Positions 1-64,000 of a stretch of DNA of 64,000 bases are shown here, in pieces. The translations under genes were made by a program, and so were the position numbers. Each line of letters starts with the position of its first letter. The stretch's first letter is position 1. The stretch comes from Verrucomicrobiia bacterium (GTDB taxonomy: Bacteria; Verrucomicrobiota; Verrucomicrobiia; Verrucomicrobiales; Akkermansiaceae). The notes below the pieces were generated by a model, which was given only the letters and a program-made list of their open reading frames with translations, had not been told where the DNA came from and searched no databases. The DNA lies in contig JAUIGV010000009.1 of NCBI GenBank assembly GCA_030432565.1, positions 62,001 through 126,000 of the forward strand. The letters are read 5' to 3'.

Positions 1-635
1 TGCGAAGTTCCGTGATGGTTGGTTCCCGTTCTTCGCTTTGGAAATACTGTTGAGTGTGAAGCAGGTCGGCTGTGGACATGGCCAGACCGAGTTCACTGCG
101 GTATTGTTCAAAGTCTGCTTCGGACTTCTCATTGAACCCTTCAAGGATGGGGACGTCCCCGGGTTCGGGGGAATTGCTGCGTTGATAGGGTGCGGTGACT
201 GAAACCTCATGTGAATCGACAGGGTTAATGAGGTATTTCTTAATCTCGGCCAGGTCGCCCTCGGAGAGATCTCCATTAAGAATAATGATGCGCGCAGAGG
301 ATACGAAGGGGCGCTCCTTGCCGGTAAGAATTTGAACGCACTGCGCGGCCGAGTCAGCGCGCTGGTCAAATTGACCGGGAAGGAATTCGACCGCGAAAGC
401 AGTTTCGCCGGAGGAGAGCGAAAGCTCGGTCGAGGAGGTCTCGACCTGTGGTTCGGACAGGATCAGTTGACTCGCCTTGGCAAATTCCCCGTCGGTCAAC
501 CCATCGAGATCATAACGTTGAACGATACGGGCTGATTGGATGCTCTCAATTGCAAGATTATTGCGGAGATCTGCAATGAGGTGAGCGGACTCGTTGGCGA
601 AAGGAGCGGTTTTTTCGACGAAAAGGCGATGCATG
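1..635 (-). CDS. purL: Phosphoribosylformylglycinamidine synthase, N-terminal part (cut by window start)
   Basis: The reading frame is open for 211 codons from an ATG at 635 to the window edge, with no stop. The N-terminus begins MHRLFVEK and is followed by a leucine-rich 'LIADLRNNL' segment and 'VQRYDLDGL'. Near the window edge it reads 'QQYFQSE' followed by 'EPTITELR'. This matches the N-terminal domain and start of the linker of large, single-chain PurL, which makes FGAM from FGAR, glutamine and ATP in purine synthesis. The catalytic domains lie outside the window. An in-frame stop (TAA at 656-654) lies seven codons upstream and no other ATG comes between, so the start is well fixed. No clear Shine-Dalgarno sequence is visible. 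The family call comes from remembered motifs, not a search. Confidence 0.85.
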
Positions 636-1127
636 GCGATGAAGCCGTGAGGTTAGTGGACGAGGAGGAATGAGCAAGGGGAATGAGGTCTGACAAGTGA
701 GGGCCAAAATTGAATCAATTCGGAATGAAGCGGGGCTTCTTATTGGAATTTTTTGCGGGTTCGGGATGATATGTGGATATTTTTTGTGTTGTTCAATCCT
801 GGTGTTACCCGGGAAGCATCTTCAAGAGATTCTGCGGTTTCGTCTTGAGATCATGAAGTCTCCTTCCAGGGGCGATGTCACTCGATCCAAGAGACTGTCA
901 AAAAACTGCCAAACGAGTGTTTCAGATTTGAAGTGGTGAAGAATGGCGGTTGCGCCGATTGATTAGAAAAGGATCCCTTTCGGGCTGCGAGGCCTTTCAG
1001 ATCAAGCTGCGTTTCTCCCGATTCACCGGTCTCGAGCGGCTTCCTCATCGCGCCTTGCTGGGATGAAATTCCTCCGCACCACTCACGCAGCATGTTTCAG
1101 CCGGCTTCCCAGGGAATCCGTGTGGTG
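636..1127. other. Intergenic region with a degenerate MITE-like repeat
   Basis: This gap separates the purL start from the end of the giant surface protein. Its right half (891-1107) is a repeat described separately. The left part (636-890) shows no convincing gene. It must contain the purL promoter, but no good -35/-10 pair stood out by eye. Confidence 0.6.
891..1107 (+). repeat. MITE-like element A, copy 1 (degenerate)
   Basis: About 217 bp that aligns along its whole length with the reverse complement of 17108-17325. Shared blocks include 'aacgagtgtttcagatttga', 'gcgaggcctttca' and 'gctgcgtttctcc'. The ends are imperfect inverted repeats: 'gactgtcaaaaaactgcc' on the left and the complement of 'gcatgtttcagccggc' on the right. 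They are more decayed than in copy 2. No transposase is encoded. It lies just beyond the 3' end of the giant CotH gene, which is read toward it. Confidence 0.65.
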
Positions 1128-4100
1128 TCAATTACCGGAAATGGCTCTCACCCGGTAGAAACGATATCGCCCGTCTCGCTGGCTTTGGTCAACGAGAGTC
1201 GACGTTTCCGAGTTTGCGAGGATTATCCCACCGACGATGAACCATCCAGCCAACGGGTCGGACAAGGCTTCGAGTTGGTAGCTTTGGCCGGGCTGGCTGG
1301 TGAAGGTAATGGTGGGTTCGGTTTCGAGATTGGTCAGGCTGGTGATTTCCGGTGCAGTGTTGGCAATGATGCCATCAAAGCCAATGACTCGCAGACGCAT
1401 GAAGCGTGTGCGGGTTTGGTCCGCTGTAGTGAGGTCAATGGCACGGAAGGTTTCCGTGAGATCCGTTGAGGAGAGGGCTTCGATATGAATGGCAGAAGGT
1501 CCGCTCCGCCATGTTTTGAGATCGTTTGACACTTCGGCAATGACGGCGAATCTCCGGGTATCAAGTTTTTGGTTCGTCCAGGTCAGGCTCAAGGTTTTGG
1601 TCTCGGGATCGAAGACCGGGACGGGGAAGAGGTCGGAGTCCTGTATGGTAGGGTCCATCCCGAGAGCAAACTCGAAGAAGTTGGAAATCCCGTCGTCGTC
1701 GGGATCATTCTCTTTGTCGGTTTGGCCTGGAGTGGCAATGCCAAAGGTTCGACTCACCCAGGCAGGATAGGAGTCGTGAACAGTCACTTCAACTTCCTGC
1801 GATTGATCAAAGTCAAATGCGGTGGCATTCAAGCGTAGATGATAGGTTCCTGGCAGGTCGAAGGAAATCTCGGTCGACGCTTCTCCGGGGGTGGTGAAAG
1901 ATACCGGAGCTGGACCGTCGAGCAGCTCCCATTGGAAGGTCACGGAAGCGGGGCTGATGGAGCCATATGAGACGAAGGGATCGATGGTAAGACTGTCCGG
2001 CAGAGTGATCGTTTCGCTGGGCGGAGTGCTCACGAAGAAGGTTCCTGAGTTTCCCGGAGTTCCATTGATGGTAAGCCCCGGTGCCCAATTGGGTTTCAGA
2101 TTCCATCCTTCGACGGGAAGCGAAGTGTCGCTAAATTCGAGCGAGAATCCGGTGCCGTCGGACGCGGGATACCAGTCATCGTATTCGAAGTCATGAATCC
2201 CTGCGTTGATGCTCGTGATTTCAAGGCGGATCCGTTCTCCGCCGTTGTCGAGCTTGCCATCATACTGGCCGGCAACAGGGAGATTGTCGCCATAGCGGTT
2301 TTCAAAGGCAGCTTGGTTACTCACCAGGACCACGAATTCGCCAGGCTGAAGGGTAAGATTGGGAAAGGTGAAACGAATTCCCTCGGTGAAGCGAACCCCA
2401 TTGAGATTGATTGCTTCCTGGCCGATATTTTGAAGTTCGATAAATTCGAAATCAGAGCCGCCAAGCGGGTCATACATGATCTCACTGATCCGGAGACTTT
2501 GGATGAGCAGGCGCTCGTTGGCGAGCGGAGTGTTGTTGGTGTAGCCCGGGGTTGGGACGACAAATTCCTCATAGGTGGAGCTGCCATCCGGGACCCGGCC
2601 GCGGGAGAGATCAGAGCGTTGGTTCACAAAGTGGACCTGGTCGATCATGACTCCGTTTGTTCCGAGGAGTGAGATCCATTCGTTCTCGGAGGCGAGCTTG
2701 AATGGAAGTTCATCCGCTCTAGAGGAATCAGCCGAATTCCCCTTGGGGGTCAGGAGCGTAAAGCCTTGCGGGGCGATGAAGCTGAGTTCGGGCAGGATAT
2801 GCTTTTGAGGAAAACTGACAGGTTCGTCGCTCATGGCGAGTCCACCGAGTGCAACCGGCTGGCCCGATGGATTGAACAGTTCGATAAATTCGTCTTCGAA
2901 GACCGACGCGTCTTGGGAGAGCCATTCGTTGACTCGAATTCCACCGGGGTCTCCAAGCCTGATCGATTGATTGGGTGCACCTAGCGATGGGAGCGAGAGC
3001 TGCCAGATTCCATCAATGCGGGAGATCGAATGATCCGGGATCTGGAGGCCGAATGCCACGGTGTCGATGACAGCATTGCCATTGGCGGCCGTGTCAAAGA
3101 GCGAAAGCGATTCTCCGTCCGCATTGAGGTTAAAACCGGCGAAGAGTTCCTGTGCTCCGGTCGTAAGGTCGCCATAGATCAAAAGGAATCCGTTTGGAGG
3201 AACCACGGTATTTGCCGGGAAGATGAAGCGGGTGGGATCCGAGGGGTCATCGGAAAGGGACATTCCTCCGAGATAAGCAGGAAGTGCACTCGCATTATGA
3301 ATCTCGATGACATCGGGGAAGCTACCATCCACATTTCGGATGCTGTTGTTCACGGCAAGAATCTCGCTCAGGTAGAGTGATCCGTGAGGGGAAGCGAGAG
3401 TGCCGTTGCTGGTTGCGAGTGGAAGTGAATCGGGAGGTCCGATCACCGGAGTAATTTCACGTTCGATGTAGATGCGGCGCGCATCCATGAACGTCCGCAT
3501 TTGTTCGATCTGGGATTGGGGGACCCAGTCAGTGAGGTTGTTGTCGAGCAGTTCATCAAATTCCTCTTTTGAAAAGGTGGTCTGAAGAAGCTCGCGAAGA
3601 GCTTCGAAGTAACGCTCGACGATGAGGGGGTGGGTGAAAAGCGGGATCAAGGGATCGAGCACATCACTATCGTCGATCATATCAAATAGGGTGTGTTCCG
3701 GATTCTCGTTTCGGCTCCCATCTCCAATGCTTAGAATGGTATCGAGATCGTGGGGCAGGAAGACAAAGCGGGGATCTTTGGCTCCGCTATACATGGAGAA
3801 ATCATCATCAGCGCCGTTGCTGATGTTGGTTTCGCCGTTGGCGAGAATGGCCATCGCTGCGAACCATTTCATCCATTGGTCGAGGTTGGCAACCTCCTCC
3901 ATTTGATTGATGTAGTCGTCATCTTCGGAGGTGTTGTTAATGACTCTCAACATTTCATCGAGATCACTCCAATCGTTTACGCTGCTATTGGTTTGCTTAC
4001 TCCAGCCGTCGGATTCGTAATCGTTGATGTCACCATCACGCCAGCGGAATTCCCGGTCGGGCCTAACTTTTTTGTAAAGGTTTCCGCCATCGTCGGTCTC

Positions 4101-7100
4101 GAATTTGTCGTCAATGAATTCGCCGGAGAGAGGCTGGACGTGAACCATCGATCCGTAGTCGAAACCATCTCCACGGGCGATGTTTCCGCCGTTGATTCTG
4201 ACCTGGACCCGGTAGGTGTCGGGTGCTTGCATGCCCGAAGCTTCAAAGAGTTTCATGCCCAGAAACTGGAGGTAGGTAAACTTGGTGTTCAGATTCATCC
4301 TCGTCATGTCATTCCAGTCATTGTCCCGGGCGAGGGAGATTCTCATGGGGACGGGTGTGTGGTTTCGGCTGCCGGCACCCCGCACCCTCATCCCTGCGGA
4401 GTAGCGAATGTCCGGTCCCGAGCCATCATCGAGGATGACGGTTGTATTCATCTGGGCATTGCTTTGCCTGCGGATACCCCGCCACTGGTTTAATTCGGAA
4501 ACCGGCATGATGACGCGATAGAAGGCGTGATCGAAGGTGTTGGCTTCGTCGTCAACCTGAAGCAAGGCATTGGCGGTTTGTCCGTTGTCGGCGGGAGCGG
4601 GCCAGGTCCGGGTATGTGTTCCGTCGGTTGATTCGACATAGAATTCGATGACCGTACCATTTGGTTGGGGAGGAAGCATGGCTCCATAGATGCCGTCACC
4701 CGGTTCATCGTCGCAGTTCGCGCCGTCGTCGAGCATCGGTGTGGTTTGAAACGGGCCCGGGTTCTGGGCGGAAACCCGGTAATGGAGAATCCCACCAATT
4801 GTCTCGCCGGCTTCATCCCTGAGTTCGGCGACGATGCCGATGGGGTCGGATGACGTGGGGACGGCAGGTCGATGTTCGAGGTCCAGAATCAACGGGGCCG
4901 TGTTGTCGACTGCCGAAGAATTAACGACACCGGGAGTGGGGAGATTGGCAGTGCTGAATCCCCAGTTCTGCCCCTGCTTGTTACTGAGATTAGGGTTGAT
5001 GAGTTCGAGGGAACTTCCCCGGCCGTCGGCGGGAGAAATCCAGTCCCAGCCAGGTTCGTTTCCAACAGTGACTCTTGCTCGGCGAGCCCAATCACCCTGG
5101 TCGTAATAGCGAACTTCATCGACCTCTTCTCCGTCGTCATCGATGAGACGGATGCGCTCCCCACTGTTGCTGAGCTTTCCGGTCCAGTTTCCCAAGACAT
5201 TTGGAACAACTCCATAGGTGGCTTCAAAGGTCGTGGTGTCTGCGCTGATGACGAGAAAATCACCGGGCGCGATGGTGACATCAGGAAAAGTGAAGCTGAC
5301 ACCACTATCCAATTGCCAGCCGTTGATGGAAATTGGCAGGGAACCAATGTTGGCAAGTTCGATGAATTCCTCCAAATCATTGCCCGAAGTGGGATTGAAC
5401 ATGATTTCATTAATGACGATGTTTTTGGCGGAGGGGCTAACCTCAATCTCAACTTCGACTTCCGCCGAGTCCATGGTTCCATCGTTGGCGATGTAGGAAA
5501 AAGAATCAGTTCCAACAAAATCGGCAGTCGGTTGATAGGTGAAGGAACCATTTGGAGAGAGGTTCAAAGTTCCATTGATCACGTTTCTAGAAAGAGTTGC
5601 GGATAGGGCCTGGCCTTCGATGTCAAAGTCGTTGGCGAGAACGCCCTCGTTTTCGTTGATGACCAGTTCTTCGCCAATCTGCGTTTCATATTGATCATCC
5701 TGCGTCTGGGGGGGGTCATCGACAGCTACGATGGTGATATTGACGGTGGCGAGATTGGACTCCTGAAGCGAATCGCCTGCGCGATAGGTGAAAGAGTCGG
5801 AGCCACTGAAATTGGTATTGGGAATATAGATGAATCCACCATCGACCCCAAGAGTGAGGGTGCCATTTGCGGGCCCTGAAACAAGAATCGCGGTTAGCGG
5901 ATCAACATCCAAATCATTGGCGAGGATACCTTCATTACCCAGGCGGATCATGGGAGAGTCCTCGATAATTTGGTAAGAATTATCAACAGCAATGGGCGGG
6001 GCATTCACGACGATGGAGACGTCAACCGGGTTTGATTCAAGGAGGTTATCACTGGCCTGATAGGTGAAGGTGTCTGTTCCCGAGAATCCAAAATTCGGTG
6101 AGTAGGTGAGCGAGCCGTCTTGAGCGAGATTCAGGGTCCCCGAAGAAGTGGAAGAAACGATGATTGCTCTAAGAGTGGCGTTATCGGGATCGGAGTCGTT
6201 GTTCAGGACTCCGTTTGACACAGCAACAGTGAGAGAAACCCCGGGAGCAGTTAGATAACTTTCGGGGCGAGCAACAGGCGGATCATTTCTTGAGGCCACA
6301 TTGAGGGTGACAGTCTCCGGGCGACTGCTATCGATTCCATCGCTGGCCCGGTAGGTGAAAGAATCAGTTCCGAAGAAATTGAGTGAAGGGGTATAGGTGA
6401 AACTTCCGTTACCGGCGAGGGTAACCGTGCCATGCGAGGGCAGTCCTTCGAGGATGGCGCTTAGGTTGCTCCCTTCGGGGTCGGAATCGTTTCGTAAAAC
6501 GCCAAGGGCACTGGCGATGATGAGCGGGGTGTCTTCGATCGCGGAGTAGGAATCGCTGCTGGTCTCCGGGAAATCGTTGAGCCCGCTTAACATGTTAAGC
6601 GTGACAGTGGCAGCAGGTGAAAAGAATTCCCCGTCGGTGACGCGATAGGTAAAACGATCCGATCCCTCGTAGTTGACTGCCGGAATGTAAAGAAAGGTTC
6701 CGTCGGGATTGAAATCGAGTGAGCCATTTTGAGGTCCTGAGAGTAGCTCGGCGACAAGGCGATCGTTTTCGGGGTCCGTATCATTGGCGGTAATACCGGC
6801 GGCAAGGGCGCGTTTTCCAACAAGGTAGGCATTCATGCTGATGTCACTGCTGCCCGGATCGTCCTGGTGAACCTCGACTGCCAGCACGTTGTTGCCTTCC
6901 GCTAGCAAGTTCGCGGGAACTTCGACCTCATTCCAGATTCCCTCGGCAGTCCGGCCGGGGTTCAACAGGGCCGGTGCCTCGGCCGGTGCTTCCGGGTCGA
7001 GGTTGTCGAGTACCACACGTGTTCCGTTCAGGTAAATTGCGCAACCATCGTCACGGACATAGCCTATGACCAGTTTGTCGAAATCAGCCGCTTCCGTGAC

Positions 7101-9725
7101 GGTGAAAGTATGACGGAAGTAGGTGGTGATGTGCTTGTTGTTCGAGTTGTCGCCGAAGGACACCGTGGTCGCTTCGTCGCCGTCACCGTAGCCAAGCTCC
7201 GCTGGTCCGCTAGCCCAGCTCACGTCGTTGAACGCCGGATTTCGCCAGGAGGTTCCCAGGTCTTCGCCGGTGTCGAGGTAGGCCCAGCTTGCGCCTGCGG
7301 CCACCAGGATTTCATCGGGGGCGGACGTCACGGTGACTTTTAGGTTGTCGAGTGCCCACGATTCATCCGATCCAGCTTCCCAACCGTCACCGGTGACAAA
7401 CCAGCTGATGGTCGCGCTGGATGAAGTGTGCGGGATGTTGCGTAGTGACGGGACTCGTCCCATGTCATAACCGGCCTCCGGATAGGATTGTGCCCCATTG
7501 AAGCCTACTTCCTCATCTCTGAAGATCAAGGAGCCGGCGGGATATCCGAATGATCCTCCGTTTCCAACATTCCTAAAGGTTTCGCCGAAAACTTCGACTC
7601 CATCGACGGTGATGGTGAACCGTTCGTCTCCATCCCACGAATCGATGACCGCGAGAAGAAAGTCCAGCCCAAGTGATGAGTGTGGCGGCAGATTCTGAAG
7701 GGTGAGAGTTGTCGCTTCTGATGGATTGCCACCCGCCTGATTGCGGAGGAATTGATTTGAAAAGGTATTGCCATCGTTGCCGCGACCTTCAAACCCTTGC
7801 ACCGATTCCAGCATGCCGGGTCCGGTGATCAGCGGAGATGGGGTCAGTGAGTCAAAGTCACTTTGGAAGACGATTTGATCACCTCCCCGGGTAGTGATGA
7901 TTTCAATCGGGATGTTTTCCAGAGTGTTGTAAGTGTCATCAAAAGCGACCGGAGGATCATTGATCGGAGTGATTTCAAGAACGACAAGAACAGGTTCGGA
8001 CACCGCGTTGTCATCACTGGCCCGGTAGGTGAAGGAATCGGTTCCGAAAAATCCAGGATCGGGATTGTAGACGAATGATCCATCAGAGCCGAGGCTGAGA
8101 GTGCCCTGACTGACATCATTGACCAGCACGGCGGAGAGTTGATCGTTTTCGATGTCGGTGTCATTCCCAAGCAAGCCAGGGGCAAATTGAACAAGTGTTG
8201 AGTTTTCGACACCGGAATAGTTGTCGGGAAGCGCAACCGGGAGATCATTTACCGGATTCACGGTTAAGGTGACAGTCGCGACAGGAGAGTCGCCGCCGGG
8301 ATCTCGGGCAAAATAGGTGAAGCTATCAATCCCATTGAAATTTAGAGCCGGTTGGTAAATGAAAGAGCCATCGGGATTCAGGCTCAAAACTCCATTTTGT
8401 GGGGCAGTTTGAAGGATTGCTTCGGGTTCGTCTCCGGTGTCGTTGATTAGGACGCCTCCTCCGCTCTCCGGGATGGAAATCTCAACGTCATCGAACCAAG
8501 CACTGGTAAGTTCGTCTGCCGCTGTCGATTTACTCGAAAATGCTCCGAGGACGATAGTGTGATCCCCGGCGTCCAAAGAAATATCAAAGCTCGCATTCTG
8601 CCATCCCGAATCATCCAATCCATTTCCGCCATTGCCATCGCCGCGAAAGCGGGCGAGGGAGTTTTCAATGTCATTTCCGTAGCGGATGCCATCGACTTCA
8701 AAGAGGGCCTCACCATATTCATCTGCCTCATAACCGTCGGAAAAGGTGAGACGGTAGCGAAATGAAATTGTAGTGACGGCAGGATTTTCCAGGGTGAAGG
8801 TGCGCTGCCAGCCACCGGAAGTCGACTGATTGTTGTTGAGTCTGCGGCCTACTTGGACTGAAAGTGCTCCGCCGGTAAATCCACCGGTCGGATCGAGTTC
8901 GCCGTCGGCATTGTTTGGGCGGGATGTGTTGTTGAAGGTATCGTCCGCGTAGGTGAATCCAGCCAATGGCGAATTGGAGGTGGGTGTCAGGTTTACAGAA
9001 AGACCGACATCAGTGCTGGTGAGGGTAGTTTGGTGAACTTCGACCGCGATGGTATTGATTCCCTCCTGAATGATTCCCGAGAGATTTAAAGTCGCGCTTC
9101 CGAAGTTGGTTTCATCTGCATTTTGGCTGAGTGTATTGGTGGTGACTGCCCCGGCAGGCATGGTGTCGGTGCGGAAGACTTCGGTTCCGTTGAGGTAGAT
9201 AATTCCGCCATCATCAATCAGGTGACCGAGGACCCATGAGCCTTCGACCGCTTCAGCGGCGCTTAGTGAAAACTGTTGGCGAAAGAGGTAGGTGGTGATC
9301 AGGTTTTCTCCATTTCCCGCGGCCGCGAGGCCACCCAGGACAGCGGGAGTCCCGGGAGGAAAACCATCAATGGTGCCTCCTTGGAACGGCGCGTTTCCGG
9401 CCGACCAAGGTCCGCTTGTTGAAGTTGCCGTGTCATACTGGGGGGAGTTCCACGAGAGTCCGTTACCATCAAGGGGATAGGTTTGGTTGGAGCCATTTTC
9501 GTTTTCAATGCGATCAAGGTATTGCCACGTTGGCGAAAGAACCGAGCTCCCGCCTCCAAAATTTGCAGAGAGAATTGAACCTCCGCTTGAGATGATCAGG
9601 ATGCGGTCTTCATCGACCTCAAAGGTGTCGTTATTCGCGACCGGGACGGCGGAGAGCGTCGTGGCGAGAGCGATAAAAAAGCAGGAGGTTTTCCTGAAAA
9701 GTGAACAGTGCTTGTTTGCAGGCAT
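1128..9725 (-). CDS. Giant secreted protein: cadherin-like repeats, lamin-tail domains, CotH domain
   Basis: A protein of 2865 residues with a signal peptide (about 1-28, ending SAVPVAN). From about 31 to 1428 there are seven cadherin/bacterial-Ig-like repeats, recognisable by 'GVLxND', 'DGSFxYxP' and 'GTDSFTYRASD'. Repeats 1 and 3 carry insertions at about 48-425 and 610-972. A lamin-tail domain follows at about 1432-1560 ('INEIMFNP', 'EEFIELAN'). A CotH domain lies at about 1740-2100 ('HDLDTIL'). Three more lamin-tail domains start near 2118, 2260 and 2405, then an Ig/PKD-like domain near 2550. The C-terminal segment has 'DPDDDGISNFFEFALGMDP' and ends in YRVRAISGN; no PEP-CTERM tail is seen. 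CotH domains are kinase-like in spore-coat proteins; the function here is unknown, and surface attachment is inferred. The GH16 gene ends 32 bp upstream, so the two may be co-transcribed. Confidence 0.85.
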   Translation of the reverse strand: MPANKHCSLFRKTSCFFIALATTLSAVPVANNDTFEVDEDRILIISSGGSILSANFGGGSSVLSPTWQYLDRIENENGSNQTYPLDGNGLSWNSPQYDTATSTSGPWSAGNAPFQGGTIDGFPPGTPAVLGGLAAAGNGENLITTYLFRQQFSLSAAEAVEGSWVLGHLIDDGGIIYLNGTEVFRTDTMPAGAVTTNTLSQNADETNFGSATLNLSGIIQEGINTIAVEVHQTTLTSTDVGLSVNLTPTSNSPLAGFTYADDTFNNTSRPNNADGELDPTGGFTGGALSVQVGRRLNNNQSTSGGWQRTFTLENPAVTTISFRYRLTFSDGYEADEYGEALFEVDGIRYGNDIENSLARFRGDGNGGNGLDDSGWQNASFDISLDAGDHTIVLGAFSSKSTAADELTSAWFDDVEISIPESGGGVLINDTGDEPEAILQTAPQNGVLSLNPDGSFIYQPALNFNGIDSFTYFARDPGGDSPVATVTLTVNPVNDLPVALPDNYSGVENSTLVQFAPGLLGNDTDIENDQLSAVLVNDVSQGTLSLGSDGSFVYNPDPGFFGTDSFTYRASDDNAVSEPVLVVLEITPINDPPVAFDDTYNTLENIPIEIITTRGGDQIVFQSDFDSLTPSPLITGPGMLESVQGFEGRGNDGNTFSNQFLRNQAGGNPSEATTLTLQNLPPHSSLGLDFLLAVIDSWDGDERFTITVDGVEVFGETFRNVGNGGSFGYPAGSLIFRDEEVGFNGAQSYPEAGYDMGRVPSLRNIPHTSSSATISWFVTGDGWEAGSDESWALDNLKVTVTSAPDEILVAAGASWAYLDTGEDLGTSWRNPAFNDVSWASGPAELGYGDGDEATTVSFGDNSNNKHITTYFRHTFTVTEAADFDKLVIGYVRDDGCAIYLNGTRVVLDNLDPEAPAEAPALLNPGRTAEGIWNEVEVPANLLAEGNNVLAVEVHQDDPGSSDISMNAYLVGKRALAAGITANDTDPENDRLVAELLSGPQNGSLDFNPDGTFLYIPAVNYEGSDRFTYRVTDGEFFSPAATVTLNMLSGLNDFPETSSDSYSAIEDTPLIIASALGVLRNDSDPEGSNLSAILEGLPSHGTVTLAGNGSFTYTPSLNFFGTDSFTYRASDGIDSSRPETVTLNVASRNDPPVARPESYLTAPGVSLTVAVSNGVLNNDSDPDNATLRAIIVSSTSSGTLNLAQDGSLTYSPNFGFSGTDTFTYQASDNLLESNPVDVSIVVNAPPIAVDNSYQIIEDSPMIRLGNEGILANDLDVDPLTAILVSGPANGTLTLGVDGGFIYIPNTNFSGSDSFTYRAGDSLQESNLATVNITIVAVDDPPQTQDDQYETQIGEELVINENEGVLANDFDIEGQALSATLSRNVINGTLNLSPNGSFTYQPTADFVGTDSFSYIANDGTMDSAEVEVEIEVSPSAKNIVINEIMFNPTSGNDLEEFIELANIGSLPISINGWQLDSGVSFTFPDVTIAPGDFLVISADTTTFEATYGVVPNVLGNWTGKLSNSGERIRLIDDDGEEVDEVRYYDQGDWARRARVTVGNEPGWDWISPADGRGSSLELINPNLSNKQGQNWGFSTANLPTPGVVNSSAVDNTAPLILDLEHRPAVPTSSDPIGIVAELRDEAGETIGGILHYRVSAQNPGPFQTTPMLDDGANCDDEPGDGIYGAMLPPQPNGTVIEFYVESTDGTHTRTWPAPADNGQTANALLQVDDEANTFDHAFYRVIMPVSELNQWRGIRRQSNAQMNTTVILDDGSGPDIRYSAGMRVRGAGSRNHTPVPMRISLARDNDWNDMTRMNLNTKFTYLQFLGMKLFEASGMQAPDTYRVQVRINGGNIARGDGFDYGSMVHVQPLSGEFIDDKFETDDGGNLYKKVRPDREFRWRDGDINDYESDGWSKQTNSSVNDWSDLDEMLRVINNTSEDDDYINQMEEVANLDQWMKWFAAMAILANGETNISNGADDDFSMYSGAKDPRFVFLPHDLDTILSIGDGSRNENPEHTLFDMIDDSDVLDPLIPLFTHPLIVERYFEALRELLQTTFSKEEFDELLDNNLTDWVPQSQIEQMRTFMDARRIYIEREITPVIGPPDSLPLATSNGTLASPHGSLYLSEILAVNNSIRNVDGSFPDVIEIHNASALPAYLGGMSLSDDPSDPTRFIFPANTVVPPNGFLLIYGDLTTGAQELFAGFNLNADGESLSLFDTAANGNAVIDTVAFGLQIPDHSISRIDGIWQLSLPSLGAPNQSIRLGDPGGIRVNEWLSQDASVFEDEFIELFNPSGQPVALGGLAMSDEPVSFPQKHILPELSFIAPQGFTLLTPKGNSADSSRADELPFKLASENEWISLLGTNGVMIDQVHFVNQRSDLSRGRVPDGSSTYEEFVVPTPGYTNNTPLANERLLIQSLRISEIMYDPLGGSDFEFIELQNIGQEAINLNGVRFTEGIRFTFPNLTLQPGEFVVLVSNQAAFENRYGDNLPVAGQYDGKLDNGGERIRLEITSINAGIHDFEYDDWYPASDGTGFSLEFSDTSLPVEGWNLKPNWAPGLTINGTPGNSGTFFVSTPPSETITLPDSLTIDPFVSYGSISPASVTFQWELLDGPAPVSFTTPGEASTEISFDLPGTYHLRLNATAFDFDQSQEVEVTVHDSYPAWVSRTFGIATPGQTDKENDPDDDGISNFFEFALGMDPTIQDSDLFPVPVFDPETKTLSLTWTNQKLDTRRFAVIAEVSNDLKTWRSGPSAIHIEALSSTDLTETFRAIDLTTADQTRTRFMRLRVIGFDGIIANTAPEITSLTNLETEPTITFTSQPGQSYQLEALSDPLAGWFIVGGIILANSETSTLVDQSQRDGRYRFYRVRAISGN

Positions 9726-9757
9726 AATTGGAAAAGGTGTGGTGTGAGTCGAGTGCG

Positions 9758-10576
9758 CTACTTCTTTCGGTAGACACGAACGTAATCGACGAGGAAGCGG
9801 GCGGGGAAGATGGAGTTGTCAATCTTGCCACCCCAGTTGCCGCCCAGAGCGAGATTAAGAATCAGGTAGTGTGGCTTGTGAAAGGGGTTTCCGTCGGGGG
9901 TGTTTGCTTTCTCGATTCTGAAGCTGTGATAGCGGATTCCATCGAAGGCAAAGTGGATGAATTGCGCATCCCATTCGATCGAGTAAATGTGAAAGTCATC
10001 CCAAACGTTTTTTGTTTTTCGCTCCTTGTGGTCGGAGGCGTGTTTGCCATCACGATGGAAGTGAGCGTTGCCATGAATCTCCCCGGGATCTTTCCCCACA
10101 AACTCCAGAATATCGATTTCTCCACAGCGTGGCCAGCCCACCTTCGGTTTGTTGGTTCCCAAAGTCCAGATGGCAGGCCAGACGCCCTGACCGCTTGGGA
10201 CTTTGGCCCGGACTTCGATCCGGCCAAATTTCCAGGATGCAAGTCCCTTGGTGTGGAGGCTGGCCGAGGTGTATTGAATTTTCGGGAGCTTCTTCGCTTG
10301 TTCCTTCGTCAAATCGGCCGCCACGGGCGATTCGCGATGTCCCTCAATAACCAGACAGCCGTTTTCAACCCGGGCATTTTTGAGTCTCTTGGTCGTGTAG
10401 AACTGTTTTTCGTTATTTCGAACAAAGCCTGATTCGTACCCCCATTTTTCCGGGTCCGGTTGGCCGGTTCCCTCGAATTCATCGGCCCAGACAGCTTGCC
10501 AGTCTTCCTCGACCGGGGCACCGGATGCGAAATCAGCCACTGCAAAATAAACAAAGGCGAGCAGCCAAATTCTCAT
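9758..10576 (-). CDS. Secreted glycoside hydrolase family 16 beta-glucanase
   Basis: 272 residues with a signal peptide (about 1-20, ending ASGA). The catalytic signature E153-I-D155-I-L-E158 is the ExDxxE form with an extra residue, as in laminarinases and beta-1,3-glucanases. It comes after 'PSGQGVWPAIW', the usual substrate-cleft strand. E153 should be the nucleophile and E158 the acid/base by family analogy. The length fits a bare GH16 domain without a binding module. A likely substrate is laminarin or another beta-1,3-glucan, but the family also includes agarases and carrageenases. It lies 32 bp upstream of the giant surface protein on the same strand, which suggests joint expression for polysaccharide use. 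Confidence 0.88.
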   Translation of the reverse strand: MRIWLLAFVYFAVADFASGAPVEEDWQAVWADEFEGTGQPDPEKWGYESGFVRNNEKQFYTTKRLKNARVENGCLVIEGHRESPVAADLTKEQAKKLPKIQYTSASLHTKGLASWKFGRIEVRAKVPSGQGVWPAIWTLGTNKPKVGWPRCGEIDILEFVGKDPGEIHGNAHFHRDGKHASDHKERKTKNVWDDFHIYSIEWDAQFIHFAFDGIRYHSFRIEKANTPDGNPFHKPHYLILNLALGGNWGGKIDNSIFPARFLVDYVRVYRKK

Positions 10577-10679
10577 GCTATAAAGACGGTGAAAGTGATA
10601 ACGAATGTTTCATAAAAACCATCTGCACGATTTTTATTTTATACTCATGAAGGGGGGGGCGGGCACCCGTCCGGGAGGC

Positions 10680-10710
10680 AAAAAAACCGCGCACCCCGGG
10701 GGTGCACGGT
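10680..10710 (-). terminator. Rho-independent terminator after the TIM-barrel gene
   Basis: On the minus strand a strong hairpin of the form accgtgcaccc/gggtgcgcggt is followed directly by a run of seven T. It starts about 20 bp after the stop codon at 10730. It should end transcription before the GH16 gene. Confidence 0.8.
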
Positions 10711-10729
10711 CGAGTTGAAATTGCCGGGC

Positions 10730-11638
10730 CTACTTTCTCGTGCCGTGAAGAGCGGCGCGGCTCTTCTCAAGCAGGGTTTTGGTGGCTTTGATACCGTCAT
10801 CCTCGGAGAGTTTGCCGCCCTCATATTCGACTCCCACGTAGCCGTGGTAACCATGCGCGAGAACGATTCCCAGAGCCTTGGTGAAGTCGGTCTTGGTCTC
10901 CTCGCCCTTTTCATCGAAGTCGTGCGATTTTGCAGACACCCCCTTGGCGAATGGCATGAGTTCCTCGAGGCCCTTGTAGCGATCGTATCCGTGAAAGTTT
11001 CCGAAGTCGGGAAGCGATCCGCAGTTGTCCAGTCCGACGTCCTTCAGCACCTTGGACATCCAGGCGCCATTTGAAGACAAGCCTCCATGGTTTTCCACAA
11101 TGACGTTGATCTGGTGATCCTCGGCAAAAGTTGAGAGGGCGGTCAGTCCTTTAACACAATTCACTGCTTTTTCGGCGTCGTCCTTGCCTTCTCCGTGGGA
11201 GTTGACGCGAATGGAATGACATCCGAGGAATTTGGCGGCTTCGACCCACTTCTTGTGATTGTCGACGGTTTTCTGGCGCTTTTGGTCAGACCCCGCGCCG
11301 ATGTGTCCTTCGCCATCGACCATGATCAGTACGTTGGTCATGCCGAGATCGGAAACCCGCTTCTTGAGTTCGCCAAGATATTTCATGTCCTTGGCCTTGT
11401 CCTTGAAGAATTGATTCACATATTCCAGCGCCAGGATGTCGTAAGTCTTTTTGGTGTATTCCGGCCAATCCATGTTGGTCATTTTGCCTCCCTTCAGGGC
11501 GCGGTGATTTGACCATTGGGCGAGAGAGATATTGAAGAGGTCCTCGGCTTTGGCCACCGGGTGTTTGCCGTGATGGTCGGCGAGGGCGGAGGCGGTGAGG
11601 GCGGCAAATGAGGTGTGAATGAAGTGTCGACGTTGCAT
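10730..11638 (-). CDS. Exported TIM-barrel sugar isomerase/epimerase-like protein
   Basis: 302 residues starting MQRRHFIHTSFAAL, a twin-arginine-like export signal (RRHFIH then a hydrophobic stretch ending ASALA). The mature part matches the xylose-isomerase-like/AP-endonuclease-2 TIM-barrel superfamily. Supporting motifs are 'GCHSIRVNSHG', 'INVIVENHGG', 'GSLPDFGNFH', 'SAKSHDF' and 'GYVGVEYEGG'; their E, D, H and E residues would form the metal site. Such proteins are abundant in Verrucomicrobiota and Planctomycetota, and their substrates are mostly unknown. It is divergent from the cobalamin adenosyltransferase gene, with only 55 bp between the starts, so the two promoters must overlap. Its exact reaction cannot be assigned. 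Confidence 0.82.
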   Translation of the reverse strand: MQRRHFIHTSFAALTASALADHHGKHPVAKAEDLFNISLAQWSNHRALKGGKMTNMDWPEYTKKTYDILALEYVNQFFKDKAKDMKYLGELKKRVSDLGMTNVLIMVDGEGHIGAGSDQKRQKTVDNHKKWVEAAKFLGCHSIRVNSHGEGKDDAEKAVNCVKGLTALSTFAEDHQINVIVENHGGLSSNGAWMSKVLKDVGLDNCGSLPDFGNFHGYDRYKGLEELMPFAKGVSAKSHDFDEKGEETKTDFTKALGIVLAHGYHGYVGVEYEGGKLSEDDGIKATKTLLEKSRAALHGTRK

Positions 11639-11693
11639 TGCGTTGAGTTTCGTTGTGGACGTGGGCGAAGGAAAGGCGAAAGTTGCCCTGCCA

Positions 11694-12215
11694 ATGAGTA
11701 TTACGACGAAAAGAGGAGATCAGGGATTCACCGATTTATTGTTTGGGGGAAAAGTTTCCAAAGGGGATCCCCAGATTGAGGCCTTGGGGGCCGTTGACGA
11801 ATTGAATGCGAATCTTGGAATGGCCCGCGTTCTTTTGGAAGGAGAGTCCGCCGGGGCGATTGATCGAATTCAGGGGTGGTTGGTGACTTTGATGGGAGAG
11901 CTCGCAATGCCAGTTGGCAATGAGGCCGAGTATGAGAACGCCGGGTTTGGACGAATCGGGGAAACAGAAATCCGGTGGATTGAGGACTGGAGTGCCTCGA
12001 TTGAGAAAGAGGAAAAATTCAAGGGTTGGCTGAGACCCGGGGAGCGGGGGGGAGAGTTGGCAGCCCGGATTCATCTGGCCAGAACGGTGGCGAGAAGGGC
12101 CGAGCGGCGGGCCTGGGATGTGGTCGATGAGGTGGCATCGGCCGAGGTCAGGATATTTTTGAACCGTCTTTCTGACGCGCTTTGGTTACTCGCCAGTGCC
12201 AGTGAGAAATTGTGA
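11694..12215 (+). CDS. Cob(I)alamin adenosyltransferase, PduO type
   Basis: 173 residues with the PduO-family N-terminal signature 'TTKRGDQGFTDLLFGGKVSK', then 'ALGAVDELNANLGMA'. Near the C-terminus are 'RTVARRAERR' and 'FLNRLSDALWLLA', the arginine-rich ATP-binding helix and the final helix. The enzyme transfers adenosyl from ATP to cobalt to make coenzyme B12. A longer frame from 11619 would overlap the divergent gene; the ATG at 11694 directly precedes the conserved start and is preferred. No other cobalamin genes lie nearby. Confidence 0.88.
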   Translation: MSITTKRGDQGFTDLLFGGKVSKGDPQIEALGAVDELNANLGMARVLLEGESAGAIDRIQGWLVTLMGELAMPVGNEAEYENAGFGRIGETEIRWIEDWSASIEKEEKFKGWLRPGERGGELAARIHLARTVARRAERRAWDVVDEVASAEVRIFLNRLSDALWLLASASEKL

Positions 12216-12216
12216 T

Positions 12217-12253
12217 TAAAAAAACCGCCCACCGAAAGGTGCGCGGTTTTTGG
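12217..12253. terminator. Bidirectional terminator between convergent genes
   Basis: The hairpin 'aaaaccgcccacc' - gaaa - 'ggtgcgcggtttt' has A/T runs on both sides. It sits between the adenosyltransferase stop (12215) and the stop of the first toroid gene (12277), so it can serve both strands. Confidence 0.85.
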
Positions 12254-12276
12254 GAAATTTAATCAGGTGGCCGGGC

Positions 12277-13752
12277 CTAGTTCTTTTGTCCCGTTCCGGG
12301 GAGGAAGCGGTAGTAGGACTCAAGCATCAAGGTTGCGAGACAAGTCCGATAGTGCTCGGCGAAGCCTCCGCCACTCAGGCCGTGACCGGCTTGAACCGAC
12401 TTGTAGGAACCATCCTTGTTTTGGTTGTTGAGGACTTCGTCGCGGAAGAGTTCGTTATACTTTTTCCACTCTTCACCGCCGTGGTTGATCATGACCTGTG
12501 CTGCGTAGTAGTGGCCATAAAGATCCGAGTCCTCCTTGGATTTCCAGTCGAACTTCATGTTCTTGTCCATGAACTTGACGGCCTTGCGAGCCTGGCGGTT
12601 TGCGGAGGATTCCCAGATCTGGAAGGAAAGGGCGCCAACGGCTGCAAGTGTGGTGCCGTCGTGGCGGATGGTCTGGCTGCTGTAGCCAAAGGCACCACTT
12701 GGAGCTTGCTTGGTTTCCATGTAGTCGAGGGCTTTTTTGACGCAGCGACGAAGGTTTGCAAAGTCGAGGCCGGTGAACTTGCAGGCTTTGAGGGCCTGAA
12801 GCTGCCATCCCACGATGGAGGTATCGGTGTGTCCGCCTTCTTCGACGTAAGAGTAGGCCCAGGCGCCATTGGAGGCCTGGCTGTTGATGAGGAATTGACC
12901 GGAGGCCATGACGGCGTCTTCAAGCTGGGTGATGTTTTCTCCGAAAGATTTTACGCAGAGTGTGTAGGCTTCGGCGAGAGCGTAAACGGCGATGGCATGC
13001 TCGTAGCACCAGCTTTTCGCTTTGAAGTCGTTGGCAAGCTTGCCATTATTCTTCATGGCTTTGTCGACGAGGAAGGTGATGGCGGCGAGAACGGTATCAC
13101 CAAATTCCTCCGAGCCTGCCGTTTCGCAGTGGCCAAGGTAGGCGAGGAGGGCAAGTCCGGTCATGGCGACGGGCTGGCTACCCGTCCAAGAGCCGTCTTT
13201 GTTTTGTTTTTCTTTCAGCCAGCGGAGTGAAGCGACGACGGCGTCTTCACACTTTTCGGTGCCGCCGTTGGAAGTGAGTCGCTGCAGGCGGTCGGCCTTG
13301 GAACAACGCTTTTTCATGGCCGTGGGGATATTTCCGAAACCGCCACCGGCGCCGGAACCATCTCCATCTCCCCAGCCGTCACCGAAATCATTTCCGTCAC
13401 CGAAGTCGGTGCTGGGATCGGGAACGTCGATTTCCGGGACAGGAACAGCGGTAGGGGAAGAGGTGTTGGCCGCAATGACCTTGGACATGGAGGCGGAAGG
13501 GGCGGAAGGCTTGCGCTCGATTTGAGTCTGCACCTTCTTCTGTTTAAGATTTTCCTCGGATTCGGGAGTCCCGTTGTAACTGACCAACTGCGGGATGTTC
13601 TTGGTCGGAAGATTCATCGCGATGATCCAGAGGATCAGTCCCACGAGGACCATCAGTAAAAGAGCGATAATCAGGCTGGTGATGGTCGACATCCGCTGCT
13701 GGGACGCGAGTCGGGCTTGGGCTTCCGGTGAGAGTTGGGCGTGTAGGCTCAT
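12277..13752 (-). CDS. Toroid paralog 1: membrane-anchored prenyltransferase/squalene-oxidase repeat protein
   Basis: 491 residues. A short cytoplasmic head (MSLHAQLSPEAQARL) is followed by one membrane helix (about 24-46). A Pro/Ser-rich stretch and a Gly/Asp-rich linker (about 115-140) lead to an alpha/alpha-toroid domain (about 150-491). Toroid repeats contain 'NKDGSW', 'MTGLALLAYLGHCET', 'YEHAIAVYALAEAY', 'SIVGWQLQALKA', 'DSDLYGHYYA' and a C-terminal 'HYRTCLATLMLESYYRFLP'. Type II topology puts the toroid in the periplasm. The DxDD motif of squalene-hopene cyclase is absent, so cyclase activity is unlikely; binding or scaffolding is more plausible but unproven. Residues 1 to about 181 are identical to those of paralog 2. 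It is the last gene of a four-gene minus-strand array. Confidence 0.8.
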   Translation of the reverse strand: MSLHAQLSPEAQARLASQQRMSTITSLIIALLLMVLVGLILWIIAMNLPTKNIPQLVSYNGTPESEENLKQKKVQTQIERKPSAPSASMSKVIAANTSSPTAVPVPEIDVPDPSTDFGDGNDFGDGWGDGDGSGAGGGFGNIPTAMKKRCSKADRLQRLTSNGGTEKCEDAVVASLRWLKEKQNKDGSWTGSQPVAMTGLALLAYLGHCETAGSEEFGDTVLAAITFLVDKAMKNNGKLANDFKAKSWCYEHAIAVYALAEAYTLCVKSFGENITQLEDAVMASGQFLINSQASNGAWAYSYVEEGGHTDTSIVGWQLQALKACKFTGLDFANLRRCVKKALDYMETKQAPSGAFGYSSQTIRHDGTTLAAVGALSFQIWESSANRQARKAVKFMDKNMKFDWKSKEDSDLYGHYYAAQVMINHGGEEWKKYNELFRDEVLNNQNKDGSYKSVQAGHGLSGGGFAEHYRTCLATLMLESYYRFLPGTGQKN

Positions 13753-13935
13753 AGGTTTGTTTTTAGAGGGCAGGGTAGCAGTGGATTCTTCTTTTTTCGT
13801 GGAGTTCCGGATGTCCGTGTTCGATCAAGAGAGAGCGATTTGGTGGTAGAACGAACGGCCTGAGATTTCCTTAGGAAAAAGAAAATATCTTTCCGTGGGG
13901 CAAGTTAGCCCTAGATTTCAGAATACGACAAAGAA

Positions 13936-13966
13936 AAAAGCCGCACATCGCAAGATGTGCGGCTTT
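13936..13966 (-). terminator. Rho-independent terminator after toroid paralog 2
   Basis: A perfect 9-bp stem ccgcacatc/gatgtgcgg with a four-base loop (tttgc/gcaaa side). On the minus strand it is followed by a run of T. It starts about 25 bp beyond the stop codon at 13991, so paralogs 2 and 1 are probably separate transcripts. Confidence 0.87.
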
Positions 13967-13990
13967 GAGAAAGGGGGTGTCCGATCCGTG

Positions 13991-15496
13991 CTACTGCTTT
14001 TGTCCCGTGGCAGGAAGGAAGCGATAGTAGGACTCCAACATCAAGGTGGCGAGGCAGGTCCGGTAGTGGTTCGAAAAGGGGTTGGCCCCGGCAAAGCTCC
14101 CTGCCACAGCATTGATCTTCTGGCCGTTACCCACGTTCTTGTAGGAACCGTCCTTGTTTTGGTTGTCGAGAACCTGGTCGCGGAAGAGCTTGTTGTAGCG
14201 TTCCCATTCGGGGCCACCATTGTTGATCATGCACTGCACGGCGTAGTAGTGACCGTAGAGATCGGAATCGGCGGTATTCCAGTCGAACTTCATTTCCTTA
14301 TCCATGAAACGGACGGCTTTGCGCGCGACCTTGGTGGCGGATGACTTCCAGATCTGGAAGCAAAGGGCTCCAACCGCTGCCAGAGTGGTGCCGTCGCTTC
14401 CGCCGTGCAGGGCAGGACTGGAATATCCGATCGCGCCGCTCGGAAGCTGCATGCGCTCGACGTAATCGAGACCCTTTTTGTAGCAACGGGTGAGGTTGGC
14501 GAAGTCGAGTCCGGTGTATTTGCAAGCCTTGAGCGCCTGGAGGTGCCAGCCCACGATGGAAACGTCACCACCACGAGGGCTGTCCTCGCTGTAAGCGTAA
14601 TCCCATCCGCCGCCTTGATGCTGGCTGTTGATGAGGAACTGGCCGGACGCCATGATGGCGTCTTCAAGCTGGTTGATGTTTTCGCCGAATGATTTCACAC
14701 AGAGAGTGTAGGCTTCGGCGAGAGCATAAACAGCGATGGCGTGCTCGTAGCACCAGTGATTGTCTTTGAAGTCTGAACCAAGTTTACCATTGTTTTTCAT
14801 GGCCTTGTCGACAAGGAAGGTGATGGCGGCGAGGACGGTCTCGCCAAATTCCTCCGAACCTGCGGTTTCACAGTGGCCGAGGTAGGTCAGGAGGGCGAGT
14901 CCGGTCATCCCGATCTCCTTTTGACTGCACCAAGAGCCATCTTTGTTTTGTGTCTCTTTCAGCCAGCGGAGTGAAGCGACGACGGCGTCTTCACACTTTT
15001 CGGTGCCGCCGTTGGAAGTGAGTCGCTGCAGGCGGTCGGCCTTGGAACAACGCTTTTTCATGGCCGTGGGGATATTTCCGAAACCGCCACCGGCGCCGGA
15101 ACCATCTCCATCTCCCCAGCCGTCACCGAAATCATTTCCGTCACCGAAGTCGGTGCTGGGATCGGGAACGTCGATTTCCGGGACAGGAACAGCGGTAGGG
15201 GAAGAGGTGTTGGCCGCAATGACCTTGGACATGGAGGCGGAAGGGGCGGAAGGCTTGCGCTCGATTTGAGTCTGCACCTTCTTCTGTTTAAGATTTTCCT
15301 CGGATTCGGGAGTCCCGTTGTAACTGACCAACTGCGGGATGTTCTTGGTCGGAAGATTCATCGCGATGATCCAGAGGATCAGTCCCACGAGGACCATCAG
15401 TAAAAGAGCGATAATCAGGCTGGTGATGGTCGACATCCGCTGCTGGGACGCGAGTCGGGCCTGGGCTTCCGGCGAGAGTTGGGCGTGTAGGCTCAT
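13991..15496 (-). CDS. Toroid paralog 2: membrane-anchored prenyltransferase/squalene-oxidase repeat protein
   Basis: 501 residues with the same plan as paralog 1: cytoplasmic head, membrane helix at about 24-46, Gly/Asp-rich linker, periplasmic toroid from about 150. The first 181 residues or so are identical to paralog 1, and the DNA differs at only two positions noticed over about 540 bp. Beyond that the toroids diverge, with 'GGGWDYAYSEDSPRGGDVS' here where paralog 1 has 'NGAWAYSYVEEGGHTD'. Its toroid is closer to paralog 6 (44865-46367), which shares the SEDSPRGGDVSIVGWHLQALKA region. That mosaic pattern suggests gene conversion of the 5' half. It has its own terminator. Function unknown. 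Confidence 0.8.
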   Translation of the reverse strand: MSLHAQLSPEAQARLASQQRMSTITSLIIALLLMVLVGLILWIIAMNLPTKNIPQLVSYNGTPESEENLKQKKVQTQIERKPSAPSASMSKVIAANTSSPTAVPVPEIDVPDPSTDFGDGNDFGDGWGDGDGSGAGGGFGNIPTAMKKRCSKADRLQRLTSNGGTEKCEDAVVASLRWLKETQNKDGSWCSQKEIGMTGLALLTYLGHCETAGSEEFGETVLAAITFLVDKAMKNNGKLGSDFKDNHWCYEHAIAVYALAEAYTLCVKSFGENINQLEDAIMASGQFLINSQHQGGGWDYAYSEDSPRGGDVSIVGWHLQALKACKYTGLDFANLTRCYKKGLDYVERMQLPSGAIGYSSPALHGGSDGTTLAAVGALCFQIWKSSATKVARKAVRFMDKEMKFDWNTADSDLYGHYYAVQCMINNGGPEWERYNKLFRDQVLDNQNKDGSYKNVGNGQKINAVAGSFAGANPFSNHYRTCLATLMLESYYRFLPATGQKQ

Positions 15497-15662
15497 GATA
15501 GGTATGGAGGAAGGGCGTTTTTTTGGTTGGCGGGAATTTATCGGTCAAAACTGGGTTTGACCAGCGAAGAGATCCGCTGATTTTCATGAGTTTTAACGGA
15601 TGGCGTGGATGGGAAATTAGGGGAAATTGGAGGAAAGACGATTTTTTTATAAGGCCGGAGCT

Positions 15663-16844
15663 TCACGGGATTCCCCGGTAATAGGTTTGCAGGATCTGCG
15701 TCACCAGACAGGTCCGGTAGTGCTTCCCGTAGCCGTTTTCGACCGCATAAGAGGGGCTGATTGCGATGACTTCCTGGTATTTTCCATGATTTGGAACCAG
15801 AAAAGCCCCGTCGGTGCCTTGGTTTTTGAGAATTTGGGGGAAGACAATCTTTTGATAGCGATTCCAGTAATTGGGGCGGTGTCGAAACATCAGACGGGAG
15901 GCGAAATAGTGGCCATAGAGATCACAGTGCGGACTGTTCCATTCAAATTTCATCGTTTTGTCGATAAATCCGGCCGCTTTGCGAGAGTAGCGACGACCCG
16001 GTTTGAACATTTCGAAACAATATCCACCGACGGCGGTGAGAGTGCTGCCATCTTGCACTGGGCCGGTGGTGAGGCGGGTCCTGGGGCTGATATAGCCGAA
16101 TGATCCGCTGGGGTTCGTCTTTCCATCCAAATACCTGAGTGATCTCTGCCAGCAACTTTCCAGACCCACGAATTTGAGACCGGTTTTCTCACATGACTTA
16201 AGGGCGAGGACTTGCCAACCAGTCAGTGCCACCGTGCCACCGCGGACATTTTCCTGATCGTATCCATATTCCCAGCCGCCTCCCTTGTGCTGGTTCTTGA
16301 TAATGAGATCGCCACCGACCTCCACTGCCCGGCGCAGGTTGGGAATGACCTCCTCAAATCCCACTTCACAGAGCAGGTAGGCTTCCGATAGTGCGTAGAT
16401 CGCGATGGCGTGTTCGTAAGGCCAGCGTTTATCCAGGTAGTCGTCGGCAATTTTTCCCCGGTTTTCGACTGCTTTGCCGATGAGAAATTGAATCGCGTTG
16501 AGAACGTGGACGCCGAATTCTTCCGAGCCGGCAGTTTCGCCGTTTCCGAGAAAACAGAGCAAGGCGAACGCGGTTGGCGCGACCTTGCGCTGATCAGTCC
16601 AGCTGCCGTCTTTGTTTTGCGTGTTCTTGAGGAAGCGAAGAGCATCGACAACCGCTTGCTCGCTTGCTTCATCTCCGCCGTTTTTTTTGATGGCTGCAAG
16701 GCGTCGTTCCCTGGTGCAGCGCTGGAGCAGGGAAGGGGGGACGTTTTCCAGATGCTCTTTAACCGGAGGGGGCGCTTTTGGCGGTGGGTCCTGCCCCTGG
16801 CAATGGAGGCAGGAGGTGAGTAGGATAAGGATCACGATTTTCAT
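15663..16844 (-). CDS. Toroid paralog 3: secreted prenyltransferase/squalene-oxidase repeat protein
   Basis: 393 residues from the ATG at 16844, chosen because the N-terminus then reads MKIVILILLTSCLHCQG, a signal peptide. 'LTSC' could be a lipobox, so it may be a lipoprotein. A Pro-rich stretch (PPPKAPPP) leads into the toroid: 'NKDGSWTDQ', 'FALLCFLGNGET', 'WPYEHAIAIYALSEAYLLC', 'LTGWQVLALKSC', 'CDLYGHYFAS', 'HYRTCLVTQILQTYYR'. It lacks the membrane anchor and Gly/Asp linker of paralogs 1, 2 and 6. It is 166 bp upstream of paralog 2. The repeat 'SGSFGYISPRTRLTTGPVQDGS' is longer than in its relatives. Function unknown. Confidence 0.78.
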   Translation of the reverse strand: MKIVILILLTSCLHCQGQDPPPKAPPPVKEHLENVPPSLLQRCTRERRLAAIKKNGGDEASEQAVVDALRFLKNTQNKDGSWTDQRKVAPTAFALLCFLGNGETAGSEEFGVHVLNAIQFLIGKAVENRGKIADDYLDKRWPYEHAIAIYALSEAYLLCEVGFEEVIPNLRRAVEVGGDLIIKNQHKGGGWEYGYDQENVRGGTVALTGWQVLALKSCEKTGLKFVGLESCWQRSLRYLDGKTNPSGSFGYISPRTRLTTGPVQDGSTLTAVGGYCFEMFKPGRRYSRKAAGFIDKTMKFEWNSPHCDLYGHYFASRLMFRHRPNYWNRYQKIVFPQILKNQGTDGAFLVPNHGKYQEVIAISPSYAVENGYGKHYRTCLVTQILQTYYRGIP

Positions 16845-17324
16845 GGTGTTCTCGCAAAATACCACCCCCCCGTTTGACTAGCGAGGATAGACCATCTGCC
16901 AAAAGTCCTTACGTGAAACGGGGATTGTGGTGTCGAGAGGATCAGCCGCTGCGCGGGAGTGCTGACAGACTTCCGGCCCGTGGGAGCCGATTGCGGCGTT
17001 GCTCGTCAGATGCGTATGTTCATACGCACCTTCCTCGCGCCTTGCCCTCAATACCCACAGTCTCGGCCTTTTCCCGCAAACACTTCTGGCAAATGGTATA
17101 AGTCCAAGAGGTCGTCTGAAAATTGCCGAATGCATGCTGCGGAGGATTTTCATCTCAAGCAGGTCGCGGCAAGGGGACTGGTCGAGACCAGTGATTCAGG
17201 AGAAACGCAGCTCGGGTTGAAAGGCCTCGCATTCCGACAGGGTTTCTTTTCCAAGCAAGCAGCGCAGCCGCAATTCTTCATCACCTCAAATCTGAAACAC
17301 TCGTTGGGCATTTTCAGACGGCCT
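16845..17324. other. Gap between toroid paralogs 3 and 4, filled by two repeats
   Basis: 480 bp without a credible gene. It is taken up almost entirely by MITE-like elements B and A. Only about 45 bp next to the paralog 3 start is unique, so any private promoter of paralog 3 would lie in or beside element B. Confidence 0.6.
16891..17097. repeat. MITE-like element B
   Basis: About 207 bp bounded by inverted repeats ACCATCTGCCAAAAGT (16891-16906) and ACTTCTGGCAAATGGT (17082-17097). Fourteen of 16 positions match when one is complemented, and weaker pairing continues inward for about 13 bp. An internal perfect palindrome 'tgcgtatg-tt-catacgca' may form a cruciform or hairpin. No coding capacity is evident. 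Short TA-containing flanks (tag / ata) could be remains of a target duplication. Only one copy is seen in the window. Confidence 0.5.
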
Positions 17325-17325
17325 C
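17108..17325 (-). repeat. MITE-like element A, copy 2 (intact ends)
   Basis: 218 bp with nearly perfect 20-bp terminal inverted repeats: gaggtcgtctgaaaattgcc at 17108-17127 and the complement of gaggccgtctgaaaatgccc at 17306-17325. The whole length aligns with the opposite strand of 891-1107. Its right end shares the last base of the TAG stop codon of toroid paralog 4. Ten bases separate it from element B. It may also work as a long hairpin at the 3' end of paralog 4. Confidence 0.7.
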
Positions 17326-18440
17326 TAAAGTCGCACGCGGTGCCGGTAGTAGGTCTGCAGGATCAGCGTTGCAAGGCAGCTCCGGTAGTGGGTGTCTTCG
17401 GGTGAGTCAGAGGCATATGACGCGAAGATTCCCCGGACAGCCTTCGGGTTTCCTTGATTGACTGGCTGAAAGGAGCCGTCTTTTGACTGGTGTTTGAGAA
17501 TTGAGGGAATAATCAGCTTCTGGAAGCTGGCCCACGATTCTTCATCGTGGTGAAACAAGGCCTGTGCCGCGAAGAAGTTGCCGTATAGATCAGAGTCAGC
17601 GGTGTCCCAATCGAACTTCAGACTTTTCACAAGCTTTGGGATTAACTTTTCGGAAGCGTCCGGCTCCGAATGCGAAAACTGAAGCGCGTGCGCTGCGGCG
17701 GCTGTTTTCGAAAAGGCCAATCGAGGAGTCGATTCCAGTGTCTTCACCAGAAAGGCCTGAGCCCGCCGCTTTGCGCGGTCAAGGTTTCTGAATTTAAACC
17801 CGGTCAGCTCCAGGGATCGGAGGGCAAGCAAATGCCAGCTTGTGAGCGAAATATCGCGGTGCCCGGGTGTGCTTGCCTGGTAGGCGTGATTCCATCCTCC
17901 ATTTTCGCCCTGACTGTTGATGAGGAATTGACCGCAGAGTTCAAGTGCCGGCTCCAAGGAGGGAATGTTTTCCTGATTGAGTTCGCAGCAAAGCAGGTAG
18001 GCTTCGGTCATTGCGTATGTTGCGATGGCATGTTCGTAAGGCCAGCGACTGTCTTTAAAGTCGGATGCGAGCTTACCCCGGTACTTTTCGGCTGTGTCAG
18101 TCAGGTGGATAATAGCAGCCAGAATGGTCTCTCCGAATTCGTCGTCGGCTGCGGTTCTCCCTTGTCCAAGAAACGTGAGAAGTCCCAAGCCGGTCATGCC
18201 AACTCTCTGTCGGGACCACGAGCCGTCGGGTTCCTGGGTGTTCTTGAGATAGCGGAGGGACTTCAGAACGGTCTCTTCGGAAGCGGCTTCGCCACCTGCA
18301 GTCTCGATCGCCTTGAGTCGGTCTTTCTCAAAAGGTCTGTTTTGAAAAAGGAGCGCGGCAGGATGTTGGGCTTCGAGCTCCCACTTTATCTGAGCAGGCA
18401 GAGAGAGCGACAAACCAAACAGGATGACTGGGATTTTCAT
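17325..18440 (-). CDS. Toroid paralog 4: secreted, most divergent prenyltransferase/squalene-oxidase repeat protein
   Basis: 371 residues from the ATG at 18440, which gives a signal peptide MKIPVILFGLSLSLPAQ; the frame extends upstream but without a better N-terminus. Toroid motifs are kept: 'GSWSRQRVGMTGLGLLTFLG', 'WPYEHAIATYAMTEAYLLC', 'LTSWHLLALRS', 'DSDLYGNFFAAQAL', 'HYRSCLATLILQTYYR'. The repeat that in the other paralogs reads 'SGAxGYSS...GTTLAAVGA' is shortened to a segment around 'STPRLAFSKTAAAAHALQF', so one toroid hairpin is altered. The final HRVRL ends at a stop codon touching MITE-like element A. It is the first gene of the four-gene array. Function unknown. Confidence 0.76.
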   Translation of the reverse strand: MKIPVILFGLSLSLPAQIKWELEAQHPAALLFQNRPFEKDRLKAIETAGGEAASEETVLKSLRYLKNTQEPDGSWSRQRVGMTGLGLLTFLGQGRTAADDEFGETILAAIIHLTDTAEKYRGKLASDFKDSRWPYEHAIATYAMTEAYLLCCELNQENIPSLEPALELCGQFLINSQGENGGWNHAYQASTPGHRDISLTSWHLLALRSLELTGFKFRNLDRAKRRAQAFLVKTLESTPRLAFSKTAAAAHALQFSHSEPDASEKLIPKLVKSLKFDWDTADSDLYGNFFAAQALFHHDEESWASFQKLIIPSILKHQSKDGSFQPVNQGNPKAVRGIFASYASDSPEDTHYRSCLATLILQTYYRHRVRL

Positions 18441-18551
18441 GGTGTGATGAGACGCGCCGACAACGTAGCACAGGCGTCCCGTCTGTATTTCGCCGAAGAC
18501 ACACAAAAGAGACTCCCGGTATGGATGTCCCTCAACACGGACTCGATCAGA

Positions 18552-19013
18552 CTACTTGAGGAATTTACAGGGAATGCTGAAGTTGAGCATCGGGTTGCGT
18601 CCAAGCTCCAGTGAGATGATCGAGGTCTTTTTGACCCGGATGGAGTAGGCTTCCGCGCCGAGGATATGCTCGACCAAGGCTGAGAAATCGGGCTCGTGTC
18701 CCACGATGGCGACCCGACTAAATTTCTGATAGGCCGCGAGTTCCTGAAGAGCGACTTCCGGTCTCATTCCGCAAGCCAACCACGACTCGATGATGGGTTT
18801 CGGACAGCCTTCTTCACCGAGAATTTCAGCCGTTTCCTTGGCTCGTAGGACGGGGCTTGAAAGGACGACATCGGGGATCAGGTCGTGTTTCCTGAGAAAT
18901 TTCCCGACGCGCCGGGACTGGTCCTGACCTTTTTCGACAAGATTGCGGACGAAGTCACCACCAGACAGGCCGTGTGCTGCGGCGGTGGCGTGACGAATCA
19001 GGAGGAGCGTCAT
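18552..19013 (-). CDS. sixA: SixA-type phosphohistidine phosphatase
   Basis: 153 residues, the usual SixA length. It opens with MTLLLIRHATAA; R7-H8 form the phosphate-binding signature with H8 as nucleophile. 'SSPVLRAKETAEIL' supplies the next conserved arginine, and 'VAIVGHEPDF' carries the second histidine (H106). The family removes phosphate from phosphohistidine; in E. coli SixA acts on the nitrogen-type phosphotransferase system. The gene starts four bases after the fabG stop, so it is probably translated from the same mRNA as bioF and fabG. Confidence 0.88.
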   Translation of the reverse strand: MTLLLIRHATAAAHGLSGGDFVRNLVEKGQDQSRRVGKFLRKHDLIPDVVLSSPVLRAKETAEILGEEGCPKPIIESWLACGMRPEVALQELAAYQKFSRVAIVGHEPDFSALVEHILGAEAYSIRVKKTSIISLELGRNPMLNFSIPCKFLK

Positions 19014-19017
19014 GAGT

Positions 19018-19764
19018 TTACATGGTCATGCCGCCGTCGACTGCGAGCACCTGACCGGTGATGTAACGGGCCTCTGGTCCGGCGAGGAAGAGCGCGGCAT
19101 TGGCAATGTCATCCACCTGGCCAAAATCAGCCAAAGGGACTTTGGCGATGATGCCTTGCTTGAGGTCATCGGAAAGCTCATCGGTCATGTCGGTGGTGAT
19201 GAAGCCCGGGGCGATGGCGTTGCAAGTGACTTTTCGTCCGGCGAGTTCCCGGGCCACTGATTTGGTGAAGCCGATCAGTCCGGCCTTGGAGGCGGCATAG
19301 TTCGCCTGGCCGGCATTTCCGATCAGGCCGATCACGGAGCTGATGTTGATGATGCGGGGATCAGTCCCTTTCATCAAAGGGCGTTGCAGGGCTTTGACGA
19401 GGTTGAAGGCTCCCTTGAGGTTGGTGTCTAGGACCGCGTCCCAGTCTTCGGACTTCATTCGCATGATCAGTCCGTCACGGGTTACCCCGGCATTGTTGAT
19501 GAGGATATCGATTCCGCCAAGGTCCTCCACGATCGTTTTGCCGGTTTCCTGGACGGAATCGAAATCAGCAACGTCGAGAGCATAGAAGCGGGTGGAGTCA
19601 GGATAAGCAGCATTGATTTCCTTGGCTGCGGCTCCACAGCTCGTGGGGTTGCGGGAAATAATCGCGAGCTTGGCTCCCTCGCGGGCAAAGGCGTGGGCAA
19701 TGGCGAGGCCGATGCCGCGACCGGCTCCGGTGATGACGACACGTTTTCCTGAAAACTTGGACAT
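19018..19764 (-). CDS. fabG: 3-oxoacyl-ACP reductase FabG (short-chain dehydrogenase)
   Basis: 248 residues, typical for FabG. The nucleotide-binding motif TGAGRGIG is at 12-19, NNAG at 90-93, and the catalytic S143, Y156 and K160 in 'NISSVIG' and 'YAASKAG'. 'NAIAPGFITTDMT' and a C-terminal 'YITGQVLAVDGGMTM' are hallmarks of the fatty-acid enzyme, which reduces 3-oxoacyl-ACP with NADPH. It lies 20 bp after bioF and 4 bp before sixA. Pairing with bioF suggests it may also act on the methyl-ester pimeloyl-ACP precursor of biotin, but that is inference. Confidence 0.92.
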   Translation of the reverse strand: MSKFSGKRVVITGAGRGIGLAIAHAFAREGAKLAIISRNPTSCGAAAKEINAAYPDSTRFYALDVADFDSVQETGKTIVEDLGGIDILINNAGVTRDGLIMRMKSEDWDAVLDTNLKGAFNLVKALQRPLMKGTDPRIINISSVIGLIGNAGQANYAASKAGLIGFTKSVARELAGRKVTCNAIAPGFITTDMTDELSDDLKQGIIAKVPLADFGQVDDIANAALFLAGPEARYITGQVLAVDGGMTM

Positions 19765-19784
19765 GAAGTGAGTTTGTAGTGTTT

Positions 19785-20915
19785 TTAGAGAGAGGCCAAG
19801 GCCTCTTTGAGATGGTGAATGTTTTCCGGGCTGTGAGCTGCGCTCAACGTGATACGCAGACGGGCCGTTCCTCGTGGGACGGTGGGGTAGCGAATTGCCG
19901 GAACCAAAAACCCTTCTTTGAGAAGTGAAGCCGAGGCGGCAAGCGCGGCGCTGTTTTCTCCAAGCACCCGGGGGATGATGGGAGGGTGGGATTTGAGGTT
20001 CGGGATCCGGGATTCGAAGGCTGAGATATTTTCCTGAAGGCGTTCGCGGAGTTTTTGGCCTTCGGGGGAACCGAGGAGGGTTAGCGCGGCGAGGCTGGCA
20101 GCGACCTGAGAGGGTGGAGGTGCGGTCGAGTAGATCAAAGACCGGGCTTTGTTGATGAGGAGGTCATGCCATGCTTGTGAGGTGGCTAGGTAGCCGCCTG
20201 CGGAGCCGAGTGCTTTCCCCAGGGTTCCCATCTGAAAATCAATCTGGCCCTGAAGATTGAATTCTTCGGCAAGGCCTTGACCGGTATCGCCAAGAATGCC
20301 GACGCCATGGGCTTCGTCGAGGAAGAGGAGGGCGCCGTAATCCTTCTTCAGCGAAACGATTTCTTTAAGAGGACAAAGGTCACCATCCATGGAGAAGACG
20401 GATTCGGTGATGATCAAAGTACGGCCTTTACTGGAGATGAGGAGTTTTTTGAGCTTGTTGAGATCGTTGTGGGGGAAGATGCGGAGGGTTGCTCCGGAGA
20501 GTTTTGCCGCATCGATGAGGCAGGCGTGGGCGAGTTTATCGAGAATGATGGTGTCGCTCTTGCCAACAATTGCCGGAATAGAGCCCATCGCAGTGGAATA
20601 GCCGTTCGCGAAAGTCAGGGCGGCTTCGGCCTTCTTGAGCTTTGCAATTTTTTCTTCGAGTTGATGGAAGAGATCCAGCGATCCGCAAACCAGCCGGGAG
20701 GCTGTGCTGCCTGTTCCGTAATCCCGCAGGGCCTTGGTGGCGGCTTCAATAAGAGCCGGGTGTTGGGCGAGCCCAAGGTAATCGTTTGAGGAAAAGTTGA
20801 TGAGCTTTCGCCCTTCGAATTCGACGGTCGGAAGATGCGGATTGCTGATTTGACGAAGCCTGCGAAGCAAACCCCTCTGCTCGAGTTTTCCCAGTTCGTC
20901 TTCGGGTTTGCTCAT
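19785..20915 (-). CDS. bioF: 8-amino-7-oxononanoate synthase
   Basis: 376 residues of the alpha-oxoamine synthase family (fold type I PLP enzymes). 'SSNDYLGLA' (42-50), 'GTGSTASRLVCG' (67-78), 'DEAHGVGILG' (200-209) and the PLP lysine K234 in 'GTLGKALGSAGGYL' are all present. The enzyme condenses pimeloyl-ACP/CoA with alanine in biotin synthesis. The close paralog 2-amino-3-ketobutyrate ligase (Kbl) shares these motifs; the short N-terminus and the fabG partner favour BioF. No bioA, bioD or bioB is nearby. It is the first gene of a bioF-fabG-sixA operon that begins just beyond the secA terminator. Confidence 0.85.
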   Translation of the reverse strand: MSKPEDELGKLEQRGLLRRLRQISNPHLPTVEFEGRKLINFSSNDYLGLAQHPALIEAATKALRDYGTGSTASRLVCGSLDLFHQLEEKIAKLKKAEAALTFANGYSTAMGSIPAIVGKSDTIILDKLAHACLIDAAKLSGATLRIFPHNDLNKLKKLLISSKGRTLIITESVFSMDGDLCPLKEIVSLKKDYGALLFLDEAHGVGILGDTGQGLAEEFNLQGQIDFQMGTLGKALGSAGGYLATSQAWHDLLINKARSLIYSTAPPPSQVAASLAALTLLGSPEGQKLRERLQENISAFESRIPNLKSHPPIIPRVLGENSAALAASASLLKEGFLVPAIRYPTVPRGTARLRITLSAAHSPENIHHLKEALASL

Positions 20916-20924
20916 TTCGCTCTC

Positions 20925-20964
20925 GAAAAAAGGCGCTCCAACATTTCTGTGGAAGCGCCTTTTG
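20925..20964 (-). terminator. Rho-independent terminator after secA
   Basis: On the minus strand an 'aaaaggcgctTcca' / 'tggagcgcctttttt' stem with an AT-rich loop ends in T6. It lies about 28 bp after the secA stop and just before the bioF start. The + strand also has a short T run, so it may be weakly bidirectional. Confidence 0.85.
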
Positions 20965-20991
20965 AGTAAATGATTACATTATCAGAGCCGG

Positions 20992-23900
20992 TTACTCAGT
21001 CATGCGACCGCAGCACTGCTTGAACTTCTTGCCAGATCCGCAGCTGCAGGGTTCGTTGCGACCAACTTTGGCGATGGGGCGACGCTTCGGAAGGTTGAGC
21101 TTCAAGCCGCTTTCATCGGAACCACTGCCGGACTCAGGCACCACGCTGGATGATCCGGAGACCGCCATGTTGCTTTCATTCATGGTGCTTTCGGTTCCGC
21201 CTGAAGTTTCCTGGGGGGCATCGGCGAGAACGGGATCGATTTCACGGATGGTGGTGAAACGGAAGAGGTTGTGAACGGCCCCTTCATCGATGGTGTCCAT
21301 GAGGGCGGTGAAGAGCTTGTAAGCCTCCATCTTGTATTCCACGAGAGGATCTTTCTGACCCTGCGCGCGAAGCTGCACTCCTTCACGAAGCGAGTCCATC
21401 GAGTAAAGATGCTCCTGCCATTTTTGGTCAATGGCATTGAGCATGATGTGGCGCTCGAGAGAGTCGAGGTGTTCGGGGTTCTCCATCTCGATCTTACGCT
21501 CGTAGGCGGCGTGGATTCGATCGAGGAGGAATTTCGAGTTACCATCGACATCGCGGGTTTCAAACTCGGCATCCTCGATGGTGAGGTGAAGGGGGAAAGT
21601 CTTGTTCACCCAGTTTAGGAGTTCCATGAAGTCGGGCTGACCCTCGTCACGCTCTTCCATATAGTGACCCACCTGTGCAGGAATGACACGGTCGAGGAGT
21701 TCCATGATGAGCTCGCGGGGGTCCTCTGATTTTAGGACCTGGTTGCGATAGCCGTAAACCACCTCGCGTTGACGATTCATCACGTCATCGAAGTCGAGCA
21801 CGTATTTCCGGCGACGGTAGTACATCTGCTCGACCCGCTTCTGGGCGGTTTCGACGGAGCGGTTGAGCCACTTGTGCTCAAGGGCTTCGCCGTCCTCCAT
21901 TCCGAAGCGCTCCATCATGTTGGTCATGCGGTCGGCGGCGGCGAAGTTGCGCATCAAATCGTCCTCAAAAGAGATAAAGAATTGCGACGCTCCGGGATCG
22001 CCCTGACGGGAGCAGCGCCCGCGCAGCTGGCGGTCAATCCGGCGGGATTGGTGGCGCTCGGTGCCGATGACGAAAAGTCCTCCGGCTTCCTTGACGCCTT
22101 CTCCAAGTTTGATGTCGGTTCCCCGGCCCGCCATGTTGGTGGAGACCGTGACCGAACCCAGCTGACCGGCGGCCTTGACGATTTCGGCCTCCTGAAGGTG
22201 ATACTTTGCGTTGAGAACCTTGTGGGTGATTTTGGCTCGCTGGAGCATGCGCGAGAGTGTTTCGGAAGCTTCCACCGAGGCTGTTCCGACGAGAACTGGT
22301 TGTCCGCTTTCGTGGCATTCTTGAATCTTGGCAACAACCGCGTTGAACTTCTCTCGTCGGGTTTTGAAGACCTGATCGTTGTGATCTTTCCGCTGGTTCG
22401 GGCGGTGGGTCGGAATGGGAAGGACGTCGAGTCGGTAAATGTCGTGGAATTCCGCAGCTTCGGTTTCCGCGGTTCCAGTCATTCCGCCAAGCTTTTCGTA
22501 AAGTCGGAAGTAGTTCTGGATCGTGATGGTGGCATAAGTCTGGGTTTCACGCTCAATCTCCACGTTCTCCTTTGCCTCGACAGCCTGGTGAAGTCCGTCG
22601 GACCAACGGCGACCCGCCATTTCGCGACCGGTGTTTTCATCGACGATGATCACCTTGCCGTCCTTGACGACATATTCGTTGTCCTTTTCGTAGAGGCAGT
22701 AGGCCTTTAGAAGCTGGGAAATGGCGTGAACGCGGGTTCCCTGGGCGTCCATCTTTGTCTGGATCTTATCTTTCTCGGCGAGGCGTTGCTCGTCGGAGAG
22801 ATCAAGATTGGCATCGACGTCCGCGAAAGCAGCGGCAAGGTCGGGAATCACGAAGGCCTCGGGATCATCCGGTGAGAGGAACTCGCGGCCCATTTCCATA
22901 AGGTCGGCATCGTGGCCTTTCTCATCAATGGTGAAATAGAGCTCTTCCTTGATGGCGAAAAGTTCCTTCTTTTGGGCATCCTGATAGAAAGAAAGTTCTG
23001 TTTTTTCAATGAGGCGGCGGGTGTCCGGATCCTCCATGAAGCGCATGAACTGGCGGTTGCGGGGTTGGCCCAGCTTGACCTTGAAGAGCGCGCGTCCGGC
23101 TACTTCTTCGTCGCCTTCCTCAATGGCCTTCTTGGCTTCGGTGGCGAGTTCGTTGCAAAGGTGGTTCTGCTTTTTCACCAACTGCTCGATGACGCCGCGG
23201 TAACGCTTGTATTCCTCGGTATTGGAAATGACGGCAGGCCCTGAGATGATAAGCGGGGTGCGGGCTTCATCGATGAGGATCGAGTCGACCTCGTCAACAA
23301 TGGCGAAGTAGTGGTCGCGCTGGACCTGATCCTCGGTGGAGCCGGCCATGCCGTTGTCGCGAAGGTAATCGAACCCGAATTCGGCGTTCGTGCCATAGGT
23401 GACATCACAATAATACTGCTCGCGGCGGAGGGCGGGGAATTGCTGGTTCTGGATGCAGCCGACGGTAAGACCGAGGTATTTGAAGAGAGCACCCATCCAC
23501 TCCGAGTCACGACGTGCAAGGTAGTCGTTGACAGTCACGAGGTGAACGCCAAGTCCGGTCAGGGCGTTCAGGAAAACGGGGAGGGTTCCCACGAGGGTTT
23601 TACCTTCTCCGGTTTGCATCTCGGCGATCATTCCACGGTGAAGCGCGATGCCTCCCACGAGCTGGACGTCGAAGTGAACCATGTCCCAGGGGATCATGTT
23701 GTCGACGACTTCGATTTCGGTTCCGCAAAGACGGCGGGCCGCGTTCTTCACGGTCGCGTAGGCTTCAGGCAGAATCTCATCGAGATATTTGTCGCGAAGT
23801 GCCGGGAATTCTTCGTCGATTTCGTTAAAGGTCGCCTTGGCGGCATCGATGTCCTCGCGGGTTTTGATGGATGTGGGCAGGGCGGGGAACTCGTCGCGGA

Positions 23901-24168
23901 GGGCGTCGAATCGCTCCTGAACGCTTGCGGCCACGGTCGCAATGGACTCATCGTCCATGATTTCGAGCTGCCGTTTGGTGGGAAGCTGGAGCGGGAGGTA
24001 GCGGTGAAGATGCTTTTGCCATCCTTTAACGCGGGCCAATAGCTGTTCTTCGGATTCCCTTTGATAGGCTTCCTCCAGCTCATTGATTCGGTCCACAATG
24101 GGCTGCATGCGCTTGAGTTCGCGTTGGTTCTTAGAGCCAACGATTTTCTGGAGAGTCCACTTGATCAT
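20992..24168 (-). CDS. secA: Protein translocase ATPase SecA
   Basis: 1058 residues, longer than the roughly 900 of E. coli SecA. Walker A is in 'MQTGEGKTLVGTLP', and 'DEVDSILIDEARTPLIISG' is the diagnostic DEAD-like block. 'MAGRGTDIKLGEGV' and 'RQLRGRCSRQGDPG' form the second motor domain. The extreme C-terminus is a SEC-C zinc motif (EPCSCGSGKKFKQCC) that binds SecB or ribosomes. The extra length lies partly in the region before the helical wing (roughly residues 300-450) and in a Ser/Gly-rich linker before the zinc motif. SecA drives export of unfolded proteins through SecYEG, here relevant to the many signal-peptide proteins. It is divergent from sucC across an 805-bp gap. Confidence 0.97.
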   Translation of the reverse strand: MIKWTLQKIVGSKNQRELKRMQPIVDRINELEEAYQRESEEQLLARVKGWQKHLHRYLPLQLPTKRQLEIMDDESIATVAASVQERFDALRDEFPALPTSIKTREDIDAAKATFNEIDEEFPALRDKYLDEILPEAYATVKNAARRLCGTEIEVVDNMIPWDMVHFDVQLVGGIALHRGMIAEMQTGEGKTLVGTLPVFLNALTGLGVHLVTVNDYLARRDSEWMGALFKYLGLTVGCIQNQQFPALRREQYYCDVTYGTNAEFGFDYLRDNGMAGSTEDQVQRDHYFAIVDEVDSILIDEARTPLIISGPAVISNTEEYKRYRGVIEQLVKKQNHLCNELATEAKKAIEEGDEEVAGRALFKVKLGQPRNRQFMRFMEDPDTRRLIEKTELSFYQDAQKKELFAIKEELYFTIDEKGHDADLMEMGREFLSPDDPEAFVIPDLAAAFADVDANLDLSDEQRLAEKDKIQTKMDAQGTRVHAISQLLKAYCLYEKDNEYVVKDGKVIIVDENTGREMAGRRWSDGLHQAVEAKENVEIERETQTYATITIQNYFRLYEKLGGMTGTAETEAAEFHDIYRLDVLPIPTHRPNQRKDHNDQVFKTRREKFNAVVAKIQECHESGQPVLVGTASVEASETLSRMLQRAKITHKVLNAKYHLQEAEIVKAAGQLGSVTVSTNMAGRGTDIKLGEGVKEAGGLFVIGTERHQSRRIDRQLRGRCSRQGDPGASQFFISFEDDLMRNFAAADRMTNMMERFGMEDGEALEHKWLNRSVETAQKRVEQMYYRRRKYVLDFDDVMNRQREVVYGYRNQVLKSEDPRELIMELLDRVIPAQVGHYMEERDEGQPDFMELLNWVNKTFPLHLTIEDAEFETRDVDGNSKFLLDRIHAAYERKIEMENPEHLDSLERHIMLNAIDQKWQEHLYSMDSLREGVQLRAQGQKDPLVEYKMEAYKLFTALMDTIDEGAVHNLFRFTTIREIDPVLADAPQETSGGTESTMNESNMAVSGSSSVVPESGSGSDESGLKLNLPKRRPIAKVGRNEPCSCGSGKKFKQCCGRMTE

Positions 24169-24463
24169 GAAATTTTGCCCGCTTTTTTCCGTCGGGAGGG
24201 GTCAAATATACCCTTCGGGCGCGAGAAGCAAGGGGGGCTTTTCGCGAAAATGCGTGGATTTTGGCGTGGCGGCTGTCTTCGTTCGTTCAAGGGCTTCACG
24301 TAATTGACCAATGAGGGGACATCGAATGGTGGTATTGTGAACAAAACGCTAGATTCACGGAGCGTGGGCTTCGCGGTTCGAGCCTCTCGGAAAACTTGAT
24401 CGCAACAGCGAGAAATTATTGGAGAGACGCTGTGACGATCAGCTGGCTCGAGCGCATTTCCCC

Positions 24464-24493
24464 AAAAACCCGGAGGCAACAACCTTCCCGGTT
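24464..24493 (-). terminator. Possible terminator downstream of the PEP-CTERM-like remnant
   Basis: On the minus strand 'aaccgggaagg' and 'cctccgggtt' pair imperfectly around a short loop and are followed by T5. It lies about 45 bp after the stop of the PEP-CTERM-like frame, where that gene's terminator would be expected. The stem contains one mismatch and one bulge. Confidence 0.4.
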
Positions 24494-24539
24494 GTGGGAG
24501 AGTATCAGGGAGAATAGCCTCTGAAGACTTGACCCGGTC

Positions 24540-24740
24540 TTAGCGGCGCTTGCGTCTTGCCGTGACCCCAAGAAATCCAAATCCGAATTGAAGAGCAGGC
24601 GAGGCCTCGGGAATCACGGTGGCCTTGAGAGGCAATGAGTCTGCAGTCGGACCACTTCCCGGGGTCCAAATGGAGGTGCCCGGGGTGACCCCAAGGTCGG
24701 CAGAAGAGGACTTGGCGAAGTTGCCGCTCCAATCCAAAAC
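24540..24740 (-). pseudogene. Remnant of a PEP-CTERM-sorted protein (C-terminal piece)
   Basis: The frame ending at 24540 finishes with 'VIPEASPALQFGFGFLGVT' followed by ARRKRR. That is a Pro-Glu motif, a short hydrophobic segment and a basic tail, the layout of a PEP-CTERM exosortase sorting signal. The preceding residues (about 'DWSGNFAKSSSADLG' onward) look protein-like. Further upstream the same frame, open to an ATG at 24914, becomes Arg/Pro/Gln-rich and implausible. I therefore read it as the tail of a decayed gene. It might instead be a very short intact surface protein. Confidence 0.4.
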
Positions 24741-24973
24741 ACTTAACTGATCCTTTGATTGGGGCCGCCGATCTTGGTGGCCGCAACCCTGCCGATGCGG
24801 GGGAGAAGACGACCGGGGTTTTTGATCTCCCGGGCGAGGACCATTTAGGCTCATTCTTTTTCCGCGCGGAGAAACTTTGGCGGGTTCTGCGATTTTTAGC
24901 CGCAAGTTCGACATTTCCGCCGATTAAGCATTGCACGGGGTGTATCCATGGGTAGCGTCCGGACGTTTCCGGC

Positions 24974-26152
24974 ATGAATATCCACGAATATCAGGCAAAG
25001 GAGCTGTTCGATCGCTTTGAAGTCCCCAGTCCCCGGGGAAAGATGGCTGAAACAGCTGAAGAGGCGAAAGCCATTGCAGAAGAAATCGGTTCCGACCTTT
25101 TGGTGGTCAAAGCCCAGGTCCACGCAGGTGGCCGGGGGAAAGGCACCTTCAAAAATGGATTCGAAGGCGGCGTTCACCTCACCAAAGATCCCGCCGCCAT
25201 CGGCGAGATCGCCGGGAAGATGATCGGCGAGACCCTCGTCACAAAGCAGACCGGCGAAGAGGGCCGGCTTGTCCGCAAGGTCATGGTCGCCGACGCGGTC
25301 GAGATCGAGCACGAGTATTATCTCTCGCTCCTCATGGACCGGGACACCAGCCGTCCCGTCATCGTTGCCTCGACTGAAGGCGGCATGGATATCGAGGAAG
25401 TTGCCGAGAATCGTCCCGAGAAAATCATCAAGCAGCTGATTCATCCGCTGGCTGGACTTCAGCCTTACGAGGTCCGCAAGCTTACCGCTGCTCTTGGCTT
25501 CAAAGGCGGTGCCGCCAAGGAATTTGGCAAGCTTCTCAAGAATCTCTACAAGCTTTTCCTCAGTCTTGATTGCGATATGGTCGAAATCAACCCGCTCGTC
25601 GAAACCAAGGACGGCCAGGTCCTCGCTCTCGATGCCAAGTTCGGTTTCGATGACAATGCGCTCTATCGCCACCCCGAAGTCCTTGCTTACCGCGATACCG
25701 AAGAGGAAGATCCCCGCGAAGTTGCAGCTTCCGAGTTTGACCTGAGCTACATTGGCCTCGATGGAAATATCGCCTGTCTCGTGAATGGGGCCGGCCTTGC
25801 GATGGCCACCATGGACGCCATCAAATTTGCCGGTGGCGATCCCGCCAACTTTCTCGACGTCGGCGGTGGTGCCACCAAGGAGCAGGTCGTGGGTGCGTTC
25901 AATATCATCCAGTCCGATCCCAAAGTTGAAGCCATTTTGATCAACATCTTCGGCGGTATCATGGACTGCAACGTCATCGCCGAAGGCGTGGTTGCTGCGG
26001 TTCAGGAAACGGGCCTTAAGCTCCCGCTTATCGTCCGTCTCGAAGGAAACAACGTGGCCGCCGGTCGCGAAACCCTCAACGCTTCCGGCCTCGCCATCAC
26101 TGGCGCGGACGATCTTGCGGACGCCGCCAAAAAGGCCGTCGCCTCTGTCTAA
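24974..26152 (+). CDS. sucC: Succinate-CoA ligase [ADP-forming] beta subunit
   Basis: 392 residues, matching the usual length. It begins [15 protein letters not shown], the classic SucC N-terminus. ATP-grasp features include '[18 protein letters not shown]', '[11 protein letters not shown]' with metal-binding E and N, and '[16 protein letters not shown]'. The C-terminal half has '[16 protein letters not shown]', 'NFLDVGGGA' and '[15 protein letters not shown]'. With SucD it converts succinyl-CoA to succinate with formation of ATP or GTP in the TCA cycle. The gene is 24 bp upstream of sucD. Codon use is richer in C-ending codons than in surrounding genes, as expected for high expression. Confidence 0.97.
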
Positions 26153-26176
26153 ACTCCAAACCCAAAATATAAAAAG

Positions 26177-27082
26177 ATGTCTATTCTCGTTAATGCAGAC
26201 ACCAAGGTTTTGGTGCAAGGAATCACCGGTGGATTTGGCGGACGCCATGCCGGACTCAGCCTCGATTACGGAACCGCTCTGGTCGCCGGAGTCACTCCCG
26301 GCAAGGGAGGCCAGACTTTTGATCACGGTGATCACAGCGTTCCCGTTTACGACACCGTGTCTGATGCGGTGAAGGAAACCGGAGCCACCACTTCCGCGAT
26401 CTTCGTGCCGCCGCCATTCGCCGCCGATGCCATCCTCGAAGCCGTCGACGCGGGCGTGGACCTTGTCGTCGCCATCACCGAAGGCATCCCCGTCATGGAC
26501 ATGATGCGGGTGAAGGAATACATGCGCGGCTCCAAGACCCGCCTCATCGGGCCAAACTGCCCGGGCGTTGTTACACCTGGCGAAGGACCTGATTCCACCG
26601 GTGGTTGCCGAATCGGAATTGCTCCCGGCTACATCCACAAAAAAGGAAATGTCGGCATTCTTTCCCGCTCCGGAACGCTCACCTATGAAGCTGTTTGGCA
26701 GGTCACCTCGCTTGGCTACGGTCAGAGCACCTGCGTCGGTATCGGGGGAGATCCCATCAATGGAACGTCTCACCTCGATATCATCAAGCTCTTCAACGAA
26801 GACCCCGAGACCGAAGCGATCATCATGATCGGTGAGATCGGTGGCTCGGCCGAGGAAGAAGCCGCTGCCTGGATTAAGGAAAACTGTAAAAAGCCTGTGG
26901 CCGGATTCATCGCCGGAGCAACTGCGCCCCCGGGACGCCGTATGGGCCACGCCGGAGCGATCGTCTCGGGCGGGCAGGGAACAGCCGAAGCCAAGAAGGC
27001 TGCGATGGCCGATGCGGGTATCGTCGTCGCCGAGACTCCGTCCGAGATGGGTTCTGCTCTCCTTCAAGCCTGGGGTAAGTAA
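26177..27082 (+). CDS. sucD: Succinate-CoA ligase [ADP-forming] alpha subunit
   Basis: 301 residues. '[19 protein letters not shown]' is the CoA-binding Rossmann start. '[13 protein letters not shown]', '[20 protein letters not shown]' and '[10 protein letters not shown]' are standard SucD blocks. The phosphorylated histidine lies in '[17 protein letters not shown]'. It forms the catalytic complex with SucC, encoded 24 bp upstream. A strong terminator follows, so the transcription unit is sucC-sucD. Confidence 0.97.
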
Positions 27083-27107
27083 AAGCAAGAGACTCCTCAA
27101 ATCTTCC

Positions 27108-27142
27108 AAAGCGCGACGAGCTTGGGTTCGTCGCGCTTTTTT
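27108..27142 (+). terminator. Rho-independent terminator after sucCD
   Basis: A perfect stem aaagcgcgacga/tcgtcgcgcttt with an 8-9 base loop, followed by a T run, about 25 bp after the sucD stop. Confidence 0.9.
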
Positions 27143-27339
27143 GATCCGGCAATCATACCAGACCTGTTAGTGCCTCCGGGGTTCGCGTCTGGGCGGGTGG
27201 AAGGCACTGATGAGTTTGAGCCGGAATAGAAATGACGTCTCATCTTGGATTTTTTCCAGTTTGTGGTTTTGCAGATCAGGTGATACGCCGCGACCCGTCG
27301 ACAGGTTGCCTAAACCGTCTTTCCACGTTTGTCCCGGAA

Positions 27340-27858
27340 ATGCCTGTATCCAGTATCGCCCAAATCCTACTCCGTCTTTTTGCTCTGAACTGGTTGCTCG
27401 CCGGAGGGATTCAGATCGCGACGGTGGTCATTCTCTTGGAAGGCCCCATCGCTGACTATTTTTATCCGATGTTGCCCAATTTTTTCTACCTGGCTGCGGG
27501 CGTTTTGTTGTGGTTTTTTGCTCCGGCGCTTTCACGCCTTCTGGCCAGCAGGAATGATGACAAATTTAACCTTGAAGGCGTGACGGAGCGGCAATTGTTC
27601 TCAGTGTCATTTTTGTCCTTGGGTCTCTATTTTGCGTTAAGCTCTGTTGCGACTGTTTTCAGTTGGACTCACTTTTTTATGATCAACAAGTCTCCCGAGT
27701 ACGGATTTCATCACGAGGAGGCCCCGTCGTATTACGAATTGTTGGAGGGGGTGTTGACTCTTCTTTCCGGGTTGGCCTTGGTTTTTACCGCTCAAACCTG
27801 GGCAAGGAAGCTTACCCGCAGGGGGCCTGGTCAGGAACCGGGTGCGCCCGGGGTCTAG
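27340..27858 (+). CDS. Hypothetical four-helix membrane protein
   Basis: 172 residues from the ATG at 27340, chosen because it leads straight into the first hydrophobic helix; the frame is open further upstream but the sequence there is not protein-like. Four membrane helices are visible, near 'LLRLFALNWLLAGGIQIATV', 'FFYLAAGVLLWFF', 'FLSLGLYFALSSVATVF' and 'LLEGVLTLLSGLALVF'. The tail is basic and Gly/Pro-rich. No family was recognised. It is first in a run of three small membrane-protein genes on the plus strand between sucD and the aminopeptidase. Confidence 0.65.
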   Translation: MPVSSIAQILLRLFALNWLLAGGIQIATVVILLEGPIADYFYPMLPNFFYLAAGVLLWFFAPALSRLLASRNDDKFNLEGVTERQLFSVSFLSLGLYFALSSVATVFSWTHFFMINKSPEYGFHHEEAPSYYELLEGVLTLLSGLALVFTAQTWARKLTRRGPGQEPGAPGV

Positions 27859-27940
27859 CGTTTTTCCGGACGAGGAGGTCCTGCGGGCAAGGTCTTGTTA
27901 ACATCCCGCAAAATCACATTTGAGCCTTAACCAAAGAATC

Positions 27941-28297
27941 ATGATGAGAGAAGCTGGCTTACTGGAGATTGTTGACAAAGGCGGGCCGATGATGCTGGTC
28001 GCTTTGCTCTGGCTTGTGTTGTCATTGATCGTGGCGGTTTTGTTTTTTACCGGCAGACTCAAAAAGCCTCCCGGGATCCTGCTGGTTTTTCCGGTTGGGT
28101 TCGGGTTGCTCGCGATCACGTATTTTGTTCTGCAGGGATATAACTATTTCAAAGATTTTGAGGAGGTGGGGCCTCCTGATCCGGCAGTGTATTGCAGCAA
28201 CGGACTGCGAGTCACGCGGGCTTCATTGCTGATTTGTGCTGCAGGGGGGCTGACGTTCCTGAATGCCGTAATCGGATTTTGGAGTGCTCGAAAGTGA
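27941..28297 (+). CDS. Hypothetical small membrane protein
   Basis: 118 residues from the ATG at 27941; a TTG at 27920 would add seven residues. Three hydrophobic helices are seen ('MLVALLWLVLSLIVAVLFF', 'ILLVFPVGFGLLAITYFVL', 'LLICAAGGLTFLNAVIGF'). 'GGPMMLVALLWLVLSLIVA' resembles the first helix of MotA/TolQ/ExbB-type proteins, but the rest of that family is missing. Function unknown. It ends within a few bases of the next gene. Confidence 0.6.
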   Translation: MMREAGLLEIVDKGGPMMLVALLWLVLSLIVAVLFFTGRLKKPPGILLVFPVGFGLLAITYFVLQGYNYFKDFEEVGPPDPAVYCSNGLRVTRASLLICAAGGLTFLNAVIGFWSARK

Positions 28298-28304
28298 GAG
28301 CCGG

Positions 28305-28799
28305 ATGGTCACTTGGACCTTTCGAAAGAAGAATGCCGGGGGTTATACTTCGTTGTCAGCGATGGAAGCGGTCTTCGAAATCATCATATGGATTGTCTAC
28401 GTCATCTTTGAGATGACAATCCATGCCCTTGTTTTCATTTGCCTGATGGTAATGTCGATCTTTAGTCCGCGTTATCGGCAACGCCTGAAAGACGATTGGG
28501 AGAGTTCGAGGGGGAAACGGTTTTCGATCGTGCTGGGAATTTGTTTCTACTCGGTGGCTTTGATGATTGCTCTCATTTTCTGGGTTCCAGTCATTTGGGC
28601 CGGAGGCGAATTCACTGAGCCCGGTGGTGATGAATCTGTGATCGGAGTCCAGCTGTCATCGAAGAAAGACGAAGAGGTTGATCAAAAAGAGAAGGTGAAA
28701 GAACTCGTCGAGGTCGCGGGAGATTTCATCAAGCGCAGGCTGGAAAAGGAGAACGAGGCAGAGTCCGGGGATTCCGCCCCTGAGCGAAACGTGGAATGA
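28305..28799 (+). CDS. Hypothetical membrane protein with acidic coiled tail
   Basis: 164 residues from the ATG at 28305. A GTG at 28284 would overlap the previous gene by 14 bp, and an ATG at 28362 would begin directly at the first helix, so the start is uncertain. Two membrane segments ('IIIWIVYVIFEMTIHALVFICL' split by a charge, and 'IVLGICFYSVALMIALIFWV') precede a Lys/Glu-rich, probably helical C-terminus (about 110-164). No family recognised. It is probably co-transcribed with 27941-28297. Confidence 0.6.
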   Translation: MVTWTFRKKNAGGYTSLSAMEAVFEIIIWIVYVIFEMTIHALVFICLMVMSIFSPRYRQRLKDDWESSRGKRFSIVLGICFYSVALMIALIFWVPVIWAGGEFTEPGGDESVIGVQLSSKKDEEVDQKEKVKELVEVAGDFIKRRLEKENEAESGDSAPERNVE

Positions 28800-28835
28800 T
28801 GCCGTCGCGGGTTCAGTTTCCGGCAAGTCGGGATA

Positions 28836-29402
28836 TTACCAAAGGGGGATCTGCTTGTCCTCGCCGCTTTCCTTGCGAACCGGGGCACTGATTAGGTCCA
28901 GATCGAGGATGAGGTCGAGGGAGGCCTTTTCATCTCCCTCAAGGATCTCGCGTAGGTGTTCCCTCCACATCCCGGCGTCGCCGCCTTGCTTGCGGGACAA
29001 TTGCTCGGCCCACTGGCTGAGCGCACCACTGGGGCTTGCTCTCTTGCGGAGTTTTGCAAGCCACGTGTCATAGGTCTTCAAGATGGCGGAAGGATGACCC
29101 CAGGAAGGTCGGATTGCCAAGTGAAATTGGGTTCGTCCGGCCTGCAAAATCAATCCGGGATTCGGTAACCGCGGGGGATCTTCTGTCAAAGGGCGCAATC
29201 GGCGCTTTTCTGTAAAGACCTGTTTCCATTTCCCTCTCGTGGTGGCGGGGAAGCGATGCTGGTCATGGCTTTCCTTGGAATGGATGCCTCGATGTTGAGC
29301 GGCCGTATTTCGGGGCTGATTTGCCGGGAAGAGGAGACGGAACCGGGCTGCTTGTAGTCCGCCCTTGCCAGAATGGGCAAAAACTAGTGCATTGTTCGTC
29401 AT
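28836..29402 (-). CDS. Hypothetical protein, start uncertain
   Basis: 188 residues if the ATG at 29402 is used. The C-terminal two thirds looks like real protein (for example 'PSWGHPSAILKTYDTWLAKL' and a helical acidic segment ending 'EGDEKASLDLILDLDL'). The first 60 residues are Arg/Gln/His-rich and less convincing. The ATG at 29402 shares two bases with the start codon of the divergent aminopeptidase gene. A true start further in is possible; TTG codons occur near 29150. No family recognised. Confidence 0.4.
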   Translation of the reverse strand: MTNNALVFAHSGKGGLQAARFRLLFPANQPRNTAAQHRGIHSKESHDQHRFPATTRGKWKQVFTEKRRLRPLTEDPPRLPNPGLILQAGRTQFHLAIRPSWGHPSAILKTYDTWLAKLRKRASPSGALSQWAEQLSRKQGGDAGMWREHLREILEGDEKASLDLILDLDLISAPVRKESGEDKQIPLW

Positions 29403-30690
29403 GCGATACGATTCCATCGATTCGAAGTTTTTTGTCCGTAATCGCGAGCGTTTGCTCGAGAAGCTCAAGCCAAATAGTTTGGTGATCATTCATGCCAACG
29501 ATATTTTTCCGACCAATGCGGACGGGACGATGAGCTTTCGCCAGAACAATGATTTGTTCTATCTGACCGGAATTGATCAGGAGGAAACGATTTTAGTTCT
29601 GAGTCCGGATGCTGCGTTGGAGGCAGACCGCGCAATTCTTTTTGTCAGGGAAACTTCCGAACAAATTGCAATTTGGGAGGGAGACAAGCTGACGAAGGAA
29701 CAAGCGACCGAAGCCTCAGGGATGGAGAATATCCAATGGACCGATACCTTTGAATCGACGTTTCGCCGTCTCGCGGTCCAGGCCGAAAATATTTATCTCC
29801 ACACCAACGAGTATGTTGCGGCTGCAAATACCGTTGAGACCCGTAATCTTCGCTTCATCCGTCGATGCCAGGAGCTTTATCCGTTGCACAATTATGAGCG
29901 AATTGCCGTGCCTTTGCAGGAGCTTCGGATGGTCAAGGATCCGGAGGAGATTAAGTTTCTTCAGAAGGCAATTGATATCACGGAGGCGGGGTTTCGTCGG
30001 GTGCTCAAGTTTCTTAAGCCGGGAGTCGGTGAGTGGGAACTGGAGGCCGAGTATCTGCACGAATTTGTCCGCAACAAGTCGCGTGGATTTGCGTACTCGC
30101 CCATTATTGGTTCCGGGAAAAATGCCTGTGCCCTTCACTATTTGGACAATGATGATATTTGTGAGGACGGTGAGATGGTGCTCATGGATGTGGGGGCCGA
30201 ATATGGGAACTGGAATGCAGATATGACGCGAACAGTTCCGGTGAACGGAAAATTCACACCTCGACAGAAGGATGTCTACGAAGCGGTCCTCCGGGTGATG
30301 TGGGGAGCGAACGAGATTCTGCGACCCGGTCTCACCCCAAGCGAATACCAGAAGCAGGTGCTCGAAATCATGGAAAAGGAGTTAATCGGTCTTGGCTTGA
30401 TTGATGCCGGGGAGGCCAAGGAACAGGATGATACCAAAAAGTTGGTGAAGAAATATTTCATGCACGGAACTTCCCACCACCTTGGATTGGACGTCCACGA
30501 CGTCCACCCGGCGAATGCGCCTTACGCGGTTGGACAGGTTCTCACAATCGAGCCGGGGATTTACATTCGCGAGGAGAATTTGGGCGTTCGGATTGAAAAT
30601 GATGTCATCATTGGCGAGACCGGGAATATTGACATGTTCGCTAATTTCCCGACGACGGTGGAAGAAATCGAAGCTGCGATGGCTGAGTAG
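29401..30690 (+). CDS. pepP: Xaa-Pro aminopeptidase (M24B, AMP_N domain)
   Basis: 429 residues from the ATG at 29401; the frame runs further upstream but the N-terminal AMP_N domain starts here ('FVRNRERLLEKL', 'NDLFYLTGIDQEE'). The C-terminal pita-bread fold carries the dinuclear metal ligands: two Asp in 'DVGAEYGNWNADMTRTVP', His in 'HGTSHHLGLDVHD', and Glu in 'TIEPGIYI' and 'RIENDVII'. It removes N-terminal residues that precede proline and is cytoplasmic. The next gene begins 2 bp after its stop, indicating co-transcription. Confidence 0.92.
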   Translation: MRYDSIDSKFFVRNRERLLEKLKPNSLVIIHANDIFPTNADGTMSFRQNNDLFYLTGIDQEETILVLSPDAALEADRAILFVRETSEQIAIWEGDKLTKEQATEASGMENIQWTDTFESTFRRLAVQAENIYLHTNEYVAAANTVETRNLRFIRRCQELYPLHNYERIAVPLQELRMVKDPEEIKFLQKAIDITEAGFRRVLKFLKPGVGEWELEAEYLHEFVRNKSRGFAYSPIIGSGKNACALHYLDNDDICEDGEMVLMDVGAEYGNWNADMTRTVPVNGKFTPRQKDVYEAVLRVMWGANEILRPGLTPSEYQKQVLEIMEKELIGLGLIDAGEAKEQDDTKKLVKKYFMHGTSHHLGLDVHDVHPANAPYAVGQVLTIEPGIYIREENLGVRIENDVIIGETGNIDMFANFPTTVEEIEAAMAE

Positions 30691-30692
30691 CG

Positions 30693-31421
30693 ATGAAGGT
30701 GGAAAAGAGGCAAGGTCTTCCATGGTTTGGCGCTGTCGTTATTTTGCTTCTGATCTTTTTACTGGTCGTCCGGCCTCGGTTGCCGCGTGGAAACCGGGGC
30801 TTGCCCGATGATCATGGAGATGGCTCCCGGGCGTCATCATTTTCCAGATCAAGCCTGTCCGAAAAGGGGAGGCGGATCAGTTCAAGTCGACGCAAACTGA
30901 GTGAGCATGATGAATTGAATGCTCATACTGTTTGTTTGGATGATGAAGAGAGTGTGGTTTTCCCGGTGTCCGGCGTTGGGCGGTTTGACGGGCTGCTGGT
31001 TTTTGTGACTCCTGAGCGTGTAGTTTACGAAGATGGGAAGCAAGTGACCCGTGTGCTTGCCAAGGTGATCGACCCGACGGAGGCAAAGTCTCCGGATGCC
31101 GGCATCACTTCATTGGTGAATCAGACTGAGAAGAATCGAATTCTGGGCCGGTTGGATGGGCAGCTGTTCATACGGTCGATTTCGAGAACTGCTGGAGTCG
31201 ATCTGATGACCTTGCCAACCCGGCTCATAGACAATGATCGGGATGAAAAGATCGAATTCCTGCTGATTCCAGGGCTTGAAGAACTGCTCCTCATTGAAGG
31301 TCGCCTGCAGGAGGGGAGAGATGGCAAGACGCGGCTCAAATTGGGGCATCCCTTTATTTGCCCGAGGGAAGAAAGAAAGGATCTCCTTGGGGAAATGGGT
31401 TTACCGCTGGTTCCCGAATAA
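30693..31421 (+). CDS. Hypothetical single-helix membrane protein
   Basis: 242 residues. A basic start (MKVEKRQ) and one hydrophobic helix (about 11-27, 'FGAVVILLLIFLLVV') suggest an N-terminal anchor. A Ser/Arg-rich stretch (about 40-70) leads to a beta-rich C-terminal region ('VVFPVSGVGRFDGLLVFV', 'RVVYEDGKQVTRVLAKVID'). It begins two bases after the aminopeptidase stop. No family was recognised. It ends 6 bp before the stop of convergent glnD. Confidence 0.65.
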   Translation: MKVEKRQGLPWFGAVVILLLIFLLVVRPRLPRGNRGLPDDHGDGSRASSFSRSSLSEKGRRISSSRRKLSEHDELNAHTVCLDDEESVVFPVSGVGRFDGLLVFVTPERVVYEDGKQVTRVLAKVIDPTEAKSPDAGITSLVNQTEKNRILGRLDGQLFIRSISRTAGVDLMTLPTRLIDNDRDEKIEFLLIPGLEELLLIEGRLQEGRDGKTRLKLGHPFICPREERKDLLGEMGLPLVPE

Positions 31422-31427
31422 AGAGCC

Positions 31428-34136
31428 TTAGGTGAGGAGGTTTTCAAGATCCGCCTTGAGCCTCTTCTTTGCGTCCTCATCGGTCAGCTTTTTGCCTTCC
31501 TGCGTGCTGACGTAGATCGAGTCGAGAGCTGCGCCTTTCTCGGTGCAGATACGGGAGTGCACGGTGACCAGATTGTGGTCGTTGACGGTACGGAGAACGT
31601 CGTGCAAAAGGGCGATCCGGTCGAGCGCCTGAAGTTCGACCACGGTATAATGGGGATCGAGATGGTTGCTGATCCAGGCCCGAACGGGGAACTCTACGAC
31701 TTGCTGGGTCTCGGGTTTCAGGAAGTTTTCCTTCTTTCTGAGGTATTTGGCGGGTTCGTAAGCTTCCTGTTGGTTGATCTCATAGAGGGTTTCAACGACT
31801 GCCTTCTGCTTGGTGGCGTCGGTGATGGCCTTGAGGTCGTCACTGCAGACGCGGAAGAGATCCAGGGTAATTCCATCAGGACGGGTGTAAACATCTGCGG
31901 AAAGAATGTTGAGTTGATGGGTGGCGAGGGCGCAGCAGACTTTTTCAAGGAAGCGGTGCGAATCGTGGCAGGCGATGATGAGTTCGTTGTATCCGAACTT
32001 GGGGTGGTCGATCCACTGAACCGCGCACTCGAAGGGCGTGTCCGGGCGTCGCGCGCGTCGGTCGATGTATTGCCAGAGTGCTACGATATGCTTCGAGATG
32101 CTCTTCTTGCTCCGGTAGCGAAAGTATCGCTTCGGCATAAGCTTGGAGTGTTCGTCGAAAATCTCGTGGTATTTTTCTTTGAGTCCCGCTTTGATTTCGA
32201 CCAGCGTCTCTTGAACTTCCTGATCAATTTCCTCTTTTTCCGCGGTCATTCCTTCGAGAATGAATTCACGGGTATTTCGATAAAGCTGGAGAATGAGTGT
32301 TTCCTTCCATGGCGACCAAGCTTCCTCGTTCGTGCCATTTGAGTCCGCAAAGGTGAAGAGCAGGAGGGCATCGAGTCGATGACGATCCCTCATGAGTTCT
32401 GCGAATTCCCGGATGACTTCGGGGTCGTCGATATTTTTCTTGGTCGCAAACCGCCAAAGAGTGAGGTGGTGGTCGACGAGGAACATGATGAGCGAACGCC
32501 GGCCTCCGGTTATGTTGAGCCGCTTGCACAGGCGGGCGGCCAACATCGCCGAGCCATCGATGTGTTCGCGCACGTTTTCCGCGCGTCCGGTATCGTGCAA
32601 GATGAGAGCCACAAACAGGGCGTACGGATCAGGGTGATTGACGAATAGATTGCGATAAATTTTGTGGCGTGGGTCCTCGTCATCGACCAGATTATCGAGC
32701 TGGTCTATGCAGCGGAGAGTATGTTCGTCGGCTGTGTAGCGGTGGAAAAACTCATGCTGGACCAGGCAGTCAAGCGCTCCAAATTCAGGGAGATATCGGC
32801 CTAAAACCCCGCAGCGGTGCATGAGGCGAAGAGTGCGGGCCACTTGTCCTTTTTTTTCGAGGATTTCCCGAAAGGCATCCCTGTTTTCTACCCGCATGCG
32901 GAAGCCTTTGTCGATGAGATCCCAGTTTTCCTTGATCAGTTTGCGTAGCGACGGGGAGGGCCGAACATCGTATTTTTGGCAGTAGACGAAAAGCCGGATC
33001 AGGCGGTTGGGGTTCTCCTCGAAGATTGTTTTGCGGCGGGGGAAAAGCCGTCCGTCGCGAATAGTGTAATCGGCGAGGTGTTTGGGCTTCTTTTTGATGA
33101 GGCCGAAAGTGAGCTTGGAGCGGAGTCCGTATTGTTGTCCCTCGTCATGTTTGAGTTCGAAGATCTCGAAGACAGATTTGGTGTGATTGTAGACATTCCG
33201 GGCGTGCGTGTAGTAGTCCTTCATGAACCACTCGATACGGCGTAGAATGGATTTTTGCGGGTAGCCGAATTCATTGGCGATTACGCCCTGGAACCGGAGA
33301 GTCAGGATATCATTGCCCTTGTCGTGGTAGTGAAGGGCGTTTCGGACCCGGTGAAGGAAATTAAAGGCGTCTTTGAGTTCGCGTCTGGCAATCCGGCTGA
33401 GAATGCGTCTTGAAACAAGCTCGGTCATGGAGCGGGTTCCCGCCTCGGCGTCGATGATCCACTCCAGGTTGTGATAGTCACGGAGAGTGCCGGGGCTATC
33501 CTTGATATTCGGTTCTTGCAGGAAAACGGTGTGTGACCATTTGGCATGGCGTGAATTGATATCCAGCCGACGCTCCTCAAAAAAGGCTTCCTTGTCCTTT
33601 TCGATGCAGGTCTTGCGGAAGCGGGTTTGGAACTTTTCAAATAGTTCCTCCTCTCCGATCAAAAGACGGGCATCGAAGAGGGCGGTACGGGATTGGGGTT
33701 CGGCCCTGGCCTCATTCAGGCACTCTGCAATGGAGCGGGTTGATGGAAGGAATTTGAAGCCGAGGTCCCAGACGATGTTTTGCATCTCGCAAATGACTTC
33801 GGAGACCCGCTTGGAGACTTTTCCGGAGGGGACGGAAGTCAGGAAGAGCAGATCGACATCTGATCCCGGATTCATGACTCCCCGGCCATATCCGCCATTG
33901 GCGACGAGAGCGAGGCTGCTCAGTTCTTCCCCGGGTTCCAGCAGCGAGAGGTAAAGAGTCCGCAAGAGGTGATCAATTGCTTTGGACCGGGCTTGGGCGT
34001 GTGCCAGGCCGGCCTCACCGGCCAAATGGCGTTTGTGAAGTTTCTCGTGTTTGGCTTTCAGCTTGGACTTTAAAAAAACGAGCCGCTCCCGGGGAGACAG
34101 CTCGCGCAGATGATCGGCCTTTAGGTTTTGGAACAC
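31428..34136 (-). CDS. glnD: GlnD-type [protein-PII] uridylyltransferase
   Basis: 902 residues, normal for GlnD. The nucleotidyltransferase signature 'GGYGRGVMNPGSDVDLLFL' lies at about 80-98, followed by the GlnD linker domain ('SPGTLRDYHNLEWI'). The HD hydrolase domain has 'HRYTADEHTLRCID' (about 460) and 'LILHDTGR' (about 510). Two C-terminal ACT domains begin near 710 and 830 and should sense glutamine. The enzyme adds and removes UMP on PII to signal nitrogen status. No glnB/glnK is in the window. It is 12 bp downstream of the transpeptidase gene, in a GT2-transpeptidase-glnD operon. Confidence 0.92.
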   Translation of the reverse strand: MFQNLKADHLRELSPRERLVFLKSKLKAKHEKLHKRHLAGEAGLAHAQARSKAIDHLLRTLYLSLLEPGEELSSLALVANGGYGRGVMNPGSDVDLLFLTSVPSGKVSKRVSEVICEMQNIVWDLGFKFLPSTRSIAECLNEARAEPQSRTALFDARLLIGEEELFEKFQTRFRKTCIEKDKEAFFEERRLDINSRHAKWSHTVFLQEPNIKDSPGTLRDYHNLEWIIDAEAGTRSMTELVSRRILSRIARRELKDAFNFLHRVRNALHYHDKGNDILTLRFQGVIANEFGYPQKSILRRIEWFMKDYYTHARNVYNHTKSVFEIFELKHDEGQQYGLRSKLTFGLIKKKPKHLADYTIRDGRLFPRRKTIFEENPNRLIRLFVYCQKYDVRPSPSLRKLIKENWDLIDKGFRMRVENRDAFREILEKKGQVARTLRLMHRCGVLGRYLPEFGALDCLVQHEFFHRYTADEHTLRCIDQLDNLVDDEDPRHKIYRNLFVNHPDPYALFVALILHDTGRAENVREHIDGSAMLAARLCKRLNITGGRRSLIMFLVDHHLTLWRFATKKNIDDPEVIREFAELMRDRHRLDALLLFTFADSNGTNEEAWSPWKETLILQLYRNTREFILEGMTAEKEEIDQEVQETLVEIKAGLKEKYHEIFDEHSKLMPKRYFRYRSKKSISKHIVALWQYIDRRARRPDTPFECAVQWIDHPKFGYNELIIACHDSHRFLEKVCCALATHQLNILSADVYTRPDGITLDLFRVCSDDLKAITDATKQKAVVETLYEINQQEAYEPAKYLRKKENFLKPETQQVVEFPVRAWISNHLDPHYTVVELQALDRIALLHDVLRTVNDHNLVTVHSRICTEKGAALDSIYVSTQEGKKLTDEDAKKRLKADLENLLT

Positions 34137-34148
34137 GGTGCGGGGGAG

Positions 34149-34766
34149 TTACCAGCGGGTTGCGTTGGCCCGGTCCCGTCCGCCGTAACGGGCGTAGTAA
34201 GTCCGGCCGGCTGGAGTCGTATCGAGCGACCCCCGAATAATCTTCACACCGGCTCCTTCGCCAACGCGGCGGTAGAGATCGATGACGTCTGAAGACTTCA
34301 TCCTGATGCAGCCGTACGAAGCAGGACGGCCGATCTTGTGCTCGGCAGGGGTGCCGTGGATGTAAACGCAGCGCCGGAAAGTGTTGCGGTTGTGGCTGTC
34401 TTTTCCGCTGAGCCAAAGGATACGGGTGACGATGGGATCGCGCCCGATGGTATTGGGCTTCATGATTCGGCCGGTCTGGCGACGGCTCTTGAAGACGGCT
34501 CCCTTGGGGGCTCCCCCGCCAATCTTTTTGGCAACGACATGGTTGCCAAGAGGGGTCCTGTTGCTGCCTGACTGGCTTCCCAGACCAAACTTGGAGGTTG
34601 AAACGGGGTAGGCTTTCACGGGCCTTCCATCCTTTACCAGGAGCATTTTCTGATCCCGGACACTCACGACCATCTTGTTTTCTTTATCAACCGATGGACT
34701 ACAGCTTGTGAAGAAGAGCGGCAGGGCGGTAAGAAGAGCGAAAACAACCGGTCTGAGTGAGAGCAT
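34149..34766 (-). CDS. L,D-transpeptidase (YkuD domain), probable lipoprotein
   Basis: 205 residues. The N-terminus is hydrophobic and ends 'LFFTSC', a plausible though imperfect lipobox with C22. The YkuD domain starts near 'MVVSVRDQKMLLVKDGRPVKAYPVS'. The catalytic block is 'YIHGTPAEHKIGRPASYGCIRM', with the HGT histidine and the nucleophilic cysteine in SYGCIR. These enzymes form 3-3 cross-links in peptidoglycan or attach proteins to it. It lies 34 bp after a GT2 gene and 12 bp before glnD. Confidence 0.9.
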   Translation of the reverse strand: MLSLRPVVFALLTALPLFFTSCSPSVDKENKMVVSVRDQKMLLVKDGRPVKAYPVSTSKFGLGSQSGSNRTPLGNHVVAKKIGGGAPKGAVFKSRRQTGRIMKPNTIGRDPIVTRILWLSGKDSHNRNTFRRCVYIHGTPAEHKIGRPASYGCIRMKSSDVIDLYRRVGEGAGVKIIRGSLDTTPAGRTYYARYGGRDRANATRW

Positions 34767-34800
34767 GATGGAATCGAGAGATTGATTTGAACTTTATCGA

Positions 34801-36300
34801 TTAATCCTCCTTGGAGCGGAACGGCACAAGCTGCATGAGGTTTGCCATCTGTCCCAATGAATTTAAAGAAGTGTAAAAGAAACCGACGGGGAAGGGAAGA
34901 AGCAAGATTGCTGAAGGCCAATTTCCTTGCAAGGCGGCGTCGATGACCACGAAGAGAAAGAAGAAGCCGAAGAGGAGCTCCACAATCGGAGTCAGACTCT
35001 TGAGAGCCTTGTAGCGGCTCTTTTTGATCTCCATCTTCTTCTTTCCTTCGATGCCATACTTGGGAGTGCGGACGAATCCGGACTCGTGTCCGATCATGGC
35101 CTCAATGACGGCCTTGGCATTATTGATCGCCATCCCAATGCCCAGGGCAAGAAGTAGCGGGAGGTAGCAAATCTCCCGAAGCCAGGTCCTTGGATTGATG
35201 GCCCTCTGCGCCACGGTGTAGAAGAGTAGGATTGAGATGGAGGAGAAGAAAAGGATCGGGAGATTAATGAGGAGTTTTGTGGAAACGTCAAAATTCGGAC
35301 TCCAATTATTGTTGGGGTAGATCAGGAAGCAGAGGGCAATCAGCGCGAGGTAAGCGTAGTTTGCGGTGAGGTGAGCGGTGGCCTCAAGCTTTACGGCGAG
35401 AGGGAATTTACTGCGCCAGATGGAAGGGAGGCATTTTTTACAGCACTGAATGGAGCCTTTGGTCCAGCGGTGCTGTTGGTTTTTAAAGCCAGCCATGTCG
35501 ACGGGAAGCTCGGCGGGGGTTTCAACCTCCTTGAGAAAGATGAATTTCCACCCTTTGAGTTGCGCACGGTAGCTGAGATCCATGTCCTCGGTGAGAGTAT
35601 CGTGCTCCCAGCCACCGGCATCGACGATGGCTTGCTTGCGCCAGATTCCTCCGGTGCCGTTAAAGGTGAAGAAGCGCCCGGAGCGGTTCCGCGCTGTTTG
35701 CTCGAGTTCGAGGTGGCCGTCGAGGAAGAGGGCCTGAACACGGGTGAGGGCGTTGTAGTTGCGATTGAGGTGACCCCACCGGGTCTGGACGAGAGCGATC
35801 TTGTCGTTGGTGAAGTGGTGGATCGTTTCCTGAAGAAGGTCTGGATTTGGGACGAAGTCAGCGTCCAGAATGAGGATGTAATCACCCTTGGCCTGGTTCA
35901 TGCCGTTCTCGAGAGCGCCAGCCTTGAAGCCGGTGCGGTCAGTGCGGTGGATGCACTCGGCATCGAAACCTCTCTCGCGGAGGCGTGCGGCGCCAGCACG
36001 GGAAATCTCCACGGTCTCGTCGGTCGAGTCGTCGAGGATTTGGATTTCCATCTTGTCCTGCGGGTAATCGAGTGCGGCGACGGCATCGAGCAAACGATCA
36101 ACCACATGCATTTCATTGAAGACGGGAAGCTGGATGGTGACGAGGGGTAATTCCTCAAACTCACGATCCGGCATGGGGCGGGTCCGGCCATGCTTGAAGT
36201 AGAGATAAATAATGGTCAGGCGGTGAAAGCCGTAGCCTGCGAGGGCGAGAAGCACGGTTGTATAAAGACCGAACCAGATCCAGGAGGAGACGTTTGACAT
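34801..36300 (-). CDS. Membrane glycosyltransferase family 2, cellulose-synthase-like
   Basis: 499 residues from the ATG at 36300; a longer frame to 36378 would add a Pro/Arg-rich leader without a domain. One helix comes first (about 8-28), then the GT-A domain with 'PLVTIQLPVFNE', 'ILDDSTDETVEI', 'ILDADF', 'TEDMDLSYRA' and 'QQHRWTKGS' (the Q-x-x-R-W of processive enzymes). At least four C-terminal helices follow. This plan fits beta-glycan synthases and glucomannan/cellulose-synthase-like A proteins. Donor and product are not predictable from sequence. It is the first gene of the operon with the transpeptidase and glnD. Confidence 0.88.
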   Translation of the reverse strand: MSNVSSWIWFGLYTTVLLALAGYGFHRLTIIYLYFKHGRTRPMPDREFEELPLVTIQLPVFNEMHVVDRLLDAVAALDYPQDKMEIQILDDSTDETVEISRAGAARLRERGFDAECIHRTDRTGFKAGALENGMNQAKGDYILILDADFVPNPDLLQETIHHFTNDKIALVQTRWGHLNRNYNALTRVQALFLDGHLELEQTARNRSGRFFTFNGTGGIWRKQAIVDAGGWEHDTLTEDMDLSYRAQLKGWKFIFLKEVETPAELPVDMAGFKNQQHRWTKGSIQCCKKCLPSIWRSKFPLAVKLEATAHLTANYAYLALIALCFLIYPNNNWSPNFDVSTKLLINLPILFFSSISILLFYTVAQRAINPRTWLREICYLPLLLALGIGMAINNAKAVIEAMIGHESGFVRTPKYGIEGKKKMEIKKSRYKALKSLTPIVELLFGFFFLFVVIDAALQGNWPSAILLLPFPVGFFYTSLNSLGQMANLMQLVPFRSKED

Positions 36301-36507
36301 AAATTCTAAGGGTAAGGAGGGCGGGGGTTTTGGGCAGAAGGAGCTGGTCGCCTGCACCGAGCGCAGTCGGCGTGCCAAGAATCTGTGTTATTGTCAAGAC
36401 ATTGACCAGAGCCGCTTTTATAACGCCAAATTCTTAAAGTTCATACATTTTCCGACATTTCCTTTGAAAATCTCGACAAATCACCCTTACAAAGTTTTGG
36501 TCGACCC
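36301..36507. promoter_or_regulatory. Divergent promoter region
   Basis: 207 bp between the GT2 start (minus) and the SMP-30 start (plus). It is AT-richer than its surroundings and contains 'ttataaaagc' and 'ttgacaataac' elements on the minus strand. Spacing is not ideal for a standard sigma-70 promoter, so no exact site is claimed. Confidence 0.35.
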
Positions 36508-37356
36508 ATGACAATTGAGCCGATTGGAGAGTTTCGTTCGACCTGGGGGGAGGGGCCGATTTGGTCGGGAGGACGTCTGCTATACGTCGATATTGAAACC
36601 CACAAGGTCATTTCCTTCGATCCGGAGACCGGGGAAGAGAGGATTTGGGATGTCGGGCAGCGGGTTGGAACAGTGGTTCCAAGGAGTTCAGGGGGTCTGG
36701 TAATCGCGGGGGACAATGGTTTTGCATTTCTTGACGAAGAAAGCGGGGAGGTGACTGCGATTGCCGATCCCGAACCGGAAAAAGAAAATAATCGTTTTAA
36801 CGACGGAAAATGCGCGCCGGACGGGTATTTTTTTGCCGGGACGATTAGCTTGGTGAAAAACGAGGGTGATGCCGATCTCTACCGGCTTTCCCCTGATTTG
36901 GAGGTCACTAAGGCCTACGGTCCGGTGACGAACTCAAACGGGATCGTTTGGTCGGCCGATGGTTCGATCTGCTACTATATTGATACTCCGACGAAGCAGG
37001 TCCTCGCGTTCGACTATTCGAAGGGGCTCCTGACGAATTCCCGCCGCGTGGTCGCGTTGAACCACATCGATAGTTCGCCCGACGGCATGGCTATTGATGA
37101 AAACGGCCATCTCTGGATCGCTTTTTGCCATGGAGCATGTGTGCGGAGCTTTGATCCGTCGAGTGGTTACGAGGTGCAAAACATCGAGTTGCCCTGTCTT
37201 GAGACGACCGCTTGTGCCTTCGGTGGGCCGGACTTGAGCGATCTCTATGTCACCACAGGGGTTCACAAAACCGAGAAGGAGGAGCACGCGGGAAGACTTT
37301 TCGTGATCAAAAGCCTTGGGGTGAAAGGGCAGCCCTCTCACTCGTTTGGCGGATAG
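36508..37356 (+). CDS. SMP-30/gluconolactonase (regucalcin) family protein
   Basis: 282 residues forming a six-bladed propeller. E15 in 'WGEGPIW', the Asn of 'NRFNDGKCAPDG', the Asn of 'TNSNGIVWSADG' and the Asp of 'SSPDGMAIDENGHLW' are the expected metal ligands. Members hydrolyse sugar lactones such as gluconolactone; the substrate here is unknown. No signal peptide, so cytoplasmic. Upstream is a divergent AT-rich promoter region. Confidence 0.9.
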   Translation: MTIEPIGEFRSTWGEGPIWSGGRLLYVDIETHKVISFDPETGEERIWDVGQRVGTVVPRSSGGLVIAGDNGFAFLDEESGEVTAIADPEPEKENNRFNDGKCAPDGYFFAGTISLVKNEGDADLYRLSPDLEVTKAYGPVTNSNGIVWSADGSICYYIDTPTKQVLAFDYSKGLLTNSRRVVALNHIDSSPDGMAIDENGHLWIAFCHGACVRSFDPSSGYEVQNIELPCLETTACAFGGPDLSDLYVTTGVHKTEKEEHAGRLFVIKSLGVKGQPSHSFGG

Positions 37357-37708
37357 ATGATTGCGGGGATGGCGAACATTCCACCAAGGATGGTTATTGC
37401 TTTTTGAAAAATTCCAGAAGGCGCATCTTTGCCAAACCCAATGCCCGGTCATGGCTGGGACCGAATCACGCCGATTCGGAGCCGAGAGTGTTCCTCTTTC
37501 GGCGCGAAGATCTCGGGGATTCGATGGCAATCGGTAATTAATTAGGGAAGCTGAAATGCATCCAAGCACGATATGTTGTGGTGTTTTTTGAAAAATACAC
37601 AATATAGGGTTGTTTTGGCGGGGCGATCTTGCAGGCTCGCTTCTTGTGATTTACCGTTTCCCCTCTCGCGAGGCTCTCACTGCGAACTCAATTTCCATTC
37701 TCTGACCC
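37357..37708. other. Intergenic region before smc
   Basis: 352 bp. No supported ORF or structured element. The part nearest smc (37570-37620) is AT-rich ('tttttgaaaaatacacaatat') and may hold the smc promoter. Confidence 0.5.
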
Positions 37709-40700
37709 ATGTATCTCAAATCCCTCGATATCCACGGCTTTAAGTCTTTTGCCGATAAAACCCGTTTTGAATTCGCCGAAGGTGTCACCGGAATCGTGGG
37801 GCCAAACGGTTGCGGAAAATCGAATGTGGTTGATGCCATTCGCTGGGTGCTCGGTGAGACTTCGGCCAAGGCCCTCCGTGGCGGCGAAATGGCCGACGTC
37901 ATTTTCAATGGTTCCGAAAAGCGGAAAAAGCTTGGTATGGCCGAGGTCACCCTCACGCTGGCGGATTGTGAAGAGGCTCTCAAAACCGACTACAACGAGG
38001 TTTCCATCACCCGTCGGGTCTATGCCGATGGCAAGTCCGAGTATCTCATAAACAACACCCGCTGCCGTCTTCGTGACATCGGCGATCTCTTCATGGACAC
38101 CGGAATTGGTCGTTCATCCTACTCCATCATGGAGCAGGGCAAGATTGACATGCTTCTCTCGGCCAAGCCGGAAGATAGGCGCCAGGTTTTCGAGGAGGCC
38201 GCTGGAATTACCAAATCCAAGAAAGAGAAGAAGGACGCACTCCGAAAGCTCGAATATACCGAGGGCAACCTCCTCCGAGTTTCGGATGTCCTGGCCGAGC
38301 AGGAACGCCGCATGAATTCACTCAAGCGTCAGGTATCCAAGGCCCGCCGCTACCAGGCACTCGCCAAAGATGTGACCATTCTTGATACACACCTCAGCCA
38401 CCGGGTGTGGGAGCGACTGACTGCCGAGCGAGCCGAACTTCTCACTTCGCTGTCCTCTCTCTTTAAGAGCCGCGATTCCATCGAGCAAGACCTTCCCAGA
38501 TTTGAGTCAGCGGTCGTCGAAGCCCGTGACAAGGCCCAGGCGCTTGATTCCCAATTGTCGGGACTCCGTCAGCGACTTTCTGATAAGAAAAATGCCATCT
38601 CGGCCGCCGAAAATCGTGTGGCCTTCAATAACGAGCGCAAGGGCGAACTCGCCGAGCGTCTTGACCAGAATGAGAAGGACATCGAAGCAACACAATCCAA
38701 CCTCGCCGAACAGCAGGAAACCCTGCAGCAAAGCCAGGCCGCCTTGCAGGATCTGGAAAAGCGGATTCAGGATAAGGAAACCCAGGCCCGCGAGCGTCAG
38801 AACTCCGCCAATAGTCTGGCCCAGGAGCGTCAGGAAATCGAAAATCAACTTCGTAGGGCGAGGGCCGAGGCCAATTCGACCCAGCAGATCATCGCCAGTT
38901 CGCAAGCCAAGATCGAGAGCGCTCTGAGCCAGATGGAAGGCAACAAGGAGCGCATGAAGCAGCTCGAGGAGGAAGCCGAGCGACTTCGCAACGAGCAGAC
39001 CAAAGCTGTTGCCGAGCGTGATCAGTTCGAGAAACTTCTCGAGGAGCACCAGAAGACCCTGCCCGGACTTGAGGAAGCCCGTGAAAAGACCCAGCGCGAA
39101 TTTGAAGAAGTGCGAGGTTCACTGGATGTTGCCCGCAAGGCTGCTTCCGAAGCCAATCGTGCCTATTCCCAAAAGAGTTCCCGGCTTGATGTTTTGAAGC
39201 AGTTGGTTGAGAGTGGCGAGGGTCTTGAAAAGGGGACGCAAGCCGTTCTCAAAGGTCTCAATGATCCCGATCTAATTAAGCCCGGGCTGAGTGGTCTGCT
39301 CGGAGCCCAGCTCAAGGCTCCCGACGAGTATGCCGTTGCCGTTGAGGCGGCATTGTCGCAGTTTCTGCAAGCCATCATCGTGCGCGATGAAGAGTTGGCT
39401 GATTCAATTATCGAGCGTCTTGTTGATGGTAAGAAAGGCACTGCCGCGATTCTTCCTGAGAGTCTCCTGCCCGTCGCGAAGGGAAGCCAAATTGAAGCCC
39501 TTCCCGAAGGTGCGTCAGCGTGGGCCCTTGACGTGGTCACGGTTGACGCCAGGTTCACGGGTCTCATGGAGCGACTCCTTTCCCGGGTTCTTATCGTGCC
39601 GGATCGCGCTACTGCGTTGAAGCTGCGCAAGGATTATCCTGATCTTACATTTGTCACCGGAGTTGGCGAGATTCTCACCCCGGAAGGAATTCTCCGTGGT
39701 GGATCAAGCGGCGGAAAAGACGGCTCGCTTCTCAAGCGCCGGAACGAGATCGAGGCACTCGTCATTGAGGTCAGGAAGTTGGCTGACGAGGAGAAGGCGG
39801 CCGAACAAAAGATTCTCGATTGCGAATCCCGGACCAAGGAGCTCCGCGAAGAGTTGGAACAAGCCAAGGATCGTTTGCAGCGGCATCGCGTTGAGGACTC
39901 CACCTTGCAAGGGCAGTTGAAGCTCGCCAAGCGTGAGGCCGATTCGATTGAATCTAAAGTGGCCAACAACAAGTGGGAGCGCGAGGAGCTGGGTGGTCGT
40001 GAGAAGACCGCAACCGACAGCCGTTCCGCACTTGAGAATGAGCTGACCCGGGCCCGTGAACGATTGACCGCACTGGAGGATGATTCCCGCAAACTCTCCG
40101 CCCGGGCCGAGGAGGCCATCAAGCGTGAGAATGAATCCCGCGAGCAACTCAGCGAGGCGCGGACTGCCCTGGCTGTTGAGAAACAGGCCCGTGATTCCGC
40201 GGCCCGCGAGCAGGACCCCATGAGTCGCCGAATTCGTGAATTGGCCGAGTTGAACGAGCGGCGCAAAAGCGAGATTTCGGCGGCCCGCGAGCGAATCACA
40301 AAAGGTGACAGTGAGAACGAAACCTTGGTTCAGGAGATGGAAGGCTATCGCAAGGAGGTCGCAAGTCTCACCGAGGAACTCAGTCATGCCGACGAACAGC
40401 GAAAAGGTTTGGCAAGAGGGATTGAAGAGGCCGAAGCCGCTTTCTCCGAGATACGTAGCAAGCAGAGCAAGGTCCTGAATCAGATCAGCAAGGAGGAGGT
40501 CGCGTGCACCAAGCTCGATCTGCGACTTGAGAACCTGGTCGATTCCACGATGGAGCGACACCAGGTTGATCTCGCCCGCTTCCGCCCGGATGCACACGTT
40601 CTGATCGCTTGCATCAATGATCGCAAGGAAGTTGAGAAGAAGGGGAGGCGGCGTCAGGCATTCGACGTTCAGGCGAGTGTCGATGGTGAAGAGGTGCTCG

Positions 40701-41506
40701 ATGAACAGATTGAAGCTGGTGCGGAGACCGAGTCGGATGAGCAGGTCGAAGACGAGGTCGTCATGGAACTTCTTGAAGGTGAGGGCCCGGACTGGGAGTT
40801 TGTGGAAGCGATTGTGGCCGACTTGAAGCGTCGCCTCGATTCCATGGGGCCGGTGAATCTGGATGCCATCGAGGAATTTGATGAGCTTGAGGAACGCCAC
40901 AATTTCACCAGAAATCAGCATGATGACCTGGTGAACTCCAAGGAGAAGTTGCTCGAGATCATTGATCGCATTAACACCGAGTCGGAGCGTCTCTTTGCGG
41001 AAACCTTCCATGCGGTGAGCAAGAACTTCAAATCAATGTTCAAGCGACTCTTTGGTGAGAAGGCGACAGCGGATCTGATCCTTCAGGATGAGAGCGATCC
41101 ACTCGAGTGCGGAATCGAAGTGATTGCCAAGCCTCCGGGGAAGAAGTTGCAATCGATCTCGCTCATGTCGGGCGGAGAACGGTCCATGACGGCGGTGGCC
41201 TTGCTTTTCTCGATCTACATGGTCAAGCCGAGTCCGTTCTGTGTTTTGGACGAACTTGATGCTCCGCTCGATGAGTCAAACATTGGCCGCTTCCTCAAGG
41301 TGCTCGATGCTTTCATTGATCAGAGCCAGTTCATTATTGTCACTCACTCCAAACGGACCATGGAACGTGCCGATGTCATGTATGGTGTCACCATGGAAGA
41401 GTTTGGTGTTTCCAAGCCTGTTGGGATGCGCCTCACCAGCGAGGCTGACAAGTCGGAAGGGCCGAAATCCGCTGCTCAAAAAGCGGCCTTGAAGCTTGAC
41501 TCCTAG
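37709..41506 (+). CDS. smc: Chromosome segregation ATPase SMC
   Basis: 1265 residues. N-terminal 'MYLKSLDIHGFKSFADKT' and Walker A GPNGCGKS (31-38); long coiled coils on each side of a hinge (about 505-680, 'GLSGLLGAQLKAPDEYAVAVE'). The ABC signature is 'LMSGGERSMTAVALLFS' (about 1152) and Walker B 'FCVLDELDAPLDESN'. Together these make the head ATPase that compacts and separates chromosomes with ScpA/ScpB. The second coiled coil is interrupted near 970-1030 by an acidic, Glu/Asp-rich stretch just before the conserved 'MGPVNLDAIEEF'; this is unusual for SMC. Its start follows the usual family N-terminus. Confidence 0.97.
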   Translation: MYLKSLDIHGFKSFADKTRFEFAEGVTGIVGPNGCGKSNVVDAIRWVLGETSAKALRGGEMADVIFNGSEKRKKLGMAEVTLTLADCEEALKTDYNEVSITRRVYADGKSEYLINNTRCRLRDIGDLFMDTGIGRSSYSIMEQGKIDMLLSAKPEDRRQVFEEAAGITKSKKEKKDALRKLEYTEGNLLRVSDVLAEQERRMNSLKRQVSKARRYQALAKDVTILDTHLSHRVWERLTAERAELLTSLSSLFKSRDSIEQDLPRFESAVVEARDKAQALDSQLSGLRQRLSDKKNAISAAENRVAFNNERKGELAERLDQNEKDIEATQSNLAEQQETLQQSQAALQDLEKRIQDKETQARERQNSANSLAQERQEIENQLRRARAEANSTQQIIASSQAKIESALSQMEGNKERMKQLEEEAERLRNEQTKAVAERDQFEKLLEEHQKTLPGLEEAREKTQREFEEVRGSLDVARKAASEANRAYSQKSSRLDVLKQLVESGEGLEKGTQAVLKGLNDPDLIKPGLSGLLGAQLKAPDEYAVAVEAALSQFLQAIIVRDEELADSIIERLVDGKKGTAAILPESLLPVAKGSQIEALPEGASAWALDVVTVDARFTGLMERLLSRVLIVPDRATALKLRKDYPDLTFVTGVGEILTPEGILRGGSSGGKDGSLLKRRNEIEALVIEVRKLADEEKAAEQKILDCESRTKELREELEQAKDRLQRHRVEDSTLQGQLKLAKREADSIESKVANNKWEREELGGREKTATDSRSALENELTRARERLTALEDDSRKLSARAEEAIKRENESREQLSEARTALAVEKQARDSAAREQDPMSRRIRELAELNERRKSEISAARERITKGDSENETLVQEMEGYRKEVASLTEELSHADEQRKGLARGIEEAEAAFSEIRSKQSKVLNQISKEEVACTKLDLRLENLVDSTMERHQVDLARFRPDAHVLIACINDRKEVEKKGRRRQAFDVQASVDGEEVLDEQIEAGAETESDEQVEDEVVMELLEGEGPDWEFVEAIVADLKRRLDSMGPVNLDAIEEFDELEERHNFTRNQHDDLVNSKEKLLEIIDRINTESERLFAETFHAVSKNFKSMFKRLFGEKATADLILQDESDPLECGIEVIAKPPGKKLQSISLMSGGERSMTAVALLFSIYMVKPSPFCVLDELDAPLDESNIGRFLKVLDAFIDQSQFIIVTHSKRTMERADVMYGVTMEEFGVSKPVGMRLTSEADKSEGPKSAAQKAALKLDS

Positions 41507-41510
41507 GAAG

Positions 41511-42047
41511 ATGGATCCGCCGCCCATGCCGGAAGATCCGCGCGACACCGACCAGCTCAGGCTGTTGGTGGTCTTCCATTACATCTACATGGGCTTGCAA
41601 GCTGCCGGATTGGCATTTCTCGGACTGCATTATTTTATCATGCGGTCGGTTTTCCGGGTCATCGAAAAAACTCAAAAGAATGAACCCAAGGTCTCTGAAA
41701 AGAGGGAGGTTGAAACTCTTGGGACCGACGGAGAAGCTGTCCCAATCGAGACGGTCCGACCACCGGAGGTCAATGTGAAGGGCGAGGAATTTTTCTCTGA
41801 GTTTGGCAGCCTTTTCATCGTTTTCTATGTCATCGGTGCGGTTTTCCTGATCGTATCCCTCATCCTCAATTTCTTGGCTGCACGGGCCATCTCGCAGCGG
41901 AAGAACCGGACTTTTTCGATGGTCGTGGCTGGATTCAATTGTATCAGTTTTCCGCTCGGGACGGCACTGGGCGTTTTTTCTTTGGTGGTTCTTGGGCGTC
42001 AGTCGGTGGTGACTTCTTTTGAGCGGAATGAAGATCAGTCGCGCTGA
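41511..42047 (+). CDS. Hypothetical membrane protein downstream of smc
   Basis: 178 residues from the ATG at 41511, four bases after the smc stop. A helix near 18-40 and two helices in the C-terminal half ('FIVFYVIGAVFLIVSLILNFL', 'MVVAGFNCISFPLGTALGVF') surround an acidic soluble loop. Such proteins are common after other genes in Verrucomicrobiota, but no named family was recognised. Likely translated with smc. Its end overlaps the convergent GT2 gene by 13 bp. Confidence 0.65.
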   Translation: MDPPPMPEDPRDTDQLRLLVVFHYIYMGLQAAGLAFLGLHYFIMRSVFRVIEKTQKNEPKVSEKREVETLGTDGEAVPIETVRPPEVNVKGEEFFSEFGSLFIVFYVIGAVFLIVSLILNFLAARAISQRKNRTFSMVVAGFNCISFPLGTALGVFSLVVLGRQSVVTSFERNEDQSR

Positions 42048-42742
42048 TTATACCAATACTCGTTGGCGATTTCCTTGTCGCCGCCGTCGAAGACTCGCTT
42101 GAGGAAATTGCGATCCCGAACGAGGTGCCAGTCGCCATATTGATCGAACTTCCGGCACGAGGTGACGAGGGGAGCGCTCCAAACGGTCCCCCATTTTTTG
42201 CCGATGGTTTTTCCGTAATCGCGGAGTCGAACTGCGAAGTCGACATCCTCGATCGTGACAAAATCAGGGTTGAAGCCCCCGATGGCCTCAAAAGCTTCGC
42301 GTGTGGTCCAGAAGGCGGCGAAAGAGAGCCGGTATTTGGCGAGATAAGGCATGGCCATGAAACCGCTGCAAATAATTCCCAGGGACCAACGTTCCGGGAG
42401 CACAAAGGCCCCGCCGCCAATGATGTCTTTCTTTAGCTTGTCGACAACGATTCTGAGGAAGTGCGGGTGCAGGCGGGAGTCGGCATCGACGGTGACGATG
42501 ATGTCTCCGCTTGAGGCCTTGAATCCGGCGTTGCGAATCCGGGCAAGGTTTTTGGCTTCTTCACGAGCGACAATGACTCCGGCGTTTCGGGCAATCTCTT
42601 CGGTCCGGTCGGTGCAACGATTTAGGACCACTACGACCTCGACTTCGCAGGGACAGATCTCGGCGGCTTTGGCAACCGCGTCCAGCCCGCCGGGGAGGTA
42701 TTCCTCTTCATTGTGGGCGGGGATGATGACGGAGATCTTCAT
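42035..42742 (-). CDS. Family 2 glycosyltransferase
   Basis: 235 residues, a single soluble GT-A domain. 'SVIIPAHNEEEYLPGGLDAV' is the start, 'VVVLNRCTDRTEEIA' the nucleotide pocket, 'VTVDADSRL' the DxD-type metal site and 'TIEDVDFAVRL' the acceptor/base region. It is short and lacks membrane helices, unlike 34801-36300. It may act on polysaccharide or lipid-linked sugars; the substrate is unknown. It is divergent from the MYG1-like gene (42784) with 41 bp between starts. Confidence 0.85.
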   Translation of the reverse strand: MKISVIIPAHNEEEYLPGGLDAVAKAAEICPCEVEVVVVLNRCTDRTEEIARNAGVIVAREEAKNLARIRNAGFKASSGDIIVTVDADSRLHPHFLRIVVDKLKKDIIGGGAFVLPERWSLGIICSGFMAMPYLAKYRLSFAAFWTTREAFEAIGGFNPDFVTIEDVDFAVRLRDYGKTIGKKWGTVWSAPLVTSCRKFDQYGDWHLVRDRNFLKRVFDGGDKEIANEYWYNQRD

Positions 42743-42783
42743 TCGTGATTGAGCATCGCTGCGAGGGAGGTTACTCCCGTCTC

Positions 42784-43638
42784 ATGATTCGACAAATCGT
42801 AGTTCACCCCGGTGGAGCTCATAAAGATGATTTTCTAGCATGCGCACTTCTGATCGCGGAGCATGGGGTTCCCGTTTTTAGGCGTGAACCAAGCGGGGAT
42901 GATCTTGCTGATGCCGCGATTGCGGTGGTGGATGTAGGTTTGGAGTGGGACGAGTCCAGGATGAACTTTGATCACCATCAGTTTCCCCGCGATGCCGAGC
43001 CGCTCTGCGCACTCAGTTTGGTGCTGAAGCACTTGGGGCTCTATGACGAAACACGCAAGTTTTGTGACTGGCTGGAGGTGGCGGAATACATCGACACCCG
43101 TGGCCCCAATGACACTGCCAAGTGGCTTGGAGTGGAGCGTGATGCCATGTCGAAATTGAATTCACCCGTGGATATAACTTTACTGCGTCGCTTCGCAGCC
43201 TCGAACGAGCACCAGCCGGGACAGCCAATCTACGAAGTGATGAAGATGGTCGGTGAAGATCTGATAAGCTTTGTTCGTGGGATGAAGGCGCGACTTTCCT
43301 ATATCGCCGAGCACAGTGAGATCTGGGATCTGGAAGGCGGAAAAAAGGCGCTTTTTTTACCTCGCACGGATCCGCTTCCCGATGAGACCTCGATGGGCAT
43401 GGGGCGCTATGTGGAAGAGATTGGGCTTGAGGAGGAAGTCGTGGCTTTGGTCTATCCGGATCGCCGCGGCGAGGGGTATGGTTTATCGAGATTCAACGAT
43501 GACAAACGTATGGAATTCACCAGGGTCGGCGAAGAGGCAGACGTTCACTTTGCCCACAACAAGGGCTTCATTGCGAAGACCTCGACGTCCGATCAAGACC
43601 GTCTGAAGGTGTTGCTGGATCAATCGTGGATCGGGTAG
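42784..43638 (+). CDS. MYG1 family DHH-superfamily metal-dependent hydrolase
   Basis: 284 residues from the ATG at 42784; the frame runs 13 codons further but without conserved sequence. 'VVHPGGAHKDDFLACALL' supplies H8, H13, D15 and D16; 'VVDVGLEWD' supplies D50 and D56; 'NFDHHQFP' supplies D63-H64-H65. These match the MYG1/UPF0160 family, related to DHH phosphoesterases; eukaryotic MYG1 is a 3'-5' RNA exonuclease. The bacterial role is unknown. It ends 14 bp before convergent toroid paralog 5. Confidence 0.85.
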   Translation: MIRQIVVHPGGAHKDDFLACALLIAEHGVPVFRREPSGDDLADAAIAVVDVGLEWDESRMNFDHHQFPRDAEPLCALSLVLKHLGLYDETRKFCDWLEVAEYIDTRGPNDTAKWLGVERDAMSKLNSPVDITLLRRFAASNEHQPGQPIYEVMKMVGEDLISFVRGMKARLSYIAEHSEIWDLEGGKKALFLPRTDPLPDETSMGMGRYVEEIGLEEEVVALVYPDRRGEGYGLSRFNDDKRMEFTRVGEEADVHFAHNKGFIAKTSTSDQDRLKVLLDQSWIG

Positions 43639-43652
43639 GGATCAGGCACGGT

Positions 43653-44807
43653 CTACTCCAAAGTCAGTGGATTTCGACGATAGTAGGATTCGAGGATCAG
43701 AGTGCAGAGAGCCGTTCGATAGATTTCGCTGTATTCACCGGAGCCTGCGAAAGCCGCTGCGACGGCGTTGATTTTTTGTCCACCCCCGACGTTTCGAAAG
43801 GAGCCATCGAGGAGTTGGTTCCCGAGGATCTGAGGGAAGACGACCTTGTGGTAATCTTTCCAAATTTTGCCTCCGTTATTCTGGATCACCATGGAAGCGA
43901 AGAAGTGGCCGTAGAGATCGCTGTCGGCGGTGTCCCAACCAAATTTCATGTTCCTGGCAAGAAAGGGTAGCGCCTTGCGAACGATCTTTTGGCCGGGCTT
44001 TCCGATCAGTTGAGCGCAATACGCGCCGGATGCACAAAGAGTGGTTCCGTCCGTTCCTCCATGAAGATTTGGGGAAGAGTATCCGATGGCGCCGCTGGGC
44101 ATTTGATTTTTTTCGATGTAGTCAACGCCCGCTTGATACGATTCGAGGAGTCCCTTGAATTGGAGCTTGGTTTGGTGACAAGAGGCGAGCGCGAGGAGGT
44201 GCCAGGAAGTTTGCGAAACGTCGCCGGCCCGCGCGCTGTCTTGGGAATAGGCATAATCCCAGCTTCCTGCATTGTGTTGGGCTCTGATCATGAACCGGCC
44301 GGATTCTTCGGCCATTTCCTTGAGCTTGGGAATCTGCTCTCCAAAACCAACTTCGCAGATGAGATAAGCTTCGGCGAGAGCCTGGGTCGCAATGGCGTGT
44401 TCGTAGACCCAGTGATGGTCTTTAAAATCGAAACCAAGCTTGCCTCCATTTTTGGCCGCCAAGTCGACAAGGTATTGAATGGCATTCAAGACACACACGC
44501 CGAACTCATCGGATTGCGCGGTTTCGCCATGTCCAAGAAAGCATAAAAGTGCGAGTCCGGTCATACCAACCGGTTGGGATTCACTCCATGATCCATCGCT
44601 GTTTTGTTGATCTCTGAGAAAGTGAAGAGCTTTTTGGACGGCTTCCTCGGAGGCGGGAAGCCCTCCGCCATTTTTTATGGCCGTGAGTCGAAGTTCTTTG
44701 GAGCAGCGGTATTTAAAAACGAGGGGGAGTTTGTCACTTGGTGGATCTGCCAGGCAGAGCCCGATCGTCGAGAGGACGGCAATGAGGGAATAGAATAGGA
44801 TCTTCAT
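43653..44807 (-). CDS. Toroid paralog 5: secreted prenyltransferase/squalene-oxidase repeat protein
   Basis: 384 residues from the ATG at 44807, which yields the signal peptide MKILFYSLIAVLSTIGLCLA; an alternative upstream start at 44828 adds seven residues. The toroid motifs are 'GSWSESQPVGMTGLALLCFLG', 'WVYEHAIATQALAEAYLIC', 'GSWDYAYSQDSARAGDVS', 'DSDLYGHFFASMV' and 'YRTALCTLILESYYR'. It lacks the membrane anchor and linker. It is 57 bp downstream of anchored paralog 6, the same anchored/secreted pairing as in the 12-18 kb cluster. Function unknown. Confidence 0.78.
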   Translation of the reverse strand: MKILFYSLIAVLSTIGLCLADPPSDKLPLVFKYRCSKELRLTAIKNGGGLPASEEAVQKALHFLRDQQNSDGSWSESQPVGMTGLALLCFLGHGETAQSDEFGVCVLNAIQYLVDLAAKNGGKLGFDFKDHHWVYEHAIATQALAEAYLICEVGFGEQIPKLKEMAEESGRFMIRAQHNAGSWDYAYSQDSARAGDVSQTSWHLLALASCHQTKLQFKGLLESYQAGVDYIEKNQMPSGAIGYSSPNLHGGTDGTTLCASGAYCAQLIGKPGQKIVRKALPFLARNMKFGWDTADSDLYGHFFASMVIQNNGGKIWKDYHKVVFPQILGNQLLDGSFRNVGGGQKINAVAAAFAGSGEYSEIYRTALCTLILESYYRRNPLTLE

Positions 44808-44864
44808 GGTGTCCCCAAGTATTACCATAAAGATCCAATCTTTGAAATTGGCGATTATCCAATC

Positions 44865-46367
44865 CTAATTCCCTCCCTTGCCGGTAGGCAAAAACCGGTA
44901 GTAGGACTCCAGCATCAGGGTGGCGAGGCAGGTCCGGTAGTGGCGACCGTGGCCGCCGTCGCCAGCGAAGGAGGCTCCGACGGCATTGAGCTGGTTCCCG
45001 CCTCCGACGATTTTAAAGGAACCGTCCTTGTCCTGATTGGTCAGCACTTCATCGCGGAACACTTTGTTGTAGCGTTCCCACTCTTTGCCGCCGTTGTTAA
45101 TCATACACTGGACGGCGTAGTAGTGTCCGTAGAGATCAGCATCAGCGGTGTTCCAGCCAAACTTGATCTCCTGGTCCATGAACTTGACGGCCTTGCGGGC
45201 AACGCGGGTGGAGGGGGATTTCCAAATCTGGAAGCACAAGCCACCCACCGCTGCCAGTGTGGTTCCGTCCCCATGGATTCCGTTCGGGCTGGAGTAGCCA
45301 ATGGCTCCGCTGGAGGCCTGCATGCGTTCGATGTAGTCGAGGCCTTTCTTGTAACAACGGGTCATGTTGGCGAAATCGAGTCCGGTGAATTTACATGCTT
45401 TAAGTGCCTGGAGGTGCCAACCGACGATTGAAACATCGCCGCCGCGTGGGCTGTCCTCGCTGTAGCCGTAATCCCAACCGCCGCCTTTGTGCTGGCTGTT
45501 GATAAGAAATTGGCCTGAAGCCATGACGGCTTCCTCAAGTTGTAAAATGTTCTCGCCAAATCCGCGCACACAGAGGGTGTAGGCTTCAGCGAGGGCGTAT
45601 GTTGCAATGGCGTGTTCGTAGCACCAGTGATCGTCTTTAAAATCGGTGGCAAGTTTCCCGTTGTTCTTCATCGAGATGTCAACGAGGTAGGTGATGGCAG
45701 AGAGGACAGCCTCACCGAATTCCTCGGAGCCCGCAGTTTCGCAATGCCCAAGAAAGGTCAGAAGGGCAAGGCCGGTCATGCCAACTTGTTTTTGATTGGT
45801 CCATGAACCGTTCTTATTCTGGGTCCTCTTAAGCCAGCGGAGAGCATTCACAACGGCGTCTTCGCATTCCTTGCTGCCTCCGTTGTTGAGAAGTCGATCC
45901 ATGCGGTCGGCCAAAGAGCAGCGCTTTCGACTTTCGATGGGGATTCCAGGAATTCCGGTCCCGCTTTTGCCCTGGCCGGAATCAAATCCGCCTGCACCAA
46001 AACCATTGCCATCATCGATCCCAAAGTCGCTTTCAGTTGGGGGAACCTCGGGGACTTTAATCGCAATCGGTGAGGTGGTATTGACCGCAATTGCTGCCGT
46101 GGGCATGGATGAGGGAGACGCTGGTTTATTGAGCATGGCATTATTGACCTTCTTGATTCTGGGGTCCGGGTCGGGTTTGGAGGTCGCCGAGGAGTACGTG
46201 GCTTGCGGGATATTTTTAACACTGGTGGAGAGGGCGATAATCATTAGAATCACCCCGATCAGGGTCATCGCGAGAAGGGCGATGATGACGCTGGTGATGG
46301 TTGAATTACGTCGTTGGGCCGCGATGCGGGCCTGGGCTTCGGGCGAGAGTTGGGCATGGAGGCTCAT
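44865..46367 (-). CDS. Toroid paralog 6: membrane-anchored prenyltransferase/squalene-oxidase repeat protein
   Basis: 500 residues from the ATG at 46367, matching the MSLHAQLSPEAQAR start of paralogs 1 and 2; the frame is open far upstream but is not protein-like there. A membrane helix at about 24-46 is followed by a Pro/Ser and Gly/Asp-rich linker ('GIDDGNGFGAGGFDSGQGKS'), then the toroid: 'NKNGSWTNQKQVGMTGLALL', 'WCYEHAIATYALAEAYTLC', 'GGGWDYGYSEDSPRGGDVS', 'DADLYGHYYAVQCM', 'HYRTCLATLMLESYYRFLP'. Its toroid is closest to paralog 2. It is divergent from recF and first in a two-gene unit with paralog 5. Function unknown. Confidence 0.8.
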   Translation of the reverse strand: MSLHAQLSPEAQARIAAQRRNSTITSVIIALLAMTLIGVILMIIALSTSVKNIPQATYSSATSKPDPDPRIKKVNNAMLNKPASPSSMPTAAIAVNTTSPIAIKVPEVPPTESDFGIDDGNGFGAGGFDSGQGKSGTGIPGIPIESRKRCSLADRMDRLLNNGGSKECEDAVVNALRWLKRTQNKNGSWTNQKQVGMTGLALLTFLGHCETAGSEEFGEAVLSAITYLVDISMKNNGKLATDFKDDHWCYEHAIATYALAEAYTLCVRGFGENILQLEEAVMASGQFLINSQHKGGGWDYGYSEDSPRGGDVSIVGWHLQALKACKFTGLDFANMTRCYKKGLDYIERMQASSGAIGYSSPNGIHGDGTTLAAVGGLCFQIWKSPSTRVARKAVKFMDQEIKFGWNTADADLYGHYYAVQCMINNGGKEWERYNKVFRDEVLTNQDKDGSFKIVGGGNQLNAVGASFAGDGGHGRHYRTCLATLMLESYYRFLPTGKGGN

Positions 46368-46493
46368 AGGTGTTTCATGGTTTGGTTCGCCTGCTGGAAC
46401 GGGCCTTTGCCTTATAAAATTGGAATATAGTTTTTCTAATTTTCTGGCTGGGTTTCGCGTTGCTAAGCGCCGGTTTGCCCGCAATCTTGGGGC
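46368..46493. promoter_or_regulatory. Divergent promoter region between toroid paralog 6 and recF
   Basis: 126 bp holding both starts. An AT-rich core 'ttgccttataaaattggaatatagtttttc' lies at about 46409-46438 and could carry -10 elements on either strand. No exact promoter assigned. Confidence 0.35.
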
Positions 46494-47543
46494 GTGATTG
46501 ACAGCCTGCGCCTGATGAATTTTCGATGCTTTGAGCAGGCATCTCTCGAGCTTACGGGAGCGGGGAAAATCTTCGTCGGCGAAAATGCCCAGGGAAAAAC
46601 ATCCCTGCTCGAGGCGGTCTGTTTGCTTCTTCGTCTGCAATCACCGAGGGCCCGTCAAACCCGGCAGTTGATTCGTGAAGGGAGCGATGGCTTTGGGATT
46701 GCCGGAGACGCGTGGGGGCGAACCTTGCAAGTGCGTGGGGATCGAAAGGGACTGGCATTGCGGGTCGACGGAGAAAACGTGGTGGCTCGTCGAGATTACC
46801 TTTCGGAGAGCGGATTGGTGGTTTGGATGGGAAACGAGGATCTTGATCTCGTGCGCGGAGGCGGCGAGAGTCGTCGTCGCTTTTTGGATTTTATCGCGAC
46901 GCAAATTGATCCTGAGTACCGGCGTCACTGGAGTCGTTACCGAAAGGCACTGGCAGCGCGAAACAAGTATCTCAAATCCTACTCGGCGCGCGAAGGGGTG
47001 GTTGCCGCCTACACGCAGATGCTTATTGAGCATGGTTCGGAAATGATTCGCCTGCGACAGGAGCTATGCGAGCGACTCAGGCCGTGTGTCGAAGCGAATC
47101 AGAAGACGATCAGTGGTCGCGATGAAGAGCTGGGGATTACTTATCAGGATCGCTCCAAGGGTGATCTTGAAGCCGCTTTTAAGGAGGTGAAGGATTCCGA
47201 AACACGGAGGGGAGTGACCTTGGCCGGTCCCCACCGGGATGAAGTCAAACTTGAGATCGGGGGGAGAAAGGCCAAGGATTTTGGGAGCGAGGGCCAGCAG
47301 AGGACGGTGGCGCTGGCGTTGAAGTTGGGGCAGGGAGAAATTCTTCGGGAGTTGGGGAATCGGTCGCCGATTTACCTCATTGATGACGTCTTTGGTGAGC
47401 TCGATCCCAGCCGCCGAAATGCGCTCATGAATCTTTTGCCTGCAGATTCCCAGAAACTAATCACGACTACAAACTTGGATTGGTGGCAGCAGGGCGAGCT
47501 TGTCCCGGAGGTGGTAAAAGTGAGCGAAGGGCGGTTGCTCTAA
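46494..47543 (+). CDS. recF: DNA replication and repair protein RecF
   Basis: 349 residues from a GTG start at 46494. 'MIDSLRLMNFRCFEQASLEL' is the RecF/SMC-type N-terminus; Walker A GENAQGKT is at 29-36; 'VTLAGPHRDEVKLEIGGR' and 'FGSEGQQRTVALALKL' contain the signature region; Walker B is 'IYLIDDVFGELD'. RecF loads RecA at gaps with RecO and RecR. It is not next to dnaA or dnaN as in many bacteria. It is divergent from toroid paralog 6. Confidence 0.93.
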   Translation: MIDSLRLMNFRCFEQASLELTGAGKIFVGENAQGKTSLLEAVCLLLRLQSPRARQTRQLIREGSDGFGIAGDAWGRTLQVRGDRKGLALRVDGENVVARRDYLSESGLVVWMGNEDLDLVRGGGESRRRFLDFIATQIDPEYRRHWSRYRKALAARNKYLKSYSAREGVVAAYTQMLIEHGSEMIRLRQELCERLRPCVEANQKTISGRDEELGITYQDRSKGDLEAAFKEVKDSETRRGVTLAGPHRDEVKLEIGGRKAKDFGSEGQQRTVALALKLGQGEILRELGNRSPIYLIDDVFGELDPSRRNALMNLLPADSQKLITTTNLDWWQQGELVPEVVKVSEGRLL

Positions 47544-47791
47544 GGGAAGCGGGGTGGAAGGGGCGATGCTGGGAAAGGTGAAGGTGGCTCCGCCGAAGGG
47601 TCTGGATTTCCCGGGAAAATCGGGAGCTGATGAATTGGGCGTTTGCTTGTGATGAATTTTTTAGGGTGAAATGCCCGGGGGCGATCTTGGACCAACCGGG
47701 AAAGGGATTGCCAAAAAGGGACGTCAGGGGTAAGGCCGCAGGCCCTGATGGCTGTCGGACAAGTCCTGCGGCCATACAACTTCTCTGAACC

Positions 47792-49369
47792 ATGATTTTT
47801 GAACTGATTCGCAAGCGCAACGGCAATTGGAAAGATGACACCCTTTCGGGCCTGACGGTTGCTCTGGCTTTGGTTCCGGAAGCAATTGCCTTTTCCTTTA
47901 TTGCCGGGGTGAACCCACTGGTTGGACTTTGGGCTGCCGTTTTCATGGGGTTCATCACGGCGTCCTTTGGCGGGCGACCGGGCATGATTTCGGGGGCGAC
48001 GGGAGCGATCGCGGTTGTTGTCGGGAAATTGGTTCAGGCGGGAGATCAGGTGGGTGCCGAGCGAGGGGTCGATGATTTGGGGCTGCAGTATCTTTTTGCG
48101 GCGATCATGATTGCCGGGCTGATCCAGATCCTGTTTGGGGTTTTAAAACTCGGGCGTTTTATCCGGCTGGTCCCTCATCCGGTCATGATGGGATTTGTGA
48201 ATGGTCTCGCGATTGTGATTTTGCTGGCGCAGTTCGGATCTTTTCAAGATGCAAACAAAGAGTGGCTGCCGGAAAATGAGCTCGTTACGATGTCGATTCT
48301 TGCCGCGATCACGATGGCCGTGATTCATTTTCTTCCCAAATTGACCAGTGCCATTCCTTCAATTTTGGTGGCAATCGTAGCATTGGGATGTGCAAGCTAC
48401 TTTGGCTTGTTTGACACCAAGACCATTGAGGATGTCCTCAGGGGGCAAGGAGGAAACGGGCAGCTTAAAGGCAGCTTTCCGCCACTCGTTTGGCCGGGTG
48501 ATATCATTTGGGACAAAGCCACAATCTTGCTCATTTTTGGAACTGCATTTTCCGCTGCCATGGTTGGCATCGTGGAGTCTTTGATGACTTTGCAATTGAT
48601 CGATGATCTCACGGAGACCCGCGGTCAGGGGAACCGTGAATGTCTGGCCCAGGGGTCGGCGAACTTACTTTCGGGGCTTTTCGGTGGAATGGGAGGGTGC
48701 GCTATGATTGGTCAGAGTTTGATCAACATTAAATCAGGTGGTCGCGGGCGTTGGTCTGGAATTGTGGCAGCCCTGGCTCTTGCGATATTTATTATGTTTG
48801 GTGGACCGGTGATCATTCATATCCCGGTTGCGGCCTTGGTCGGGGTGATGTTTATGGTGGTCATCGGGACCTTCGAATGGGCGACTTTGAAAACCTGGGG
48901 GAAGGTTCCATTTCACGATATTTTCGTGATTGTAGCGGTGACCGTCATCACTGTTGTGACGGATAATCTCGCGTTGGCGGTCTTCGTGGGTGTGATTCTG
49001 TCCGCACTCGTCTTCGCCTGGGAGAGCGCGAAGCACGTTCGATTGCGTCGTGATGACAGTCAGGAAGGTGTTCGAATTTACAACCTTCAGGGGGTGCTCT
49101 ACTTTGGTTCGGTTCGGGAGTTTTCGGAACGCTTGGTTCCTTCCAATGATCCCGACGAAGTGATTATCGATTTTAAGGAAGCCCGGGTGGCCGACTTCTC
49201 GAGCCTGGAAGCGCTCAATGCTCTCACCGAACGATATAAGACTGCCGGGAAAAGGATTCGGCTCCGTCACCTAAGCCCTGCTTGTGCCAAGATGATAGAT
49301 AGCGCCAGTGCGTTGGTCTCTGTTGAGATGGCCGATGACGATCCTCACTACGAACCAGCGAATTTCTAA
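47792..49369 (+). CDS. SulP family anion transporter with STAS domain
   Basis: 525 residues. Membrane region about 15-410 with the SulP hallmarks 'LSGLTVALALVPEAIAFSFIAGVNPLVGLW', of which 'VALALVPEAIAFS' is most telling, and 'GMISGATGAIAVVVG'. A STAS domain follows ('VLYFGSVREFSERL', 'VIIDFKEARVADFSSLEAL'). The family exchanges sulfate, bicarbonate or other anions; the substrate is not predictable. Its stop lies 5 bp from the stop of the convergent operon. The 248 bp upstream (47544-47791) show no gene. Confidence 0.93.
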   Translation: MIFELIRKRNGNWKDDTLSGLTVALALVPEAIAFSFIAGVNPLVGLWAAVFMGFITASFGGRPGMISGATGAIAVVVGKLVQAGDQVGAERGVDDLGLQYLFAAIMIAGLIQILFGVLKLGRFIRLVPHPVMMGFVNGLAIVILLAQFGSFQDANKEWLPENELVTMSILAAITMAVIHFLPKLTSAIPSILVAIVALGCASYFGLFDTKTIEDVLRGQGGNGQLKGSFPPLVWPGDIIWDKATILLIFGTAFSAAMVGIVESLMTLQLIDDLTETRGQGNRECLAQGSANLLSGLFGGMGGCAMIGQSLINIKSGGRGRWSGIVAALALAIFIMFGGPVIIHIPVAALVGVMFMVVIGTFEWATLKTWGKVPFHDIFVIVAVTVITVVTDNLALAVFVGVILSALVFAWESAKHVRLRRDDSQEGVRIYNLQGVLYFGSVREFSERLVPSNDPDEVIIDFKEARVADFSSLEALNALTERYKTAGKRIRLRHLSPACAKMIDSASALVSVEMADDDPHYEPANF

Positions 49370-49374
49370 CCGGA

Positions 49375-50352
49375 TTACGTTTTGCTTTTTGTCTCTTCGG
49401 GCTCGGGCGTGGTATCGTTGACGAACTTTTTGATGAGCTCAAGCGACCTCGGAGCTTCGGTGGAATCAGGAGTGTGGTCGGCGAACTTTACTTCATCCGC
49501 AAGATGGGCAAAGGCCTCAAGTTGTTCCAGGTAGACGTTGGGGATTAACGGGTGGTTTTTGAGAATCCGAAGGAATTCAGCAGAGGTTTTGGAGCGCCCG
49601 CGGATTGAGAATCGTTCCGACGTGTACTGCTTCAGAATATCGGTGAGTTTGGAATAAAAGGCGACCGGTGAGCTTTGAGGATCGAGCTTTGAGAGGTTTC
49701 CAAGCGCCTTTTCCCAGGGCGGGGTCGTCTTGATGATACCGGTGCGCTTGAGCAGATAGATTACAAGCGGTATCGCGATCAGTGCTCCCAGTGCCCAGAT
49801 CCAAAGGTTGGATTTTTCATCTGGCGGATTGGCTCCCTCCGGCGAGATTTTCTCTGGTTCCTCCTCGGTAAGAAAGTCTTCCGGGACGCGAGGGTCTTCC
49901 GGAATCTCTTCCGGAGTGATGACACTCAGGGGAGGAAGGCTGAGGCTTACGGTGGTGGGCGAAACCCGCTTTGTTTTCTTAAGCGGAAATGATGCAGTGG
50001 CACCCTCGAGGTCCTTGGTGTTGGTTGCGACGAAAGGGACGCGGATGGTCCACTCCCGCGTTCCAAGCAGGTTGAGCTTTCCCTTGGTGAACTCCGCTTG
50101 ATCGAGGACCGGAACGAGTGACTCGGGATAAGACTGGGGAAAAGGCATGACTTCGCGATGCCATGGCGCTTCGATTTCCAGTTCGAGAATGGAGGCGTGG
50201 CCCAGGAGGATCTCGGTTTCCGTCCACGAACTCGAAGTCACCTCGGGTCGCTCGTTTTTTTGCCAGATTCGGAAGAAGAGATAGCCAAAGCCCACCCCTG
50301 CGAGGAAGATCACCAGGAGAATTATTTTTAGGACGGTGAGCAGGGGTTTCAT
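49375..50352 (-). CDS. Membrane protein of a MoxR/DUF58 operon (DUF4381/BatD-like)
   Basis: 325 residues from the ATG at 50352, four bases inside the end of the preceding gene (ATGA overlap); the frame is open further upstream inside that gene. It has an N-terminal helix (about 6-26), a beta-rich extracytoplasmic region, an acidic/Pro linker, a second helix (about 188-205, 'IWALGALIAIPLVIYLL') and a helical C-terminal domain ('LTDILKQYTSERFSIRG', 'TSAEFLRIL'). That tail is typical of the DUF4381 or BatD-like partners of aerotolerance-type operons. The assignment is moderately sure; function unknown. Confidence 0.7.
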   Translation of the reverse strand: MKPLLTVLKIILLVIFLAGVGFGYLFFRIWQKNERPEVTSSSWTETEILLGHASILELEIEAPWHREVMPFPQSYPESLVPVLDQAEFTKGKLNLLGTREWTIRVPFVATNTKDLEGATASFPLKKTKRVSPTTVSLSLPPLSVITPEEIPEDPRVPEDFLTEEEPEKISPEGANPPDEKSNLWIWALGALIAIPLVIYLLKRTGIIKTTPPWEKALGNLSKLDPQSSPVAFYSKLTDILKQYTSERFSIRGRSKTSAEFLRILKNHPLIPNVYLEQLEAFAHLADEVKFADHTPDSTEAPRSLELIKKFVNDTTPEPEETKSKT

Positions 50353-51215
50353 CGACGGGAGATGCGCCTTTGGAAGAGCGCGATGATAGCAGGAAGGTAG
50401 TCGGTGGCGGTGTCGAGCGGCACGTAATCGATACCGGCACGTCGACACGTTGATGCGGCACTCTCAGCCGCGGCGGTGGTGCGGGCTTCCAATGCGCGGG
50501 CGTCTTTCTTGGTGAGGCGGGTCACTTGGCCGGTTTCAAGATCACTAATCGAGAGGGCTGGAATATCAGGGAGCGATCGCTCGATGGGATCGGAAATGTG
50601 GATTAGGATCACTTCGTGCTTACGGGCCAGGGCGCGCAAAGGTTTATCGAAGGCCGGCGTGATGAGGTCGCTGAGAATGAAGACGATGGACTTCTTAAGA
50701 GTCGTCTTGAGGAGGTGTTCGATCCCGCCTGCGAGATCGGTGCGGGGAGATTCCGGCTCAAAGGCGAGGAGTTCGCGAATCATGCGAAGGACGTGGCGGT
50801 GTCCGCGTCCGGGATCGAGTTGAAGTTCTTCCTGATCGGAGTAGAGGAGCAGCCCGACCTTGTCCTTGTTCAAGGTCGCCGAAAACGCCAGAACGGCGGC
50901 GACTTCAGCGGTGTATTCCGCTTTGGTGGTCACGCCGGAGCCGAATTGACCGGAAGCGGAGCGATCGACGAGAAAAAAGACGTTTTGTTCACGTTCTTCG
51001 GTGAAGAGTTTAATGAATGGGGAGCCGAGTCGGGCCGAGACGTTCCAGTCGATGGCGCGCATTTCATCACCTTCCTGATATTCGCGGATTTCGGCAAACT
51101 CAATGCCACGCCCTTTGAAAGAAGCATGCCAGGCACCTGCGGTCATGTTCTTCACGATACGTCGGCTCCGGATTTCAATCCGGCGCACCTTTTCCATTAA
51201 CTCTGAAGCCAGCAT
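50349..51215 (-). CDS. DUF58 / von Willebrand A-like protein
   Basis: 288 residues. 'RIEIRSRRIV' and 'FKGRGIEFAEIREYQEGDEMRAIDWNVSAR' are the DUF58 core (the latter is split by the GD-x-R-x-IDW signature). A vWA fold follows with the metal-site start 'FFLVDRSASGQFG' (DxSxS form). No membrane helix, so cytoplasmic. It sits 6 bp after moxR and overlaps the next gene by 4 bp, so the trio is one operon. DUF58 proteins accompany MoxR ATPases and may help chaperone or maturate envelope complexes. Confidence 0.88.
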   Translation of the reverse strand: MLASELMEKVRRIEIRSRRIVKNMTAGAWHASFKGRGIEFAEIREYQEGDEMRAIDWNVSARLGSPFIKLFTEEREQNVFFLVDRSASGQFGSGVTTKAEYTAEVAAVLAFSATLNKDKVGLLLYSDQEELQLDPGRGHRHVLRMIRELLAFEPESPRTDLAGGIEHLLKTTLKKSIVFILSDLITPAFDKPLRALARKHEVILIHISDPIERSLPDIPALSISDLETGQVTRLTKKDARALEARTTAAAESAASTCRRAGIDYVPLDTATDYLPAIIALFQRRISRR

Positions 51216-51221
51216 GGAATG

Positions 51222-52235
51222 TTACGGAGTGCGAAGGGTGTCCAGAAGTTGATTGATGATGGTGTCAGCGCTCATGTCCTCTGCCTGGGCCTCGTAGCTC
51301 GGAATGATGCGGTGGCGCAGAATGTCGGCGGTGATGGATTTGACATCTTCCGGGAGCACATGGGCGCGCCCTTCGAGGAAGGCCATGCAGCGTGCACCCC
51401 GGACGAGCTGAATGGTGGCACGAGGCGAGGCTCCAGCGGTAATGAGAGGATCGAAAGCCGAGAGGTCAAGGCCAGCCTGACGTTCAGAGAGTTGGAGGCG
51501 GCCTTCGGCGCGGGTGGAGAAGACAATATCCAAAATATAGTCTTCGATTTTGGAATCCACATGAATCTCGTTGATGAGTCCGCGGGCGGAGGTAATGGAG
51601 TCCAGGCTGGTGACGACTGCTGCGCTAGGGACCATGACAGTGGAGGACATGCGGCGAAGCACCTCGCGTTCCTCGTCACGTTTTGGATACCCGACGATGA
51701 CCTTCATCATGAAGCGGTCCATTTGAGCCTCGGGGAGAGGGTAGGTGCCTTCCTGATCGAGCGGGTTTTGAGTCGCCATCACGAGAAAGGGATTTGGAAG
51801 GGCGCGGGTTTGTCCCCCAAGGGTGACCTGCTTCTCCTGCATGGCCTCAAGAAGGGCCGACTGAACCTTGGCGGGAGCGCGGTTGATTTCGTCGGCGAGA
51901 AGGAGGTTGGTAAAGACAGGACCCTCTTTCGCTTTGAATTCCTGGGTGCCCGGATTGTAAATGTGTGTTCCGATTACGTCGGCCGGCAGGAGGTCAGGTG
52001 TGAACTGGATTCGGCCGAATTGGGCATGAAGGGTTTGGGCCAGGGTATTCACTGCGAGGGTTTTGGCCAGTCCTGGTAGTCCTTCCACAAGAAGGTGATT
52101 CCCGGTGAGGAGGCAAATAAGCATGCGGTCGACGAGGTGGTCCTGGCCGATGAGCACCCGTCCGATCTCCTGACGGAGAGGTGTCACAAATGCGGAACGC
52201 TCTTGAATGGCGGCTGAAAATTCTTCTGGAGTCAT
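51222..52235 (-). CDS. MoxR family AAA+ ATPase
   Basis: 337 residues from the ATG at 52235; an upstream frame start at 52304 adds only weak sequence. 'LIGQDHLVDRMLICLLTGNHLLVEGLPGLAKT' contains Walker A GLPGLAKT, 'NLLLADEINRAPAKVQSALLEAMQE' contains Walker B, and 'ATQNPLDQEGTYPLPEAQMDRFMMK' is the MoxR sensor block. MoxR ATPases act as chaperones for vWA-containing partners, here the DUF58 protein directly downstream. It is the first gene of the operon. Confidence 0.93.
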   Translation of the reverse strand: MTPEEFSAAIQERSAFVTPLRQEIGRVLIGQDHLVDRMLICLLTGNHLLVEGLPGLAKTLAVNTLAQTLHAQFGRIQFTPDLLPADVIGTHIYNPGTQEFKAKEGPVFTNLLLADEINRAPAKVQSALLEAMQEKQVTLGGQTRALPNPFLVMATQNPLDQEGTYPLPEAQMDRFMMKVIVGYPKRDEEREVLRRMSSTVMVPSAAVVTSLDSITSARGLINEIHVDSKIEDYILDIVFSTRAEGRLQLSERQAGLDLSAFDPLITAGASPRATIQLVRGARCMAFLEGRAHVLPEDVKSITADILRHRIIPSYEAQAEDMSADTIINQLLDTLRTP

Positions 52236-52440
52236 AAAGGAATTCTGAAGGTCTGAATCTGTATGGGGGGACGTTAGCACTGTCCAAGGAAAGAGCGACT
52301 TCACTTTTGATCCTTCTTTGAGAATTTGGGATGAAGTGCAGGTTTCTGTGAAGGAAACGGTCTGAAGGGCCGATTCTTTTTAAGAAAGGTGGCTTTTTGA
52401 GACTTGGAGGAGTGTGAAATTATCCGCTAGAATCCCTGCC

Positions 52441-53709
52441 ATGAAATTAACGAGCGTAATCAGCACAATGATCGTGGGGCTCATCGGGTTGCCTTTGCAC
52501 GCACAATGGCCCGATTGGCGGGGGCCAAACGGAAACGGCGCGGTGGCCGAAGGGAAAATGCCCATGGAGTTCGCGGCGGATGGCAAGAGCGTGGTTTGGA
52601 AGACCGAACTTCCCGGAAGGGCCTGCTCCACACCGGTGGTTTCTAAGGGCCTGCTTTATTTGACTTCTCCGATAGACGGAAAGGACTCACTGATTGCCTA
52701 CGATCTGACTGGAAAGGAAAAATGGCGGCAGACTTATGGGGATCAGACCCCTGGACGAGGCCAGAGAGTTGGAAGTGGCGCGAATTCATCTCCGGTGACT
52801 GATGGTGAAACGGTAGTGGGGTATTTCAAGTCGGGCCGGGTGGTTGCCTGTTCGTCGGATGGCAGGAAGCTTTGGGAAAAGGATCTTCACGAACTCTACG
52901 GAGAAGACAAACTCTGGTGGGATCAGGGGACTTCTCCTTTGCTTTATGAGGACAGCGTCATCATCGTTGTGATGCAGACCGAAGGAAATTCCTACCTCGT
53001 TTCCTTTGATTTGAAGTCAGGAAAAGAGAACTGGAAGACCGATCGCAAGTTCGAGACAGCCAAGGAGTCGGGAGACAGCTACACCTCACCGCATCTGGTG
53101 AAAGTTGACGGGATTGATACCGTGGTAAGCTTTGGCGCGGATCACCTCACCGGCCACAATGCCAAGACCGGCGAGCAGATCTGGTTTTCGGGAGGAATTA
53201 ATCCCGAGGGGAAAGGAATGTGGCGGACGATTGCTTCTTCGGTGGTAACAGATGGAGTGGTGGTGGTGCCGCATGGGCGCGGCGAATACCTCATGGGAGT
53301 TAAGCTGGGAGGCAAAGGGGATGTGACCCAAAGTAATGTTCTCTGGAGAAAAAAGATCGATACCACTGATGCTGCGAGTCTGGTCGGGCACGACGGCCTC
53401 GTTTACCAGATTGTCGATCGTGGTAAGAGCCGCGGCCAGGTGACCTGCCTTGATGCCAAGACAGGCGGGAAGATTTGGGAAGGGAAGCTACCAAAGTCGG
53501 CGAGCACCTATTATGCATCTCCGATTTTGGTGGGAGACCAGCTTTGCATTCCTCGCGAGGACGGGGTGGTTTTCATGGCCAAGGTCAGCAAAAAGGGGCT
53601 GGGTGAAGTGAAGGAGAACAAGATGGGCGAGCCCTTGATCGCATCGCCAATCTTCGTGGACGGAAAGCTTGTTCTTCGCGGTGCCAAGCATCTGTGGGCG
53701 ATTCAATAA
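52441..53709 (+). CDS. Secreted PQQ-like beta-propeller protein (BamB-like fold)
   Basis: 422 residues from the ATG at 52441; a GTG at 52414 would add nine residues before the signal peptide. The signal peptide is about 1-22 (ending GLPLHAQ). The mature start 'WPDWRGPNGNG' is common in secreted PQQ-type propellers of Planctomycetota and Verrucomicrobiota. Tryptophan-docking repeats recur ('LTGKEKWRQTYGD', 'SGKENWKTDRK', 'TGEQIWFSGG', 'TGGKIWEGKL'). No quinone ligands can be assigned, so it may be structural or bind other partners. Convergent with dxs across 181 bp (53710-53890) that hold no gene. Confidence 0.85.
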   Translation: MKLTSVISTMIVGLIGLPLHAQWPDWRGPNGNGAVAEGKMPMEFAADGKSVVWKTELPGRACSTPVVSKGLLYLTSPIDGKDSLIAYDLTGKEKWRQTYGDQTPGRGQRVGSGANSSPVTDGETVVGYFKSGRVVACSSDGRKLWEKDLHELYGEDKLWWDQGTSPLLYEDSVIIVVMQTEGNSYLVSFDLKSGKENWKTDRKFETAKESGDSYTSPHLVKVDGIDTVVSFGADHLTGHNAKTGEQIWFSGGINPEGKGMWRTIASSVVTDGVVVVPHGRGEYLMGVKLGGKGDVTQSNVLWRKKIDTTDAASLVGHDGLVYQIVDRGKSRGQVTCLDAKTGGKIWEGKLPKSASTYYASPILVGDQLCIPREDGVVFMAKVSKKGLGEVKENKMGEPLIASPIFVDGKLVLRGAKHLWAIQ

Positions 53710-53890
53710 ATGTTTGGAGGCAGAGGTTCCGGTTTGCCCGGACCAGCGGCAGAGATGCTTTGAAAGGCTCTATTCCCGACTGCTTGTTCTCCCGGTTTTG
53801 AACTGCCCCGGAGTGCAATGAATCTGCCCCTTCGGTGTCCCTTCCGCTTTCGAAAGGGGGCTGCCAGAAGCCCGGTCCGAAAATCCGGGA

Positions 53891-55777
53891 CTACTTTGCT
53901 TCGAGATGAGGCAGGATTTTGTCGATGGCGGCTTCCGAGGTCATGCCATGTTTTGCACGGAGAATGTCGGGTTTTCCATGTTCAACAAATTCATCGGGCC
54001 AGCCGATTCGTTCGACGGGAGTGTCGATGACTTCATCGTGGAGAAGCTCGATAATCGAAAGTCCAAAACCATTGTAGAGAACGTGATCCTCAAAGGTGCA
54101 AACGACTTTGGAGTCGGCTGCAAGTTTGGTGATGGTGCGGGCGTCGAGAGGCTTAATCCAGCGGGGGTTGATGAGGGAGACGCTGTAGCCACTGGCTTCG
54201 AGCTTTTCCTTGGTTTCGAGGGCGAGCTCCATCATGGTCCCCAGAGGGATCAGGCAGACGTCGGTTCCTTCCTGGAGGACCTCTGCCTCACCGATGGTGA
54301 GGAGTTCGGGTTTCTCCTTGATGGTGGCACCTGGTCCGTTTCCCCTCGGGTAGCGGATGGCGATCGGGCCGTCCTCGTAGTTTGCCATGGTCCAAAGCAT
54401 GTCGATGAATTCATCTTCATCCTTTGGCTGCATGTGGACGAGGCCGGGCACATGGCGAAGATACCCAATGTCAAAAAGACCGTGGTGGGTCGGGCCATCA
54501 TCGCCTGAAAGCCCACCCCGATCCATGCACAAACGGACGGGAAGGTTCTGGAGGGCCATGTCATGAAGAATCATGTCATAGGCTCGTTGCATGAAGGTTG
54601 AGTAGATCGCAAGGAAAGGTTTGAGACCCTGTGTGGCGTGGCCGCACGCGAAGAGGGCGGCGTGTTCCTCTGCGATGCCGACGTCGAAATAGCGCTCTGG
54701 AATCTCGGCTTTAAACGTCTCCAGTTTTGTTCCGCCGGGCATGGCGGCGGTGATTGCCGTAATTGTTTGATCTTCTTTTGCGAAGTCGGTGACAGCGCGG
54801 CCAAAGAGTTCGGAAAAGGTGGGAGCTCCCGATGCGGTGGATCCATCTTCGACGTTGTAAGGCCCGAGACCGTGAAATTTCCCCGGCTTATCGAGAGCAG
54901 GCTGATAGCCGCGCCCTTTTTCGGTGATGATGTGAAGAATGACCGGCTCGTCCTGCTCCTTGAGATGTTCGAAGCTTTTGATCAGAGAAGGGAGATCGTG
55001 ACCGTCGATCGGTCCATAGTAGCGCATACCGAATTTCTCAAAGAGAACGTTGGGCATGATCATGTTTTTGGCATTGCGCTCAATCTTGTGGGCAAATTTC
55101 CGGGCGCCGGGTCCGGCCACTTTTTCAACAAGTGCCGCGGCCTTGGCTCGAATATCGTTGTAGGCCGGGTGCGTTTGGAGGGTGTTGAAATACTTGGCAA
55201 TTGCCCCGACGTTTTTGTCGATCGACCACTCATTGTCGTTGAGGACCACGATACAACGGTCCGTTGCCTCGGCGATGTTATTGAGAGCCTCAAGGGTTGG
55301 GCCACAGGTGAAAGCAGCATCACCAGCGACGGCCACGACATGATTGTCTTCACCCTTCAGATCTCTGGCTGACGCCATTCCGAGCGCGGCTGAAAGTGCG
55401 GTGCCGGCGTGCCCCGCACCATAACAGTCGTGCTCTGATTCCGTGCGGAGGAGGAAGCCATTGAGGCCCTCGTATTGCCTGATGCTGCCAATCTGCTTGG
55501 CACGCCCGGTGAGCATTTTGTGAACGTATCCCTGGTGCGAGACATCGAAGAGAAATTTATCCTCCGGCGAGTCAAAGACCCGGTGCATTGCGATCGTTAA
55601 CTCAACCACTCCAAGGTTAGGGCCCAAATGTCCTCCGGTATTTGATAGGGAATTAATCAGTGTTTCACGAATCTCTTCTGCAAGCGCAGGAAGTTTTTCC
55701 GCCTCGATCTTTTTGAGATCGTCCGGGCCTTGGATTGTGTCGAGAAGGGGTGTGCTAGAAGAGTCTGACATCGTCAT
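53891..55777 (-). CDS. dxs: 1-deoxy-D-xylulose-5-phosphate synthase
   Basis: 628 residues from the ATG at 55777 (a second at 55771 is possible). It overlaps the end of xseB by about 23 bp. 'SNTGGHLGPNLGVVELTIAM', 'GYVHKMLTGR', 'GHAGTALSAALGMA' and 'GDAAFTCGPTLEALNN' make up the thiamine-diphosphate domain; the last has Ala where most Dxs have Gly. 'PIDGHDLPSLI', 'GIAEEHAALFACGHA' and 'DRGGLSGDDGPTHHG' are further Dxs blocks. The enzyme joins pyruvate and glyceraldehyde-3-phosphate at the start of the MEP isoprenoid pathway. It is the last gene of the long minus-strand array. Confidence 0.95.
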   Translation of the reverse strand: MTMSDSSSTPLLDTIQGPDDLKKIEAEKLPALAEEIRETLINSLSNTGGHLGPNLGVVELTIAMHRVFDSPEDKFLFDVSHQGYVHKMLTGRAKQIGSIRQYEGLNGFLLRTESEHDCYGAGHAGTALSAALGMASARDLKGEDNHVVAVAGDAAFTCGPTLEALNNIAEATDRCIVVLNDNEWSIDKNVGAIAKYFNTLQTHPAYNDIRAKAAALVEKVAGPGARKFAHKIERNAKNMIMPNVLFEKFGMRYYGPIDGHDLPSLIKSFEHLKEQDEPVILHIITEKGRGYQPALDKPGKFHGLGPYNVEDGSTASGAPTFSELFGRAVTDFAKEDQTITAITAAMPGGTKLETFKAEIPERYFDVGIAEEHAALFACGHATQGLKPFLAIYSTFMQRAYDMILHDMALQNLPVRLCMDRGGLSGDDGPTHHGLFDIGYLRHVPGLVHMQPKDEDEFIDMLWTMANYEDGPIAIRYPRGNGPGATIKEKPELLTIGEAEVLQEGTDVCLIPLGTMMELALETKEKLEASGYSVSLINPRWIKPLDARTITKLAADSKVVCTFEDHVLYNGFGLSIIELLHDEVIDTPVERIGWPDEFVEHGKPDILRAKHGMTSEAAIDKILPHLEAK

Positions 55778-56054
55778 CGAGTGTGTCGGAAGGTTCCTCG
55801 GAGGATTCCTCTGAATCCTCGTCGTTTTCTTCCGTCTGAATATTTGCCTCAATGAGGTTGAGGCGTTTCCTTGCGGAAAGTAAAGTCTTTTGGCAATAGC
55901 TCAAGAGAGCTTGGCCTCTTTCGAAGTCTTCGAGCAATTTTGCAAGCGACGAGGGTTCGTCTTCAAGTCGTCTGGTGATTTCTTCCAGCTCGTCTGCGGC
56001 CTCCTCGAAGGAGCCGGTGACACGTTTAGCGGAGGTTTTTTTCTTGGCAGCCAT
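55755..56054 (-). CDS. xseB: Exodeoxyribonuclease VII small subunit
   Basis: 99 residues, slightly longer than usual because of an acidic tail (EENDEDSEESSEE). 'SFEEAADELEEITRRLEDEPSSLAKLLEDFERG' is the hallmark XseB helix pair (the 'LEEI...LE...L...LE.FE.G' pattern), followed by 'YCQKTLLSARKRLNLIE'. It pairs with XseA to degrade single-stranded DNA; xseA is not in the window. Overlap with dxs implies translational coupling. Confidence 0.92.
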   Translation of the reverse strand: MAAKKKTSAKRVTGSFEEAADELEEITRRLEDEPSSLAKLLEDFERGQALLSYCQKTLLSARKRLNLIEANIQTEENDEDSEESSEEPSDTLDDDVRLF

Positions 56055-56078
56055 TTACTGTGACGGATTGCGTCCGGG

Positions 56079-57902
56079 TTACCTGGTGAAAAGGCGCTGC
56101 TTGGAGTAGAAATAAATCCTGTTTTGGAAGATGTCGTTGACTTCCGGATATTTGGACATCACCTGGGAAAGGCCACTGGTCATCATTGGCAGACCTCCTG
56201 CCCGAAGTGCTCCTTTTGTTGCGCCGCGGGCCGGGCCGTCCAGCATTAGGGGGGAAAAGTCGTCCCGTAAGCCGAAGGGGGTCGGGCTGTAAAGAACGTT
56301 CTCCTGAAACGACATGGGGGTGATAACGATGCCCGCAACCGAGAGTTCCTGATCTTCTACGAGAAGCTCAAGGTCTTCGAATTCTTCGATTTTTCTTGGA
56401 AGCCAAACCGAGATCCGATCTGCATACCAGGCAACCGCCCACGGTTGATCCGAGAAGATGATCTCGTTCTCCGTGGTGGCATCATGAAGAGTCTTGCTAA
56501 AGACCGGAGGCCAATAGGGGGGCCAGACGGCCTTGGCCCGGTCCTGCGTTGCGATGGCCCGGGTCAGGCCCCGCGGAATCGTCAAGATCAAGGGGCCCGC
56601 ACTGATGAGAACGACGATGACGAAGTGGCCATATCGCATCAGGGCACTCCCGGCCGGCAGATCGATCCGTGCCCATAGGATAGAGACGAATGCCAAACCA
56701 TAGGCGGTCATGACCGGAGTGAAAAGGACGTGGAGTTGGTTCGCATCGAGCGCGCTGTAAGAAAGTCCAAAAATAGCCATTCCCAGAGCTCCCATAATCC
56801 ACATCAGAAGAACAATCCAACGGAACTTGGCGATGGCTTCGCGTTTGAATGGGTGGAGAAGTGCGAAGAAGAAGAGCGGTGCCACCAGGATGGAGCCGAG
56901 GTTATTATAAAGTTCATTGACCTGACGCAGCATGTTGGCAGCGGTGTTAATCAGGAAAGAATTAAGATTGTAGACGATTTGGTAGGTTTGCTCGCCCGGA
57001 TCGCTGGTCCGCATGATTCCTGCCTCTGATTCACTGAGTCCTCCATAGAGAGTCAAAAATGCGGTACCTCCGGGATTTCCGGTCCACTCCATGTTTTTGC
57101 CGATGAAGTAGAGGCTAAAGACAAGAAGCACTCCGAGAATCATAAAGCCGGAAATCCCCTTGGGACGGAAAAAGAAGGCGGCATAAATGACGAAGCCCAA
57201 GGTGATCCAGATGGTCAGCCAGTGGGAAAGAGCCAGCAGTGAAAGAAAGACCGCGGCAGTTAGGACGGAGCCGATGGCGACACGATTCTCAATCGAGGCC
57301 TCCAACGCCCGGTAAATGAAGAAAAGCGCGCAGGAAAAAAGCAGGAGCATGAGCATCTGGGGCAGCCCGGTCTGGGTGAACTGCCACATCAGGTCGCTGA
57401 GAATCATGAGGAGAGCGGTGACCCCTGCGATTTTGACGTCGAAAATCCGCGAGATAAGCAGGTAATTGATACCTACGGCAATGAGGAAAAGGATGACCGA
57501 GACGGCCGAGATCACGCGATCGAGGGCGTAAACCGTGTTCTTGTCCTCCTTCATTTGGAATTTTTCGAAGTCATCTCCTCCGACGGCTTTCAAGACAGCC
57601 CCGTAAACGTAAGGGTTAAGGGGAGAATGGTAGGTGTCATGAAAAGCACTGAGGTCAATTTCCTCCTTTTCGTTTTTTTCCGCCTGCCAAACTGCAGCGG
57701 GACGGATGACCTTTGTGGTTGAGTTGTTGCCCCGGGCAATTTCACGGCCAATTTGAGCCTGTTCGATTCCCTTGGCCGAGGTGAGACCTTTGAACGTCAG
57801 GATCAGATAAAAGAATACCAATCCAAAAAGGAGAACAAAGAAGAGGAGGCGACGAATCAGCACGGCGCTGTCGAAGCCGCCGACTTTATTGGAACTAGTC
57901 AT
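56079..57902 (-). CDS. Large multi-spanning membrane protein (possible GT39/PMT-like glycosyltransferase)
   Basis: 607 residues with about 10-12 hydrophobic helices. The first loop holds 'DTYHSPLNPYVYGAVLKAVGG' (a 'D.yhsP' pattern seen in GT-C enzymes), helices then run to about 450, and a soluble domain of about 150 residues follows. The layout suggests a lipid-linked-sugar glycosyltransferase of the GT39/PMT type, but sequence support is weak. It overlaps the response-regulator gene by 4 bp (ATGA) and lies 24 bp before xseB. Alternative: an uncharacterised membrane protein. Confidence 0.6.
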   Translation of the reverse strand: MTSSNKVGGFDSAVLIRRLLFFVLLFGLVFFYLILTFKGLTSAKGIEQAQIGREIARGNNSTTKVIRPAAVWQAEKNEKEEIDLSAFHDTYHSPLNPYVYGAVLKAVGGDDFEKFQMKEDKNTVYALDRVISAVSVILFLIAVGINYLLISRIFDVKIAGVTALLMILSDLMWQFTQTGLPQMLMLLLFSCALFFIYRALEASIENRVAIGSVLTAAVFLSLLALSHWLTIWITLGFVIYAAFFFRPKGISGFMILGVLLVFSLYFIGKNMEWTGNPGGTAFLTLYGGLSESEAGIMRTSDPGEQTYQIVYNLNSFLINTAANMLRQVNELYNNLGSILVAPLFFFALLHPFKREAIAKFRWIVLLMWIMGALGMAIFGLSYSALDANQLHVLFTPVMTAYGLAFVSILWARIDLPAGSALMRYGHFVIVVLISAGPLILTIPRGLTRAIATQDRAKAVWPPYWPPVFSKTLHDATTENEIIFSDQPWAVAWYADRISVWLPRKIEEFEDLELLVEDQELSVAGIVITPMSFQENVLYSPTPFGLRDDFSPLMLDGPARGATKGALRAGGLPMMTSGLSQVMSKYPEVNDIFQNRIYFYSKQRLFTR

Positions 57903-59299
57903 GATGTGTGTGGATCAATAAGCGTAACGTCGCGAAGTTTTCGTTGAAGGGTGCGCCGGCTGACTCCAAGTAGTTCTGCGGCTTTCGTCCGATTTCCGTC
58001 CGTGACCCGCAGTGCGCCTTGAATGGCCCGTTGCTCGAGGGCATGCAAGTTGAATTCCTCCTTGGGAGCAAGGGTGTTTTTTAGGGAAGATGATTCGAAG
58101 TGGTGCCCGCCTCCTGTCACGAAGTCCGGGAGGTGCTGAATATCGAGGACATCCTGGTTCGACATCACCACGGCATGTTCGATGGCTGTCCGCAGTTCAC
58201 GAACATTTCCAGGCCAGTTGTAGCCCAGCAGGCAGGTCATTGCGGCCTCCGTGAGGGGTTTCTCAGGGCGACCGTTTTCACGGGCAAATTCCGATAGAAA
58301 CGAATTTGCGAGCAGAACGACGTCCTCTTTTCGCTCACGGAGGGGCGGCATGATGATGCCCAAAACATTAAGTCGAAAGTAAAGATCCTCGCGGAAGGTC
58401 CCTTCCTCAACCATCTCTGCCAGCCGACGGTTGGTCGCAGCAATGACGCGCACATCGACCTTAATCGGGGAGTTTGAGCCAACCCGCTCGATGGTTCGTT
58501 CGGAAAGTGCCCGGAGCAGTTTGACCTGGGTTTGAGCGTCGATTTCTCCGATTTCATCCAGGAAGAGAGTCCCGCCGTGAGCTTGTTCAAATCTTCCCAC
58601 CCGGCGTTGCGAGGCTCCCGTGAAGGAACCCTTTTCGTGACCAAATAGTTCGCTTTCAAGAAGCTGGGACGAAAGGGCGGCGCAATTTACAGCCACAAAT
58701 TTTTCCCCCGGGCGCCCGGAAAGGTCGTGGAGGGTGTGTGCGACCACTTCCTTGCCTGTTCCGGATTCTCCCTCGATGAGGACGGTTGCACGGGTCGGAG
58801 CGATTTGTTCGATCTTGGCGGCAACTTTGGCCATTTGGGGGGATCGTCCAATCAGGCGCCCAAGACCATGGGATGCTCGGGCCTTGCTTTCCTTGAGAGT
58901 TTCATTTTCGGCGACCAGCTTGACGTTTTCCTTTTCCAGCGTTCGGTTGCGAACAGCGCGCTTCAAGAGGAGCTCCACTTCATCGAGATTCAGGGGCTTG
59001 GTCACAAAGTGCCAGGCTCCCCGCCGCATCGCTTCCACTGCAGTGTCGACCGATCCATAGGCGGTCATCATGAGCGAGACCGGCGGATGGGGAAGGGCCA
59101 GGGCGGTGTCGAGCACCTCCATCCCGGAATCTGCGCCGAGACGAAGATCTGTGAGGAGGAGGTCAACGTCTTCGGAATTGAGCACCTGGGTGGCTTGTTT
59201 GAGATCAGCGGCGACGTAGCAGTCAAAGCTATCCTCGAGAGCCATTCTTAGCGCATCGCGTGTCGCTTTTTCATCGTCAACAATCAGGAGAGTCTTCAC
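57899..59299 (-). CDS. NtrC-type sigma-54-dependent response regulator
   Basis: 466 residues from a GTG at 59299; the frame continues upstream only as the shadow of the kinase gene. Receiver domain about 2-120 with D51 in 'LLLTDLRLG' and 'MMTAYGS' near 82. AAA+ domain about 145-375: Walker A 'GESGTGKE', 'ELFGHEKGSFTGA', 'GGTLFLDEIGEI', 'REDLYFRLNVL'. The sigma-54 contact loop reads GSFTGA instead of the usual GAFTGA. A Fis-type helix-turn-helix ends the protein ('GNRTKAAELLGVSRRTLQRKL'). It should activate sigma-54 promoters once phosphorylated by the kinase encoded 10 bp upstream. Targets unknown; the flanking envelope genes are candidates. Confidence 0.92.
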   Translation of the reverse strand: MKTLLIVDDEKATRDALRMALEDSFDCYVAADLKQATQVLNSEDVDLLLTDLRLGADSGMEVLDTALALPHPPVSLMMTAYGSVDTAVEAMRRGAWHFVTKPLNLDEVELLLKRAVRNRTLEKENVKLVAENETLKESKARASHGLGRLIGRSPQMAKVAAKIEQIAPTRATVLIEGESGTGKEVVAHTLHDLSGRPGEKFVAVNCAALSSQLLESELFGHEKGSFTGASQRRVGRFEQAHGGTLFLDEIGEIDAQTQVKLLRALSERTIERVGSNSPIKVDVRVIAATNRRLAEMVEEGTFREDLYFRLNVLGIIMPPLRERKEDVVLLANSFLSEFARENGRPEKPLTEAAMTCLLGYNWPGNVRELRTAIEHAVVMSNQDVLDIQHLPDFVTGGGHHFESSSLKNTLAPKEEFNLHALEQRAIQGALRVTDGNRTKAAELLGVSRRTLQRKLRDVTLIDPHTS

Positions 59300-59309
59300 A
59301 AAAAAAATT

Positions 59310-60497
59310 CTACACTTCAATGGGGGCCGTGTTTTCCAGCAGACGAACCTGTTTGTCGGTTCGCGGGAAGTAAAGCGTGACCTTGGTGCCGACCTCCTCC
59401 TCGCTTTCGACTTCCAGTTCTCCGCCATGTTCACGGAGGATGCGACGAACGATAAGCATCCCGAGTCCGGTTCCGTTGGTTTTGGTGGTGCGGAAGGGCT
59501 CGAACATCGCGCCCATCGCTTCCGGCGAAATACCGCTGCCATTGTCCGAGATGGAAAGGCACACCTCGTAGTCGGTAACCTTGCTGTGAATCCAGATTTC
59601 GCCCGAACCCTGCTCGACGGCCTGGTAGGCATTGCGAATGACGTTATAGAGCGCTTGTTTAATTTGAGTGGGATCGAGTTCAAGAGAGGGCAGATCTTCT
59701 GCCAAATCGAGTTTCACCGGGATCTTACGGCTCTCGAGTTCGGGACTGAGCGCCTGGAGGCTTTCCTCAAGCAATTGGTGGAGGTTCGTGGTTTCCCGCT
59801 CGGGCTTGGTGGGGCGCATGGCCTGGAGAAACTGCTTCAAAATGGTGTCGAGACGGCCGATTTCAGTGCGGGCCGTGCCCAGGTGCTTTTGAAGCGGCTT
59901 TTTGTCACCTTCGGGAAGATCCCGGATACGGCGCTCGAGCAGTTGGAGGTGGAGTGAAAGGGAATTGAGAGGGTTTCCGATTTCATGGGCCACACCGGCG
60001 GCCAGCAGGGTGAGAGCGTTGAGCTTTTCGGACTCCATTTCCTTTTCCGCCTCTTCGCGGGACCGGGTGACATCCCGAACCAACATGACGTGCCCAAGGT
60101 CGGCTTCACCTTCTTCGGCGACCGGGGAGAGGTAGAAGTTCAAGTAGCGGTTTTCCGGGTAGAAGACCTCGAGATCACGGCTCACCGTGCGGCGGTTGGA
60201 CTGCATCAGGTTGCTCCAGTCAACGCCGCGGACGACTTCGTCCAAAGGTTTGCCTTGGGCGAGTTCGGGCGTGGTTCCGAAAAAACGACAACCGGCATGG
60301 TTGATGAAGCTGATTCCGCCCGCGGTATCGAGCAGGAGGACGCCCTCTTGGAGGGCTTCGAAGACCTTTTGGAGGAAACCTTTTTCGCGAACCAATCTGG
60401 AAAGAAGCGCCTGTACTTCCTCCGGCTCGATCTGATCAAGCCGGGAGAGAATCTTGTCGAGGACCGCAGATTTCAAAGCTGCGACAGATTGGCACAA
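59310..60497 (-). CDS. NtrB-like soluble PAS sensor histidine kinase
   Basis: 395 residues. The only start in the usable stretch after an upstream stop is a TTG at 60497 (a second TTG at 60476), so initiation is weak or unusual. A PAS domain spans about 45-140 ('VLLLDTAGGISFINHAGC'). The dimerisation motif 'LAAGVAHEIGNPLNSL' gives phospho-acceptor H171. The ATPase part has 'NVIRNAYQAVE', 'DNGSGISP' and 'GTGLGML'. No membrane helix, so it senses a cytoplasmic signal. It lies 26 bp downstream of the CotH gene and 10 bp upstream of its regulator. Confidence 0.9.
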   Translation of the reverse strand: MCQSVAALKSAVLDKILSRLDQIEPEEVQALLSRLVREKGFLQKVFEALQEGVLLLDTAGGISFINHAGCRFFGTTPELAQGKPLDEVVRGVDWSNLMQSNRRTVSRDLEVFYPENRYLNFYLSPVAEEGEADLGHVMLVRDVTRSREEAEKEMESEKLNALTLLAAGVAHEIGNPLNSLSLHLQLLERRIRDLPEGDKKPLQKHLGTARTEIGRLDTILKQFLQAMRPTKPERETTNLHQLLEESLQALSPELESRKIPVKLDLAEDLPSLELDPTQIKQALYNVIRNAYQAVEQGSGEIWIHSKVTDYEVCLSISDNGSGISPEAMGAMFEPFRTTKTNGTGLGMLIVRRILREHGGELEVESEEEVGTKVTLYFPRTDKQVRLLENTAPIEV

Positions 60498-60523
60498 TCC
60501 AATGGCCGATGCAATCCCCGCAC

Positions 60524-63500
60524 TTACTCTATCATTGTCGCTTTAATCCGGGCGAAGACGCGTTGACCAAGTCCGGATGGCAGGCCCCAGCGAAGCTTTG
60601 AACCGGGAAGGCCCGAACTACCAATACCAGTGTCTGTTTGGTCGAGAAAGGTCAGACCTTCCGAACTCCAGTTCTCAAGATCTGTCGAATATTCCACCAC
60701 AAAAGTGGCTGAGTCGGCGCCGTGTAACCGCTGGTGTTCGAAAATCAGTTGGCCATTCGTAACTGTCAGGACAGGCGGCTCTTCCGATCCCGTGACAGCG
60801 TAAAGAAGGTCTTCGGGGGACTGAATATCAAGGGGGAACGAATCTTCGAAGAGGGGGGATCCTCCGATTTCCAAGCTGGTTCGCCAGTTTTGGGGAAGTG
60901 ATGGATCGGGGTTGCTACGAGCTGAGGCCAGGGTGAGTGAATAGCCGGATCCGTCGGCCACCGAAGGCCATGGGCTTTTGTCGTTGAAACGCAAGGATTG
61001 GATCACGATGCCGTCGGAACCAGCGAGGGTGATTCGCTCTCCGTTGTTTGCGAGCCTTGAGGTGTAGACACCACCGATTGGGAAGTCATTGCCGTAGACT
61101 GCTTCGAAGGCGGCCGGATCCGAAACCAGGACGATTTGCTGGGAGGCAGGCAAAGTTGCCGAGTCATCGAAGGTGAAAGTGATCCCCTCGGTAAACGAAA
61201 CTCCGGCAAGGCTGATGGTTTGGTCGGAAATGTTCATCAGTTCGATAAACTCGGAGTCGCCTCCTTGCTCATCACTGGGGTTGTAGTGGATCTCGGAAAT
61301 GACGAGATTTGAGGAGGATGCCGGTTGGTCGCCGATGAATACCGCTTCGTTGAGTGCGCTCCACTCATCTTCGTTGAGCACACGTGCCTTAATTTGTTGG
61401 GTCCCGTTGATGGGGATGGTCGCGGTGCGATTGTTGCTTTCATAGCTGAGTTTAAGGTCAAAGACCATATCACTGCTGCCAGCCGATCGGTTGTGCAGCT
61501 CCACGGTGATTAGGTTCTCCCCCTCGGACAGCAGGGCTCCATCAAAACTGAAGGTATCAAAAACGCCTTCGTTGCCGTCGGAGGTTGAGAGCGTTTCAGG
61601 TGTGATCACGCCGTCCGGCATATTGTCCCGCAAAACTTCGTTGCCATTCACATAAACGACCGCGCCACCGTCGGCATGAAGGTCGATAAATCCGGTGCTG
61701 ATTGAATCTGGGTTAGAGATTTCAAAGGTCTTCCGAAAATAGACGGTGACCTTTCGCGGAATGCTGGAATTGACAGGGGTCGCGACCGTGGTGTTGGTGA
61801 TGTTTCCAAAACCGAGGGGGGCCGGGCCTTCCCCCCAGGTCGTGTCGTCAAACTGTGAGTTTTGCCAATCGCTGCCATTGTCAGATCCCGAGTCGTCATA
61901 CTTCCACGATGAGCCGGCCGGAAAGACCAAGGTGTTGGCTTCGACCAGTTGTGCCGTCGGGTTGATCCCGCCCCCTTCCAGACGTGGGTCCGTCCCATCC
62001 GTGGTGTAGTAGAGATCACCATCGGTATGAGTGATGAGCAGTGGAAAGTCGGAGGGAATCTCTCCGCCGTTCTGATTGAATTCAGGAGCAGCAGTATCCG
62101 GAAGAAAGCCAGCTGAACGCATTTGTCCCAGCACGATATCGGTGCGTGATACCGCATTGACATCGACAATCCAATCGACATAAGTCTGGAATAAGGCGGG
62201 AGTGTAAAGTTGCTGCGCTTTGGTGCCCCATCTGGCTGACTCGGGAATAATCGTTCTGGATACTCTTTCCGCCAATTCGGTGATGTCCGATTGAACCCTT
62301 TCTTGGGTGAGCATTCCACCATTGTAGAAATGCTTTTGGACGCGATCGGCAACCCGGGTTTTGAATTCCGGAAGCCTGATGAGGGTGCTCCACATGTTGC
62401 CGGGACCACCGTTGTCTGTGGTATTTGCGGGCGAGGGGGTCGTCGAATTCCCGCCGCGACGAATGAGAAAGTCATTGTCCCACATGAAGAAGTTGAACTT
62501 TCCTCCGTCCACCCGCCTGCGTCCCGCGACCCAGTTGTGTTGAGGATACCAATCGTGGTCATTTCCTCCGTAGAAGTTGAGGAGCATGTAGTCGATGTAG
62601 CTATCGATGTTCATGTAGTCCTTCACGACTTCATAATTGTTCCTGTTCGCATTGAGAAAATTCCAGGCCGTGCCTTCGCCTTGGGAAACGAAGATGCCGC
62701 TGCGGCCCTTCATAATGTCATATTCCTCCTCTTCCCCGCCGAGATGGGTTGCCATGAAATCGGCGTTGGGTCTCTCCATGAGGTGATGCTGGCCGTAGTA
62801 AGTGCCGTTTAAATAGACGTGAACAAATTTACCTCTCATGGAAAGATGGCCGGCTTCGAGCTGGCGATCAAAGAAGTAACGATTGCGAAAATAAACTCCC
62901 CGTGAATGAGAGTAATTGGTCGCGAAGAGGGAATCGTGACTTCCGTTTCGCAGAAGGATTTGATCAAAGCTTTCAACGGCGGTATCGCCCCCGTAGGGAG
63001 TGTCGCTGAATAGGTCGAATTTCAGCTTTTTCTTGCCATAGATTTCCTTGAAGCTGATGCGAAGCGCGTGCTTGTCATAAACGGTGTATTGCCCGCCAAA
63101 ACGTTCGGCTCCGGCGTCGAGCTGGAAGCCGTCGCGTCCATCCGGGAAGATCATCTCGATGGAGACCGGAATCTCCGGAGGGCTCATAATGGGCTGGGTT
63201 GGGATTGCTTCCTGGGTGACCAATGAAATTGTAGGAATCTCAAGAAGGGCATCGCGCATTTGCGGTCCCCAAACCGGGTGTTCGGTCACTGAAGTGGCCA
63301 TGGCCGGATTGCTGATGACCTCATCAAGGAAAAAGTAGGACTGGGTATCGGTGTTGGTCTTTTGAAATCCGGGTTTGGCAGCGTAGGCACGTACGATTGT
63401 GGTGGTGCCAACCTCCAATGAGAGAACGGGCGGACTGTTCGGATCCGGAGCGTCAACAGACGGGCTGGTCGGACCGGGATCCGATCCATCAGTGGTGTAG

Positions 63501-64000
63501 TAAATTGAAGCACCCGGAGTTGCCGAGGTGACTTCGAGTTGAAACGGCTCATCGAAGAAACCTCGCTTATGGCTAAACGAAGTATCTTTTACAAAGCCAA
63601 GGATCGAGTCGTTGTTCGCTTTGCCCGGAGTTGGAGTGGTGAAGTAGGCCGGTTCGGTTTGACCTGTGGCAATTCCAAAGGAGACATCGGTGAACTGTTC
63701 CGGGTAAGCGGGTGTAAAAGCCTGTTGGGCCATCTCTCCCTGTGGATTGACCAAGGCAAGAAACTCACCATCCTGACTCAGGCTGAAATTGGTGTGGAGC
63801 TCCTCGGCCGGATTGCGGAGGTCTTGCCCGCTGGCATAAATTAGAAGGTATCCTCCGGCCGGGATCGAAACGCCGGAAGGGAAACTCCATTTATCGAGGC
63901 TTCCTGCATTGTCGGAGAGGCTCCAACCGTCCAAATCGACACTTGCTGTGCCGGGATTATAGAGCTCGATCCAGTCCGGGCTCTCGCCATTATCGAGGAC
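60524..64000 (-). CDS. CotH/lamin-tail surface protein, N-terminus beyond the window
   Basis: The frame is open to the window edge; a methionine at 63934 is internal, because a lamin-tail strand ('SPDWIELYNPGTASVDLDGW') lies upstream of it. Read from the N-terminal side: lamin-tail domain (64000 to about 63700), chitobiase-like repeat ('GASIYYTTDGSDPG', about 63550-63300), CotH domain (about 63230-62170, with 'GNDHDWYPQHNW' and 'FFMWDNDF'). Next comes a second chitobiase-like repeat ('DLYYTTDGTDPRLEGGG') interrupted by a jelly-roll-like domain (about 61920-61450). A second lamin-tail domain (about 61290-60990) and a beta-rich C-terminus ending 'RIKATMIE' follow. It should be secreted; the signal peptide is outside the window. 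Function unknown; it heads the array with the two-component genes. Confidence 0.82.
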   Translation of the reverse strand, partial: VLDNGESPDWIELYNPGTASVDLDGWSLSDNAGSLDKWSFPSGVSIPAGGYLLIYASGQDLRNPAEELHTNFSLSQDGEFLALVNPQGEMAQQAFTPAYPEQFTDVSFGIATGQTEPAYFTTPTPGKANNDSILGFVKDTSFSHKRGFFDEPFQLEVTSATPGASIYYTTDGSDPGPTSPSVDAPDPNSPPVLSLEVGTTTIVRAYAAKPGFQKTNTDTQSYFFLDEVISNPAMATSVTEHPVWGPQMRDALLEIPTISLVTQEAIPTQPIMSPPEIPVSIEMIFPDGRDGFQLDAGAERFGGQYTVYDKHALRISFKEIYGKKKLKFDLFSDTPYGGDTAVESFDQILLRNGSHDSLFATNYSHSRGVYFRNRYFFDRQLEAGHLSMRGKFVHVYLNGTYYGQHHLMERPNADFMATHLGGEEEEYDIMKGRSGIFVSQGEGTAWNFLNANRNNYEVVKDYMNIDSYIDYMLLNFYGGNDHDWYPQHNWVAGRRRVDGGKFNFFMWDNDFLIRRGGNSTTPSPANTTDNGGPGNMWSTLIRLPEFKTRVADRVQKHFYNGGMLTQERVQSDITELAERVSRTIIPESARWGTKAQQLYTPALFQTYVDWIVDVNAVSRTDIVLGQMRSAGFLPDTAAPEFNQNGGEIPSDFPLLITHTDGDLYYTTDGTDPRLEGGGINPTAQLVEANTLVFPAGSSWKYDDSGSDNGSDWQNSQFDDTTWGEGPAPLGFGNITNTTVATPVNSSIPRKVTVYFRKTFEISNPDSISTGFIDLHADGGAVVYVNGNEVLRDNMPDGVITPETLSTSDGNEGVFDTFSFDGALLSEGENLITVELHNRSAGSSDMVFDLKLSYESNNRTATIPINGTQQIKARVLNEDEWSALNEAVFIGDQPASSSNLVISEIHYNPSDEQGGDSEFIELMNISDQTISLAGVSFTEGITFTFDDSATLPASQQIVLVSDPAAFEAVYGNDFPIGGVYTSRLANNGERITLAGSDGIVIQSLRFNDKSPWPSVADGSGYSLTLASARSNPDPSLPQNWRTSLEIGGSPLFEDSFPLDIQSPEDLLYAVTGSEEPPVLTVTNGQLIFEHQRLHGADSATFVVEYSTDLENWSSEGLTFLDQTDTGIGSSGLPGSKLRWGLPSGLGQRVFARIKATMIE

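Follow-up and report, generated by a model that had tools for sequence, protein, structure and literature searches.

TonB and TolA pull outer-membrane targets using inner-membrane energy. The vWA "force transducers" of PVC bacteria, published in 2025, follow a helix–linker–head plan and, according to the main text of that report, are encoded in TPR-tolQ-tolR-tolR synteny (PMC12204202). The proteins considered here are encoded by a Verrucomicrobiia bacterium (Akkermansiaceae) in a window of 64,000 nucleotides, that is, the whole stretch of DNA analysed, and are designated T1–T6 (Table 1). T1, T2, and T6, as well as their relatives, resemble the vWA force transducers as described in the main text of PMC12204202 in having an N-terminal membrane helix, a linker, and a globular head (according to hydropathy and alignments, the head being a predicted toroid); moreover, their motor-linked relatives mostly share the PVC operon of a TPR gene, a tolQ-like gene, and two tolR-like genes, their His-type members share the histidine in the helix, and the genome under study fuses the anchor of the toroids to vWA domains. 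They differ from the published proteins in that the head is an alpha/alpha toroid instead of vWA and in that the members in the window have neither the histidine nor the motor linkage. The word "toroid" is absent from the main text of PMC12204202, and the literature searched, which covered few subscription papers or preprints, yielded no paper that describes toroid heads together with ExbB/ExbD. With TonB/TolA, the topology is shared by T1, T2, and T6, and the helix histidine and, at part of their loci, ExbB/ExbD synteny are shared by the His-type relatives, whereas the toroid head and the lack of the helix histidine in the window's own proteins set them apart. No match to the TonB_C domain was found in T1–T4 or in the relative L086, and four matches were found elsewhere in the same genome.

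Materials and Methods

Relatives were sought within one phylum. The first sample consisted of 80 named loci, which were the best of 537 relatives and were biased to the family of the query. The phylum sample was based on 145 genomes drawn over the phylum, of which 59 matched, and comprised 40 loci from 39 of these 59, most of which were the top match of their genome; one of these loci (L320) had no toroid above the threshold. ORFs with fewer than 110 residues before the toroid (fewer than 100 in the phylum-sample count) or with weak helix hydropathy were left out of the counts. Locus L163, a duplicate of L082, was left out of the tree and of the His-column count and was placed among the short flanks in the linkage count. 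The gene names SixA, FabG, KBL, SecA, recF, and TIM were assigned by reading the sequence, and the name PduO-like was derived from Pfam.

Results

Toroid Genes of the Window

Four paralogous ORFs, T1–T4, were arranged head-to-tail on the minus strand in two architectures, as proposed in an earlier note on this DNA: T1 and T2 combined a short head with a single membrane helix and a stalk rich in Gly and Asp, while the N-termini of T3 and T4, judged by eye, were signal-peptide-like. The LTSC sequence, also read by eye close to the N-terminus of T3, suggests that this protein may be a lipoprotein. Of the three signatures described in the note as common to all four proteins, YEHAIA and HYRxCL were present throughout, and DLYGH was not, since T4 reads DLYGN. 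Searching the same genome with T1 yielded 15 matches with an E value of at most 0.01; of the matches listed, the weakest had E = 4.9e-16, so that the similarity far exceeds chance. The window also contains two further members of this family, secreted T5 and anchored T6, which form a second pair overlooked previously.

Table 1. Coordinates of the toroid genes and their anchor elements in the window.
Feature	Position	Strand	Basis or remark
T1, anchored toroid, 491 aa	12277..13752	-	ORF and sequence; toroid part predicted by AF2
T2, anchored toroid, 501 aa	13991..15496	-	ORF and sequence
T3, signal-peptide-only toroid, 393 aa, possible lipoprotein	15663..16844	-	Signal peptide, lipobox by eye
T4, signal-peptide-only toroid, 371 aa	17325..18440	-	Longest branch among the window's copies (tree)
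T5, secreted toroid, second cluster, 384 aa	43653..44807	-	T1 search of own genome
T6, anchored toroid, second cluster, 500 aa, adjoins recF-like gene	44865..46367	-	T1 search of own genome
T1, initial 540 nt (head, helix, and stalk), DNA near-identical to T2	13213..13752	-	DNA comparison
T2, initial 540 nt (head, helix, and stalk), DNA near-identical to T1	14957..15496	-	DNA comparison
T1, membrane helix, about residues 24–46	13615..13683	-	Alignment; limits by eye
T2, membrane helix, sequence equal to that of T1	15359..15427	-	Alignment; limits by eye

Comparison of the initial ~540 nt of T1 and T2 revealed two differences near the start and complete identity at nt 61–540, while the DNA upstream and the toroid-coding parts had diverged. 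An identical tract amid diverged DNA points to probable copying of the anchor between the two genes.

Predicted Fold and Comparison with Cyclases

The toroid part of T1 was predicted by AF2 to be an alpha/alpha toroid (pLDDT 91.5; the T4 model had a pLDDT of 87.5), and its top structural match was squalene-hopene cyclase 2sqc_A (Z 26.6, 2.9 Å over 284 residues). Among the fold matches listed, this fold was common to squalene-hopene cyclase, class II terpene cyclases, GH76 mannanases, and sugar epimerases. The toroid family of T1–T4 is most likely periplasmic. Unlike squalene-hopene cyclase, the toroids of the window have one toroid domain, are anchored or secreted, and contain no DxDD motif, in agreement with the note for T1–T4 and likewise in T5 and T6; furthermore, T1–T4 all scored below the Pfam and NCBIfam curated cut-offs, and the relative L086 barely reached that of SQHop_cyclase_C (26.2 vs. 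26.1 bits). DxDD[TAS] was found in 0/139 toroid domains, and any DxDD was found in 1/139 and 1/50. Identity as a terpene cyclase was rejected owing to the absence of DxDD.

The number of enzymes that share the fold, together with conserved acidic residues (E261, D310, and E210 in T1 numbering, at 100%, 99%, and 97%, respectively, in an alignment of 181 toroids), is consistent with a periplasmic enzyme acting on polysaccharide or lipid, in which the anchor would merely hold the toroid at the inner membrane and the nearness of ExbBD would be incidental or regulatory. The lack of a motor link in the copies of this genus also agrees with such an enzyme. However, the toroids lack the DxDD site found in their nearest fold matches, and considering also the anchor heads and operon order described below, we regard this explanation as unlikely.

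Anchor Module and Its Other Heads

The head, helix, and stalk formed one module common to toroid and vWA proteins of the same genome, where the anchor was fused to vWA domains; in genome G001, it was found with a PA14 head. Both vWA and PA14 are often binding domains, and their presence on the same anchor argues against an enzymatic role of the toroid. In four loci (L080, L084, L176, and L181), the toroid gene adjoined a vWA gene, and the helix histidine was present in 8/8 of these proteins. The post-helix residues P54, V57, and Y59 were invariant in eight aligned anchors of the genus under study. The sharing of the anchor with vWA heads, like the ExbB/ExbD neighbours of the relatives, had been missed by the earlier note.

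Motor Operon Beside Toroids of Other Families

In other families, anchored toroids were often found in an operon with the order TPR–c4–ExbB–ExbD–ExbD–toroid; the gene identities were checked with Pfam for one locus and for one further ExbB. The recurrence of this order in both samples is a further argument against an enzyme that lies near ExbBD by coincidence. In the first sample, 26/58 anchored toroids of the His type whose flanks were usable had a same-strand ExbD no more than 1.5 kb away (the rows are related and do not count as independent events), and the remaining 32/58 had none nearby; among non-His toroids, the count was 0/30. Rows whose flank was shorter than 1.5 kb were kept separate (14 His, 11 non-His), and His-type here meant any histidine within the helix window, whereby the g13 copies and a few others were mistyped. 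The 26 linked loci contained an ExbB-like gene in 23 cases, TPR in 22, and c4 in 17. In the phylum sample, ExbD was found within 1.5 kb in 22/39 loci, the remaining 17/39 being unlinked. The genome under study contained 12 ExbD matches in 5.9 Mb, so that chance adjacency was estimated by hand at about 1% or less. In genus g13, the TPR gene was present in 14/15 genomes, including all six without a strong toroid match, and ExbD pairs lay near it in 4/4 checked of these six; thus, the motor in that genus is not tied to toroids.

Helix Histidine

Met34 of T1 and T2 occupies a column that is histidine in the majority of relatives belonging to neither this genus nor genus g13, with frequencies of 71/80 and 30/40 rows in the two samples (one alignment column, counting only the His of SHLS). 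At the same column, histidine was found in 0/32 anchored toroids of this genus and in 0/3 of the window's T1, T2, and T6 (T6 also has Met), and in 44/48 of the ExbD-adjacent toroids, namely, 26/26 in the first sample and 18/22 in the phylum sample. The other 4/22 ExbD-adjacent genes had Pro (three) or Gly (one). The assumption that loss of the histidine equals loss of motor linkage held cleanly in the first sample and was rejected owing to these four linked genes. The helix histidine was also absent from the vWA anchors of the genus that were read (20 fetched from a longer list and three from the genome itself, mostly judged by eye), two of which had a histidine at the far helix end. An Asp-bearing transpore helix like that of the second vWA family in PMC12204202 was rejected for T1 and T2, whose helix, examined by eye, has no Asp.

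Toroids of This Genus Away from the Motor

None of the 23 anchored toroids of this genus with usable flanks had ExbD nearby (0/23), no ExbD match was found on the window's contig, and the set of TPR, tolQ-like, and two tolR-like genes was not found beside the window's own toroid genes. Meanwhile, a toroid-less ExbB-ExbD-ExbD-TPR-c4 operon was identified in 8/9 mapped loci of the genus, including that of the genome under study, the ninth ending at a contig edge. The T1–T2 pair was detected in at least 7/24 genomes of the genus, own included. A second genus of the family contained two or three anchored toroids in a row, and the recurrence of tandem arrays of anchored toroids is supported. A conserved four-gene cluster T1–T4 was rejected, since only T1–T2 recurs.

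Whether the anchored toroids of this genus have wholly lost motor coupling and become static tethers or scaffolds was considered in light of these data. The absence of the histidine from both the toroid anchors and the vWA anchors read, the lack of ExbD nearby, and the recurrent location beside recF-like and PduO-like genes are consistent with such a loss, whereas the post-helix segment is kept, the genus retains the motor operon, and some motor-linked relatives also have no histidine. We assign to it a chance slightly short of even, which overlaps that of the preferred explanation given below, because a static tether is the second branch of the latter.

Secreted Copies

Among the genus matches listed, close-type anchor-less copies comprised three in the genome under study, a single copy in G022, and a single remnant in G003, a count that leaves out weak matches and in which rows at contig ends were not judgeable. 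The SixA-adjacent gene upstream of T2 stands 306–334 nt from T2 in six relatives, which leaves no room for T3 and T4; the T4 copy of the closest relative has internal stops, and T3 is missing at the same locus. In a quick tree, T3–T5 were nested within the anchored clade, T3 and T4 forming long branches whose join may be false according to the tool's warning. At 49 conserved toroid positions, T3–T5 depart at 10–12, and T1, T2, and T6 depart at none. Judging by these sequence comparisons, T3–T5 are derived copies that lost the anchor and diverged.

The co-occurrence of anchored and secreted copies in both clusters of the window accords with the proposal of the earlier note that anchored and released toroids make up one multi-subunit periplasmic system. 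However, copies that are derived, altered at so many conserved positions, without room in six syntenic relatives, and broken or missing in the closest one do not support such a system, and we consider it very improbable.

Discussion

The explanation that we prefer, and hold to be reasonably probable, is that T1, T2, and T6 represent a toroid-headed branch of TonB/TolA-like periplasmic transducers, which was multiplied in this genus with replacement of the histidine and is now either served in trans or static. In such a transducer, the N-terminal helix would dock on the ExbB/ExbD proton motor via the helix histidine and the short segment directly after it, the Gly/Pro-rich stalk would transmit movement across the periplasm, and the alpha/alpha-toroid head, replacing the TonB C-terminal domain, would grip a partner, for which the TPR or c4 protein encoded by the same operon is a candidate. 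Within this genus, toroid copies have multiplied and stand apart from the motor genes, the docking histidine is replaced (Met34 in T1 and T2), and T3–T5 have lost the anchor. The ExbB-ExbD-ExbD-TPR-c4 operon may then serve the toroids in trans through the kept post-helix segment; otherwise, the anchored toroids may now be static inner-membrane tethers for the toroid. We regard motor coupling of the window's own proteins as doubtful, given that the histidine is likewise missing from some motor-linked relatives and that toroid-less motor operons occur.

On a broader scale, there is marginally more reason to accept than to doubt a second class of ExbBD-driven force transducers across the phylum (the named loci belong to Verrucomicrobiota), with the toroid as a gripping head, the anchor exchanged among toroid, vWA, and PA14 heads, and one lineage without the helix histidine in both the toroid and vWA forms. 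If a toroid head is kept in the TPR-ExbB-ExbD-ExbD operon across many families of the phylum, the vWA class proposed recently would be broadened, and there would be a lead on a family of squalene-cyclase-like proteins that is large and has undergone many duplications. The toroid operon constitutes a testable set for finding the partner of the toroid, and the genus under study offers a natural experiment in the loss of the docking histidine.

Gene Organization and Fold of the Toroid Paralogs

The six toroid paralogs of the window, T1–T6, were located in two clusters, the first of which is transcribed in the order T4, T3, T2, T1. Because a recF-like gene, an anchored toroid gene and a PduO-like gene are combined at a single locus in four relatives (L060, L063, L064 and L069), both clusters probably derive from one ancestral site.

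Toroid genes and other features of the window
Feature	Position	Strand	Description
T4 toroid	17325–18440	minus	signal-peptide-like N-terminus
T3 toroid	15663–16844	minus	signal-peptide-like N-terminus
T2 toroid, anchored	13991–15496	minus	short head, one membrane helix, Gly/Asp-rich stalk
T1 toroid, anchored	12277–13752	minus	short head, one membrane helix, Gly/Asp-rich stalk
T6 toroid, anchored	44865–46367		second pair; adjoins recF-like gene
T5 toroid, secreted	43653–44807		second pair
MoxR, DUF58, weak DUF4381-like gene	49375–52304	minus	consecutive; near second toroid cluster
2865-aa protein	1128–9725		repeat-rich, signal-like start
1136-aa protein	60524–63934		LTD/CotH

Among solved structures, squalene-hopene cyclase came closest to the predicted T1 toroid (pLDDT 91.5, pTM 0.91), with Z 26.6 and an rmsd of 2.9 across 284 residues; class II terpene cyclases were also among the best matches, and further alpha/alpha-toroid enzymes ranked slightly lower (Z 22–24). 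The DxDD[TAS] motif was found in none of 139 toroid domains, and every Pfam and NCBIfam match of T1–T4 was below the curated cut-offs. The T4 model (pLDDT 87.5) is a predicted all-helical domain of a kind like that of T1, the one model compared with the PDB.

Linkage to ExbB/ExbD Motor Genes

Gene neighborhoods were mapped around anchored toroids in set 1 (relatives' loci, those named being the best 80 of 537 and leaning to the query's family) and in a phylum-wide sample; a toroid was considered linked if an ExbD gene on its strand lay no more than 1.5 kb away, and set-1 rows were limited to usable flanks. For the linkage counts of set 1, any His in the helix window classed a toroid as His-type. 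ExbD linkage was found in 26 of the 58 His-type anchored toroids of set 1 versus 0 of 30 without His, the rows being related and the events not independent. The common order at the linked loci was TPR (~1000 aa), c4 (~300 aa), ExbB, ExbD, ExbD, toroid, with TPR and c4 downstream in L083, L167 and L190; ExbB-like, TPR and c4 genes were present at 23, 22 and 17 of these 26 loci, respectively. The phylum sample had 22 of 39 loci linked, mostly with the same order. Pfam confirmed ExbB, both ExbD and TPR in L086, and ExbB in L201. An extra ExbB–ExbD pair directly follows the toroid in L165, L166, L177, L185 and L201, placing one toroid between two motor gene sets.

According to the main text of a 2025 paper (PMC12204202), in which the word "toroid" is absent, PVC bacteria have vWA-headed "force transducers" with a matching operon layout; the motor-linked relatives share this layout, but their head is a toroid. 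Toroid and vWA transducer genes adjoin in L080, L084, L176 and L181.

Helix Histidine and Post-Helix Segment

Anchored toroids were aligned on the membrane helix, and the column held by Met34 in T1 and T2 was scored for His. Outside the source genus, His was present in 71 of 80 anchored toroids of set 1, and outside g13, a second genus of the family, in 30 of 40 of the phylum sample. It was present in 44 of 48 ExbD-adjacent genes, and since the other four have Pro or Gly, a simple relationship between His and motor linkage is weakened. No His was found at this column in the source genus (32 rows and three window genes) or in nine g13 rows. Tandems of two or three anchored toroids without His in the usual column occur in single-contig g13 genomes of 2.7–3.2 Mb (L282, 6676–11610; L281, 7713–10888). 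In 23 vWA anchors of the source genus, read mostly by eye, no such His was seen in the initial portion of the helix; the four vWA proteins adjoining toroids in other families have it.

Residues P54, V57 and Y59, following the T1 helix, were unchanged across the eight anchors compared and, counted by eye, lie 20 residues from the His column in several members. This segment may correspond, by resemblance, to the "motor box" that PMC12204202 describes in TonB/TolA.

The Anchor as a Module

The toroid anchor is a module. In the source genome it is also joined to vWA domains on contigs C54 (twice) and C25; the C25 protein scored above the Pfam VWA cut-offs and the one C54 protein tested scored below. 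A T1-like stalk segment also occurs at residues 257–314 of a 1510-aa YfbK-type vWA protein with TPR (L019, 8760–13292; source genome). In genome G001 (L237, 834–2522), anchor and stalk are joined to a PA14 domain (32.0 bits, cut-off 24), a third kind of head besides toroid and vWA.

Over their first ~540 nt, T1 and T2 are separated by two bases, both near the start, whereas the upstream DNA (35%) and toroid part (69–82%) have diverged. The corresponding tract is 77–96% alike in six relatives with both genes. The simplest reading of these sequences is recent gene conversion in the source lineage.

Secreted Copies

In the tree, T3, T4 and T5 were nested on long branches within the anchored clade of the source genus. 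Across 181 toroids, 49 positions showed conservation of 93% or higher. T3, T4 and T5 departed at 12, 12 and 10 of these, respectively; T1, T2 and T6 departed at none, and the 175 other toroids had a median of 0 (maximum 11). In six relatives with T1–T2, the flanking genes are conserved and a SixA-like gene lies 306–334 nt from T2, in the interval occupied here by T3 and T4. The closest relative has a T4 copy with four internal stops and lacks T3 at the corresponding locus. Judged from these comparisons, T3–T5 look recent, labile, and altered or decaying.

Motor Genes in the Source Genus and g13

The source genome has 12 ExbD and 9 ExbB matches, none on the contigs of its anchored toroids (C68, C32). 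Contig C5 carries an ExbB–ExbD–ExbD–TPR–c4 operon without a toroid, matching operons of L083 and L167 that do include one. Its order was found at eight of nine mapped genus loci, including its own, the ninth being cut by a contig end. Of 24 genomes from the genus, 23 have its TPR gene. The TPR gene was also present in 14 of 15 g13 genomes, including six without a strong toroid match; thus, the g13 motor is not tied to toroids.

The T1/T2/T6 type is best read as a toroid-headed branch of TonB/TolA/vWA-type transducers, a branch that across much of the phylum is probably motor-driven, with coupling, force and partner inferred. In the source genus, the toroid family is expanded and possibly uncoupled from the motor.
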